64,000 nt of DNA from Amphiura filiformis. Taxonomy: Eukaryota > Echinodermata > Ophiuroidea > Amphilepidida > Amphiuridae. Positions 1 to 64,000 of the stretch are shown here, in pieces. Where the stretch lies: assembly GCF_039555335.1 (NCBI RefSeq), contig NC_092647.1:10754313-10818312 (forward strand), written 5' to 3'. The translations under genes and the position numbers were made by a program. Each line of letters starts with the position of its first letter. The first letter of the stretch is position 1. Below the pieces are notes generated by a model. It saw nothing but the letters and a program-made list of their open reading frames with translations, had not been told where the DNA came from and searched no databases.

Positions 1-94
1 TGACAAATCGTTTGATGATGTTTGAAAATCAGAGATTAAACAACTAACATGTGCTTGAAAAAAATATGAATTTAAAAAGTGAATAACTCCAAAC

Positions 95-442
95 CTGTAA
101 CAAACGTCACGTCTGCCTTGTATCCCTTTCCGTTCATTAAAAAATCTGAAGAAAACACAAGAAGTAGATTTCTACCGGACGATCGGACGGCGGGCAATTC
201 CGACCCGCAAAATTCACCAATGAGAGCGTCAGGTTTAGCTACACCGCCATCATAAACTTGCAACTTATCATTACATGATCCCTCGCTTGATATATCCTCT
301 AGATCAAATTCACTAAATGTAAGAAGGACTTGCTTCCCTGGTTTGGCTCGTATTCTTGTATTACATTGTTCGTTGTTGTAGTACTTTGAAGGATAATTGC
401 TTGAAGACACGGTTCCGGGTGAAGTGACTATGGAATCACATG
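95..442 (-). CDS. Subtilase exon 13: CUB domain 3
   Basis: 116 codons, phase 1 to 1, acceptor TTGTGTAG, donor ACAG|GTTTGG. It encodes Cys-Asp-Ser, [42 protein letters not shown] and [10 protein letters not shown], with four cysteines as in standard CUBs. The phase-1 donor shows at least one further exon to the left of the window. Confidence 0.9.
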
Positions 443-3400
443 CTACACAATTATAAACACATTATTTATTGTGTAAAAGTTGAATTATTGGAATATTGGA
501 ATATTGAGAAACAAGCAAAACACTAGTCTAAATCAGTGTTTAAACAGGGATAGTTCATCATGGGATAGGCGACTGAAATCTCGCGAGAATTCGGATGACG
601 TAGCCTAGGTCTAGACAATAGACGGCCATTAGCGGCTAATTTGTTTCCTACAATATTTTATTCACGTGTCGCTATACTTATGGGGGTACTACACCCCTGT
701 GGTTCATTTGTGACTGTTGTTGCATTTTTCTCAAAAAATAATGACACACTGGTAACAAAAGTTATGTATATTATTGGGGCAAGGAATCTAATTACTACAC
801 TGGAATTTCAGTGACCCAAGACAATATAATCAATAATATATCTGTCTTTGTCAACATAATACAAACTGTTTATTCATTCACTAATTAGTAGTAATTAATC
901 TGCAAACTCATACGACAGTATGCCAAAAAATGCACAATTTGAAAACCTATGTATTAATAATGATACGACATTGTGATACGACAGTATGTCAAAATAAAAG
1001 GCAACTACAGTTACACGGTGGCCTATGGCGACGTATCATGATACGACTGTATGTCAAAATACATAATGACGTTTTCGGGGGAGTTACATAAAAACATGTC
1101 GTATCACACTAATTAGTGCCATATCTACTAATTACATTTACGTCTCAAAACTTTGTGAATATATAGAGTTCATTCACAGATTTTGAAAGTTTATATAACT
1201 CATTTTGCCCAAAAATCGTCATACGACAGTATGTCAAAACAGCGACGAATATACATAACTTCAGTGTGTTATTAGTTTTTGAGAAAAAATGCAAAAATAA
1301 ACACAAATTTATCGAGGGGTGTAGTACCTCCTTAAGTATACAAATATATAAGTTAACAGGTTTACAATTTTTAAATTATATTTTGAGCATACAATATATT
1401 CTGTAGTAAATCGATCAAATTACGGTGATTGTTTAGGTATTATATGCTTGATAGAACTAAACAGTCTGACCAGCTGGTATTCTCCTCCACTGTCAGTGTG
1501 ATTCCAGTCATCCCACATACCGAAGGTGGGGAGACTAAAGCTGTATTGACGAACACGCATGGGTTAAAAAAAGTATTGATGTAACCCATTGACCCGGCAT
1601 TACTCTTATGAAATCTCACCGCCCTGATTTAAATCAACTTACATTTTACCGTCGTTAAAGTTGCATTGTATCCCTTGCTTCCGTCATGTCTAAAATCGGC
1701 AAACAAGACCAGAACTAAAGCTTGACCAGTCGATTTCAAGGGTGAAAATAACATCGCAGTTCCACATGCTCTACCGATGTACGATTTTAGAGTAGGTGTT
1801 TCACTATCAAAGAATTCTAAGTAATCGAAGCAGTCATTTTCAAATGGGATTTCTTGAACTGCAAAGAATTCGAAATCGATGACAATTTGTTCCATATTTC
1901 CAGTCGTTATAGTTGTAAAGGTCATCTCTCTGGCAGGGTAACTCTCTGGAAATTTCGCAGAGGTAATATAACCAGGGGCTGTGGTGATATTTCTCCGTAC
2001 TGCACATAAAAAAGGGAATTCATAAAACATTTCAGCTTCAACATATCCTGCAAACATACGTTTCATAGAAAAGGTTTAAATGTCGGGATATATGAAGGAT
2101 ATAAAAACGTTATAATAACATTCATAAAACATTTTACTTTAAAAAAAAACTTGATGCAATACATTCGAACAGAATGTTATTAGAATGTTGACCAAATATT
2201 TTGGAATGACGTTTTAAAAACGGATTCATGATATTTATATAACCCGACATTTAAATTACACTGTGTATACTTTCAGTCATCTGGGAAAAGTTCAAATTTT
2301 ATTAAATTGAATCATGCAACCAGAAAAAACTCACTTTGGTTCGAGGTTGTCACCAACGTTGCGTCCCAAACCTTTGGCCTTCCGATGTCAAGTTAATGAC
2401 AACATCAAGTTCACTCAAGAAGGCCTTTCGGACAATAAACTTCCATTTTTGGACTGCTTGGTTCCTGTCAACCAAGATCGCACTCTCTCAGTATCAGTAT
2501 TTCGCAAACCAACACATACTGATCAATATTTGTAGTTCAGCTCTAATCACCCATTCGTAACTTGGTGTGGTGAACATTCTTTACCACAGTGCTGATACCA
2601 TCATCACAAATGACTCTGATAAGATCACCAACACCTATGCCACGCCTTGAAAACGTGTGGATACAAAGACTGGGCAAATGACAAAGCCCGTAATCTGCAT
2701 GTCCTAACATAGACGCGCTATATTTCAAGTGGCAATGATACAGCGGTCTACAAACACCTTGAGTGCAGCGATCACAGTTTTGACATTGACGACGTTGTCA
2801 TCTTGGATCGTGAACCCCGTTGGTTCGAGCGGGGAGTCAAAGAAGCAGTGTGGGAACGAGTCGAACAACCGTCCCTCAACAGGAACGGGCGTTAGAGTTA
2901 ATCTGTCACATGGTTGGTATAGTCATCAAGCAACTTCCTCATCGATTGACCTCGGACCCTAAATCACTATCCACCCAGCTGAAGGCCAAAGGTTTGGGCC
3001 GCAACGTCGATGACAACCTCTAACCAAAGCGAGTTTTTTTCTGGTTGACACGATTCAATTGAATACAATCCGACATTTAATCTTATTTAAACGTTTTAAG
3101 AACATTTTTTTGTTTCCTGGGGAGTTTGTTAATTGTGACATAATGGCGGTATTTCCTTGGAAGACGAAATGGTCTGGAGAATGTTTGAATATACTCGCAA
3201 AATTACTCGTAAAAAGCACATGATGGAGGAGATGTAATATAGAAGGCAAATGCCTGGAAATGTATTGCACCACCTATACAAACACACCCCTACACAACAA
3301 CACACATAATGATATAAATGACATTAGGCCCCGCCAAAAAAGGCTGTCTGTCGCGCGCATTGCTACAATATGTGAATTCCAATTTAGCGCATAGCGCTAC

Positions 3401-6400
3401 GCGTTGGCCACTTTTTATATATTCAGTAACGTATCGCGATCCAAAGAAAGCTGTTTTATTTGCAATTTGGTCGTTGTTTATAAACATTTCGCCACGATTG
3501 TAAGAGTCAGAATTCTAAAAAAAGGAGCAGTTTTACTCCGAAACTGGGCTTTACATAAGTGCGGGGAGGGGTAACTATGTTTCTGTTTTTTAATATTATA
3601 AAGTTCATAAACATTGTGCCTTGACTGTAAAACAAATTATAGCATATCGCATAGCTCATTTTCTAAAGAAAAAAGAAAAAAGAAAAAGAAAGAAAAGCAT
3701 AGCACTTTTTTTACAAAATATGTCTGAGACAGACTTTCCTTTTTCTTCTTCTTCTTTTTTTTTTTTGCCTTAGTTATTTGGTTTGGTATGTATCATAATG
3801 CTATGAATTGTATAATTACATCGTAGTTCATTGTGGAAGTTGCAGGGAAGTTGATAATGCTAAATTGCTTCATGAAAAAAAAAACTCGTTTTATGGAAAT
3901 AAGGGACACTGGGAAAATATAGCAAAATTCTACAACCTTTATATAAGTACAATTTCGTAGATTTAATATTGGCGCATTTAAAGGTATATGTGATGCGATC
4001 AAGCAAAATCAGTCGGAACTCGCAAATATTGATTTTGAGATATAGCCAAACAAAGGTAATATTTCCTTTTCTTTCATATTGTTTTGGAAACTGTATAATT
4101 GCTCATATCTTTGAAATTGGTTGTTAAAATTTAATGGGGTTTTCTTCAAAATACAGCTTTGTAAATGCTTTTAACTATTTTGTAAGAAACTGAAAATTTA
4201 ATATTTCCGAGTTCCGACTGATTTTGCTTGATCGCATCACATATTGGGGGTAAATACCCGTATTATTACCTGTTGCGTACACGGCTATCAAACTTTATCC
4301 TGCACTTGTTTCAGATGAATCGGTATCAAAAATAAGAGTTGCATTCGGCCCAGTAGACGTCACAAATTTCGGTATGTCTGTTCCGCAATACTTCCCGATA
4401 AGCGGGCTCATTTCATCGTCGCCGTCGTATATGCTTAAGCTATCAGCACTACAGTTTTCAGAATCTTGCAAGTTGAAGTCAGTAAAGGTAATGATTGTTT
4501 GAAAATCGTCGTTCCAACTTATAAGCAATGTGCGACAGTTTTGGTTGTTTAGATAGTCATCTGGGTAATATGGAGAGTAATACGATCCTACGCCAGGGAA
4601 CGGAGTCGTATAATCGCATGGTAAATGTGCTACATACCAGAGAAAAAAGAAGCAGAAGAAGCGGAAATTAATTTACATCTGTTAACAGCAACATGATCTT
4701 TTAAGATCTTAAAAGACACTTAAATGCGGGATTTCAATATTTTTGTTTCTGTAAAATTATAAAAGTTGGACTCGGTGAACGACAAGTAATATAAATAATC
4801 TCCAACAATCGGAAACGAACCTGTCAAGACCGATATACACAAAAGATCGAAAAATATTGTTATACAATTCAAAGACTTACAGAGACCCTTTGACTGTTGT
4901 TACAATTTATAAATTATACATTTAAACCGGACCAATGTTCAGTAATCTGGTAATGCCCGGGAGTGGGTCTCCCTGAAGGTATACAGGGATGTGCCACGGT
5001 TTTGAAGTACCTTTTGAGCAGCGATTTTGGTGTATCGGTGGGTGGGTTTTGAGTCCAATGCACCCAATTTGGCAAAAGTGCCCTTAAAAGCACAAATGTG
5101 GGTGATTTGGATGCTGAATATTGGTATACTTATGGGTAGCAAAAACAGCAAACCGTAGCTATAGAGAACGTCAGCATCAGAAAGTTTGCATAGCAGATCT
5201 CCGTACAAAATGTTTCAGCCCCCCCCCCCGTCCCCCGGGAGGGGCCGTAATGCTTACGTCGACACAAAAGATAGTAATCTTGACAGCAATCTTGACGTGA
5301 CACGCAGGATTCGTCACACTGACAGGGGTACGTTGTCTCATCCGCGGTGTCATAACAACGATCATCACATGTTGGTGCTACAAAAAAAATAATAACAAAT
5401 ATACCTTGTATAACCCGTAACTTTACATAAAGATTAAGGATGTTTGGCCACAGATTAAATGAAATGAAGCTGTATTCGCACGCATTATCACAATTTCCAT
5501 TGTTTTTGCCTGACAGTGTGCGCGCGCGCGCAACATATTTTGTTCAGGACCCCAGCCACATACATCACAATAAGGCATATCGATTATACCAGTCCCTTGT
5601 CGTTTTTGATAAACATTGAGTCAACTCATCTATATATAATTCATCTTTCCAGCAATTCCCAGGATTCTTTGCAAAGAACCTGACCGATACTTCGTCATCG
5701 TGGACACTGCGCACGTTGAACTGATCTGTATCGATGCGCAGATCCTCACTGCGCATGTTAAACTGATCTATATCAGTTTAACATATGCGCATCAATATCG
5801 ATGCGCAGATCCTCATTTCGCACGTTGAACCGATTTATATCGATACGCAGATCCTCACTGCGTATGTTGAACTGATCTATATCGATGCGCAGATCCTCAC
5901 TGCGCACGTTGAACTGATCTATGTCGATGCGCAGATCCTCACAGCGCATCGATCTATATATCCGCATCGACGATAACGTACCTTCAATTTCACTAACTCA
6001 AGATAAAGTCTCAACAAAAAGTAACGCAACTGTTATAAATACGCCTATAGCTTGAGGCAAAATATTTTGGCAATATTTCAATATAGAAAGAAGGGTGGTT
6101 TATTTACTTGCATCTTGATACCTCATTTGTCCTATTCGTGCAATATTTACATCGCAGTAGTGCTTTTAAAGAAAAAAGCCTTAATTTAAAAGTTGCAGTT
6201 TACAGCAATCAATGGTTATTACGCAGGCATTGTGGCACGTAAAAGCCGTCAATATCTTCGCGCTTACATACTTCAAATCAATACAGATAGCTGCAATCGC
6301 AAAGTCGGGTATGTTTCTTTAAAAACACTGCTGTGTTGTTAAAGTTGAACAAAATTGGACGTAATTAAATGACCCTTCCTTTTGTGTTGAAATATTGTGA

Positions 6401-9400
6401 TAACTTGACCATTATTAGTTCTGAAGCCGTAGGCGTCCCGGGTAGGCGTATTTATAACAGCGGCGTTAATTTTTATGCAGTCTTCATTTAAATATACCAA
6501 AATAGATAATACCATTTTCCCAGCATAGGTAAGAATAGTCCGAACAGCAGTCTTCACGGCTGGAACATTCCGTATCACATTGGCAAGTGAATTCATCATC
6601 TATGCCCGAACCACATCGAGTCATGCATGTTTCCTCTAGAAAATGGCAAAAAGTACTCAGTAACGTAATAAATTAGATCAGAAAATACGCTGTAAAAAGC
6701 TACTTCTAAATATATCGGTTTCAAGAAACATTATAAAACACAGCAGTATACGTAACAGTATACGCCAAAATTAAATATTTCTAGAAAGTGTCTTTAGTGA
6801 AAATGAAGACTGAAAAGATACTGACAAGTCTTTCATTTTCTGAAATTATCTTTGGGTTATATGCGTAATTTTTGTTGAAATAACCATCGCCTTCTCACAA
6901 GATTCTTGGACAAAATGGAAATGTGTACTTTCTCATCGCAAGCCAATTCGTAGTCTTGGGTCCAGCTGGAGGTCCAGACTGCACATGGTTATAGTTTGTT
7001 AGGAACGACGAGAGTTAGGACAGACAGAAACTTGCTGTGAAGGCGACTAGCCCTATATCCTCCAAACTCAACTACCACAGCAGCCTGTGCCATTCGGCAA
7101 TTGTTTCTAGAATGCGTTCAGAACCAACTTGATTTTAATGCTAATTATTGCATTGATCACGGTAGTTCTGTGACCTCTCCGGAAAATGCCGAGTGTTAGG
7201 TTTTTCAAATAAATATTTTTAGTGTAAAAACTGGAAAGTCAGATAGGTAAAGGAATAAATGAATATTTACTGAACATTTATTACAACGGGTTTTGATACC
7301 CAAATTGAGTTAAGCATGTTATTTATACTTATACATAGGGCAATCATTTGTATAACAGAAGAACTCCAATTCGTATCTATTGAGAATGTGAACTCCAAAA
7401 ACTACCCAGGTCCAGGACTTGGGTGGTTTTTACACACATGTTTAGTGCCCTCGCAAACCAGGGTAAGATGACCGATGTGCTATATTGAGTTGATAACAAC
7501 AGTGATGATAAAGTAAGTGATTAAAAACGCCGATATGAAGCTGAATTGGCACAGAACAAGAAAGAAGACTCAGAGCAAATAAATAAAGAATACACTATGT
7601 GATTCAAAAACCAACCCGAGTGCGGCATACAAACTGCCCCCCCCCCACCAAGTCTCCGAAATGCTAATCGTCATGCCTAATACACTTTAACTCACGCATT
7701 CGCATGTTTAACTTTCCCGATTTACCAGGTAACTCTAACTGAAGGAATTAAAATGATACAGTTTTTTGGGATTTTTTTAGTTTTCTCAAAATCACTTTCC
7801 ATGGACTTGGGTGGGTTTTGTATTCATGTGTTCATTATTTTAAATTTTGTATACGCCAGTATTTTAATTAAGCGAAAATAAAAAAGTAAAATTTCGCGAA
7901 TTTCAAATAAATTTAAATTATTTGATATCATCACAATATTCCTCGTATTCAGAATGCAATATGATATGTCTGATGTACTCTCAGTTCCCACAAAAATACT
8001 GTGCAAACGTATCCGATACTTTAACATAAATTGAAAACTTGTGGGCACACTTTTAAATTATAACCGATGCCCATTCGATTATGCTCGAAACCATTGCATA
8101 CACAAGGACCTTTTGCACAACAACATGACATGACTAGGCTAAAAAATTCAAAATAATGTGGTACTTACTTCCAATATAAAGCAGTCGATTTGGTGTTAAG
8201 AATCGAGCATCTGATATTTTGTTCAGAGAAGCGCCTCGGTAGAGAAGATCACTTACTTCTTCAGGGGTGAGTGTATTGTCAATGCCCAAAAGCACAGCTG
8301 CGGCTCCTGTTTGCAGACAAGAAACATTGATATTTTAGCAATCATGATGAATTGATGATATTATGGCGAATCCTGTCCTAAAGACAGAGATAAAAAAAGA
8401 CTAAATCGCGTCTGACGTCATCTGTCAATTAAACTCGAGCAGGGTTTGTTTACAAGTTTCGTTATGATGACTTGCTGAACGCGGCGATATAACCGGGCGT
8501 CTTTTTGTTAATTTTGCACCTTCAAACATACAAACCAAAGTCTTTATAGTAGGAAACTCTCTGTTCCGAAGGCACTATTTCAACAATGCCTAGAAAAGCT
8601 GTTTTTGCTTTATAAAAGTACGTAATTTTCGCCATTTTCTGCTATTCCTTTTCTACGATCGGCACCAGATTAATCGGCCTTCCTTTTACGCACTATTAAC
8701 CAATCAAGGAGGGTATTTGATTGACAGTGGCGTCAGACGCGATTTAAATCTTTTTATCTCTGTCTTTCATTATAGGCAACATGATGCAGTCATGTCTGCA
8801 GTAGAATTCACAACGACCTTTGCAGGACTTAAACCCCATTAAAAGCTATTAAACCAAGATAACACTCATTGAAAACAGCTCAACTGATTAAATCAGATCT
8901 TCTCTGGTTGTGCACATGTGTCTGTTAAAATGTTTTATATATGCGGTATCGCAATGAGCTGGTATTATAGCTTCAGTTGGGTAACCGATTATAAAGGAAA
9001 AGCAAGGAAACAATGGTGTGTGGACCTTTATTCACGAAATGAGACAATGGTCTGCTTTTTGTTAACCAGCATTCATGAAAATGAGCAACATAATGATTGT
9101 TGACTTAACACGGTTTGGAAATAATTTCTTCATATTTTTTGGTGTTATCTGTCTTTTACATATCCTTCCTAAAACACAAAAGTGCGACTATTTCCAAACA
9201 CCTAAATTAGCTAAAAATTTAGGACATGTTACAAAACTATATTTTCTAGAATTTCATAGAATACTTTAAATGTAGCTTGTACCGTGTTTTTTTTTTTTGT
9301 GGCATCCTTCAGAACTGAGCGGTCCGTTAACAATATTTTCGGTCAAATCTCCATTCAATTAACACGGGGAGTTGGCTAGCTATGAGCTAGCTATGTCATG

Positions 9401-12400
9401 CCCTCACCCATATTTTACGAAAGTGCGACTATTTCTAATTTTAGGTCATGTTAGAGAAATATGTTTTTCACAGAAAAAACTTTTCACTTGATAAACTTAG
9501 TTTAACTAAGACCTTCATGGAAAGCAGTCCTAGACATTGAATGCTGTAACACTGTATAAAAAAAAGCTTAAATAAAAGAAAGCTTTGTTTTGCTCAGATA
9601 AACTAAAATAAGTTGGGAAAGACCTGGGTTTTCTTCTAATAAATGTTGATTGGAATAACTAGGTTTATCAGACTATCAAAGTTCCAGGAAGTCTGTGAGA
9701 ATCGTTGAACAAATGATAATTTACAAAACGGTGCTTTTTTTCTCTGTTCACGCACTTTTTTTTTAAAGAAACTCTTTGGGAATTATCATCTGTGCAAGTA
9801 CCTTGTTCACATTCTCACGGATTTCTAATGCTGGGTGCCAATTATTGGACTGTGAATGTGGTCGAGGAAGCTGTTCCATGTCAGTGCATTTTGTCAGTTG
9901 GACAATTGCTTGGTAACTGACATGGTTAGAGTAGAGTATTGAAGTATAGGACAGGATTTTAAGATATAACTTTGTGAAAAACTATAAGTTTCTTTCTTGG
10001 CTTAGTGTAGAAGTCACGAATCGCAATAACTTTATAACCAAACATGCTAGACCTTTAATTGTGTTTTCAGTATGACAGCCTAATATTTGCATTTATAAGG
10101 TAATAATCTCTAAGACAGAGACTACTATTTTTTAAAGGCGCACAAAATCAATGATCCGGAAGACTGGAAAACAGCTAAACATCTTAGAAATAAGGTCAAT
10201 AATCTGAATAAATCTCTTAAAAAGAAATATTGCAATGATGCTATAAACCAAAATGTAAATAATTCTAAGAAATTGTGGAGTACTATTAAGAAACTAATTC
10301 CTAAGAACCATTCTTCTATAAAAACTGTTCAATCTGATACTGGATTAACTAAGAGTGACAAAGAAACTGCCAATGAATTTAATAATTATTTTACTTCTTT
10401 TGGCAATGATCTAGCACAGAAATTTGATGATGTTAAGGGATCTAAAATGAGCGTTTATTGCGTTTCGACAGTATTTTTTGTGGGACATGAGAGCACCTCA
10501 GACCTATCGAATTGCATTCTGAATACGAAGCATGTCTTTCTGATATCAAATAATTTTCATTTTTGAAAATCACAATATAATACAAATTTTATGACAAATT
10601 ATAAAAATTTGATATTTTTCAAATTTTTGATATATAACAGTCCTCGAAGTAAATTATATAAATCTAATGACATATTCTTAAAGTGTATGTAGCAGGGAGG
10701 AAAAAGCCGACGATCAATTGAAAATTTTGACCTTTCATATTGAAGATATGGATTTTTTCCCATAAAGACCTAATTTTTTTTGGTGTTTTGGGAAAAAAAA
10801 TCCATATCTTCAATACGAAAGGTCAAAATTTTCAATTGATCGTCGGCTTTTCATCCCACCTATATACACTTTAAGTATAAATCATCAGATTTATAAAGTT
10901 TACTTCAAGTACTGTTAAATATCAAAAATATCAATTTTAATGATTTGCCATAAAATGTGTATTAAATTGCGAATTTCAAAAATCCAAATTATTTGATATC
11001 AGAATGACATTCTTCGTATTCAGAATGCAATTCGATATGTCTGATGTGCTCTAATGTCCCACAATAAATACTGTCCAAACGTTCATACCCCAGCCCTTAA
11101 TGGATGTACTTGTAGTGATGATGAAAAGGCTAATACTTGCACTCATGTTTGTAGTAATATTGATTTTATAAGTCCATGTAATGAAGAACTATCTAGTAAT
11201 ACACTTCTAGTGCCCGTTTCTATTCATCGTTATGTATTCTTTCCCCGTGCATTATTTTCGCGAACTACCCTTCACAGCCCAAATTATATAAACCTGCACG
11301 CTAAACAATGCATTATCTAAAACCTGCACGCTAAACAATAGATTCTAGATAATACGTGCACGCTCAAATACTAGAAATACTACTTTCACATAACCATATA
11401 GTAGAGTTAGGTGACGCTTTCGACACAGAGGTCACATAACTATATACTTGTCTGTTCGATATATATACCATCAAAAAAGTACGAATATACATTCTGTGGT
11501 GTTAAAATGGTATAGTTACAAACGGTGTTCTATAAGGCTGAGTTCACATAGAAGTATACGGTATACGGTATTCGCTATACGAAATACGCTCATTCGATCA
11601 GGCTGAGTTCATATAGGAGTATACCATGTGAACTCAGCCTGGTCGAATGCGCGTATTTCGTATAGCGAATAGCGAGTATACATTTGTAGGTCAATTTACC
11701 AATTTTCTTCGTCTACTCAAATGCTTGTAACTTTACTTCTTGAGGTCACATTGCATTCAATGAGGTGCCATACTGTGCAGAATTAGATAGTGTATTTATT
11801 ACAAAAACACTAATTTACCCACATATGGTTTAGTTTTAAAATTAGGACGGTATACGCTGCACTAAAATCGAGCACGCACGATACCCACTATACGCAGGTA
11901 TACGGCCGTTCGAATAGTGCCTTATGTGACCATTGGTGACTCGGTACTATGAAATTACCTTGCTCGATTTAATCTATACGCGTGCACCTGCAAAACGTGC
12001 ACCGTATACCCGAATAATATACTTCTATGTGATCGTAGCCTTATGTGACCCGGTACTATGGAATTGCCTTGCTCGATTTAAACTATACGCGTGCACCCCG
12101 GGCGTGCACCTGCAAAACGTGCACCGTATACCCGAATAGTATACTTCTATGTGAACGCAGCCTAATAGGGGTACAATTACCGAATAGGGTGCAACTCGCT
12201 AGACTTGAGTCCAGTCCTCGTTTACGGAGTTTAGGGTTAGGGTTTAGGGTTGGGGTAGGGCAGTCTTGTAATAAGACTAGTAGAGTTGCACCCTATTCGG
12301 CAATCGCTCGTGCAAAGATCATTGTCATAAATTATGATTAATGACCTCAAATAAATCAAACATCAAATGAGAATAATCAAGCTTCTATTAATTAAAAAGG

Positions 12401-15400
12401 GCCAAAAACAGGTGGATCATAATTATAGGCCTACAAGATGACACCATTGCAAAATATTCAGCATTCCCTGGCTGAAATTTGATACACTTTTGATACACCA
12501 CTTTTGATACGTATGAAAAATGTATGAAATAAAAGGCTTTGAATTGGAACCCTCATTTCATACACTTTTATGTATCAAAACTGTATCAAATTAACATTGC
12601 ATACACATTTTATACATATCAAAAGTGTATCAAATGCCAAGATAATGTATCAAAAAGTATCAAATGAAATGTATCCTTTCATTTCATACATATTTGATAC
12701 ATAATTATATCAAAAGTGTATCAAATAAGTAACTGTATCAAATCAGGGTTCCAATTTAAACTGTATCAAATTAGCGTTCAAATGTTTATCCTTTCATTTC
12801 ATACACATTTCATACATTATTTATATCAAAAGTGTATCGAATATGTTACTGTATCAAATGAGGGTTCCAATTTAAACTGTATCAAATTTGCGTTCAAATT
12901 TTTATCCTTTCATTTCATACACATTTCATACATAATTTATATCAAAAGTGTATCGAATATGTTACTGTATCAAATGAGGGTTCCAATTTAAACTGTATCA
13001 AATTTGCGTTCAAATTTTTATCCTTTCATTTCATACACATTTCATACATAATTTATATCAAAAGTGTATCGAATATGTTACTGTATCAAATCAGGGTTCC
13101 AATTTAAACTGTATCAAATTTGCGTTCAAATTTTTATCCTTTCATTTCATACACATTTCATACATCATTTATATCAAAAGTGTATCGAATATGTTACTGT
13201 ATCAAATGAGGGTTCCAATTTAAACTGTATCAAATTTGCGTTCAAATTTTATCCTTTCATTTCATACACATTTCATACATAATTTATATCAAAAGTGTAT
13301 CGAATATGTTACTGTATCAAATGAGGGTTCCAATTTAAACTGTATCAAATTTGCGTTCAAATTTTTATCCTTTCATTTCATACATATTTCATACATAATT
13401 ATATCAAAAGTGTATGAAATATGTAACTGTATCAAATCAGCGTTCCAATTTAAACTGTATCAAATTAGCGTTCAAATTTTATCCTTTCATTTCATACACA
13501 TTTCATACATAATTATATCAAAAGTGTATGAAATATGAAACTGTATCAAATCAGGGTTCCAATTTAAACTGTATCAAATTAGCGTTGAAATTTTTATCCT
13601 TTCATTTCATACACATTTCATACATCATTTATATCAAAAGTGTATCGAATATGTTACTGTATCAAATCAGGGTTCCAATTTAAACTGTATCAAATTAGCG
13701 TTCAAATTTTTATCCTTTCATTTCATACACATTTCATACATAATTTATATCAAAAGTGTATCGAATATGTTACTGTATCAAATGAGGGTTCCAATTTAAA
13801 CTGTATCAAATTTGCGTTCAAATTTTTATCCTTTCATTTCATACACATTTCATACATCATTTATATCAAAAGTGTATCGAATATGTTACTGTATCAAATG
13901 AGGGTTCCAATTTAAACTGTATCAAATTTGCGTTCAAATTTTTATCCTTTCATTTCATACACATTTCATACATAATTATATCAAAAGTGTATGAAATATG
14001 TTACTGTATCAAATCAGGGTTCCAATTTAAACTGTATCAAATTAACATTCAAATTTTTATCCTTTCATTTCATACACATTTCATACATAATTTATATCAA
14101 AAGTGTATCGAATATGTTACTGTATCAAATGAGGGTTCCAATTTAACCTGTATCAAATTAGCGTTGAAATTTTTATCCTTTCATTTCATACACATTTCAT
14201 ACATAATTATATCAAAAGTGTATGAAATATGTAACTGTATCAAATCAGCGTTCCAATTTAAACTGTATCAAATTAGCGTTCAAATTTTATCCTTTCATTT
14301 CATACACATTTCATACATAATTATATCAAAAGTGTATGAAATATGTAACTGTATCAAATCAGGGTTCCAATTTAAACTGTATCAAATTAGCGTTGAAATT
14401 TTGATCCTTTCATTTCATACACATTTCATACATAATTATATCAAAAGTGTATCAAATATGTCACTGTATCAAATCAGCGTGCCAATTTAAACTGTATCAA
14501 ATTAGCATTGAAATTCTTATCCTTTCATTTTATACACATTTTATACATAATTATATCAAAAGTGTATCAAATATGTCACTGTATCAAATCAGCGTTCCAA
14601 TTCTAATGCTGGCCAGCTGGACCGCCCTATTTTTGATACATGCCATTTGATACACCTTTGATATAGTTTTTGATACACTTTTGATACAGTTTTTATACAC
14701 TTTTGATAGTTTTTTTGATACACTTTTGATAGTTTTTTGATACACTTTTGATACAGTTTTTTATACACTTTTGATACAGTTTTGATACACTTTTGATAGT
14801 TTTTTATACACTTTTGATACAGTTTTTCAAATTTCAAAATTGGTCCAATCAAGCTCAAATTCAACAAGAATTATCCGTACATGATCTAAACATATTTGCA
14901 AACATTAATGACCCCAAAGTGAAGGGGTCAAAGGTCAAATTTTGAAATTAGTCTAATCGAGCTCAAATTCAACACTGCCCTCTACTGCTAATGCTGACCT
15001 CTAGCACTTTCCCCCATCACGGAGCAGCTCAATGCACTTTCCCCTATCAACGTTCAAAATTACAACGCAATAGGATAAATGTGTGAGAAAGTCTTGCAAA
15101 AAAGAAGCAAAACCCAACCAAAATGGAACATACATACATCAGAAGGCCTGCTTGGAATGCAGTGCTTGTCACTGAAGTTGTTACCTCAATAAAGAGACAA
15201 AAAAGGCTACCAATAACATCTACTATACAGGCATGTGCTATACTCATGCTTAATACATATACATATTTGAGGCCCTATATATAATATATAGTAAGCTTAC
15301 CTTATCAGAACAAAGTCAGATATTTCCTCTTTAATCACAGTCCCTGATTACAACTACATTGTAACCTAATGTGCAGTCTACAAGCATGTTTGTATCGTCA

Positions 15401-18400
15401 TCATGATAAATAAAACACCATAATTTGCTCTAAAATACAGTACATTTCCAAATGCAAATCCTGGTGTTAACTGCATACATGCCACATGGGCAAATTTGAA
15501 AATGATGAGTCATTATCTAGACATGTGATCAGTTATTGATACAGTTTTGATACACTACAAAAGGTCAGTTTATGAAAGCCCAATTTAATACACTTTTGAT
15601 ATACCTCTAGCCACCCAAAATAAACTAAGTCCAATTTAATACGCTTTTGATACACTAAAAAACAGGCAAAGTCCAATTTAATACACTTTTGATACACTGT
15701 ATGCAGCCAGAATTTGACTAAGTCCAATTTGATACACTTTTGATATAACTCTAGACACCAAAAATTAACTAAGTTCAATTTGATACACTTTACATACACT
15801 AAAAAACAGGCAAAGTCCAATTTAATACACTTTTGATACACTGTATGCAGCCAGAATTTGACTAAGTCCAATTTGATACACTTTTGATATACATCTAGCA
15901 CCAAAAAGTTCACTTTGATACACTTTACATACACTGAAAAACTGCAAAGTTCAATTTGATACACTTTTGATACACCACAAGCATGGCCAAAATTAACTAG
16001 GTTCAAATTTGATACACTTTTGATACATTTTTGATACAGTTAGGTGGTATTTGATACAGTTTTGATACCTTATATTTTCAGTTGATACATTTTCAATACA
16101 CCATTTGTATATCAAAACTGTATTAAATTGCTGTTTGATACAGTTTTAATACACTTTGATACACTTTTGATACACTTCTTGCTGTATAGAATTTCTGCTA
16201 GGGTTTTACAAATGAAATACATGTAGGCCTATATCTAAAATAACATAGCCGGGCCCGGGAAACACACACTAGCGCATAATATCATGATCATGCTTTATAA
16301 TACTATAGGCCTTCAAACACATGTGTTTGAAGGCCTATGATAATACTGAACAAATTGTTAAATCCCAATGTCGTGTGTTTTAATATAAGTAGATTTTAAA
16401 GTTCAAATTATAGAGCTATAAAGTCCAGTTGATATTCACCGTAGTACTAGTCGGACATCTAAATCGATCGTTTCCAGGTGAACTGGTTCAGTGCTCTAAA
16501 TGATCACAACATAAAGTCAATTGGTTACAAACCATGCGTGAATAAGTTACTAAAGTATGACGTATGGCGCAATCGATACCATTGATAGCTAACTTATACA
16601 GATATTGATTTTCTTTACCAGTTAAATGCTACGTAGCTGGTCAATGTCCTGACGGTGTTTTTCAAATGTAAGATATTTTCCTAATATTAAAACTAATATA
16701 ATGAATGCAGCAATTAATATTGCTTATTGTTTTAATAGGCCTACACTCAAAGTGTATGAGCCTATCGGCTCTCGAGCTAAATGCAATAACTCCACGGCGC
16801 GTGCGATTATCTTGACTAATGCATTGCACTCAGTTCATTATCCTTATCATAATTATAGTTCTGATAGTAATGTAATTCAGCATAGTTTTCAATTCGATAT
16901 AATCACAGGTGATTATGTGTTTGACCAGATTTGCAGTTTCTCTAACAATAAGTCTTTTGGGCTTGATAATTTTGATGCAAAATTACTCAAACTTGCTGCT
17001 CCAGTTATATGTCACTCTCTCGCTTATATATGTAACTTGTCTTTATTCACTGCTACATTCCCTTCAGACTGGAAACAAGCCAAAGTAACTCCTATTTGGG
17101 TCATTCCATATGAAATCAAGGAGTCGCCCCACCTGACCCCCTCAGATTTGCTTTATATTTTAGTCATATGTTGTACCTGTAAAAATATTAAAACCTGCAA
17201 ATTTGAGGTCTGTAGCTCTTACGGATTTTCTGTGGCAGCCATTTAAAGTTGGAGTAGGGGGTCTAAATTTGGACCCAAAAGTTGCCCTTTAAATAAATTT
17301 CATCTTTGGGAGTCTGTGCCTTCTTTATAAAAAGAAAGAGAAGTCTGAAACTTTGTATACACACTAACTGCATGCCCAATTTGTCAAAAAAACCAAAAAC
17401 ATTCTGTAATTGCGCGTTGTGTCACAGGGTCATTAAATATGCAAGAAAAAATGTAATATTTTGTAAACTGGCAAGTTTAGCCCCCCTAAATTCACATTTT
17501 TGGTCAGATTAATTATTTTTTGTTATCACTGATGCTATATATAGGATAAATACAATGCATATCCAAAAAATTGAGGTCACAACTCATTTACATTTCGAAC
17601 AGCGCCCTCACGAAGATGAAATTTATTGCAAATTCAACATTTTCAGGGGGCCCAAAGTCGATGTGGTCCACCTTCAAAATTTATAAAACATTACTTTTAT
17701 ATAACTACTAGTCTTAAATTACAACTTTGCTAAGTCCCAGTAATTGTATAGGTTGACTTCATATAAAATGACAAGCCCAAAGTTGACCATTTTCTTATGA
17801 TTGCATGTAGTGCAAATGTGCCGAATTCGGAAGGCTTGAAAGTCAAATTGGCCACAATATTAAAAATAAATGATTAGATGAGTAGTTATTGGCCCTATTT
17901 ACTTTTATTTCCATTTCATTTTCAATATATACAGATTTTCTATGGTAGCCATTTACAGTTGGAGTAGGGTGATCTAAATTTGGACCCAAAAGTTGCCCTT
18001 TGAATAAATTTCATCTTTGGGAGCCTGTACCTTCCTAATAAAAAGAGAGAGAGGTCTGAAACTTTGTATACACACTAATTGCATGCATGTCCAATTTGTC
18101 AACAAGTAAAAAAATAAATGTCTGTAATTGTTCGTTGTGTCACAGGGTCATTAAAGATGCAAAAAAAATGTAATGTTTTGTATACTGGCAAGTTTAGCCC
18201 CCTAAATTCACATTTTTGTCAGATTAATTGTTTTTGTTGTCACTGATGCGATATATAGGCCAAATACAATGCATATCCAAGACATTGAGGTGACCATTTA
18301 TTTACATTTCCAACAGGGCCCTCGCGAAGATGAAAATTAATGCAAATTCACCATTTCAGGGGCCCAAAGTCGATGTCGATAAAACATCACTTTTATATGA

Positions 18401-21400
18401 CTACTAGTCTTAAATTGCAACTTTGCTCAATCCCAGTAATTTTATAGATTGACTTCATATAAAACGACAAGCCCAAATTTGACCATTTTCTTATGATTGC
18501 ATGTACTGCAAATGTGCCGAATTCGGAAGGTTTAAAAGTCAAAATGGCCACAATATTGAAAATAAATGACTAGATGCATAGTTATTGGCCCTATTTACTT
18601 TTATTTCCATTTTATTTTCAATATTGGGGCCAATTTGACTTTCAAGCCTTCCGAATTCGGCACATTTGCACTACATGCAATCATAAGAAAATGGTCAACT
18701 TTGGGCTTGTCATTTTATATGAAGTCAACCTATACCATTACTGGGACTTAGCAAAGTTGTAATTTAAGACTAGTAGTTATATAAAAGTGATGTTTTATAA
18801 ATTTTGAAGGTGGACCACATCGACTTTGGGCCCCTGAAAATGTTGAATTTGCAATAAATTTCATCTTCGTGAGGGCGCTGTTCGAAATGTAAATGAGTTG
18901 TGACCTCAATTTTTGGATATGCATTGTATTTATCCTATATATAGCATCAGTGACAACAAAAGATTATTAATCTGACAAAAATGTGAATTTAGGGGACTTA
19001 ACTTGCCAGTTTACAAAACATTACATTTTTCTTGCATATTTAATGACCCCGTGACACAACACGCAATTACAGAATTTTTGTATTTTTATTTTTGACAAAT
19101 TGGGCATGCAGTTAGTGTGTACACAAAGTTTCAGACCTCTCTCTCTCTCTTTATAAAGAAGGCACAGCCTCCCAAAGATGAAATTTGTTTAAAGGGCAAC
19201 TTTTGGGTCCAAATTTAGACCCCCCTACTCCAACTTTAAATGGCTGCCACAGAAAATCCGTAAGAGATACAGACGTCAAATTTGCAGGTTTTAATATTTT
19301 ACAGGTACAACATATGACTAAAATATAAAGCAAATCTGAGGGGGTCAGGTGGGGCGACTCCTTGATTTCATATGGAGTGACCCATTTATAAAGGCTGTAA
19401 ATCTGATGTAAGCAACTATAGGCCCATATCTGTGTTACCTATTATTTCAAAAATAATTGAGCGTGCTGTTTATGATCAATTGTACCAATATTTAACTATG
19501 TGTAATATTTTGAATCCAGCTCAATCAGGATTTCGATGTAACCATTCAACTAATTCCACACTTCTTGATGTATCTGATCATATTCTTCAAAATATGAATA
19601 ACGGGAAAGCAACTGCCGCTATTTTTCTGGACCTGAAAAAGGCATTTGATACTGTAAATCATGAAATTCTTATTAGTAAATTGTATAACTATGGTATCAA
19701 AGATTATGCCTTAAATTGGTTTGTCTCATACTTAAAGAACAGATCTCAAACCGTTAACATCAATTCATCTCTGTCTGACTTTAAACAAATTAAAATTGGC
19801 ATTCCACAAGGATCCATACTGGGACCATTATTATTTATCATTTATGTAAACTCGTTGCCTGATAGCACTTCTTCTAAATGTATTATGTATGCAGATGATA
19901 CTACCCTGCTATGTAGCTCATCTGACCCTAGTATACTACAGACTGAAATTGACAGAAATATGGACAGTATTGCTAGATGGTTTCATGAAAATAAGCTCAC
20001 ACTTAATATAAAAAAAACTAAGCTTATGATATTTGGTACTAGGCATTTATTTGATAACTTTGATAATATTTCACTTTCATATTCAAATAATGTTGTGGAT
20101 AGAGTAGATTCATTTAAGTATTTAGGTGTAGTGTTTGATCCCCAACTAAGTTGGGACAATCATGTTAATCGTATATCATCCAATATTTCCAAACGCATTG
20201 GTATTATTCGCAGAGTTAAATATTATCTTCCTCCAAGAACACTTAACATGCTTGCCAATGCACTTGTAATGCCACACTTTGATTATTGCAGTACTGTTTG
20301 GTCAAATTGTAGTGCTCATTTATCCAATTCTCTTCAGATACTGCATAATAGATTAGCTAGGATTTTGCTGGCTGCTGACATAAGAACTCCAATAAATGAC
20401 CTAATGAAATCTTTAAATTGGACAAAATTGGATGAAAGGTGGAAAAATCAGCTTCTTGTTGTAGTGTTTAAGTGCCTTCAAGGTTCAGCACCATCTTATT
20501 TGAGTTCTCAACCCGGGGTTCTCAATTTATTTTTACTGAATGTATGCATACAAAAGGTACTCGTAGTCAATCTTCAAAAACTTTAGTTGTTCCACTTTGG
20601 AAGAACACTCTGGGTAAACGTACATTTCACTATAGAGGAACTAAGTTGTGGAATAACCTTCCAGTTGGTGTGCGCTTAGATTATGACTCTTTGAGTCTAC
20701 ACATGTTTAAAAATGCTATTGTTTAAGTAAGATTCATAATCGCATGATTGTTTTTTTTCAATATGTTATATGTATTATTTGTAATTTTGTATACTTATTT
20801 TGTTAACATTTTGTATGTAACAGTTATCTGGACCTCTTGGGAGACCAGTACATATGTATTGAAAGAGCTATCCAGAATAAAGAAAGATTAAATAAATAAA
20901 TAAAATAAATAAATTGTAACTCAATTTTCAGAAATGCCTCCTTTGGCCTCCATGGACCAGTCTGTGCAACAAATATGATGCGCATTTTCTATAAGTTCAA
21001 TGTATTACCCTGCAGAAAACAACTGTGTTATTTAAACAATAAAATATATGGCCTGAAGGCCCTGACTCACCTTAACAAAGAGCAACACAGTATATTCCCC
21101 GTATATTTACCTGATACTGCTGGGCATGCAAATGAAGTTCCAGATCTTATCGAGGTTCCGTTATCGGTATTGGTAGTGCTGACAGTGTCCACACCAGGAG
21201 CAAAAATGTCAATACATCGGCCAATGTTGGATGACCAAGATTTTGCGTCTTCTATGTCAGATGATGCTACGGTTATTACCTACATGTACATCATTTAATT
21301 ATGCAAATGTATTGAATATAGAATGGCATGTCAATTTGTGCTGCGATCAAGCAAAATCAGTCGGAACTCGGAAAATTTAAGTATCTTGTAGTATAGTAAA

Positions 21401-24400
21401 AAACATTTACAAAGCTACAATTTCAGAAAACCACATTGATATTCAACAACCAGTTTCAAAGATATGAGCAACTAAAGAATTTCCAAAACAAAAGGAAACA
21501 AAAGGAAATACTTCCTTTGAATGTTTGGCTTTATCTCAAAATCAATATTTCCTAGTTCTGACTGATTTTGCTTGATCGCATCACATTTAAGAAAGTCGTT
21601 TTAGGGGCAGTGCAATAATTATGAGTCTCTCTCTCTCTGCCTGCCAAAATTTCTTTGCCCCCCACAATTTGCACATGCCAAATTTTTGTGATCCCAATTT
21701 GCAAAGCTTTTAAGCTTTTAGACCATTTAAATGATCCAAATAAATGTCGCGAGCGCAGCGAGCAGCAAATTTGCATATTAAAAATATGTCCGTACTGTTT
21801 TCCTAATCCTTTTCAGAGCGTTTTATTTAAAAGGCGCCCATGTCCCCACATATCCCCCCCCCCAATTTTACTCTCCCACCAGGGCTCATAATTATTGGGG
21901 GGGCTATCATTTTCTTCGGGGGGGGGGTCCCAAATATACGGGGGTCATGCATTTATGGAAAGAAAAATAGGGGGGGTCACAAAATGACCACAGACAGATT
22001 TAAAAAAAACTTTGTAGATATGTATCTAATACAGAAAATATACAGTTTTTGTGATTTTTGACCATTCTTGCAGTCTTGTCCATTTTCTTCAAAAATGTCA
22101 CTCGCATCAGCGCCTTTTGAGTAGTATATTTGCATTTTTCTCCCTTTAAACGTAATAAAAGTAACTTTATATGTTTTCTACACATTCAAATGTTTATATT
22201 ATATTTGATATAACTCATACAAAGATTCTTGTCATTTGATTGGTCAATTACAATTGAATATTTTTATTGAAAAAGACTATTGCACTCCGCACCAGTGCAA
22301 TAGTCCATTTTCCATTGCACTGGCGAGCAGCTACCATGGCAACACTGACAGACGCGTGCGTATATCGCGAACGGTGACATTTCACTTCATGAAAATATTC
22401 TTACCATTGTACTCATAAACATTCAATATTTGTATAGCATTTTGCCTCCCCCCAAAAAAACCTGACATTTGATATTTTTGACAATCCGCACCTAGGATTT
22501 TACAAACCTTTCAATTCTTGTTTTGTTTGTTTGTTTTTGTTTGTTTTTTGTTGGTGTTTTTTTTGCTTTACAGCCAGGTAAGTCAGTGCAAAAACAAACA
22601 AAAAAAATTTCGGGTCACCAGATTGGTGGAATTGTCACTAAAATTGGAGTAAATATATTCACCTTAAAAGTTTTATTTTGATTACAAGTAGTGTTTATAT
22701 TGACTTAACATATTATGTAAAACAAGTTGTGTTTATATTGACTTAACACATTGGGGACTGCTCTATAATCCGACGCTTCTACAATCCGAAGGTTCTTTAG
22801 TCCGAAGGTTCGCTAGTCCGAACATGTGTTCATAACATTCGCTAGTCCGAATTTTAAAAGAGGTTTTCTAGTCCGAAAAAAATTGAAAAGAGGTTCTTTA
22901 TTCCGACGGTTCTTTATTTCGAAGGTTCTATAGTCCGAATTTTAAAAACGGTTCTCTAGTCCGAATATGAAAATAGGCTTTATAGTCCGAATTTAAAAGG
23001 GTTCTATAGTCCGAATATAGAAATATGCTCTTTAATCCGAATTTTAAAAAGGGTTCTCTAGTCCGAAATTGCATAACGGTTCTATAGTCCGAAACGGATA
23101 CCGTGTTCTTTAGTCCGAATCAGTAAAAAGGCTCTATATTCCGAATCTTTATAATAGCAGAGTTTATGGGTAAAATGACGCTACTGCTAAAGGGGGCACA
23201 CCACCAAATCACGATGTAACGTGGATGGATTCCGGTAAAAAACAAAATCTTTTAAGGGATGTTTTGGCCTTTCTGTCGACTAAAAGAGAGGCACGTTATA
23301 GCTTAAATAAAAACTTAATTAACTATTCTGTAAACTAATTTGTTTACATGACTAAATTGTTTAAATGACTAAAGCCGCAGCATGTACATGGCGGGATGGC
23401 GTTATGAAAATTTGAACTCGACAATGCTCGAATACACCCTTGTGTATTACTAGTATATAATATTATAAAGGAATGAAAAACAGATAAAAATGAAGAAAAT
23501 ATCACCAGAATAAAGATAAACGTCAATGTACACTACGGAAAATATCCAAAGAAAGCAATCATGTTGAACTTCAGCGGATTTGTATTTAACAATTGATGAT
23601 TTGACACTGAAACAAATGAACCCGTTTACCAATTCGGACTAAAGAACACGGTATCCGTTTCGGATTATAGAACCGTTTTGCAATTTCGGACTAGAGAACC
23701 TTTTTTTCAAATTCGGACTATAGAGCCTATTTTCATATTCGGACTAGAAAACCGTTTTTAAATTTCGGATTAAAGAATCTCTTTTTATATTCGGACTGGG
23801 GAGCTTTTTTTTAAATTCGGACTAAAGAGCCTTCGAAATAAAGAACCGTCGGAATAAAGCACCTTCGTAATAAAAAAAAACCCGTCGGAATAAAGAACCT
23901 TCGGACTAAAGAACCGTCGGAATAAAGAACCGTCGGACTATAAAGGTTCCACCAACACATTATGTAAAACAAGTAGTGTTTATATTGGCTTAACACATTA
24001 TGTAACATTATTTGATATGGGACAGGGTGTGTTTGGGGTGATTTGATTATTTATAGGCCTATTTAAACACAAAATGTCTTTCTTTTCCAATTTTTAAAAG
24101 TCACAGTCTGATTATCTTACAACTTACACTAGGTACAGCAGCCGGCGTTTTCTCACATGCGTCGAGGTTTTCATTACCAGCAGCAGTACTCAAAACAAAG
24201 CCATCCTTTACTAGACTCTCAGAAATGTCATACATAGCTTGTGAGAATCTTATACCAAATGACATCGAAATAATGGCAGGCCGCATTGCGTTCTCAGCTA
24301 TCCATTCCAAAGCTTGATAAAGAATTGTAAATTCATATAGGAAGGATGAGACTCTTGTATATACTCGGGGAGCTAGGGCCACTTTCTGTGCACCCCCACA

Positions 24401-27400
24401 GGACCAACCCAAACCAACTTTTTTAGGTTCCTGAGATGACCCTAACACATAATCAGGATGTTCCCAAAAATATAAACTGGCCCCAAGGGGGGTAAAAGGT
24501 CATTGAACTTTTGCACAGGGTCAAATTTCAAACTTGCTCAAATTGTGTAAAAAAACTACTCCAATGTATTTCTCTAGTCACAAGGATTCAGAAAATGTAT
24601 AGTTTGACCTATCTAGGACATACCTTTTTTGAGTTAATTATAACCAAAAAGGTCAAAGGTCACGTGTTTGCCTCTATGGGGGTCGAAAACATCAAAGTGC
24701 TCCGATTTTGCCAAAAGAGGTGTCAAAATGTTCGTTTTGATGAAACAAATCAAATAAGGATGGGATTGCACCATCTTAGATGTTTCGTTACCTAAGTAAC
24801 ACAGCAAAATAGGTCAAGGTCAATAGGCCTCAATGGTAGGGCCTACTTGGTTTGGTTTGGTCCTGTGGGGGTGCACAGAAAGTGGTCCTAGCTCCCCGAG
24901 TAATAGTGTTCTCATAATATTGGTTCCTTCATGCCGTTGATGGCGTGGGCTGTATACACCATTTTCCTGGCTTTCAAATTTCCGCTTCGCTAATTACGAC
25001 CTGATTGGAGTTAGCCGAGCCAAAAACGCCATCAACGACGGGTAGGGACCAATTATACAGAATCTTTTGGAAAGAAACCAAGTTAACGTCATCGTCGATG
25101 AGTACGTCTACACATATTTGAACCATATACTTGAACAAAGTACACCATATTGATCAAATCCAATAATTATTTTTGTTCCTATTGAAAGCTTATGGTTTGA
25201 CTTGTTTAACAGTAATAGCTAGTGATGACATTTTGAATGTCCATGAATGAATTGTATTTCTTGAATTATACTGTCCTTTAACTAACCAGCAATATAGATA
25301 GATTCAGGAGTGTAGCCAATGCATCCAAATACCCTTACACTATGCAATGTCGCATTAATAGCTATTCCATATGTGGTTCCAGCTGCGATTCCTGCAACAT
25401 GGGTGCCATGGCCCTCGCAATCCTATAATGTCAAAATAAATACGACGAATCTATAATATTTTTCCACAAAATATATTTTTCGAACTCTTTTCCTCTCTCT
25501 CTCTCCCTCTCTCTCTCTCTCCCTCTCTCTCTCTCCCTCCTCTCTCTCTCTCCCTCCCTCCCTGCTTTCTACAGGATCCCCCATCTCTTTCTCTCTCGCA
25601 CCTCCCCCTATTTTGATACTCTTCACCTCTCTATTTCTGTATCTCTCTCCCCTTCTCTTGTTCAACATGTTCAACTACCTGAGATGAGATTTAAAAAGCT
25701 GCTGAGATGTGGCGTAGCTAGGGGTTAATTGTGGCGACCGAGGGGCAAGGATACCGAATGACGCTCATCCTAGCCATTCTTGAAATAATTGCGCGCGAAA
25801 CGCGCAAAAACCTGTACAAATCCTATTTATTTGATTATACTCAAGTTAGATTATGGTCTTTAATGATCTTTCAAATGACAATTTGTGTTGAAATGCGCGC
25901 GAAGTACGATTCCATTATTTATCAATTTAATCACTTGAAGGGGTGCAGAATGGATCTGGTTAGCGCTGAATTGATCACTTCGGCACCCAGGGCACATGCC
26001 CTTCCTTACGTCCCTAGCAACGCATCTGGGCTTTTTATAGCGCAGTGATTTATAGTGCGCTAATGAACTCCCAACGTTTCTACTCACATAACCAACTACT
26101 GGCGGATCACCTAACAAATCGAAACCATCGCCAGTTCGTCCTCTGAAATCCACATGACCGTAATGAATTCCAGTATCAACCACGTATATATGGGTATTGG
26201 AACCATCGCCTATAATGGCAAGAAAAAGGGTTTTTATATTCTTTAGGCCCAATTTTTTTATGCATGTCTTCAATACGGAAGGTCAAACTTTTCATAATTC
26301 GTTATGAATTCGGCAGAGTGACGAATCGAGAATTTTGAACAAATTGCGTTATTGTGTGCTTGTGATTATGTTTCAGGTCTGCAAAGGTGGGCAGGGTTCG
26401 CAAGTTTTTGCCGCAGGTGGAAAATAAACCCGGCAAAAATGGCAAAAACTAAAAAAGTGATGAAAAATTCACTTTTTTCATCTCAAAACATATTATTAAG
26501 TTACAAAAATAATTTCCTGAGTGTAACAAGGCCAGATGGGGTAAATTATAAGCAACATAAAAAAAGAAATTAAAGGCGTGGGTTTTCGTTGCTCAAAGTG
26601 CATTTAACTGAATTGTGGCATATCAAGTTCAAAACTTATTCATTTTAAGGACTTGACGAGACAAAAAATATGTTGAATGATTGATCAAAAGTTGTGTGTT
26701 ATTATTTATGAGCTTTCTGTGTTACTTTTTAATATTTGACTGACTACATATGAGGTTTTGCCATTTTTTGCCATTTTTGGCGGTTTAAACCAGGCAAAAC
26801 AGGTTTTTGCCAGTTTTTGCCACTTTTCCGGCAAAAACAGGTTTTTGCCGGCAAAAAACGAACCCTGAAGGTGGGTGACCGAGCCCTTAAAGGTGGGTGA
26901 CCGAGCCCTTAAGGTAACTTCATAAGTTATGAAATTGCCTTAACATGATTCGTACAAATATTTAAGACTATCATCTTCATGCAGCTCGTAATTATATCAA
27001 CAGACATTTTTCCAATACCATTATTCGGTTTTTGGTACCATCGCCTATAACATTTGTTATAATGGCAAGAAAAAGGTTTTTATATTCTTTAGGCCTATTT
27101 TTTAAAAACTTTATGCATATCTTCAATACGAAAGGTCAAACTTTCCATAATTCGTTATAAATTCGGCAGAGTGACGAATCAAGAATTTTGAGCGTTATTG
27201 TGTGCTTGTGATTATGTATCTGGTGTGCAGTTGTGCAAAGGTGGGTGACCGAACCCTTAAGGTAACTTCATAAGTTATGAAGTAAGTTGCCTTAACATGA
27301 TTCGTCCATATATTCAAGATTATCATCTTCGTGCAGCTCGTAATGATATCTTCAGTATCTTCAGATCAACAGACATTTTCCAATACCATAATTCGGTTTT

Positions 27401-29912
27401 GGCAAATTGAAACGCTGACATTTTCAGCATTACATTACCATGCTTATAAATTATAATAACTGTTTAGCCTCTATACCTAAGTAAGATTTGGTCTGATTGT
27501 CTAGCGGTAAATCCCTCTGATCGACACGATCAATATTGTACGATGTTGGAGTAGCCTCGTCCAAATGTGCTATTTTATCTTCTTCGATGTACTTTATCAT
27601 ATCGGATTCACGAAGCTGAAATTATCATATCATATTGGCAGTTAAAAGCAAAGCAAGAGCTGTCAGGAACTGACATAAGGAAAATAAATATGTTTGTTTC
27701 CCATACATTTATTTTGGAAATCAATTTTATTTGAATAATTAAAAGAAAATAATTCTGATACTTTTACCATATTTACGAAAAATATTGACAATTTTTGATC
27801 ATTTGTTCTCATACATTTCAATTCTAAAATACAAATTGGACAATAAATATAAATTTGTAGGTATTATGTTACCATACATCCTGCGTCCTGTTCTAAAAAT
27901 TAACAAAAAACGAAATAAGGCCAAAAAAACATGTTTGTTTCCTGTAGCAGGTCAAAAAAGTCAAATGCGAAATGCAGGTTTTTTTTAACCATGTCTTCAA
28001 ATGACAAAAATAGCTTTTTTGCTGCAAATTGGAATGGGAATTTACAGTGGGTCTCAGATTAAAAAAGGTATTAAAACATGTGTGATGTTTTCTCGTTTGT
28101 TGTGTAATGTGTAAATGTTTACTCCAGTAGTGTTATATATTACTTTTTTTTGTGATTTTTCCGTTTTTTAGGGTTTTTTTCTTTGAAAAGTGAGAAAAAA
28201 ATTCTAATGCGAAAAATAAGCCGTCAAAAACATAATGCGCGCTAGAGGAAACAAACTTGTTTTCAGTGTTTGGCCTAAACTGCACATTTTGTTGTTAGGT
28301 TTTCAGGCCACCTATAGGGAAACGTTTTTAGTCTAATCTTATTCATTTGTACTACAACGAGACTATACCATTTTTAGCCCCGATGTGACAGTGACGTCAG
28401 CGCGATAAAGCAGATCGTTTCGCGCGCGCACCCCAGAGGCGTCTTTAAGCACTTTTGTGTTTACGCCAGCGCTCTGAACGTCACTGCCACTCAGGGTGAA
28501 AAATGGTATTTTATAATAAATAGGAAACAAAGGCTCACATTACTGATAATGTTTTCACAAATTAGTATTTGAAAATTGGAAAAGAAAAATAGGACCCTTG
28601 GTAAATTATATTTTACAATTCCAATAATTTACTCACGTTTTAGACGTTTCATCTTCCGATCGGAAGACTTCATCAGTAATGCGATGATCCAGCAACACTC
28701 CTACTCTCATCTCCAGAGTGTATAGATGGAGTAAGGGAGCTAAAGTAATCGATAAAGACTCTAGGAATGTGGATCCGGAAATGGGGGGATCAACCACGAT
28801 GAAGGGGCATACACACAAAATCATGTACATGACCAACTACTGCAAAGAATTATACACTCTGGAGATGAGAGTGGCAGTGTTGCTTGTTCATCGCATTACT
28901 GATGAAGTCTTCCGGTTGGAAGATGAGACGTCCTGATGAACTTATTATTATTATAATTATAAGGTGGAAAAGAAAGGCATTTTGTTTATTATGTCTTGAC
29001 ACTGATTACGATTCTAGATTAAACAAATTCAGAAAATGGCAGAAAGCTGCATTCATACACCGAAACATACCTTTCGAAGTGACTTCTTAGATAGCCGTGC
29101 CGAAACACTGTTGAATTTCGGATATTTATGTGTAATGATGTCGTCAGAATTGGAGGACAATTTAGCAAATTCATCATCAATCATGTTTGTATCAGCACCA
29201 TCCTGTGGATAAATGACATATACGATGTCGTATCAAAATATCTGTGCCGTTAAGGTCAAAGCCAATTCAATTTCAAATGATAAACTCTGGTAGAAGACAA
29301 AGTAGGCTTGTTCTTGTTGTTGATATCTTTAATTGATAGTTGTCTTTATTTTCCTTGCTGACTACAAATGGTCGCTCTTTTCGACCTGTTGTCTCCGTTC
29401 CTCTGTAATAAGCCCAATCGGCATTGTAACTATTTGAGAGCAATTTTGGGACACTTTGACCTCTGACATATCGGGAAAGTTGCTGAAATTATTATTAATT
29501 AATTTATTATTGTCATAATGTTATCATTTAAAAATATAATAAATAATAATAATAATAATTTATGAAATAATTAATGTTTGTTAGCTTGTTTTTGTTTTTG
29601 TAAAACATTTTAGATTATATTTTTTTTTTAAGCTGAATATTTCCACTAGGTCAGAGGGCAAAGTGTCCTAAAACTGCAAAAACAGTCCCATAATGCATTG
29701 CAAACTTTCAATGCCGATTTGGCTTGTTATCTATGACTCCAAAGTACGACTCCCTTAATCTGAATTCATACCTTAAATACCACGATATATCCACCAGGTA
29801 TCTTATCCCTGTAACGTGCTTTAAGCAGAAGCACTTCACTATTGGCAAGTTGCGAAGCAATTTGTATCAATATCATCAATCGCGCCAGGCACCAAATCCG
29901 CGGAGGTAGCAT
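95..29912 (-). CDS. Secreted proteinase K-type subtilase with SMB and CUB domains (13 exons, 3' end beyond window)
   Basis: Join, in transcript order: 29912-29772, 29202-29071, 27615-27477, 26209-26088, 25422-25287, 24312-24128, 21279-21111, 8306-8169, 6635-6513, 5377-5258, 4629-4270, 1999-1643, 442-95. Every exon has AG/GT borders and the phases match from exon to exon, giving 823 full codons. Layout: signal peptide (about 1-23), I9-type propeptide (about 40-115), S8 catalytic domain (about 125-387), SMB1 (391-425), SMB2 (432-467), CUB1 (473-588), CUB2 (590-707), CUB3 (709-823). Catalytic residues are D149, H183, N270 (oxyanion) and S334. The product should be a secreted zymogen activated by removal of the propeptide; SMB and CUB modules usually bind proteins. 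Codon 580 is TAA, so as read here the protein would stop inside CUB1. The exact partner or substrate is unknown. The gene model is inferred from sequence, without transcript data. Confidence 0.88.
443..1642. mobile_element. Intron 12 with foldback element 673-1340
   Basis: The arms at 673-790 and about 1240-1340 are inverted copies, starting TATACTTATGGGGGTACTAC on the left and ending with its near complement on the right. A motif close to TACGACAGTATGTCAAAA recurs inside at about 912, 978, 1041 and 1222. There is no coding sequence. The rest of the intron shows nothing I recognise. Confidence 0.65.
1643..1999 (-). CDS. Subtilase exon 12: CUB domain 2
   Basis: 119 codons, phase 1 to 1, acceptor ATGTGCAG, donor GTAAGT. 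It encodes [16 protein letters not shown], then [25 protein letters not shown] and [10 protein letters not shown]. The Cys that should stand at the start and the one after the 'yP' block are absent (Arg-Asn and Met instead), so the first CUB disulfide is missing while the second pair is kept. Paired loss of this bond is known in other CUBs. Confidence 0.88.
2095..3125. mobile_element. Split MITE of the CCCAGCAAAC family holding a PLE fragment
   Basis: Left part (about 2095-2290) and right part (3057-3125) carry the internal motifs 'ATATAACCCGACATTTAAA' and 'AAACGTTTTaaGAACATTTT' also seen in the element at 37522-38214, and the right end GTTTCCTGGG is a worn form of its GTTTGCTGGG terminus. 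The middle (about 2291-3056) is Penelope-like. Borders are approximate. Confidence 0.5.
2300..3025 (+). pseudogene. Penelope-like element fragment (end of RT and GIY-YIG endonuclease), broken
   Basis: At 2380-2532 the frame gives [20 protein letters not shown] and [12 protein letters not shown], the classic C-terminal RT block of PLEs. After stops and frame changes, 2770-2940 gives [20 protein letters not shown] and PSLNRNG, the end of the GIY-YIG endonuclease. It lies in intron 11 of the protease, opposite strand, and is dead. Confidence 0.75.
3126..3987. other. Part of intron 11, no gene seen
   Basis: AT-rich with A/T homopolymer and polypurine runs near 3660-3770. Short open frames on both strands at 3290-3503 have no recognisable domain and no consistent splice sites. 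Confidence 0.5.
3988..4242. mobile_element. MITE family B, copy 1
   Basis: Terminal inverted repeats ATGTGATGCGATCAAGCAAA and its complement bound 255 bases. A second copy lies at about 21335-21586. No coding capacity. It sits only 27 bases downstream of the CUB1 splice donor. Confidence 0.75.
4270..4629 (-). CDS. Subtilase exon 11: CUB domain 1, interrupted by in-frame TAA
   Basis: Phase 1 to 1, acceptor TATGTAG, donor CAACAG|GTAATA. It opens with Cys-Asp and [19 protein letters not shown], then [20 protein letters not shown] and GKYCGTDIP, giving all four CUB cysteines, and closes LIAVYATG. The frame is kept over the whole 360 bases except for one TAA (4297-4295, codon 580) between SAG and SLIAVYATG. 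Sister CUBs have Gly-Tyr at this spot. Either an allelic nonsense change, a base-call error, a shorter natural product or early decay of the gene would explain it. Confidence 0.85.
4295..4297 (-). other. In-frame TAA nonsense codon (codon 580) in CUB1
   Basis: Read on the minus strand, GGA-TAA-AGT follows the spliced frame from exon 10. CUB2 has GGG/GGC-type Gly followed by Tyr-Asn and CUB3 has Gly-Tyr-Lys at the same column. A one-base change from TAT or TAC gives TAA. Downstream sequence still codes for a good CUB end and keeps its splice donor, which argues that the stop is recent or an error. Confidence 0.8.
4630..5257. other. Intron 10
   Basis: No gene or repeat family recognised, apart from the C-run at 5219-5240 (G-run on the transcribed strand) next to the donor of exon 10. 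Confidence 0.5.
5258..5377 (-). CDS. Subtilase exon 10: somatomedin-B domain 2
   Basis: 40 codons, phase 1 to 1, acceptor TTTGTAG, donor GTAAGC. Eight cysteines (432, 436, 447, 449, 453, 459, 460, 467) with CQCDESC and CCQDY match SMB. It probably arose from exon 9 by tandem duplication. On the transcribed strand a G-rich run starts about 12 bases into the following intron (5219-5245). Confidence 0.9.
5705..5966. repeat. 42-bp minisatellite in intron 9
   Basis: About six copies of a unit containing ATCGATGCGCAGATCCTCAC and a GTTGAACTGATCTAT stretch; successive copies are 42 bases apart. The unit length is divisible by three, which keeps frames open on both strands and makes false ORFs. Rest of intron 9 (5378-5704, 5967-6512) holds nothing recognised, besides a short GC/GT run at 5517-5531. 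Confidence 0.8.
6513..6635 (-). CDS. Subtilase exon 9: somatomedin-B domain 1
   Basis: 41 codons, phase 1 to 1, acceptor TTTCTAG, donor GTATTA. Eight cysteines (residues 391, 395, 405, 407, 411, 417, 418, 425) have the exact SMB spacing, with CQCDTEC and CCSDY as the diagnostic blocks known from vitronectin and ENPP proteins. SMB domains are compact four-disulfide knots that bind other proteins. Confidence 0.9.
6636..8168. other. Intron 8
   Basis: No gene. A worn fragment of the TTAA-flanked MITE family lies at about 7880-8020 (CTCGTATTCAGAATGCAAT and GATATGTCTGATGT shared with it). A C-run is at 7638-7646. The remainder is unremarkable. Confidence 0.5.
8169..8306 (-). CDS. Subtilase exon 8: C-terminal helices of S8 domain
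   Basis: Codons 342-387 plus one base, phase 1 at both ends, acceptor CAAACAG, donor GTAAGT. It encodes [20 protein letters not shown] and ends [11 protein letters not shown], the standard finish of proteinase K-like domains ('...ltp.qv...l...at...........pn.lly'). The phase-1 border here begins the run of symmetric phase-1 modules that make up the rest of the protein. Confidence 0.9.
8381..8766. mobile_element. Foldback MITE next to exon 8
   Basis: Inverted arms begin AAGACAGAGATAAAAA and share AAATCGCGTCTGACG; about 60 bases pair at each end. It lies about 75 bases upstream of the exon 8 acceptor. Confidence 0.75.
8767..10114. other. Part of intron 7, no gene seen
   Basis: A short direct repeat AAAGTGCGACTATTTC occurs at about 9178 and 9419. 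An imperfect inverted pair (TGTGAGAATCGTTGAACAA and its partner) spans about 9690-9825. Nothing else recognised. Confidence 0.4.
10437..11096. mobile_element. TTAA-flanked palindromic MITE, copy 1
   Basis: Flanked by TTAA at 10433-10436 and 11097-11100; ends GGGA... and ...CCC. The two halves are inverted copies around about 10770, where a run of T/A with GGGAAAAAAATCC forms the turn. Other copies: 39206-39861 and 41558-42208. TTAA duplications are typical of piggyBac and Kolobok transposons. Confidence 0.88.
11536..12162. mobile_element. PIF/Harbinger-like MITE
   Basis: Ends GGCTGAGTTCACATAGAAG (left) and a near complement ending GTGAACGCAGCC (right), with TAA on both sides (11533-11535, 12163-12165), the 3-bp TWA duplication typical of Harbinger elements. 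Inside are a nested copy of the end (11601-11640) and a direct repeat of about 115 bases (about 11927-12041 and 12042-12160). Confidence 0.7.
12179..12301. repeat. Hairpin with telomere-like loop
   Basis: CCGAATAGGGTGCAACTC at the left is inverted at the right. The loop contains TTAGGGTTAGGGTTTAGGG (about 12231-12250). Confidence 0.7.
12650..14620. repeat. 116-bp satellite array, about 16-17 units
   Basis: Starts of the CCTTTC block at 12790, 12906, 13022 and 13138 are exactly 116 apart. Because 116 is not a multiple of three and stops are rare, overlapping false ORFs arise in each frame. Confidence 0.9.
14630..16180. repeat. Inverted, diverged GATACA-type array
   Basis: Dense ATACACTTTTGATACA repeats at 14630-14825 and again at 15535-16180, the latter with units such as GTCCAATTTGATACACTTTT joined to GCAGCCAGAATTTGACTAA. 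The stretch 14830-15530 between them is non-repetitive and shows no gene. Confidence 0.8.
16204..16864. other. Right part of compound insertion
   Basis: Contains a short palindrome AGGCCTTCAAACACATGTG at about 16308-16338. No gene seen. Confidence 0.4.
17098..19383. mobile_element. 2.3-kb foldback DNA element in the LINE
   Basis: Target duplication ATTT (17094-17097 and 19384-19387). It starts GGGTCATTCCATATGAAATC and ends with the complement. The right arm (about 18605-19383) is an inverted copy of about 17098-17880, and 17935-18600 is a second forward copy of part of the arm, so the order is forward, forward, reverse. No transposase found. Confidence 0.85.
19388..20726 (+). pseudogene. LINE reverse transcriptase, C-terminal two thirds
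   Basis: The largest piece of the LINE ORF. It runs [59 protein letters not shown] and YADDTTLL (19888-19910, the catalytic Asp pair), then the thumb-like part ([18 protein letters not shown]). Near 20510 a one-base shift moves the frame, and the correct end ([11 protein letters not shown] to FKNAIV) continues to 20726. Apart from that shift the RT is intact, so the copy is fairly young. Confidence 0.88.
20913..21110. other. Short intron stretch between LINE end and exon 7
   Basis: Nothing recognised. Confidence 0.4.
21111..21279 (-). CDS. Subtilase exon 7: catalytic Ser
   Basis: Codons 286-341 plus one base, phase 0 to 1, acceptor CATGTAG, donor GTAAAT. It encodes [17 protein letters not shown] and then [13 protein letters not shown]334 of GTS is the nucleophile. 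The usual family motif is GTSMASPHVAG, so Met is Phe, the second Ser is Cys, and the non-catalytic His is Ala. All other landmarks are normal, so an active enzyme is likely but altered S1 surroundings are possible. Confidence 0.9.
21335..21586. mobile_element. MITE family B, copy 2
   Basis: Ends GCGATCAAGCAAAATCAGTC and its complement, as in 3988-4242. It lies about 55 bases upstream of the exon 7 acceptor. Confidence 0.75.
21587..22754. other. Part of intron 6 with a dispersed repeat
   Basis: Part of 21600-21900 (a GCCCC-rich, AGGGCTCATAATTA-containing repeat) recurs at 59450-59575 and, inverted, at 63390-63650. At 22680-22750 GTGTTTATATTGACTTAACA is repeated and reappears at 23970 beyond the next element. 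No gene. Confidence 0.5.
22755..23950. mobile_element. Foldback element made of TTCGGACTATAGAACC repeats
   Basis: Left arm (22755-23160) repeats GGTTCTATAGTCCGAA every 20-30 bases; right arm (23627-23950) carries the inverted form TTCGGACTAAAGAACC. The middle, 23165-23625, is unique and non-coding. The spacers between repeats vary while the core is strongly kept. Confidence 0.75.
24128..24312 (-). CDS. Subtilase exon 6: substrate cleft and oxyanion Asn
   Basis: Codons 224-285, phase 1 to 0, acceptor TATCAAG, donor GTAAGT. It encodes PAIISMSFG, the S8 'vismSlG' strand with Phe for the usual Leu, and [21 protein letters not shown], where N270 is the oxyanion-hole Asn. The next exon begins VITVA, as expected. 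A foldback element (24362-24902) ends only 48 bases upstream of this acceptor, so the branch point must lie in that short gap or within the element. Confidence 0.9.
24362..24902. mobile_element. Foldback MITE beside exon 6
   Basis: TIR TACTCGGGGAGCTAGG plus GTGCACCCCCACAGGACC, inverted at 24848-24902. The loop is non-coding. Confidence 0.75.
24919..25053. mobile_element. Small palindromic MITE
   Basis: ATTGGTTCCTTCATGCCGTT at the left and AACGACGGGTAGGGACCAAT at the right form imperfect inverted ends around 135 bases. Confidence 0.65.
25287..25422 (-). CDS. Subtilase exon 5: catalytic His
   Basis: Codons 179-223 plus one base, phase 0 to 1, acceptor ATTATAG, donor GTTAGT. It encodes [14 protein letters not shown]; the first His of HGTH (residue 183) is catalytic. 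The block continues with [12 protein letters not shown], the usual strand after the His motif. Cys180 and Cys201 may pair, as extra disulfides are common in secreted members. Confidence 0.92.
25490..25563. repeat. CT-rich microsatellite in intron 4
   Basis: Mostly (TC)n with CCC breaks, about 70 bases upstream of exon 5 in transcript sense. On the transcribed strand it is GA-rich, so it is not the acceptor pyrimidine tract. Rest of intron 4 (25564-26087) shows nothing. Confidence 0.8.
26088..26209 (-). CDS. Subtilase exon 4: catalytic Asp
   Basis: Codons 138-178, phase 1 to 0, acceptor CATTATAG, donor GTGAGT. It encodes [19 protein letters not shown]; the Asp of VVDTG (residue 149) is the first member of the Asp-His-Ser triad. 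The acceptor and first bases of this exon are also found in a diverged duplicate near 27046, which lacks the rest of the exon. Confidence 0.9.
26200..27400. repeat. Tandem segmental duplication in intron 3
   Basis: Unit 1 (about 26200-27010) and unit 2 (about 27036-27400) share CCATCGCCTATAA, GGCAAGAAAAAGGTTTTTAT, CAGAGTGACGAATC, AAGGTGGGTGACCGA and CTTCATAAGTTATGAA in the same order. Unit 1 is longer only because of the MITE at 26392-26867 and a 22-base local repeat. Unit 2 includes the acceptor and first bases of exon 4 only. Confidence 0.8.
26392..26867. mobile_element. hAT-type MITE with 8-bp target duplication
   Basis: Ends CAGGGTTCG...CGAACCCTG, flanked by AAGGTGGG at 26384-26391 and 26868-26875. 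The sister duplicate at about 27236 keeps the empty site (GCAAAGGTGGGTGACCG). CA...TG ends and an 8-bp duplication define hAT elements. The inside is rich in GGCAAAAA/TTTTTGCC. Confidence 0.88.
27477..27615 (-). CDS. Subtilase exon 3: end of propeptide, start of mature protease
   Basis: Codons 92-137 plus one base, phase 0 to 1, acceptor TTTCAG, donor GTATAG. It encodes MIKYIEED, the last strand of the I9 domain, followed by [14 protein letters not shown], the typical N-terminal 'W.ldRidqr.lPld' of mature proteinase K-like enzymes. The propeptide cut is therefore probably between these two motifs, near residues 107-118. The usual Trp before the Asp-Arg is replaced by Tyr-Asn. Confidence 0.87.
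27616..29070. other. Intron 2
   Basis: Holds a short inverted-repeat MITE at about 28363-28512 (TACCATTTTT ... AAAAATGGTA with CAGTGACGTCAGCGCG paired), and a PLE end at 28630-28940. Otherwise AT-rich with no gene. Confidence 0.55.
28630..28940. mobile_element. PLE 3'-end fragments, head to head
   Basis: 28633-28725 on minus and 28855-28935 on plus are inverted copies sharing CTCTGGAGATGAGAGT and GATGAAGTCTTCCG. Paired inverted ends are common at Penelope insertions. The minus frame reads [17 protein letters not shown], which resembles the C-terminal tail of PLE proteins. Confidence 0.55.
29071..29202 (-). CDS. Subtilase exon 2: I9 propeptide core
   Basis: Codons 48-91, phase 0 at both ends, acceptor ATCCACAG and donor GTATGT. 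The exon encodes the helix-rich middle of the propeptide, ending [15 protein letters not shown], which matches the usual 'F.g.sa.ls...l..lr' portion. It joins exon 1 as YIVVFK-DGAD, the normal I9 order. This part folds the protease and inhibits it until cleavage. Confidence 0.85.
29203..29771. other. Intron 1
   Basis: AT-rich, with an AAT microsatellite at 29535-29563. No gene. Confidence 0.5.
29772..29912 (-). CDS. Subtilase exon 1: start codon, signal peptide, start of I9 propeptide
   Basis: Codons 1-47. The ATG at 29912-29910 has A at -3 and is the first Met after an in-frame TAG at 29964-29966. Residues 1-23 form a signal peptide: basic start (MLPPRIW), hydrophobic core (LMILIQIA), small residues near the cut. 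Residues 40-47 read GGYIVVFK, the first beta strand of I9/proteinase K propeptides. The exon ends AAG|GTATGA in phase 0. A longer first exon or an untranslated upstream exon cannot be excluded. Confidence 0.85.
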
Positions 29913-30314
29913 TATGAACCCCTGACTCCACTTCCGGTAGTAGAAAATGGGGTGTAAATCCTTCTAATTAAAATGAAAAGCAAATTGTGCAATTACAGGG
30001 TTATTTTTTATGTTTTAAAGAAGGACTTTCCTTCACTAGTTTTCACCAATGTTTATTCTTTTATGAATCATAATGGGGTTTGTTTTAGGATAAAAGGGCC
30101 TTGTTAAAAAATTAATGGGGATGTTTTAACATCCCCATTAAAAGTCTCAGAATTGGACCAAGTAAAAGTTTCGTAACTTGTGTTGTGTATGGCTAATTCA
30201 CCAGATTATGAGCACCATAATGTAAACTCATTAAAATCACATTTTCTATCATTTGATACTATCTCCCGACAAACCCAAATATATTTAACCTCTTTAGATT
30301 GGTCTTGGCACTTC
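29913..30314. other. Upstream of the protease start codon
   Basis: Should hold the 5' untranslated region and perhaps the promoter. No clear TATA box or other element could be assigned. A 30-base palindrome (30112-30141; TTAATGGGGATGTT arms, 2-base loop) could form a cruciform. Confidence 0.5.
30112..30141. repeat. Perfect 14-bp-arm palindrome
   Basis: TTAATGGGGATGTT, two T, then the exact complement. About 200 bases upstream of the protease ATG. Confidence 0.85.
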
Positions 30315-30419
30315 AGTAGTAATATAGCTTTTAGAGACATCTACTTCCGGTTCCGGGTCATGAGTTCAAAGGTCAAGCCAGGTCAAAGGTCACGAAACTA
30401 ATTCCGGTTCATGGGTCAA

Positions 30420-30560
30420 AGGTCAACCGGAAGTGATCAAAGGTCAACCGGAAATACCGCCATTTTGAAAAGGTCAACCGGAAATACCGCCATTTTGAAA
30501 AGGTCAACCGGAAATGCCTCCATTTTGAAAGGTCAACCGGAAATGCCGCCATTTTGAATC
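30420..30560. repeat. AAAGGTCAACCGGAAAT repeats in left arm
   Basis: About four units of about 32 bases including ACCGCCATTTTGAA. The mirrored block is at about 34385-34520. Confidence 0.85.
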
Positions 30561-30879
30561 GAGAAAAAATTTCCACAAAAAAATTCCCCAAAAAAAATTT
30601 CCAAAAAATTTCAAAAAAATTTTCAAAAAAAATTTCAAAAAAAAAAATTAGAAAAAAAAATTTAAAAAAAAAATTTTAAAAAAAAAAATTTTAAAAAAAA
30701 AAAATTGAAAAAAAAAAAAAAAAAAAAAATTAAAAAAAAAAAAAAATAAAAAAATCAGAACAATTTGGGAAAAAAAATCATGAGGACGTGGCTAATTGCC
30801 ACAGATGAATATGAATGAGAGAATGTAAATAAGGGACGTTAATATTTAGGGATGTAAATATTTAGGGACGGTGAAAGGA

Positions 30880-31215
30880 GTCAATGAGCAGGAAAATGAG
30901 CAAATGAGCATGGAAATGAGCAAATGAGCAGTGAAATGAGCAAATGAGCATGGAAATGAGCAGATGAGCATTGAAATGAGCAAATGAGCATTGGAATGAG
31001 CAAATGAGCATGGAAATGAGCAAATGAGCGGCGAAATGAGCAAATGAGCATTGGAATGAGCAGGGTAATGAGCAAATGAGCATGGAAATGAGCAAATGAG
31101 CGTGTAAACGAGTAAACGAGCGGTGAAATGAGCAAATGAGCATGTCATCGAGTCAATGAGGGTGTAAATGAGTAAATGATCAGGAAATGAGTCAATGAGC
31201 GGTGAAATGAGCAGG
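30880..31215. repeat. 20-bp minisatellite in left arm
   Basis: GAGCAAATGAGCATGGAAAT-type units in tandem; mirrored at 33655-34005. It yields false ORFs (runs of HLLIS/CSFA residues) on one strand of each arm. Confidence 0.9.
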
Positions 31216-31289
31216 GCAATGCTATACATAGAACCGGTTTAAACCGGTTCTCCTCTCCCCTCCATCACCAACAAATATACAACAAAATG

Positions 31290-32002
31290 CACAAATCCGG
31301 CAAAATGCGTCGATTGCGTAACAAAATGCGTCAAAGCGTAACGAATCGCGTCAAAAATGCGTCAATGCGTCATGAAATGCATCAAAGCGTAACGAATCGC
31401 GTCAAAGCGTAACGAATCGCGTCAAAAATGCGTCGATTACGCGACGAAATGCGTCAAGGGTACATGCCACAAAATAGCTTCCCATAGACTTTACGTGCAA
31501 AATAGGGGTCACGTTTTATGCTATAAGTCGAGTTACGTCTTACTTTGAAATATATATTTGATAACATTTTAATCAGAACAAAATTCTGCATAACATATCT
31601 GAAAATGACACCATATTTTAGGTCTACTTTTTGAGAAAAATAGCGCTATATAAAAGACCCGATTTTCCCGTGTTTACGTCCGACTGCTAACCGCGTTTTG
31701 ACCTCGTGTGTTCATGCGCTCATCATCGTAAACATCACTCAAATTTTCGCGTTTTCTGTTCAAATTAGTAGAGATCACATTCACAAGTTCTAGCAAAACA
31801 CGATTTGCAACACTAAAATTATTAATATTGTACCGATTTTGCACATTTTTTAAGCAAAGTTGGGACTATAGTCGTGATAAACTTTTACCGGAAACCGCTT
31901 CACACGCGGATTTAGTGGCATGCACCCTCAAAGCGTTATAGATTGCGTCAAAATGCGTCAATTGCGTCGTAAATTGCGTCAAAGCGTAACTAATTGCGTC
32001 GA
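31290..32002. repeat. GCGTCAAAGCGTAAC repeats in left arm
   Basis: Two clusters (31300-31460, 31930-32002) of 10-20 base units with GCGTCAA; mirrored at 32790-32950 and 33420-33575. A non-repetitive 450-base block lies between. Confidence 0.8.
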
Positions 32003-32129
32003 GCAAATGAGCGTGAAACGAGTAAACGAGCGGCAAAAGGGAGGTTAGAGGTTTAAAATTTGGGTAATAACGAGTAAAAGAGTCGATTGTATTTTGTTTC
32101 TCTACTTTATTATCGTGATTATTTGCGGG

Positions 32130-32711
32130 TTAATCATCGCCGCCTTCGTCCGTGGCAGACTCATCAACGTCATCATCTTCGTCGTATTGGAACAACCCGT
32201 CAAATTTAGATCGATGTTTGGCCATCGTTCTCTTCACGGTTTTGTCTACCTCGACACCTTTCTCCATTTTCTCCTCGAGATCGTCCGTGATCTCCGTATA
32301 AACGTCTTCGTCTTTGAGACGCGCGTGACTTCGTAGGAACGTGCTGTACTGGTCGAAAAAGTCACGTTTGACGGCCCATACGGTCTTCAGGTAGGCCTTT
32401 TCCCTAGCCATCTCAGGGTTCATGCCGTCTTTGATGTACTTTTCGTATTTTTCCCTCCTCATATCTTCCGTAGCTTCTTTAGCTCCCTGGTACCATTCCA
32501 GATAAGCCTCATTGTCTTCCAGTTCATCGTTGTCTTCGTCCGACACTTCGCGCTCTTCGACCTCAGAGTCTTTATCGTCGGAATCCATATCATCCTCTTC
32601 TTCTTCCTCTGTTTCCTTGGAGTGTACGTGTCGCTCGTGTCTCTCGAGATCGTACTTGCGCGAGAACGTCCTGCCGCACAGGGAGCAAGGGTAAGATTTG
32701 AAGGTATTCAT
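32130..32711 (-). CDS. C2H2 zinc-finger, acidic protein in the foldback loop
   Basis: 193 residues with no break. Residues 7-31 form one C2H2 finger (CSLCGRTFSRKYDLERHERH, then VH: C-x2-C-x12-H-x4-H). Residues 32-70 are almost all Glu, Asp and Ser. The rest is charged and helical (REKYEKYIKDGMNPEMAREK), ending with an acidic tail. It fills the loop between the two TIRs and is the only intact ORF of the element. A DNA- or nucleoprotein-binding role is plausible from the finger. I do not recognise the family, nor can I show that it belongs to known Polinton genes. It may alternatively be a captured host fragment. Confidence 0.7.
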   Translation of the reverse strand: MNTFKSYPCSLCGRTFSRKYDLERHERHVHSKETEEEEEDDMDSDDKDSEVEEREVSDEDNDELEDNEAYLEWYQGAKEATEDMRREKYEKYIKDGMNPEMAREKAYLKTVWAVKRDFFDQYSTFLRSHARLKDEDVYTEITDDLEEKMEKGVEVDKTVKRTMAKHRSKFDGLFQYDEDDDVDESATDEGGDD

Positions 32712-34630
32712 GTTGACTCTTTGAAGGCTCGGATCGAAATGACCGAGAGGTTTAAGCTAACCGGTTTATATCATCTTTTGCGTAACGCATTTCGTTGTGC
32801 AATCGACGCAATTTACGACGCAATTGACGCATTTTTACGCAATCTATAACGCTTTGACGCATTTCGTCGCGTAATCGACGCAATTAGTTACGCTTTGACG
32901 CAATTTACGACGCAATTGACGCATTTTGACGCAATCTATAACGCTTTGAGGGTGCATGCCACTAAATCCGCGTGTGAAGCGGTTTCCGGTAAAAGTTTAT
33001 CACGACTATAGTCCCAACTTTGCTTAAAAATGTGCAAAATCGGTACAATATTAATAATTTTAGTGTTGCAAATCGTGTTTTGCTAGAACTTGTGAATGTG
33101 ATCTCTACTAATTTGAACAGAAAACGCGAAAATTTGAGTGATGTTTACGATGATGAGCGCATGAACACACGAGGTCAAAACGCGGTTAGCAGTCGGACGT
33201 AAACACGGGAAAATCGGGTCTTTTTATATAGCGCTATTTTTCTCAAAAAGTAGACCTAAAATATGGTGTCATTTTCAGATATGTTATGCAGAATTTTGTT
33301 CTGATTAAGATGATATCAAATATATATTTCAAAGTAAGACGTAACTCGACTTATAGCATAAAACGTGACCCCTATTTTGCACGTAAAGTCTATGGGAAGC
33401 TATTTTGTGGCATGTACCCTTGACGCATTTCGTCGCGTAATCGACGCATTTTTGACGCGATTCGTTACGCTTTGACGCGATTCGTTACGCTTTGATGCAT
33501 TTCATGACGCATTGACGCATTTTTGACGCGATTCGTTACGCTTTGACGCATTTTGTTACGCAATCGACGCATTTTGCCGGATTTGTGCATTTTGTTGTAT
33601 ATTTGTTGGTGATGGGAGGGGAGAGGAGAACCGGTTTAAACCGGTTCTATGTATAGCATTGCCCCGCTCATTTCACCGCTCATTGACTCATTTCCCTGAT
33701 CATTTACTCATTTACACCCTCATTGACTCGATGACATGCTCATTTGCTCATTTCACCGCTCGTTTACTCGTTTACACGCTCATTTGCTCATTTCCATGCT
33801 CATTTGCTCATTACCCTGCTCATTCCAATGCTCATTTGCTCATTTCGCCGCTCATTTGCTCATTTCCATGCTCATTTGCTCATTCCAATGCTCATTTGCT
33901 CATTTCAATGCTCATCTGCTCATTTCCATGCTCATTTGCTCATTTCACTGCTCATTTGCTCATTTCCATGCTCATTTGCTCATTTTCCTGCTCATTGACT
34001 CCTTTCACCGTCCCTAAATATTTACATCCCTAAATATTAACGTCCCTTATTTACATTCTCTCATTCATATTCATCTGTGGCAATTAGCCACGTCCTCATG
34101 ATTTTTTTTCCCAAATTGTTCTGATTTTTTTTTTTTTATTTTTTTAATTTTTTTTTTGATAAAAATTAAAAAAAACTTTTTTTTTTTTGAGCACATTTTT
34201 TTTTAAAATTTTTTTTTTTTTTTTTTTTTTTGAAAATTTTTTTTTTAAATTTTTTTGAAATTTTTTTTGAAATTTTTTTTTTTTGAAATTTTTTTTTTTG
34301 AAATTTTTTTTGAAAATTTTTTTGAAATTTTTTTTGGAAATTTTTTTTTGGGGAATTTTTTTGTGGAAATTTTTTCTCGATTCAAAATGGCGGCATTTCC
34401 GGTTGACCTTTCAAAATGGAGGCATTTCCGGTTGACCTTTTCAAAATGGCGGTATTTCCGGTTGACCTTTTCAAAATGGCGGTATTTCCGGTTGACCTTT
34501 GATCACTTCCGGTTGACCTTTGACCCATGAACCGGAATTAGTTTCGTGACCTTTGACCTGGCTTGACCTTTGAACTCATGACCCGGAACCGGAAGTAGAT
34601 GTCTCTAAAAGCTATATTACTACTCACTTC

Positions 34631-35369
34631 GTGAAGAAATATTCCATACTTAAGGCTAGAGTAGGTATTATTGGTCGAAGCAGCCAAAAAATGGATTTTC
34701 ATTATCTAAATCAATATATTATTGAAAAATAACACTTCGATGTTTTGCAAAAGTTCATTATAAAAATCATACACTTTGAAAACTTGCTTGATTTATTGTT
34801 GTTAATGAGTTTGTACGTTTTATAAAAAATGTTGCTGTTTCAGCCCTCTTTACAACATAACTCAAGAACCACAGGACCTACAAAAGTATATCTGTGATAT
34901 TTGAATTATTCTACACACACGCTATGAAATGATTATTGCAATTTTTGCCAAAGCTCACTACCATTCGCAAGATGCTATGCTGTAAACTACCAAATTGCAA
35001 CAGTTTAAAATAGTTGCTAACCTTAATGTCAAGGTTATAATTATTCAATAATTTGATGAAAAACCAGATATTTTCATCTGGTAGTGAAAGGCGACGAAAA
35101 TATATCCTTCTTGATTATGAGAATGAATTCATGAGATTATCGCCGTACCTACCGGGGGTACAAGTCAGTAGTAATAAATTGTACTTACTCGGTCAGCATC
35201 CAAATATCCACGCCCGATATTATCATATAGGTTTATTGGATATTTTCATGCCACAATCCTATATTTCTTGAAATTCAATGTTTTAGGTGGTAGTCAAAAA
35301 GTAATGAAGAGCTAAGTTTTGAATTCAGTAATACAGAAAATTAAAAGCTCTTATAAAAATTAAACTTAC
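34631..35369. other. No gene seen
   Basis: AT-rich with no recognised element. A short plus-strand open frame (35053-35271) lacks domain similarity or splice context. Confidence 0.4.
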
Positions 35370-35468
35370 CTACCAGTTCGTACGAATAATGAGTAACTTT
35401 TAATTTTCCATCGTAACACAGGCGCAGAAAATGAAATTCACTAAAAATACTGGTGACCTCAAACTGTC
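35370..35468 (-). CDS. Possible exon of an unknown gene
   Basis: Bordered by AATCAG and GTAAGT, 99 bases, phase 1 at both ends, encoding FEVTSIFSEFHFLRLCYDGK and on to LVG. A second, damaged copy is at 40927-41009. No family recognised. Its support is the clean borders, the open frame and the greater similarity of the exon than its flanks between the two copies. Confidence 0.4.
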
Positions 35469-36278
35469 CTGATTTATTAAATTTGAAGAATTAAGTATAC
35501 ACAAAAATATTGTATTCTTTTGTATGAAGCAATAATTATTGTTGTTGATAGCCTGGGTTCTTTTGATTGAGGTCAAAGTATTTTTGGTTTTTGTTTGAAT
35601 TTGAGATGGAATTGGTCAAATGAATCATGACGGTTGACCTCAAATATATTCGATTTAAAGCAACTATTTGGACACACTCGAAACCTTCATTTTGCCGTAA
35701 TAGGCCTATACCATACACACTAAGCTTAAGATTTGGGAGGGGGGATGTGGAAGGATGTGTCCAGCAATCACAACATTATGCCTTACATGATAGAAAATTA
35801 ATTATCAAAACACGAATCACGTGGTTTTATTTGATGATTAAAATCTTTCCCTAGAGAAGTCCTTTTTAGAGGGCTTTCAGGAGCTTTCGGATCTCTAGTG
35901 AGTGTCATCGGTTGGTTGGTTTACGTAAATCCTCCTATGAGTTACGAGCACCAGATTTCAAAAAAATCTGTAGAAGTCATAGTTGAGTGTAAAAGTCATA
36001 GTTGAGGATGATAGAAGTCATAATTTAGCATAAAAGTCTCATTGTTAGGCAGATTGGCAATAATGGCAGACCTCTTAACCATGTTAACATACAGCCGGTA
36101 AACTATATAGATGTCTAGCAATATGTTCTGTGCAGGCATGCAGGTTGGGATAGCAGGTGAAGTGGGTGGGGTCAAGGATGAGATGGGTAAGTGATACAGA
36201 TGAAACTGATATGTTGTCCCAGCTTCCTGGATGTAAGCCCTCGCACACAGTCTTCAGTTGCCTGAGGAACGGGTCTCT
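35469..36278. other. No gene seen
   Basis: The duplicated flank ends near 35650. AGTCATAGTTGAG is repeated at 35970-36010. Confidence 0.4.
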
Positions 36279-36314
36279 CTGTTGGTGGAGTTCAGAGAGA
36301 ACTCCACCAACAGC
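36279..36314. repeat. Perfect hairpin
   Basis: CTGTTGGTGGAGTTC then its complement around a short AGAGA loop, 36 bases in all. Probably in the 3' part of the adjoining PLE remnant. Confidence 0.75.
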
Positions 36315-36504
36315 GCAAGTTGCACAACTAAATAAATAAGATGATGCACCTTATACACTAGGGGAACTGTCAATAGGACATGTCAAAGTGATTGACATAA
36401 AGTGTCAAGACGTGGATGTCAAAATGATTGACAGGAAGTGCCAATGAGTCAAAAAGGAGAACTTCCTGTGTGGAGAACAAAGAGGTTATTTAACTTGGTC
36501 AGAG

Positions 36505-36965
36505 GTCCTTTTGAATAATCTATTCTATTCAAGAGGAATATCCACTCCTTTGTCCCTATTGATATTGTCTGGAGTGGAATGGATATGCCAAGCTTCCATG
36601 AACTTCCTTGAAGACCACTTGGTGTTCATGTCTAAAATCTTGGTATTGTCCCAGTCAATGTTGTGTTGGTTTTACCACACATGCTCAGCGACTGCTGATT
36701 TTTGTGTGTTGCCAGAATCAGTGTCTCTTTGGTGTTCACTAGTTCTCTTCTTCAAAGTTCTGCCAGTTTCACCAATTTGGTCACAAGATCCACATATAGA
36801 ATAGATAGCTCCTGGCTGAAGATCCTTGAGAATAGGATCCTTGAGGTGTACAAGTTGCTGTTTTAGAGTATTGGTCGTTTTGAAGTAAACGCGAAGGTTT
36901 TTCTTCCGAAGAACTTTGTGTATAGCTTCAAAGGTTCTACGGGGGAAAGTTCTTTGGAAGAAAAC
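36505..36965 (-). pseudogene. Penelope-like GIY-YIG endonuclease remnant
   Basis: Minus frame gives NLRVYFKTTNTLKQQLVHLK, AIYSICGSCDQIGETGRTL, SAVAEHVW and DNTKILDMNTKW, the usual order of a PLE endonuclease (GIY-YIG variant, GET motif). One in-frame TAG is present. Different family from the PLE at 42861-57015. Confidence 0.65.
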
Positions 36966-37521
36966 CCGTCTTTACTTAGAATGAAAATGGCATAAACATG
37001 GTTCCCTTGTTGACAAACAAGCTTATGAGCAGAAGTCTTATGTCAATGGGCTCATTGAAAGTGCTAAGGAGTTCTATCATGGGAAATTGGCTACAGCAGA
37101 TTTTTCAAACTGCCAATACTCTCTTTAACAAGTCGCAAAAACCATTGCCATCTTGTAACTCTATACCCAAGATTTATGTAACAAATTTGATGAATTTGTT
37201 GAAAGCAAAGTCGCCAACATTCGTGATGGATTGCATCAAGAAAGTCTTGACCACCATGGCTTGGAATTTTATATGGCTTCATGTGTATATCATCATCACT
37301 TAGCTGCTCAAAGAACATTCTGATATTTTTGCGCGCTGTTTCACTGATACCATGTATAAGTCTCTGTCTGAAGGAACATTTCCAAAGGCATTGGGCCAAG
37401 GTATCATCACTCCCGTGTTTAAAAAAACATCTGTTGACCACATGAGTTGGCAAATTACAAACCTGTGTCAAACATAAAGTTTGTGTTAAAGTAAACTTGT
37501 GTTCAGACAGATTACTGAGTA

Positions 37522-38214
37522 CCCAGCAAACACAACAACGTTTTAAAAACGTTTTAAATAAGTTATATTTTGGCTTTTGGTTCAGGTAAAAACGTTTTAA
37601 TAACATTAAAATGTCGGGTTATATAAAGGTCATGATAACGTTTTAAAACGTTTTGTATGAAAATACACTACAACAATATTTTTAAATGTTTTCAAAAAAT
37701 GTTATTTTAAACTATTATTGCAAACATTTGTGCCAAATATTGTGTCAATACTTAAATAACATTATGTTAAAATGGTTGAACCCAGCAAACACAGAAATGT
37801 GTTTAAAATGTTTTTTTCAAAACCTTTTAATAACATTTAAATGTCGGGTTGTATAAAGGTCATGAAAACGTTTTTAAAATGTTATTCAAAATATTTTGGG
37901 CAAACATTTTTCGCGAAATATTTTGTCAACCCTAAAATAACATTATGTTTAGAATGTTTTGTATCAAGTTTTCAAGAATGTTTTTGGAATGTTATTAAAA
38001 CGTTTTTATACCCTTTATATAACCCGACATTCAAACGTTTTCTGTAAAACATTTTTGTTTGCTGAGCAGTAGATTATCAAAAAATGTTTTTCAAGGTTAT
38101 GAAAACGATTTATACTCTTAATATACCCTTTATATAACCCGACATTTAAACGTTTTCTGACAACCTTTTATAACCTTTTGCGAATGATGTCGAAAACGTT
38201 TTGTGTTTGCTGGG
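37522..38214. mobile_element. CCCAGCAAACAC-type MITE with nested partner
   Basis: Ends CCCAGCAAACACAACAACG and CGTTTTGTGTTTGCTGGG, flanked by TA (37520-37521, 38215-38216). Inner copies of the ends at 37781 (CCCAGCAAACACAG) and 38056 (TTGTTTGCTGAG) show a second element inside the first. Confidence 0.8.
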
Positions 38215-39205
38215 TATATGCATGTAAATAATCTGGGTGAAAGATTCCAATCTGCGTACACTTCCAATTGGAGTACGGAGACCGCGCTCCAGTTTTTGAA
38301 CCACACATGTCCACATTGACGGTTACTTCTGAGACCAGCGTTCACTTGATAACGGTATCCCGCAAGGCTCGGCCATCGGTCCAGTCATGTTCATCATCAA
38401 TACATCATTTGCCCATTGGTGAAAATATTCATAAAACACGGACTTAGTTACATGCATTTGCGGATAATACGCAAATTTCTCGTTGAATCAGAGAAATCTA
38501 ACGATCACATGAAAGCTCTTACTTGAATCCTGGACTGGATTTGCGTGCACAAGATGAAACTCAACATTAATAAAACAGAATTCTTCATCGCCAGTACTTC
38601 TCAAAGTGTTAGTAAACTTCCGTGATTGGAACTTAAAGTGGGAGGCAGTATCATTACACCATCTGATAATGTTCAAAACTTAGGCACAGCGTTTGACTAT
38701 CGCCTAACATTGACTCCTCACATTAACAGCATCATTCCTTCGTTCAATTACCAGCCAGTAATATTCGACTTTCTATAGCACACAAAACACTTCACACAGT
38801 TGTGCAAGCTTTCGTGATACCACGCCGTGACTCCGTGAATGCTCTCTTCTTTGGAGCAAAATAAAAAGGCCTTGATCGTTTGCAGCCTCTCCGACATAGG
38901 ACATGATAGCCCCACACCATTGATGCATAACTTTCACTGTTTGCCAGTAAGAGATCGAATAAAATTCAAACTCTGTCTGTACATCTTCAAATGTTTTCAT
39001 GAATCTGGTCCTTCATACCTCACTGAATTAATCTCATACTGAACACGCTCATCTTGACCTGTCACAAGATCCTCTATGGATACCAGTCTTCTAAATACAC
39101 ATATTCGGTAAAATGCGCTGGTCCGGCATTATGGAATTGCCTCTAACGAACCATCAGGGAGGCAATCCCGGTGACAACATTCAGCATGTTCAGAAAATTT
39201 CTTAA

Positions 39206-39861
39206 GGGATCTAAAATGAGCGTTTATTGCGTTTCGACAGTATTTTTTGTGGGACGTGAGAGCACCTCGGACCTATCGAATTGCATTCTGAATACGAAGC
39301 ATGTCTTTCTGATATCAAATCATTTTCATTTTTTGAAAATCACAATATAATACAAATTTTATGACAAATTATAAAAATTGATATTTTTCAAATTTTGATA
39401 TATAACAGTCCTCGAAGTAAATTATATAAATCTAATGATATATTCTTAAAGTGTATGTAGCAGGAGGAAAAGCCGACGGTCAATTGAAAATTTTGACCTT
39501 TCATATTGAAGATATAGATTTTTTTCCCAAAAAGACCTAATTTTTTTGGTGTTTTGGGAAAAAATCCATATCTTCAATACGAAAGGTCAAAATTTTCAAT
39601 TGATCGTCGGCATTTCATCCCACCTACATACACGTTAAGTATAAATCATCAGATTTATAAAGTTTACTTCGAGTACTGTTAAATATCAAAAATATCAATT
39701 TTTAATGATTTGCCATAAAATGTGTATTAAATTGCGAATTTCAAAAACCAAAATTATTTGATATCAGAATGACATTCTTCGTATTCAGAATGCAATTCGA
39801 TATGTCTGATGTGCTCTAATGTCCCAAAATAAATACTGTCCAAACGTTCATACCCCAGCCC
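39206..39861. mobile_element. TTAA-flanked palindromic MITE, copy 2
   Basis: TTAA at 39202-39205 and 39862-39865. Same orientation and near-identical sequence to 10437-11096. Confidence 0.88.
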
Positions 39862-40429
39862 TTAAGGCTAATTATTATCCTTTTTGACTTTTGCTTTTGT
39901 TCATTCTTTTGTTTTTGCAGTTTTTCAGTTAGCGCTTTGATCTATTTGAAATAGCGCTTTACGAGCGTGTAAGCTCTTTTATGTGTGAATGTATGTATGT
40001 TGGAGGTAGGGTGTGGGGTGTGTATGTATTGTCTTCAAAATATAACTCAAAATCCTTGCAGAGGGAGTGTAGCTATTAAATAGCATTGTCATTACTTGTA
40101 CTTCACTAATTTCTTGACTAGCCTTGCGCTTAAAAACCAAGGGATCTCAGGATTTTAAATTGTAAAAATCATAAAAATTCAGATTTGGCACCTTTGTTAG
40201 TGTTATAGATGTGCTAACATAGCCGGCTAGTGCGCCGAAAGCCGTGTATCAAATGTTGTGCAAAGTGTATGGACCTTGCAAGTGGCAAATTTCATGTGCA
40301 ACATCGGGTATGATCTGTAATTTTGTCATTGGACGCTTCTGTTTTGAGTCATGTGCAAATTAGCTCATTAGCATAAAAGGTTGTCCAAAGTATATCGACA
40401 TTGGGTTGGGAGTGTTATGCTTGGCTAAG

Positions 40430-40570
40430 GTAATGTCATGGTGGGTAGAGGGGGATCATGGTGGGTTAAGAGGTGTCAGAGTAGATTAAGGTATATCAGG
40501 GTAGGGTTAGGTGGTGAAGGGGTGTTAGTGTGGGTTAAGAGGTGTTATGGTGGGTTAAGGGTGGAAGTCA
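40430..40570. repeat. GGTGGGTTAAGAGGTGT minisatellite
   Basis: Imperfect units of about 20 bases, G-rich on the plus strand. The surrounding 39990-40860 shows no gene. Confidence 0.65.
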
Positions 40571-40926
40571 CGGGCATAGATATTCGTGTTTGATCAAACA
40601 TATAGCCATACTATATTCATTCCCGATATTATTCAATTATGTTTATTACATGTTTTAATGCTACAATGAATCAACTTTGATACACATAACACATATTCCT
40701 ATACTTGCAGTCAAACGAAGCATGCAATATATTGTTGCTTTGAACCTCCAATTCGTTGATTAATCAAAACGAAATGATTTTATATACCAATTCTGAACAA
40801 AACGTTTTAGCTTTAAAATAAGTTATCAAGTTCAGCTGAAGTTATTAAAGTAATAAAGAGGTAAACTTTGAATAACGTTACGCAGAACAGAATATTAATA
40901 GCTCTTTAAAAGTTAAATCTACTTAC

Positions 40927-41009
40927 CAGCTCGTACGAATAATGGTGACTTTCAATTTTCCGACATAACAAAATCTCAGAATATAAAATTCACCAAAAAT
41001 GCTGGTGAC
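40927..41009 (-). pseudogene. Damaged duplicate of the 35370-35468 exon
   Basis: Keeps the core (VTSIFGEF, GKLKVT) and a GTAAGT donor, but lost one base near the end and starts at a different AG. Flanks at 40860-41180 match 35300-35650, including CATGACGGTTGACCTCAAA on both. Confidence 0.45.
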
Positions 41010-41553
41010 CTGCACTGAAATATTCTTTTGTATTTGTTTCATAAAGTAATTGTTAAAAGGATTTGGCCTCTCTGCCCTGAAATATTCTTTTGTATTTGTT
41101 TCATACTGAAGTAATTGTTAAATGGATTTGGTCAACAAGATAAAGCATGCCATAGAAAGCATGACGGTTGACCTCAAAACTATCCCATTTCAATGGAGGT
41201 TGTGTCAACTTTATTCAGGGTGTCGTATTGAAAAAGGACAGGGACCTGAGTAAAAAGGACAAAGCATCCTTAATCATGTTCATCACCCGGTTTCCAGGGC
41301 CCGTTTCGCGAAACTCGGTCGCAAATTTAAGACTTTTCCAAATCGAAGTTTTTCAGTTGTCGTTTGTTTAAAGATGACCTAGTTTATAATCCAAGGTCAT
41401 CAACGCTAACTCAAATGCAACTATTTAGTCTGAACACAAATCCGAATGAAAGCGTGGGATGCCATCTTGAGAAAGAGACTGAAAAGAAAATGTCTGTTTA
41501 TTATCAAACGATGATTGACTGTAGCATTGGTTCACTTTATTGATAAATGAGTC
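41010..41553. other. No gene seen
   Basis: Contains the duplicated flank up to about 41180 and an internal direct repeat (TGAAATATTCTTTTGTATTT at 41016 and 41080). Nothing else. Confidence 0.4.
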
Positions 41554-41557
41554 TTTA

Positions 41558-42208
41558 AGGGATGGGGTATGAACGTTTGGACAGTATTTATTGTGGGACA
41601 TTAGAGCACATCAGACATATCGAATTGCATTCTGAATACGAAGAATGTCCTTCTGATATCAAATAATTTTGATTTTTGAAATTCGCAATGTAATACACAT
41701 TTTATGGCAAATTATTAAAAATTGATATTTCTGATATTTAACAGTACTCGAAGTAAACTTTATAGATCTGATGATTTATACTTAAAGTGTATGTAGATGG
41801 GATGAAAAGCCGACGATCAATTGAAAATTTTGACCTTTTATTGAAGATATGGATTTTTTCCCAAAACACCAAAAAAAAATAGGTCTTTTGGGGAAAAAAT
41901 CCATATCTTCAATATGAAAGGTCAAAATTTTCAATTGATCGTCGGCTTTTCCTCCCAGCTACATACACTTTAAGAATGTATCATTAGATTTATAAAATTT
42001 ACTTCGAGGACTGTTATATATCAAAAATGTGAAAAATATCAAATTTTAATAATTTGTCATAAAATTTGTATTATATCGTGAATTTCAAAAATTATTTGAT
42101 ATCAGAATGACATTCTTCGTATTTAGAATGCAATTCGATATGTCTGATGTGCTCTCATGTCCCACAAAAAATACTGTCGAAACGCTCAAAACGCTCATTC
42201 CAGGTCCC
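41558..42208. mobile_element. TTAA-flanked palindromic MITE, copy 3 (reverse)
   Basis: TTAA at 41554-41557 and 42209-42212. It is inverted relative to copies 1 and 2: the GGGTATGAACGTTTGGACAG end is on the left. Confidence 0.88.
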
Positions 42209-42982
42209 TTAAATATTAAATTTGGGACAGTAGATTCAGTTTAGTTTCAGTTTATATATTTACCATATCAACGCAATGAAAATATATATAATACATAATG
42301 GAAGGATGACCAAAAAAGCTCGAGAAGACTCTGGCCACCCTGAAAAGTAATAACAAAATACAAAAGAGTGCAGAGACAAAGACACCATTTATGTGTAGAC
42401 AAAGCCATGACCTACAAGTACATGGGACAGATATTTGCTACATGTTGGCAACAAAGGCAGATCTATAAATAAACCACACTCCCAGACAGTTGGTCAAGTC
42501 CACGCGGAAGAACGAAACAAGCGTGCAAAAAGGAAAAGCATGAGCAGCATAACATGAGAGCAAATAACACGAAAAGGACAAAAATGTCTGGAAGTGCGGA
42601 CTACAGCTATTAAATATCTTGAATAATAACCAGAGCATAAAATAATCACCAATTAATGATAATTAGACAGTAAATTCGCTTTATACAATAATTTAAATTT
42701 TTTAACTAACAAGGAATAACGAGTAAATGCCTCAATGGCATTCCATAGAATGGAACCCTGTCTTCTGATCGTATTTCTGGCGAGATCAGAGACAAAATTA
42801 TGAGGGAGATTCAGAAGACCTGCTACCCCCCTGCTACCATAATTATGAATTCTATTGACGTTTGTGAAGATTATCATTCATCCAGGTAAAACAATATTAA
42901 TATTGAACTATAATCTAGTCAACTGGACTTACTGTATTTGAGTGGGAAATTTTCACGTCCAATCCTGAACGCATCATCAGCC

Positions 42983-43291
42983 CTACTGATCATCTGGCGG
43001 CAAAAGTTCATTGACCTGTGAAACGGATGTTGTAGTATCACAGGTCACCACCTTTGAGTTCAACCTGAGAGGTATCTTCCTGATCGCTGAACTGTAGGCC
43101 CCGGCCAAGTTGTGACGTAAGCCGCCTCCCCTGTTAAGTGAAGGCTCCTCCCGTTTCACGTAAATCGCTTCTTTGACCCCTCTCTCAAACCATCTGCTTT
43201 CTCTGTCCAAGATTTTAACGTCCTTGTTGTCAAAGGAATGTTTTGTAATGTCCAAATGCGTGTAGACGGCCGAGTCACCGCAACCAGTGCT
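42983..43291 (-). pseudogene. PLE GIY-YIG endonuclease, C-terminal half
   Basis: Encodes STGCGDSAVYTHL, FDNKDVKILDRESRWFERGV, EPSLNRGGGLRHNLAGAYSS and a tail to the stop at 42983. Together with 56563-56797 it makes one frame, QHRRA-STGCGDSAVY, once the 13-kb insert and one GACGAGCC are removed. Confidence 0.85.
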
Positions 43292-43339
43292 GGCTCGTCC
43301 ATTAAGGTGCGGGATTGTAACTATCTAAAATATCCTGAC

Positions 43340-46300
43340 AAATATCCAATTAGCTTCAGCTATTAGGCTATTTAGATATTTAAGATATTTGGATATTATT
43401 AAAGGATATTATGGATAATTTGGATAATAGTTGCACCTACTGATATTTTGGATATTTGGATATTTTAGATAATTTGGATATTATCAAGGATATTATGGAT
43501 ATTTATATATTTCAGATATTTGGATATTTTAGATATTATGGCTAATTAAGATATTTTAGATATTTTGGATATTATTATGGCTAATTAGGATAATTTGGAT
43601 ATTTTGGATATTATTGTGGCTAATTAGGATAATTAGGATATTTCAGATATTAGTATATTTTAGATATTTTGGATATTATTATGGCTATTTTGGATAATTT
43701 TGATATTTTAGATATTTTGCATATTATTAGGGCTATTTAGGATAATTTGGATATTTTGGATATTATTAGGGCTATTTAGGATAATTTGGATATTATTAGG
43801 GCTATTTTGGATAATTTGGATATTTTAGATATTTTGGATATTATTATGGCTAATTAGGATCATTTGGATATTTTTAATATTATTATGGGTCATTAGGATA
43901 ATTTGGATATTTCAGATATTTGGATATTTTAGATAATTTTTATATTATTAGGGCCATTTTGGATAATTTGGATATTTTAGATATTTTGGATATTATTATG
44001 GCTAATTAGGATAATTTGGATATTTCTGATATTTTTCATATTATTATGGGTCTTTAGGATAATTTGGATATTTAAGATATTTGGATATTTTAGATAATTT
44101 GGATATTATTAGGGCTATTTTGGATAATTTGGATATTTTAGATATTTTGGATTTGGTTATTATTAGGGCTATTTTGGATAATTTGGATATTTTGGATATT
44201 ATTAGGGCTAATTAGGATAATTTGGATATTTTTAATATTATTATGGGTCATTAGGATAATTTGGATATTTCAGCTATTTGGATATTTTAGATAATTTTTA
44301 TATTATTAGGGCTATTTTGGATAATTTGGATATTTTGGATATTATTAGGGCTAATTAGGATAATTTGGATATTTTTAATATTATTATGGGTCATTAGGAT
44401 AATTTGGATATTTCAGCTATTTGGATATTTTAGATAATTTTTATATTATTAGGGCTATTTTGGATAATTTGGATATTTTAGATATTTTGGATATTATTAG
44501 GGCTATTTTGGATAATTTGGATATTTTAGATATTTTGGATATTATTATGGCTAATTAGGATAATTTGGATATTTCTGATATTTTTCATATTATTATGGGT
44601 CTTTAGGATAATTTGGATATTTAAGATATTTGGATATTTTAGATAATTTGGATATTATTAGGGCTATTTTGGATAATTTGGATATTTTAGATATTTTGGA
44701 TATTATTATGGCTAATTAGCATAATTGGGATATTTTAAATATTATTATGGGTCATTAGGATAATTTGGATATTTCAGCTATTTGGATATTTTAGATATTT
44801 GGATATTAGGGCTATTTTGGATAATTTGGATATTTTAGATATTTTGGATTTTATTAGGGCTATTTTGGATAATTTGGATATTTTAGATATATTGGATATT
44901 ATTATGGCTAATTAGGATAATTTTGATATTTCTGATATTTTTCATATTATTATGGGTCTTTAGGATAATTTGGATATTTAAGATATTTGGATATTTTAGA
45001 TAATTTGGATATTATTAGGGCTATTTTGGATAATTTGGATATTTTACTTATTTTGGATATTATTAGGGCTATTTTGAATAATTTGGATATTTTAGATATT
45101 TTGGCTATTATTATGGCTAATTAGGATAATTTGGATATTTGTTATATTTTTCATATTATTATGGGTCAATGGATAATTTGGATATTTCAGATATTTGGAT
45201 ATTTTAGATAATTTGGCTATTATTAGGGCTATTTTGGATAATTTGGATATTTTGGATATTATTGTGGCTAATTAGGATAATTTGGATATTTCAGATATTA
45301 GTATATTTTAGATATTTTGGATATTATTATGGCTATTTTGGATAATTGTGATATTTTAGATATTTTGCATATTATATGGGCTATTTAGGATAATTTGGAT
45401 ATTTTGGATATTATTAGGGCTATTTAGGATAATTTGGATATTATTAGGGCTATTTTGGATAATTTGGATATTTTAGATATTTTGGATTTTATTATGGCTA
45501 ATTAGGATAATTTGGATATTTGTTATATTTTTCATATTATTATGGGTCAATGGATAATTTGGATATTTCAGATATTTGGATATTTTAGATAATTTGGCTA
45601 TTATTAGGGCTATTTTGGATAATTTGGATATTTTGGATATTATTGTGGCTAATTAGGATAATTTGGATATTTCAGATATTAGTATATTTTAGATATTTTG
45701 GATATTATTATGGCTATTTTGGATAATTTTGATATTTAAGATATTTTGTATATTATTAGGGCTATTTAGGATAATTTGGATATTTTGGATATTATAGGAT
45801 AATGTGGATATTATTAGGGCTATTTTGGATAATTTGGATATTTTAGATATTTTGGATATTATTATGGCTAATTAGGATAATTTGGATATTTCTGATATTT
45901 TTCATATTATTATGGGTCTTTAGGATAATTTGGATATTTAAGATATTTGGATATTTTAGATAATTTGGACATTATTAGGGCTATTTTGGATAATTTGCAT
46001 ATTTTAGATTTTTTGGATATTTCAGATATTTGGATATTTTAGATAATTTGGCTATTATTAGGGCTATTTTGGATAATTTGGATATTTTGGATATAGGATA
46101 ATTTGGATATTTCTGATATTTTTCATATTATTATGGGTCTTTAGGATAATTTGGATATTTAAGATATTTGGATATTTTAGATAATTTGGATATTATTAGG
46201 TCTATTTTGGATAATTTGGATATTTTAGATAATTTGGATATTATTAGGGCTATTTTGGATAATTTGGATATTTTAGATATTTTGGATATTATTATGGCTA

Positions 46301-49300
46301 ATTAGGATAATTTGGATATTTGTTATATTTTTCATATTATTATGGGTCAATGGATAATTTGGATATTTCAGATATTTGGATATTTTAGATAATTTGGCTA
46401 TTATTAGGGCTATTTTGGATAATTTGGATATTTTGGATATTATTGTGGCTAATTAGGATAATTTGGATATTACAGATATTAGTATATTTTAGATATTTTG
46501 GATATTATTATGGCTATTTTGGATAATTTTGATATTTAAGATATTTTGCATATTATTAGGGCTATTTAGGATAATTTGGATATTTTGGATATTATTAGGG
46601 CTATTTAGGATAATGTGGATATTATTAGGGCTATTTTGGATAATTTGGATATTTTAGATATTTTGGATATTATTATGGCTAATTAGGATAATTTGGATAT
46701 TTCTGATATTTTTCATATTATTATGGGTCTTTAGGATAATTTGGATATTTAAGATAATTTGGATATTATTAGGGCTATTTTGGATAATTTGCATATTTTA
46801 GATCTTTTGGATATTTCAGATATTTGGATATTTTAGATAATTTGGCTATTATTAGGGCTATTTTGGATAATTTGGATATAGGATAATTTGGATATTTCTG
46901 ATATTTTTCATATTATTATGGGTCTTTAGGATAATTTGGATATTTAAGATATTTGGATATTTTAGATTATTTGGATATTATTAGGGCTATTTTGGATAAT
47001 TTGGATATTTTAGATATTTTGGATATTATTAGAGCTATTTTGGATAATTTGGATATTTTAGATATGTTGGATATTATTATGGCTTATTAGGATAATTTGG
47101 ATATTTGTTATATTTTTCATACTATTATGGGTCAATGGATAATTTGGATATTTCAGATATTTGGATATTTTAGATAATTTGGCTATTATTAGGGCTATTT
47201 TGGATAATTTGGATATTTTGGATATTATTGTGGCTATTTTGGATAATTTTGATATTTAAGATATTTTGCATATTATTAGGGCTATTTAGGATAATTTGGA
47301 TATTTTGGATATTATTAGGGCTATTTAGGATAATGTGGATATTATTAGGCTATTTTGGATAATTTGGATATTTTAGATATTTTGGATATTATTATGGCTA
47401 ATTAGGATAATTTGGATATTTGTTATATTTTTCATATCATTATGGGTCAATGGATAATTTGGATATTTCAGATATTTGGATATTTTAGATAATTTGGCTA
47501 TTATTAGGGCTATTTTGGATAATTTGGATATTTTGGATATTATTGTGGCTAATTAGGATAATTTGGATATTTCAGATATTAGTATATTTTAGATATTTTG
47601 GATATTATTATGGCTATTTTGGATAATTTTGATATTTTAGATATGTTGCATATTATTAGGGCTATTTAGGATAATTTGGATATTTTGGATATTATTAGGG
47701 CTATTTAGGATAATTTGGATATTATTAGGGCTATTTTGGATAATTTGGATATTTTAGATATTTTGGATATTATTATGGCTAATTAGGATAATTTGGATAT
47801 TTTTTATATTATTATGGGTCATTAGGATAATTTGGATATTTCAGATATTTGGATATTTTAGATAATTTTTATATTATTAGGGCCATTTTGGATAATTTGG
47901 ATATTTTAGATATTTTGGATATTATTATGGCTAATTAGGATAATTTGGATATTTCTGATATTTTTCATATTATTATGGGTCTTTAGGATAATTTGGATAT
48001 TTCAGATATTTGGATATTTTAGACAATTTGGATATTATTAGGGCTATTTTGGATAATTTGGATATTTTGGATATTATTAGGGCTAATTAGGATAATTTGG
48101 ATATTTTTAATATTATTATGGGTCATTAGGATAATTAGGATATTTCAGCTATTTGGATATTTTAGACAATTTGGATATTATTAGGGCTATTTTGGATAAT
48201 TTGGATATTTTGGATATTATTAGGGCTAATTAGGATAATTTGGATATTTTTAATGTTATTATGGGTCATTAGGATAATTTGGATATTTCAGCTATTTGGA
48301 TATTTTAGATAATTTTTATATTATTAGGGCTATTTTGGATAATTTGGATATTTTGGATATTATTAGGGCTAATTAGGATAATTTGGATATTTTTAATATT
48401 ATTATGGGTCATTAGGATAATTTGGATATTTCAGCTATTTGGATATTTTAGATAATTTTTATATTATTAGGGCTATTTTGGATAATTTGGATATTTTAGA
48501 TATTTTGGATATTATTAGGGCTATTTTGGATATTTTAGATATTTTGGATATTATTATGGCTAATTAGGATAATTTGGATATTTCTGATATTTTTTTTATT
48601 ATTATGGGTCTTTAGGATAATTTGGATATTTAAGATATTTGGATATTTTAGATAATTTGGATATTATTAGGGCTATTTTGGATAATTTGGATATTTTAGA
48701 TATTTTGGATATTATTATGGCTAATTAGGATAATTGGGATATTTTTAATATTATTATGGGTCATTAGGATAATTTGGATATTTCAGCTATTTGGATATTT
48801 TAGATATTTTTTATATTATTAGGGCTATTTTGGATAATTTGGATATTTTAGATATTTTGGATTTTATTAGGGCTATTTTGGATAATTTGGATATTTTAGA
48901 TATATTGGATATTATTATGGCTAATTAGGATAATTTGGATATTTCTGATATTTTTCATATTATTATGGGTCTTTAGGATAATTTGGATATTTAAGATATT
49001 TGGATATTTTAGATAATTTGGATATTATTAGGGCTATTTTGGATAATTTGGATATTTTACTTATTTTGGATATTATTAGGGCTATTTTGAATAATTTGGA
49101 TATTTTAGATATTTTGGCTATTATTATGGCTAATTAGGATAATTTGGATATTTGTTATATTTTTCATATTATTATGGGTCAATGGATAATTTGGATATTT
49201 CAGATATTTGGATATTTTAGATAATTTGGCTATTATTAGGGCTATTTTGGATAATTTGGATATTTTGGATATTATTGTGGCTAATTAGGATAATTTGGAT

Positions 49301-52300
49301 ATTTCAGATATTAGTATATTTTAGATATTTTGGATATTATTATGGCTATTTTGGATAATTGTGATATTTTAGATATTTTGCATATTATATGGGCTATTTA
49401 GGATAATTTGGATATTTTGGATATTATTGGATATTTAGGATAATTTGGATATTATTAGGGCTATTTTGGATAATTTGGATATTTTAGATATTTTGGATTT
49501 TATTATGGCTAATTAGGATAATTTGGATATTTGTTATATTTTTCATATTATTATGGGTCAATGGATAATTTGGATATTTCAGATATTTGGATATTTTAGA
49601 TAATTTGGCTATTATTAGGGCTATTTTGGATAATTTGGATATTTTGGATATTATTGTGGCTAATTAGGATAATTTGGATATTTCAGATATTAGTATATTT
49701 TAGATATTTTGGATATTATTATGGCTATTTTGGATAATTTTGATATTTAAGATATTTTGCATATTATTAGGGCTATTTAGGATAATTTGGATATTTTGGA
49801 TATTATTAGGGCTATTTAGGATAATGTGGATATTATTAGGGCTATTTTGGATAATTTGGATATTTTAGATATTTTGGATATTATTATGGCTAATTAGGAT
49901 AAGATATTTCTGATATTTTTCATATTATTATGGGTCTTTAGGATAATTTGGATATTTAAGATATTTGGATATTTTAGATAATTTGGACATTATTAGGGCT
50001 ATTTTGGATAATTTGCATATTTTAGATCTTTTGGATATTTCAGATATTTGGATATTTTAGATAATTTGGCTATTATTAGGGCTATTTTGGATAATTTGGA
50101 TATTTTGGATATAGGATAATTTGGATATTTCTGATATTTTTCATATTATTATTATGGGTCTTTAGGATAATTTGGATATTTAAGATATTTGGATATTTTA
50201 GATAATTTGGATATTATTAGGGCTATTTTGGATAATTTGGATATTTTAGATAATTTGGATATTATTAGGGCTATTTTGGATAATTTGGATATTTTAGATA
50301 TTTTGGATATTATTATGGCTAATTAGGATAATTTGGATATTTGTTATATTTTTCATATTATTATGGGTCAATGGATAATTTGGATATTTCAGATATTTGG
50401 ATATTTTAGATAATTTGGCTATTATTAGGGCTATTTTGGATAATTTGGATATTTTGGATATTATTGTGGCTAATTAGGATAATTTGGATATTTCAGATAT
50501 TAGTATATTTTAGATATTTTGGATATTATTATGGCTATTTTGGATAATTTTGATATTTAAGATATTTTGCATATTATTAGGGCTATTTAGGATAATTTGG
50601 ATATTTTGGATATTATTAGGGCTATTTAGGATAATGTGGATATTATTAGGGCTATTTTGGATAATTTGGATATTTTAGATATTTTGGATATTATTATGGC
50701 TAATTAGGATAATTTGGATATTTCTGATATTTTTCATATTATTATGGGTCTTTAGGATAATTTGGATATTTAAGATATTTGGATATTTTAGATAATTTGG
50801 ATATTATTAGGGCTATTTTGGATAATTTGCATATTTTAGATCTTTTGGATATTTCAGATATTTGGATATTTTAGATAATTTGGCTATTATTAGGGCTATT
50901 TTGGATAATTTGGATATAGGATAATTTGGATATTTCTGATATTTTTCATATTATTATGGGTCTTTAGGATAATTTGGATATTTAAGATATTTGGATATTT
51001 TAGATTATTTGGATATTATTAGGGCTATTTTGGATAATTTGGATATTTTAGATATTTTGGATATTATTAGGGCTATTTTGGATAATTTGGATATTTTAGA
51101 TATTTTGGATATTATTATGGCTTATTAGGATAATTTGGATATTTGTTATATTTTTCATACTATTATGGGTCAATGGATAATTTGGATATTTCAGATATTT
51201 GGATATTTTAGATAATTTGGCTATTATTAGGGCTATTTTGGATAATTTGGATATTTTGGATATTATTGTGGCTATTTTGGATAATTTTGATATTTAAGAT
51301 ATTTTGCATATTATTAGGGCTATTTAGGATAATTTGGATATTTTGGATATTATTAGGGCTATTTAGGATAATGTGGATATTATTAGGGCTATTTTGGATA
51401 ATTTGGATATTTTAGATATTTTGGATATTATTATGGCTAATTAGGATAATTTGGATATTTGTTATATTTTTCATATCATTATGGGTCAATGGATAATTTG
51501 GATATTTCAGATATTTGGATATTTTAGATAATTTGGCTATTATTAGGGCTATTTTGGATAATTTGGATATTTTGGATATTATTGTGGCTAATTAGAATAA
51601 TTTGGATATTTCAGATATTAGTATATTTTAGATATTTTGGATATTATTATGGCTATTTTGGATAATTTTGATATTTAAGATATTTTGCATATTATTAGGG
51701 CTATTTAGGATAATTTGGATATTTTGGATATTATTAGGGCTATTTAGGATAAGGGCTATTTTGGATAATTTGGATATTTTAGATATTTTGGATATTATTA
51801 TGGCTAATTAGGATAATTTGGATATTTGTTATATTTTTCATATCATTATGGGTCAATGGATAATTTGGATATTTCAGATATTTGGATATTTTAGATAATT
51901 TGGCTATTATTATTAGGGCTATTTTGGATAATTTGGATATTTTGGATATTATTGTGGCTAATTAGGATAATTTGGATATTTCAGATATTAGTATATTTTA
52001 GATATTTTGGATATTATTATGGCTATTTTGGATAATTTTGATATTTTAGATATGTTGCATATTATTAGGGCTATTTAGGATAATTTGGATATTTTGGATA
52101 TTATTAGGGCTATTTAGGATAATTTGGATATTATTAGGGCTATTTTGGATAATTTGGATATTTTAGATATTTTGGATATCATTATGGCTAATTAGGATAA
52201 TTTGGATGTTTATAATATTATTATGGGTCATTAGGATAATTTGGATATTTCAGCTATTTGGATATTTTAGATAATTTTGATATTATTAGGGCTATTTTGG

Positions 52301-53165
52301 ATAATTTGGATATTTTAGATATTTTGGATATTATTATGGCTAATTAGGATAATTTGGATATTTCTGATATTTTCATATTATTATGGGTCTTTAGGATAAT
52401 TTGGATATTTAAGATATTTGGATATTTTAGATAATTTGGATATTATTAGGGCTATTTTGGATAATTTGCATATTTTAGATCTTTTGGATATTATTAGGGC
52501 TATTTTGCATAATTTGGATATTTTAGATATTTTGGCTATTATTATGGCTAATTAGGATAATTTGGATATTTGTTATATTTTTCATATTATTATGGGTCAA
52601 TGGATAATTTGGATATTTCAGATATTTGGATATTTTAGATAATTTGGCTATTATTAGGGCTATTTTGGATAATTTGGATATTTTGGATATAGGATAATTT
52701 GGATATTTCTGATATTTTCATATTATTATGGGTCTTTAGGATAATTTGGATATTTAAGATATTTGGATATTTTAGATAATTTGGATATTATTAGGGCTAT
52801 TTTGGATAATTTGGATATTTTAGATATTTTGGATATTATTAGGGCTATTTTGGATAATTTGGATATTTTAGATATTTTGGATATTATTATGGCTAATTAG
52901 GATAATTTGGATATTTCTGATATTTTTCATATTATTATGGGTCAATGGATAATTTGGATATTTCAGATATTTGGATATTTTAGATAATTTGGCTATTATT
53001 AGGGCTATTTTGGATAATTTGGATATTTTGGATATTATTGTGGCTAATTAGGATAATTTGGATATTTCAGATATTAGTATATTTTAGATATTTTGGATAT
53101 TATTATGGCTATTTTGGATAATTTTGATATTTTAGATATTTTGCATATTATTAGGGCTATTTAGT
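43340..53165. repeat. GATATT/GGATAATTTGGATATTTT satellite, 9.8 kb
   Basis: Made of short variants such as GGATAATTTGGATATTTTA, GATATTATTAGGGCTATTTT and ATTATGGCTAATTAGGATAA, arranged in longer blocks. The whole pattern is repeated at about 4.01 kb: the variant ATTTTACTTATTTTGG is at 45041 and 49053, and ATTTGGACATTATTAGG at 45963 and 49981. The plus strand has very little C. Confidence 0.92.
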
Positions 53166-54845
53166 TATAAAGTTTCCTAAAGCATGTATACTTGGAAAAG
53201 ACTTTTAAAGAACGACGCATATTGTATTGTACATGTCAGTGTATTTATGGTGATGATAATAATATTGTACATTAAAGTAAACTTTATGCATATGCAACTT
53301 TAATTATCATCATCACCATAAATACACTGACATGTAAAATACAATATGCGTCGTTCTTTAAAAGTCTTTTCCAACTATACATGCTTTAGGAAACTTTATG
53401 CATATGCAACTTTAATGTACAATATAGTATGCGTCGTTCTTTCAAAGTATTTTCCAACTATATCCATCGTTTAGGATTACACTATTATGAACTAGAAGAC
53501 AACATGCATGATTCTTAAATGGTTCTCAGGCGCTAGGGCATATTAATTTCACATCTTTTATGAACTAACACAACATGCATGATGTATGCGTCGTTCTTTA
53601 AAAGTCTTTTCAAACTTTATCCATCCTTTTGGATTATGCAACTTTAATGTATACTATAATCCGGCTATGAACTAACACAACATGCATCATGTATGCGTCA
53701 CAATGTAAAATACAATATGCGTCGTTCTTAAAAAGTATTTTCCAACTATACATGCTTTAGGAAACTTTATGCATATGCAACTTTAATGTACAATATAGTA
53801 TGCGTCGTTCTTTAAAAGTCTTTTCCAACTATATCCATCGTTTTGGACAACATGCATGATGTAGGCTGGCCATAATATTGTTCAATATGCAATTTCACAA
53901 TAAAATACTATTATGAAATATAAGGCAACATGTATGTCATACACATAGCTCAACTATTATGCAATAACACATAATATGTCAATTATTATGATGGATGACA
54001 ATATACATTATGAAGGCATTGCAACATTTTTTTGAATATTCATCAACTATTATGCATAAGTGTATCTTTAATGCAGTGTTTTTGCACATCTCATGTATTT
54101 TATTTACATCCAAAACTCTTGCATGCGTCATTCTTTAAATGCTTTTCCAACTATATCCATCGTTTAGGATTATACTATTATGAAATCGAAGACACCATGC
54201 ATGATCCATAGTAGGCTGTTCATTAAATGGTTCAAAGGCATATTAATTTCACATGTTTTGTGAACGAACACAACATGCATCATGTATGCGTCCTTTTTTA
54301 TAATTCTTTACCTACTATATCCATCGTGTAGGATTATCAACTAAAACACAACATGCATGATATCCATCACTTACTAAGAAAAAAATTTCAATTAAAATTT
54401 TATAAGTTCCTAATATACAATTCTATTACCTCCACGACCCATTATTCAAAATCGCGCACTGTGATTCGTTAAAACGCGTCACGTGAGAGCCCATTATTCT
54501 GCAATAATGGGTCAAGCGCCGTAACACATTCTACGCACAGCATTACGCTTGGTTACGCGTGCAATATTTCCGCGATAAGCGCTGTCACTTACGCGTACTC
54601 GCTCCACCTTGAAGTAAACAACTTAAAATATTAAAAAAAAAAATTATATTTTCTCTTTAATCGCACTATTTTCTGGTAATAGAATAGAAATAAAGGGTGC
54701 AGCATTATCCTTTACACGCAAATAATGTGTCCTCGGCAGTAAAACGTTTAAATAATGGGTTCGGCTGCGCCTCACCCATTATTTACGTTTTACTGCCTCG
54801 GACACATTATTTGGGTGTAAAGGATAATGCATTACCCTTTATTTC
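53166..54845. repeat. Hairpin-rich centre of the 13-kb element
   Basis: 53168-53397 is an inverted repeat with arms of about 110 bases (AAAGTTTCCTAAAGCATGTA at one end, complement at the other). ATGCGTCGTTCTTTAAAAGT then recurs with changes up to 54300. 54685-54845 is a second hairpin with about 75-base arms (ATAAAGGGTGCAGCATTATC ... complement). Confidence 0.8.
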
Positions 54846-56380
54846 TTAAATATAGCTGATATAGCGGATATTTTAGCTAATATCCAAATTAGCAGATATT
54901 TTGGCTAATTTAGATAATAGCTAAATAGCTGCTAATATCTTAATATCCATCACTTACTAAGTCAAAAAATTTCAATAAAAATTGTATAACTTCCTAATAT
55001 ACAAATATCTGATATAGCGGATATTGTAGCTAATATCCAAATTAGCAGATATTTTGGCTAATTTAGATAATAGCTAAATAGCCGCTAATATCTTAATATC
55101 CATCACTTACTAAGTCAAAAAATTTCATTTTTTTATAAGTTTGTAATATACAAATATCTGATATAGCGGATATTTTAGCTAATATCAAAATTATCAGATA
55201 TTTTGGCTAATTTAGATAATAGCTAAATAGCCGATAATATCTTAATATCCATCACTTACTACGTCAAAAACATTTTCAATAAAATTTTTTATAAGTTCCT
55301 AATATACAAATATCTGATATAGCGGATATTTTAGCTAATATCCAAATTATCAGATATTTTGGCTAATTTAGATAATAGCTAAATAGCTGCTAATATCTTA
55401 ATATCCATCACTTACTAAGAAAAAAAAGTTCAATTACAATTTTATAAGTTCCTAATATACAAATATCTGATATAGCGGATATTTTAGCTAATATCCAAAT
55501 TAGCAGATATTTCGGCTAATTTAGATAATAGCTAAATAGCTGATAATATCTTAATATCCATCACTTACTAATTCTAAAAATTTCAATAAAAATTTTATAA
55601 GTTCCTAATATTATACAAATATCTGATATAGCGGATATTGTAGCTAATATCCAAATTAGCAGATATTTTGCCTAATTTAGATAATAGCTAAATAGCCGCT
55701 AATATCTTAATATCCATCACTTACTAAGTCAAAAAATTTCATATTTTTTTTATAAGTTTGTAATATACAAATATCTGATATAGCGGATATTTTAGCTAAT
55801 ATCAAAATTATCAGATATTTTGGCTAATTTACATAATAGCTAAATAGCCGATAATATCTTAATATCCATCACTTACTACGTCAAAAAATTTTCAATAAAA
55901 TTTTTATAAGTTCCTAATATACAAATATCTGATATAGCGGATATTTTAGCTAATATCCAAATTATCAGATATTTTGGCTAATTTAGATAATAGCTAAATA
56001 GCTGCTAATATCTTAATATCCATCACTTACTAAGAAAAAAAAGTTCAATTACAATTTTATAAGTTCCTAATATACAAATATCTGATATAGCGGATATTTT
56101 AGCTAATATCCAAATTAGCAGATATTTTGGCTAATTTAGATAATAGCTAAATAGCTGATAATATCTTAATATCCATCACTTGCTAAGTCAAAAAATTTCA
56201 ATAAAAATTTTATAAGTTCCTAATATACAAATATCTGATATAGCGGATATTTTAGCTAATATCCAAATTAGCAGATATTTTGGCTAATTTAGATAATAGC
56301 TAAATAGCCGATAATATCTTAATATCCATCACTTACTAAGTAAAAAATTTCACAAAAAATTTACTAAGTCCCTAACATAC
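54846..56380. repeat. 153-bp tandem array, about ten units
   Basis: TCCATCACTTACTAAG occurs at 54946, 55099, 55248, 55404 and onward, 149-156 bases apart. Each unit includes ATATCTGATATAGCGGATAT and GCTAATTTAGATAATAGCTA. The A/T stretches after CTAAG vary in length. Confidence 0.9.
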
Positions 56381-56562
56381 AAATATTAGATATTTTAGAT
56401 AATATGAGATATTATGATCAACAAAAATAGCCAAATAGCCAAACACAACCTTGTAACTATCTAAAATAGCAGATTTTTCACCCTATACTACAACACACAA
56501 ATTATCCAAATTATCTATAAAAAAAAGAAAAAGTTACAATCCCGCACCTAACTCGGCTCGTC

Positions 56563-56797
56563 TATGCTGGTACATGCGTTTAGCAAGTGTTTGTTTAGTC
56601 TCCCCAATATAGAGTTTAGCAAGTGTTTGTTTAGTCTCCCCAATATAAAGCTCCTCGCATCCACTGTCTTGACACTGAATCGCGTAGACGATGTTGCTTT
56701 GCTTGTCTTTAGGTTGTTTATCTTTGGGGTGGACTAGCGCTTGGCGTAAAGTATTCTTGGGTTTGAAAGATACCGGTACCCCTTTGTCCGGTACCGG
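56563..56797 (-). pseudogene. PLE GIY-YIG endonuclease, N-terminal half
   Basis: Encodes VPVSFKPKNTLRQALVHPKD, NIVYAIQCQDSGCEELYIGE and TLAKRMYQHRRA: the GIY-YIG core with GET. A 36-base in-frame duplication (56579-56650) repeats LYIGETKQTLAK. It ends at the target site of the 13-kb element. Confidence 0.82.
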
Positions 56798-57015
56798 CTT
56801 ACGTCACAACTTGGCCGGGGCCTACAGTTCAGCGATCAGGAAGATACCTCTCAGGTTGAACTCAAAGGTGATACTACAACATCCGTTTCACAGGTCAATG
56901 AACTTTTGCCGCCAGATGATCAGTAGGGCTGATGATGCGTTCAGGATTGGACGTGAAAATTTCCCACTCAAAAACAGTAAGTCCAGTTGACTAGATTATA
57001 GTTCAATATTAATAT
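56797..57015 (+). pseudogene. Inverted copy of the PLE 3' end
   Basis: Plus-strand copy of 42885-43115: GLRHNLAGAYSSAIRKIPLR, then AFRIGRENFPLK and the start of the 3' tail. Head to head with the main PLE body. Confidence 0.82.
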
Positions 57016-57260
57016 AATTCTATTGACGGTAACAAAATAATCAGAAAAAATTATAGGCAGTAAATTATTCCTTAATTTATACATAAACACAGCTTTAGAT
57101 AAATTATGAATATAATATACAGTAAGAGTATTAAGTCTGGCAAATAAAGGTGTCGAATGTTCAAGAAAATGAGAATTCGTACAGAGACGCATAATACGCT
57201 TTTGTTTGCGATGAACTAAACTCAACCCATAAAGTATCGAAACGATTATAGATGGTCAGC

Positions 57261-58288
57261 TATATCGGAAACTGAAATATATGCCAAAAACTTATTTAAT
57301 GTATATAAAGCGCAGCTATCTCTTGCGCATTTTGATACCTCTTTTGTTGCTCTGCGATATCATTTGGTCGAGTTATGGGCGCTTGAGTGGCTTCAGGTCG
57401 GATTTTGAAAGTTATTCAAGCAAAATGCGTTCGTCGTGTACACTTTTTTTTTAATCTCAAAAATTTAGTGTTGTGAATGATCTCAGGAACAGAAACATTC
57501 GCATCGATACCCAGCCAGCAACCATGAAGTACATAAATATCCATATTCAAAGCGGTCCACGTAGCTTTGACACGGCTGTTTGATGTATATAGAATTGGCT
57601 TCATTATTAACTAAATGCAAACTATAGATGGCGCTATTTATCCTAAATCATATTTCTTTATTTGCAAGGGTTAGGTGATTAATACCGCCATTAAAACAGC
57701 TGGAATAGGTGAAACAAGCAACAAGGAAATTTTATAAACATATTTTCTTAAACAATAAAAGGAATTATTTGTATTAAAAGCTTGAAAGGGTAATTTACAG
57801 TAACTAAATAGCGCCACCAATTTTTTCATAAATAGATACATTTTATATCCAAAAAAGCTTTAAAAATACTATAAAAGTGAATAATTTTGTAAAAGAGGGG
57901 AAATTAAAGTAGAGAACGACTCAAAAGCATCTGTATACATTAGCACGATATCACTTTTAGTCCAAAATTTGGTTATATGTGATGTTTTGTTTGAAAAACT
58001 AATAAATGATCCCATCAAACAACCGTGTTGAGGTGACGATAATAGACAAGGGAGGACGGCTTTGTTTTGAAACTCAATTTCTTTTTGAAACTTTTGAAAT
58101 ATTTAAAAGGAATGCTTATAATAGAGTTCAAAGATGCAGTACAACATTCGGGTGACAATTTATTGAAAAACACAAACAACCGAACAAAAATGTTATATAA
58201 GAAACTGTTATAAAGGCCTCTGTACTTGATCAAGGCGACTTTGAATAAGCGTTTGCAGAGGATGCCTTTGGTCTTTTAGCCGATCATA
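57261..58288. other. No gene seen
   Basis: AT-rich. Short open frames on the minus strand (57416-57604, 58015-58233) lack recognisable domains. Confidence 0.4.
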
Positions 58289-58590
58289 TACGCTGGCGAA
58301 GTTATGTAATAATCGGAATAACTACCATAGCAATAGGTGATTTTTTTTAAATATATCGCGCTTCACTGGTACGTTCACGCGGTACCTCTGCATTGAACCA
58401 TATCATGCTGATCACTCGCACCTGTAATATTAGTATCTTTGAAAAGACCGGTATTGTATTCAATCTATGATTGCATACATACGCAGGTGATGTGTACAAC
58501 CTGCTTGTAGTGCAGCGCGATGTATTCAAAATTATTTTCACCTAATGCTATGGTAGTTAATCTGATTTATTACGTCACTTCGCCAGCATA
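58289..58590. mobile_element. Foldback MITE
   Basis: TACGCTGGCGAAGTTATGTA at the left and CACTTCGCCAGCATA at the right; ACTACCATAGCAATAGGTGA is also paired. About 50-base arms. Confidence 0.75.
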
Positions 58591-58824
58591 CTCCTGGAGC
58601 AGGTATACTTGAAATTTTAACCGATTCCACGCTGGTGTCCACTGCAGATGGATCACAAGTTTCAAATTGTTTTTAAAAATGCAAATAAATGTCTGAATTC
58701 TACATTTTCATGAAAATGAGTATGAATTAAGTGGAAAGCAAAATTATACTTCTACGCTACTCCGATGACGTCACAGATGTTGATGACGTCAAACTTGAAG
58801 ATGTTGTGACGCCCCTTGGTTCCG

Positions 58825-59180
58825 GGGGGTCAGGAGGTTGTCCTAGACGCTAGAGCAATACGTTCAAAGTGCTCCATGTACGCATTCGCTGCTAACGGGC
58901 TACAAGGGCTGCCCACCGCACACCCATCTTTTTGCTGGTAATTTTGGCCCCTAAACATAAAGTACGTAGTATTGAGACAAATGCTTAATAGCTGAATAAC
59001 TTGATCAACAGTGTCCACTTTCCATGCCAGCTTGTATCACTTTCCAGCAATTGTTCGATCACATTCAGGGTATCCTTGACCGGGATGGATGAAAATAGCG
59101 CAGTGACATCAGGGACTCATCCGCACGTACAACCAGATCCCTAACCTGATAAACAAAAGTCATACAGCTTACGCCACCTC
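58825..59180 (-). pseudogene. Penelope-like RT fragment
   Basis: Minus frame gives DVTALFSSIPVKDTLNVIEQ, then LLSICLNTTYFMFRGQNYQQ and GCAVGSPCSPLAANAYMEHF, motifs of PLE reverse transcriptase. The upstream frame breaks at about 59110. It may or may not belong to the same family as the PLE at 42861-57015. Confidence 0.7.
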
Positions 59181-60006
59181 ACAAATAGCTTGGTGTTTCT
59201 AAAATGTATCACATTTTGAAAATTTAGCTAAATCGTCCTAAAAAGTCGGATCCTGCTCATTGTTTGCAGGCAATCGAATTCCCAGGCCTAAATGAGGATT
59301 AAATATGAATTAGGACCTATTAGTTTGGGGGTTAAGCCTTTTCCAATGTATTACATTAAGCCATATCGCACTTTTCCTCGTTTGAAACACTGATTTTCTC
59401 CTCCCAGGGTGTGCGAGACTTGTATTTACTGGCATGCACTCCTAAGCCTTTTTAGAGCTTTTTTTAAAAGCGCCCCATGAATGTGTGCCAAAATCGCTTG
59501 CCCCCTCTCGGCTTGCCAAAAATTGCCCCCCCCTTTTTCCCCCCCCCCCCAGGGCTCATAATTAGTGCACAGCCCCTTAGATGTTGACTCTATTATCTTC
59601 GATTGTACTGTGCTGCGGTTCTGAAATACAAAAAGAAAGAGATCATAAATTTCATCTCTTGATCAGAAAGATTACTCTTTAAAAACATATCGGCCGTACC
59701 ACTTTTGCAAAAGTCATTGTACTATATGCATGTTTTTTTAGGGGGTGGGGTGCAGATTTTGAAAAGGTATATTTTTTAGGAGGGGGGCAATTTTGTAAAA
59801 AGTTGATCTTCTTCAAAAACGTTGGACTTTTTTGACCAAAATTGCATTAAAACCTGATGGCCTTTGCTCCTTCTTTTTGCCTTTATTCCACCTTAGAGGA
59901 TTCCACCTTAATATTGCCGACTTTGGACTGATATTAGATCAGCTCATGTCACATATTATTTCAAAATATGGGTTATGCTAATTAATTGGGTTTATTTTGG
60001 TGAATG
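59181..60006. other. No gene; dispersed repeat at 59450-59575
   Basis: GCGCCCCATGAATGTGTGCC and AGGGCTCATAATTA are shared with the inverted stretch at 63390-63650 and with about 21600-21900. C-runs at about 59527-59551. Confidence 0.5.
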
Positions 60007-60761
60007 TACAGTAAGGACAAGAATTAAGGTACCAGTTATGCCACCCCCTGTATATCTTAAACAAAGACAGATGTGTCATAATACCAGCAGCCAATATCTG
60101 TATCTTTTTAGCTCGAATAAGACCTCATTCGTTGAAATCTTTTAAGAAATAAATACACGACGATCCAAAAACTCAAGATATATGCAAATTCCAAAGTTGC
60201 AGTTTGCTACATTGCATACCCTATTGATTTGTACTCAAAGCGTTCTCACAAGTGAACTAGCGCCGTACTTCCTTTGATAAGCACGTTGCGGCTAGCGTCA
60301 TGCTTTCATTGATTAGAACAAGAGTGCAACTTCTGATGTCGTTTCTTCCTTAGGGTTTAGATCACTATATCTTTGATTCTCAAACAAATGTCTACAAATA
60401 AGGTCTTAAGTCAGAGCTAAAGAGTACAGGTGTGAGATATTTGTTTTAATTTCGACATATTTGTCTTTGTTTAAAGTTGTTTTCTTTAAACTTCCGTGGT
60501 CCGGGTACGCGCTGGTGAATTGCGATCGCGTAGAAGTGACAAGGTCGCCTACTACGCGCCGCGCCGAAGACCAATGGTTCAGCCGGCTTGTTGTCAAGTG
60601 CATTGATCAGCCAATCAGCGTGATTGTTTATTGCTTTTGTGTTTACGCTCGTGTACGCGATACGCACAGGCACGACCACGGAAGTTTTAAGAAAACAACT
60701 TTAGGATATACTAGTACAGGAGTGAACATAACTGGTACCTTAAATTTTTGACTTACTGTAT
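60007..60761. mobile_element. Foldback element with a nested foldback
   Basis: Outer ends TACAGTAAGGACAAGAATTA and the near complement ending CTTACTGTA; both also share GGTACCAGTTATG. Inside, 60471-60703 has TTAAAGTTGTTTTCTTTAAA at one end and the complement at the other, so a second element sits in the first. Confidence 0.7.
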
Positions 60762-61457
60762 GCAGTGGCAAACTAAGGTGGTGGATGACCAAGGAAGTGC
60801 CCCTTCAAAGAGAGAAAGAAAACAAGAAATAGAGCTGGGAGCCACTGTGTGACAAAATAAAATGTGTGTGTAAAGAGAGAATATTTTTGTAATGCAGAAA
60901 AAGGAATGCTTTTTTTTTTCAAACGAGTTGAACATGTACACTTGTGTTAGGGGGTCATTTTTCTGTTAAAACTTGTTGAGGGGTTAAATTTGGACCAATA
61001 CGTATTTTGAATCACAAACAGTTGGTAATGGTTGAATGCCCCATAAACCACAACCAGGAGAAAAAAGAGAGGTCAAGGGGAAGTAAAAATTTACTTAAGC
61101 ATGTATTTTAGGGTGTTTTTTTATATGCACCAATGGTCAACTTCAAACATTTTGTACTAAGACTAATTTTACAGTCTAAGTACTCTGAATTTTTGCAAAG
61201 GAGCTTCACATTCTCATTTTTTACAAATTAATAAAGAGTGAAATTAAGAGTGGTTATGTTATATCTATACACATGATACACATGATTTAATTGATTTTGA
61301 ATGCTTAGACCTCTGCCAATTATTAAGTGACAGTTATTGTCAGAAAATTTGCAAAAATGATTAATACGGAATGTTATTAACTTTTATTCCCAGTTAGGTT
61401 AACGAAGGTTAAGGATTACGATTGCGTTTTATATGGCAAAACAGAACAATATTTGTT
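60762..61457. other. Downstream of the ubiquitin-like gene, no other gene seen
   Basis: Nothing recognised. Confidence 0.4.
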
Positions 61458-61463
61458 TTTATT
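61458..61463 (-). terminator. Polyadenylation signal AATAAA
   Basis: On the minus strand, 74 bases after the stop codon of the ubiquitin-like exon. Confidence 0.55.
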
Positions 61464-61537
61464 ATGAAACAATTATTATTATTATTAGTGTGATCTGCAT
61501 TTTTCTGAAATTTGGAGTAAAGACCCAAACAACATGG

Positions 61538-61780
61538 CTAATTGTCTAGATGAAAACCACCAGGCATTTTCCTTAAGAGGTACAGGTTCGAATCCCTTCT
61601 GATGCCATAACTGGACAGTGATTTAGCCTCATCCATGAGTGGTCTTCCCCTAAATATAAGACGTTGGGAGCAAGCTGGTCGACCCGTTTTGGTCTGGATC
61701 ATGTTCTGAATCTCATTAATGGTGGATGAAGATCTGACATCTAGTTGAATTGTATCATCCTCAAGTGTCTTTACAGAAAC
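61538..61780 (-). CDS. Last exon of a ubiquitin-like protein gene
   Basis: Acceptor TTTTTCAG at 61782-61781, then 80 codons and a TAG stop. VSVKTLEDDTIQLDV, STINEIQNMIQTKTG, RLIFRGRPLMD, LSSYGIRRDSNLYLL and PGG follow the ubiquitin fold from residue 2 to Gly75-Gly76. The Gly-Gly is followed by FHLDN, as in precursors that are trimmed. The positions of Lys48 and Lys63 are Arg. The phase-0 acceptor means the first Met (and any upstream domain) lies in an exon further right, which I could not find. It could be a divergent ubiquitin, an ISG15/FUBI-like protein, or the end of a larger Ubl protein. Confidence 0.75.
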   Translation of the reverse strand, partial: VSVKTLEDDTIQLDVRSSSTINEIQNMIQTKTGRPACSQRLIFRGRPLMDEAKSLSSYGIRRDSNLYLLRKMPGGFHLDN

Positions 61781-63055
61781 CTGAAAAACTGAAATGTGAA
61801 AGAAATTGCAGTTTGAGAGATTTCGCAAAAAAAACTAAAGTGAGAAATATTGCGTTATTTTGATAGATTTAATCAGCTCGTAATCGGCGCACAGTGTCGA
61901 CACCCTATATTATAAATATAAACTTAATACTCCTTTGGTGAGCGACGGGCGAGTGGTATTTCACCGAACGAAAGAAAAGGAGTTCTATCTGATTGGCTAG
62001 CAATCGATCGCTGGATCGCTCAGTGGTGAACTACAAACTCAAAATGGAACGATGTATTCAATTCGATTGAAATCGATATTTTATTATTGACGCAGATAAA
62101 GAAAATGGCATATTGTGTATTGTATGACTTGTGATTTAATTTTCTAATACATGTGTTCCTTTATTGAATTGGAATTCTCAAACAGTTTAATATATCACAA
62201 TTTTTATTTTGAAGATCAAAATCGTTACTTATAAAATGCAGTAAAATATATCCACAGCAAAATACCGGTCCCCGCTAATTAGTGTATTTAATTCCCAGTT
62301 AGTGTATTAAAAATAAAACCAGGGATTTACATGACAACAAATCAAATTTTCTTGTAATAGAAATATCATATGGGATACTGATCTTGTGACATCTCGCCAG
62401 AAGCGTCCCGAAGTATTAATTCAAGTCCTATACTTTGAGTACTTTCTTTAACACCCAAAATATAGACCAGACAGATCAACTAATAGCACTCTAAACGTGG
62501 GTCTACTTTTCGGGGTAGGTGTATAAGCCTAACATTTCCCGCTTTTTACGAGCTGATCTAACTTTTGGAGGTACTATTGTTAGTACCGAATCATATGAAT
62601 CTATTATTGAAATGTGTCAATATTGTGGAATAAATTTCCGGATCGGGAACTTTATATCCGGAACTTTATTACAAATCATGAATTATGATAGTATTTAGAC
62701 AAACATTGCGCACATGTTAAGAAATTGATTCGGGTGTAATATTATGAAATCTCACATTACCCCCTTTAAATTAATGTACAGAGATGTACACAAGTGTTTG
62801 ATTTCCTTGCCCACATGGAGTTTCTTGTCCTTAAGGAGAAGGAAAAAGGAGGTTCTGATATTCCACTCAGGTCTGTAGCAAAGATTTTTTCGTAGGCGGT
62901 GCAGAATTTGCAACATATGGACCTTTTCAGTTGTGTAATTTTAAAAAGAACGTGAAAACGTTTGTGTGGATCAACCAGAATTGTTGATTTCATGATGTGG
63001 TACTATCATAATTTAACATGAAATAACAACATTAGAGTTGCAGCAACGTGTTTAC
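61781..63055. other. Probable intron of the ubiquitin-like gene
   Basis: No upstream exon recognised. A small minus-strand open stretch at about 62370-62485 has no domain similarity. Confidence 0.4.
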
Positions 63056-63270
63056 CGTAAAGATGCGCCGAATGGCCCTATGGGCTCACTTGACATAAGT
63101 GGAATTTTAGGCTCAACCTAAAAGTGCCCTCCCATAAAATTCCCACCAGCAAATAGGGGCACAGAACCTTTATTCTTGTTTGAAGTTCATAGGAGGGAGC
63201 TCCATATTTGCACATCAAATTTACCCCAAGGCAAAGGAGCCCAAGTGCGCCATTAGGTGAATCTTTACGT
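63056..63270. mobile_element. Short MITE
   Basis: CGTAAAGATGCGCCGAATGG at the left, CCATTAGGTGAATCTTTACG at the right; about 35-base arms with GGGCTCA/GAGCCC paired. Confidence 0.7.
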
Positions 63271-64000
63271 TATTGTAACAAAATATCATGATTTGTGAAA
63301 TTAAAAAGATGTTTGTTTTGTAGTGTACAATTAATTTGGAACATTTCCATAGAAAACACATTCGGTATTACATAAAAGGTTATGGACTTTGAAATAATTA
63401 TGAGCCCTGTGGGAGGGTAAAATGGGGGCGGTAAAGAACTTGTTTGCAAGGCGAAATGGGGGAAGCAATTTTAAGCCGAATGAGGAGGCTGGGCGATTTT
63501 TGGCTCACATTCATGGGGCACCATTTAAATAAAACGCTCTTAGAAAAACAGTACGGAAACGATTAAATACTTAGCATGGAAATTTTCCCATTTAAGGTTT
63601 GCAAACCGGATCTTAAAAATTTGGCATGTGCAAGGAGAGTAAGCAATGTTCGGCATGTCGAGAGGGGAAAGCAGTTTTTGGCACGTCGTTTAAAAGTTTG
63701 GAAATGATATGAAGTCAACAAGTTTAGGCTTACTTGACAACATTTTTATGAGTAACATTAATGTTATACAGACAACGCAGGATAAACAAATGAATTGTGC
63801 CATATCCCACAATGCCCCACATAGATTAACATAGATGACATTGAAGCTACAGGCTGTATCAAAATGCTTGGTACCCAACGTTTTTAGTATTTATTAACAA
63901 GCCTGCTTCTTCAATATGCAACATTGGATCCTCTTGAAATGCCCAGGATTTATAGTTTTATGCCTTTCATAACATTTATCTAAACTCCTCAACAACAGTT
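63271..64000. other. No gene seen
   Basis: 63390-63650 carries the dispersed GAGCCCTGTGGGAGG/CATGGGGCACCATTT repeat. The rest is unrecognised. Confidence 0.4.

Follow-up and report, generated by a model that had tools for sequence, protein, structure and literature searches.

A long satellite array between the ends of a non-autonomous transposon that interrupts a presumed Penelope-like element

How do satellites get to new chromosomal sites? This is a long-standing question. In oysters, satellite-like repeats are reportedly borne by Helentrons, and the TU elements of sea urchins, which are echinoderms, are foldback transposons of modular build that contain tandem repeats and make 8-bp duplications. 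Closer systems show that arrays inside transposons are already established. In Tetris, from Drosophila virilis, two TIR segments enclose long TIR-220 arrays, whose repeats expand inside the element to kilobase-size arrays of up to 66 reported copies; the authors' placement of the element in Mutator rests partly on duplications of 8–10 bp (PMC4079207). The longest D. willistoni copy of Galileo (P superfamily) is 9,021 bp long and has TIR tandem repeats and identical target site duplications (TSDs) (PMC4168063), and the Galileo transposase binds TIR tandem repeats through its THAP domain (PMC3688188). By analogy, this binding suggests how selection might come to favour repeats of this sort.

Here we describe, in a window of 64,000 nucleotides (the whole stretch of DNA analysed, with positions counted from its first base), an array enclosed, with base-exact limits, by the ends of a transposon. 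It sits in an apparently young host element that serves as a rough date, so that the order of array growth and insertion can be argued from sequence. The features of the locus are as follows:

42894..43299, minus strand: left part of the interrupted host element, with the later endonuclease frame and one inverted arm (42894–43124)
43292..43299, no strand: left copy of the target site duplication GGCTCGTC
43300..56554, no strand: the insert, a non-autonomous TIR transposon of 13,255 bp, 86% tandem array
43305..43322, plus strand: left TIR AGGTGCGGGATTGTAACT, with CATTA before it at 43300–43304
43315..43332, plus strand: 18-bp subterminal motif TTGTAACTATCTAAAATA, repeated in direct orientation at 56451–56468
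43361..53165, no strand: array A, 9,805 bp, GATAWTTTG-type units of 9 bp in longer composites (limits by self-comparison)
43877..51900, no strand: block of about 4 kb within array A, twice in tandem, 99.44% identical
53166..54359, no strand: middle segment, made up of diverged modules in direct and inverted orientation, array A words not in excess
54360..54420, plus strand: partial array B monomer (about 86%) on the left side of the nested insertion
54424..54851, no strand: probable nested insertion in array B, including a 161-bp hairpin (limits by eye)
54852..56415, no strand: array B, 1,564 bp, about ten units of 153 bp
56532..56549, minus strand: right TIR, 18/18 identical to the left TIR, then AACTC at 56550–56554
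56555..56562, no strand: right copy of the target site duplication GGCTCGTC
56563..57015, minus strand: right part of the host element, with the earlier endonuclease frame and the second inverted arm (56795–57015)

Did the two ends of the insert arrive together? The perfect 8-bp duplication described in the first-pass annotation of this DNA is there: GGCTCGTC occurs twice on the plus strand of the window, at 43292–43299 and 56555–56562, and not at all on the minus strand. That annotation had also counted 17 matching terminal bases. The inverted repeat stands, as an exact 18-bp pair of AGGTGCGGGATTGTAACT; the count and the terminal position do not, because the pair is inset by 5 bp at both insert ends. 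The outermost five bases (CATTA on the left; GAGTT, the reverse complement of AACTC, on the right) differ at three of five positions. Within the window AGGTGCGGGATTGTAACT is present as this pair alone, and its equal 5-bp offset at both ends is consistent with genuine element ends. A scan of the window for inverted pairs (at least 13 bp, at most 20 kb apart) found a direct repeat of 7–10 bp at a symmetric offset of 0–8 bp around 125 of 2574: 115 of these are the satellite's own GATATTT words, 9 fall in the window's other arrays, palindromes, or inverted repeats, and 1 is the insert. Among 198,729 random position pairs, 559 (0.28%) have 8 bp in direct repeat around them when symmetric offsets of 0–8 are allowed, a figure that covers the duplication only and does not require the 18-bp TIR too.

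The sequence around the insert bears on the same question. With the insert and one copy of the duplication removed, 180 codons run stop-free over the junction on the minus strand, and the joined translation scores 32.1 bits against Pfam GIY-YIG, versus 26.3 for the right piece alone and no match for the left piece; the earlier statement that removal restores the interrupted frame is borne out. Two stops lie farther upstream in the joined frame, in the arm. We take the interrupted host to be Penelope-like on the strength of its GIY-YIG domain and its pair of inverted arms. There is no ORF of at least 120 aa from 37,619 to the window end, so no reverse transcriptase is seen beside the host, and a search of the left host flank against phages gave no match. 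The arms are identical at 220 of 221 positions (plus one 10-bp gap), which points to a young insertion unless the arms were homogenised. The host endonuclease adjoining the insertion also carries a 36-bp tandem duplication (56578–56647) that is in frame (12 aa).

The ends, the duplication, and the open frame of the empty site are direct observations. Together, the perfect duplication, the matched TIRs, and the open host frame indicate that both ends came in one cut-and-paste-type insertion; the duplication itself is silent on what stood between them. Matched inverted termini, a target duplication, and a clean empty site are all found, as in a cut-and-paste TIR DNA transposon. A single, non-autonomous insertion had been proposed, and the proposal is upheld by GGCTCGTC, the TIRs, and the coding content: transposase is absent, and the longest stop-free stretch of the insert is 67 codons. 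Helitrons and Helentrons are expected to have neither target duplication nor TIRs, and a Helitron or Helentron with a satellite core does not fit the 8-bp duplication and TIRs of the insert. Could the locus be an assembly artefact, with satellite collapsed or misjoined into the host element? Mis-assembly of two haplotypes could account for the 4-kb copies in tandem, which are 99.44% identical, but a misjoin would not produce TIRs that match, an exact 8-bp duplication, and a frame that stays open over the junction, and we give this explanation very little credence.

To which superfamily might the insert belong? With hAT elements, to which it was likened earlier, the insert shares an 8-bp target duplication and a left end that begins with CA. 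hAT elements have the duplication motif nTnnnnAn and the terminal sequence YARNG. GGCTCGTC agrees with the former at 0 of 2 fixed positions, the ends CATTA and GAGTT do not fit the latter, and the insert carries no transposase; the length of the duplication is not specific either, and the hAT assignment is not supported. Elements of the P superfamily have a 14-bp palindromic target and a THAP-type site, TNNGGGNW. The target of the insert matches this palindrome weakly (at 7 of 14 positions in one orientation and 8 of 14 in the other), and a match at 8/14 is reached by 1551 of 50,731 window 14-mers outside the insert (3.1%) and by 30/845 in the host remnant. The target site itself is palindromic at 9/20 symmetric pairs, and 7.3% of the background is as good. 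Each TIR has one TNNGGGNW site, a number equalled by 35 and 103 of 200 shuffles, and array B has 0. A field of THAP sites in the array, as a mark of the P superfamily, was rejected, array A having 91 TNNGGGNW sites versus a shuffle mean of 127. P elements also make 8-bp duplications (PMC1562414).

Searches beyond the window added little to this picture. A 17-bp core of the TIR occurs at one locus in viral contigs, where only those 17 bases match the window, and we took the match as chance; the remaining matches between that contig and the window are short (best E 0.005) and lie elsewhere. Patterns of 20 bp from the left end and 37 bp from array A had 0 exact matches in prokaryotic and viral genome contigs, and patterns of 28 bp from array A and 30 bp from array B had 0 matches in viral contigs, absences that say little in either case. 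Rfam gave no match to the window. Neither the 15-base TIR core nor the start of the left end in the context of transposon inverted repeats was found in the literature searched.

What lies between the ends? Satellite, hairpins, and a 153-bp array had been listed, and the content is as claimed. Arrays A and B together make up 85.8% of the insert and are confined to it, with no such array outside the insert in the tandem-repeat listing of the window; this confinement, too, is observed directly. Array A has tandem repeat periods (TRF) of 9, 39, 48, 65, and 143, and its units include GATAATTTG and GATATTTTA, each of 9 bp; 97% of it is covered by 9-mers that occur at least 20 times. It is strongly strand-asymmetric, with 15–19 C and 91–100 G per 500 bp. 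One unit of array B, when folded, exceeds 200 shuffles of that unit in stability (z −3.6). The middle segment contains a palindrome of 233 bp (88%; 53167–53399). The 161-bp hairpin of the nested insertion (54686–54846) has an MFE of −71.2 kcal/mol (z −19.7), and the nested insertion is perhaps another MITE. Because a piece of array B lies beyond it, the nested insertion probably came later than array B.

Other repeats and elements occupy the rest of the window. A 4.3-kb element at 30315–34624 has TIRs of about 1.7 kb (95.8% identical), is rich in tandem repeats, ends in AG...CT, and is flanked by the 6-bp direct duplication CACTTC; we presume from its ends and duplication that it resembles Polinton/Maverick elements. 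It encodes a C2H2 zinc-finger ORF of 208 aa (32130–32756, minus strand), which 7 of 108 candidates match, the only named match being from the brittle star Amphiura filiformis; an echinoderm source is possible. A reverse transcriptase search that scored 7992 candidates gave 6585 hits, and the 120 of them that were listed offered no informative name. Satellite-like arrays at 12554–16177 (116-bp units, then 11/23/45-bp and 144-bp units), in which both strands carry TTTGATACACT-type words, may belong to a further element that bears an array. At 22762–23937, two facing arrays of TCTATAGTCCGAA-type repeats form a foldback-like inverted pair of at most 86% identity. A MITE-like repeat of about 670 bp is present in three copies (10420–11100, 39202–39865, and 41555–42223; 92.5–96.4% identical), which also match one another in reverse (84–86%).

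Is the satellite related to the element that encloses it? We compared the ends with the 255 array A 9-mers that occur at least five times. Read as the reverse complement, the left end (61 bp) has 10 array A 9-mers and the right end (139 bp) has 24, counts that 0 of 1000 dinucleotide shuffles equalled at either end; the forward strands of both ends have 0. There was no excess on either strand of the two 1-kb flanks or the middle segment, or on one strand of an AT-rich control stretch. Words of array B gave weaker signals, and these at the left end only, their counts being equalled by 11 and 42 of 1000 shuffles at the left end and by 65 and 202 of 1000 at the right end. Outside the insert, 169 positions also match array A 9-mers of at least 20 copies, which is no surprise for words so short and AT-rich, and single words are thus not diagnostic. 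That array A and the ends have satellite words in common is plain from the sequence. Because the ends share them beyond shuffles and the flanks do not, the subterminal sequence of the element itself is the probable source of array A, much as Tetris is the proposed source of TIR-220 (PMC4079207). Array A might instead be a foreign genomic satellite captured by the transposon, with no ancestral link to the ends; capture of a pre-existing tandem repeat has been proposed for the Xenopus MITE miDNA4 (as summarised in PMC12628747). The array A 9-mers in the ends, far beyond shuffles and unlike the flanks, make capture very unlikely here. One array B monomer, aligned with array A, scored only a little higher than its shuffles: 43 in reverse and 51 forward (maxima of 100 shuffles, 38 and 37, respectively). 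A foldback element with satellite TIRs was rejected: the exact TIR is only 18 bp, and arrays A and B share words but are not inverted copies.

Did the array grow before or after the insertion? Old and recent copies are intermixed in array A. The two copies of the 4-kb block are identical at 3936/3958 aligned bases, with 14 gaps. At offsets other than about 4 kb, array A has 77 self-alignments of at least 1 kb, with identities of 77.8–89.0% counting gaps and with mismatches alone in 5.5–13.5% of columns. The best 300-bp windows are 98.7–100% identical at each of 25 listed offsets, so much of array A is the product of recent copying. One rival reading is that a small MITE with few subterminal repeats landed and essentially all of the array expanded later in place. 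The difference between the 4-kb copies (0.56%) is of the same order as the single difference in 221 between the arms, as growth on that time scale would leave, and the doubling may therefore have followed the landing; near-identical 300-bp windows at many further offsets fit in-place expansion as well, and Tetris alleles that are one repeat apart offer a precedent (PMC4079207). The arms are 220/221 alike, but the array self-alignments differ by 5–13% (mismatch), which suggests that part of the array is older than the insertion. This dating would fail if the arms had undergone gene conversion or if the array changed at a higher rate.

Simulated growth (8 replicates for each setting, without indels, ranges compared separately for each diversity measure) bears on how much of the array was present. 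If 0.5% divergence has built up since the insertion, the three diversity values of the real array are all attained only from seeds of 3,000 and 5,800 bp. At 2.5%, a bound that is our own estimate from the arms' 1 difference in 221, seeds of 500–3,000 bp reach all three and the 5,800-bp seed overshoots all three, so arrival of the whole array is not favoured at that clock. Seeds of 200 bp touch two of the three values at 2.5% but miss the third, and at 0.5% they miss 3/3. In an earlier simulation (2.5%, 5 replicates, a different mutation schedule, two measures), 300-bp seeds stayed below both values in 5/5 replicates, 3,000-bp seeds came out at or above the data, and 1,000-bp seeds fitted one measure in 4/5 replicates and the other in 1/5. 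With the shortfalls of the 200- and 300-bp seeds against it, in-place expansion of essentially the whole array seems unlikely to us. Windows at 95% identity leave 1.9–3.8 kb of array A nonredundant, but simulated small seeds likewise leave about 1–2 kb; we therefore rejected an argument for whole-array arrival from redundancy alone and lowered the lower bound. Taken together, the simulations and self-alignments suggest that at this one locus part of array A (about 0.5–6 kb, depending on the clock) predates the insertion. The first-pass annotation had posed a choice between a whole array that moved and a small MITE that expanded; the strict either/or is not retained, and a mixture of the two, with an array part-grown at insertion and extended later, seems to fit better.

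We consider it probable that this locus holds a non-autonomous TIR transposon whose array arose from its own subterminal repeats, was part-grown at insertion, and grew later as well. A transposase supplied in trans would have moved the element by cut and paste into a young, presumably Penelope-like host, cutting the target with an 8-bp stagger. The satellite would have grown from the element's subterminal repeats, possibly transposase-binding sites, and when the element landed its array would already have measured some 0.5 kb or more, perhaps several kilobases. Growth would then have continued, with unequal exchange as the probable mechanism; the most recent large step in evidence, the tandem doubling of the 4-kb block, could have come before or after landing. 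A bolder idea, which we regard as rather unlikely, is that a long satellite array is itself what moves in this transposon family: copies would move arrays of several kilobases, seed satellite at new loci, and expand after each landing, and the array would not be inert stuffing but a multiplied set of sites that the transposase binds. Should there be sister copies with kilobase-size arrays, transposition would carry ready-made satellite directly to new places.

How does the insert compare with the described systems? Like the insert, miDNA4 of Xenopus is a MITE with an internal satellite, one of variable copy number, but it is assigned to Tc1/mariner (as summarised in PMC12628747). The long Galileo copy resembles the insert in that it has no transposase, is flanked by identical TSDs, and contains both tandem repeats (about 140 bp each) and fragments of other elements; Galileo differs in having TIRs of more than 4 kb, tandem repeats that are a minority of the copy, and a TSD that is usually 7 bp (consensus GTATTAC), in contrast to 8 bp in the insert (PMC4168063). 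Tetris is likewise a non-coding TIR element with duplications of 8–10 bp and internal AT-rich tandem repeats (PMC4079207), but its repeats are of about 220 bp and lie in long TIRs, whereas the insert has an exact TIR of 18 bp, a unit based on 9 bp, and mostly one array. Given the TIR-220 arrays of Tetris and the 9,021-bp Galileo copy, the earlier statement that no element of such kind and size had been described was too strong. Two features are less usual among the systems compared: a single array accounts for the greater part of a 13-kb element whose TIRs are short, and the host is young enough to date it.
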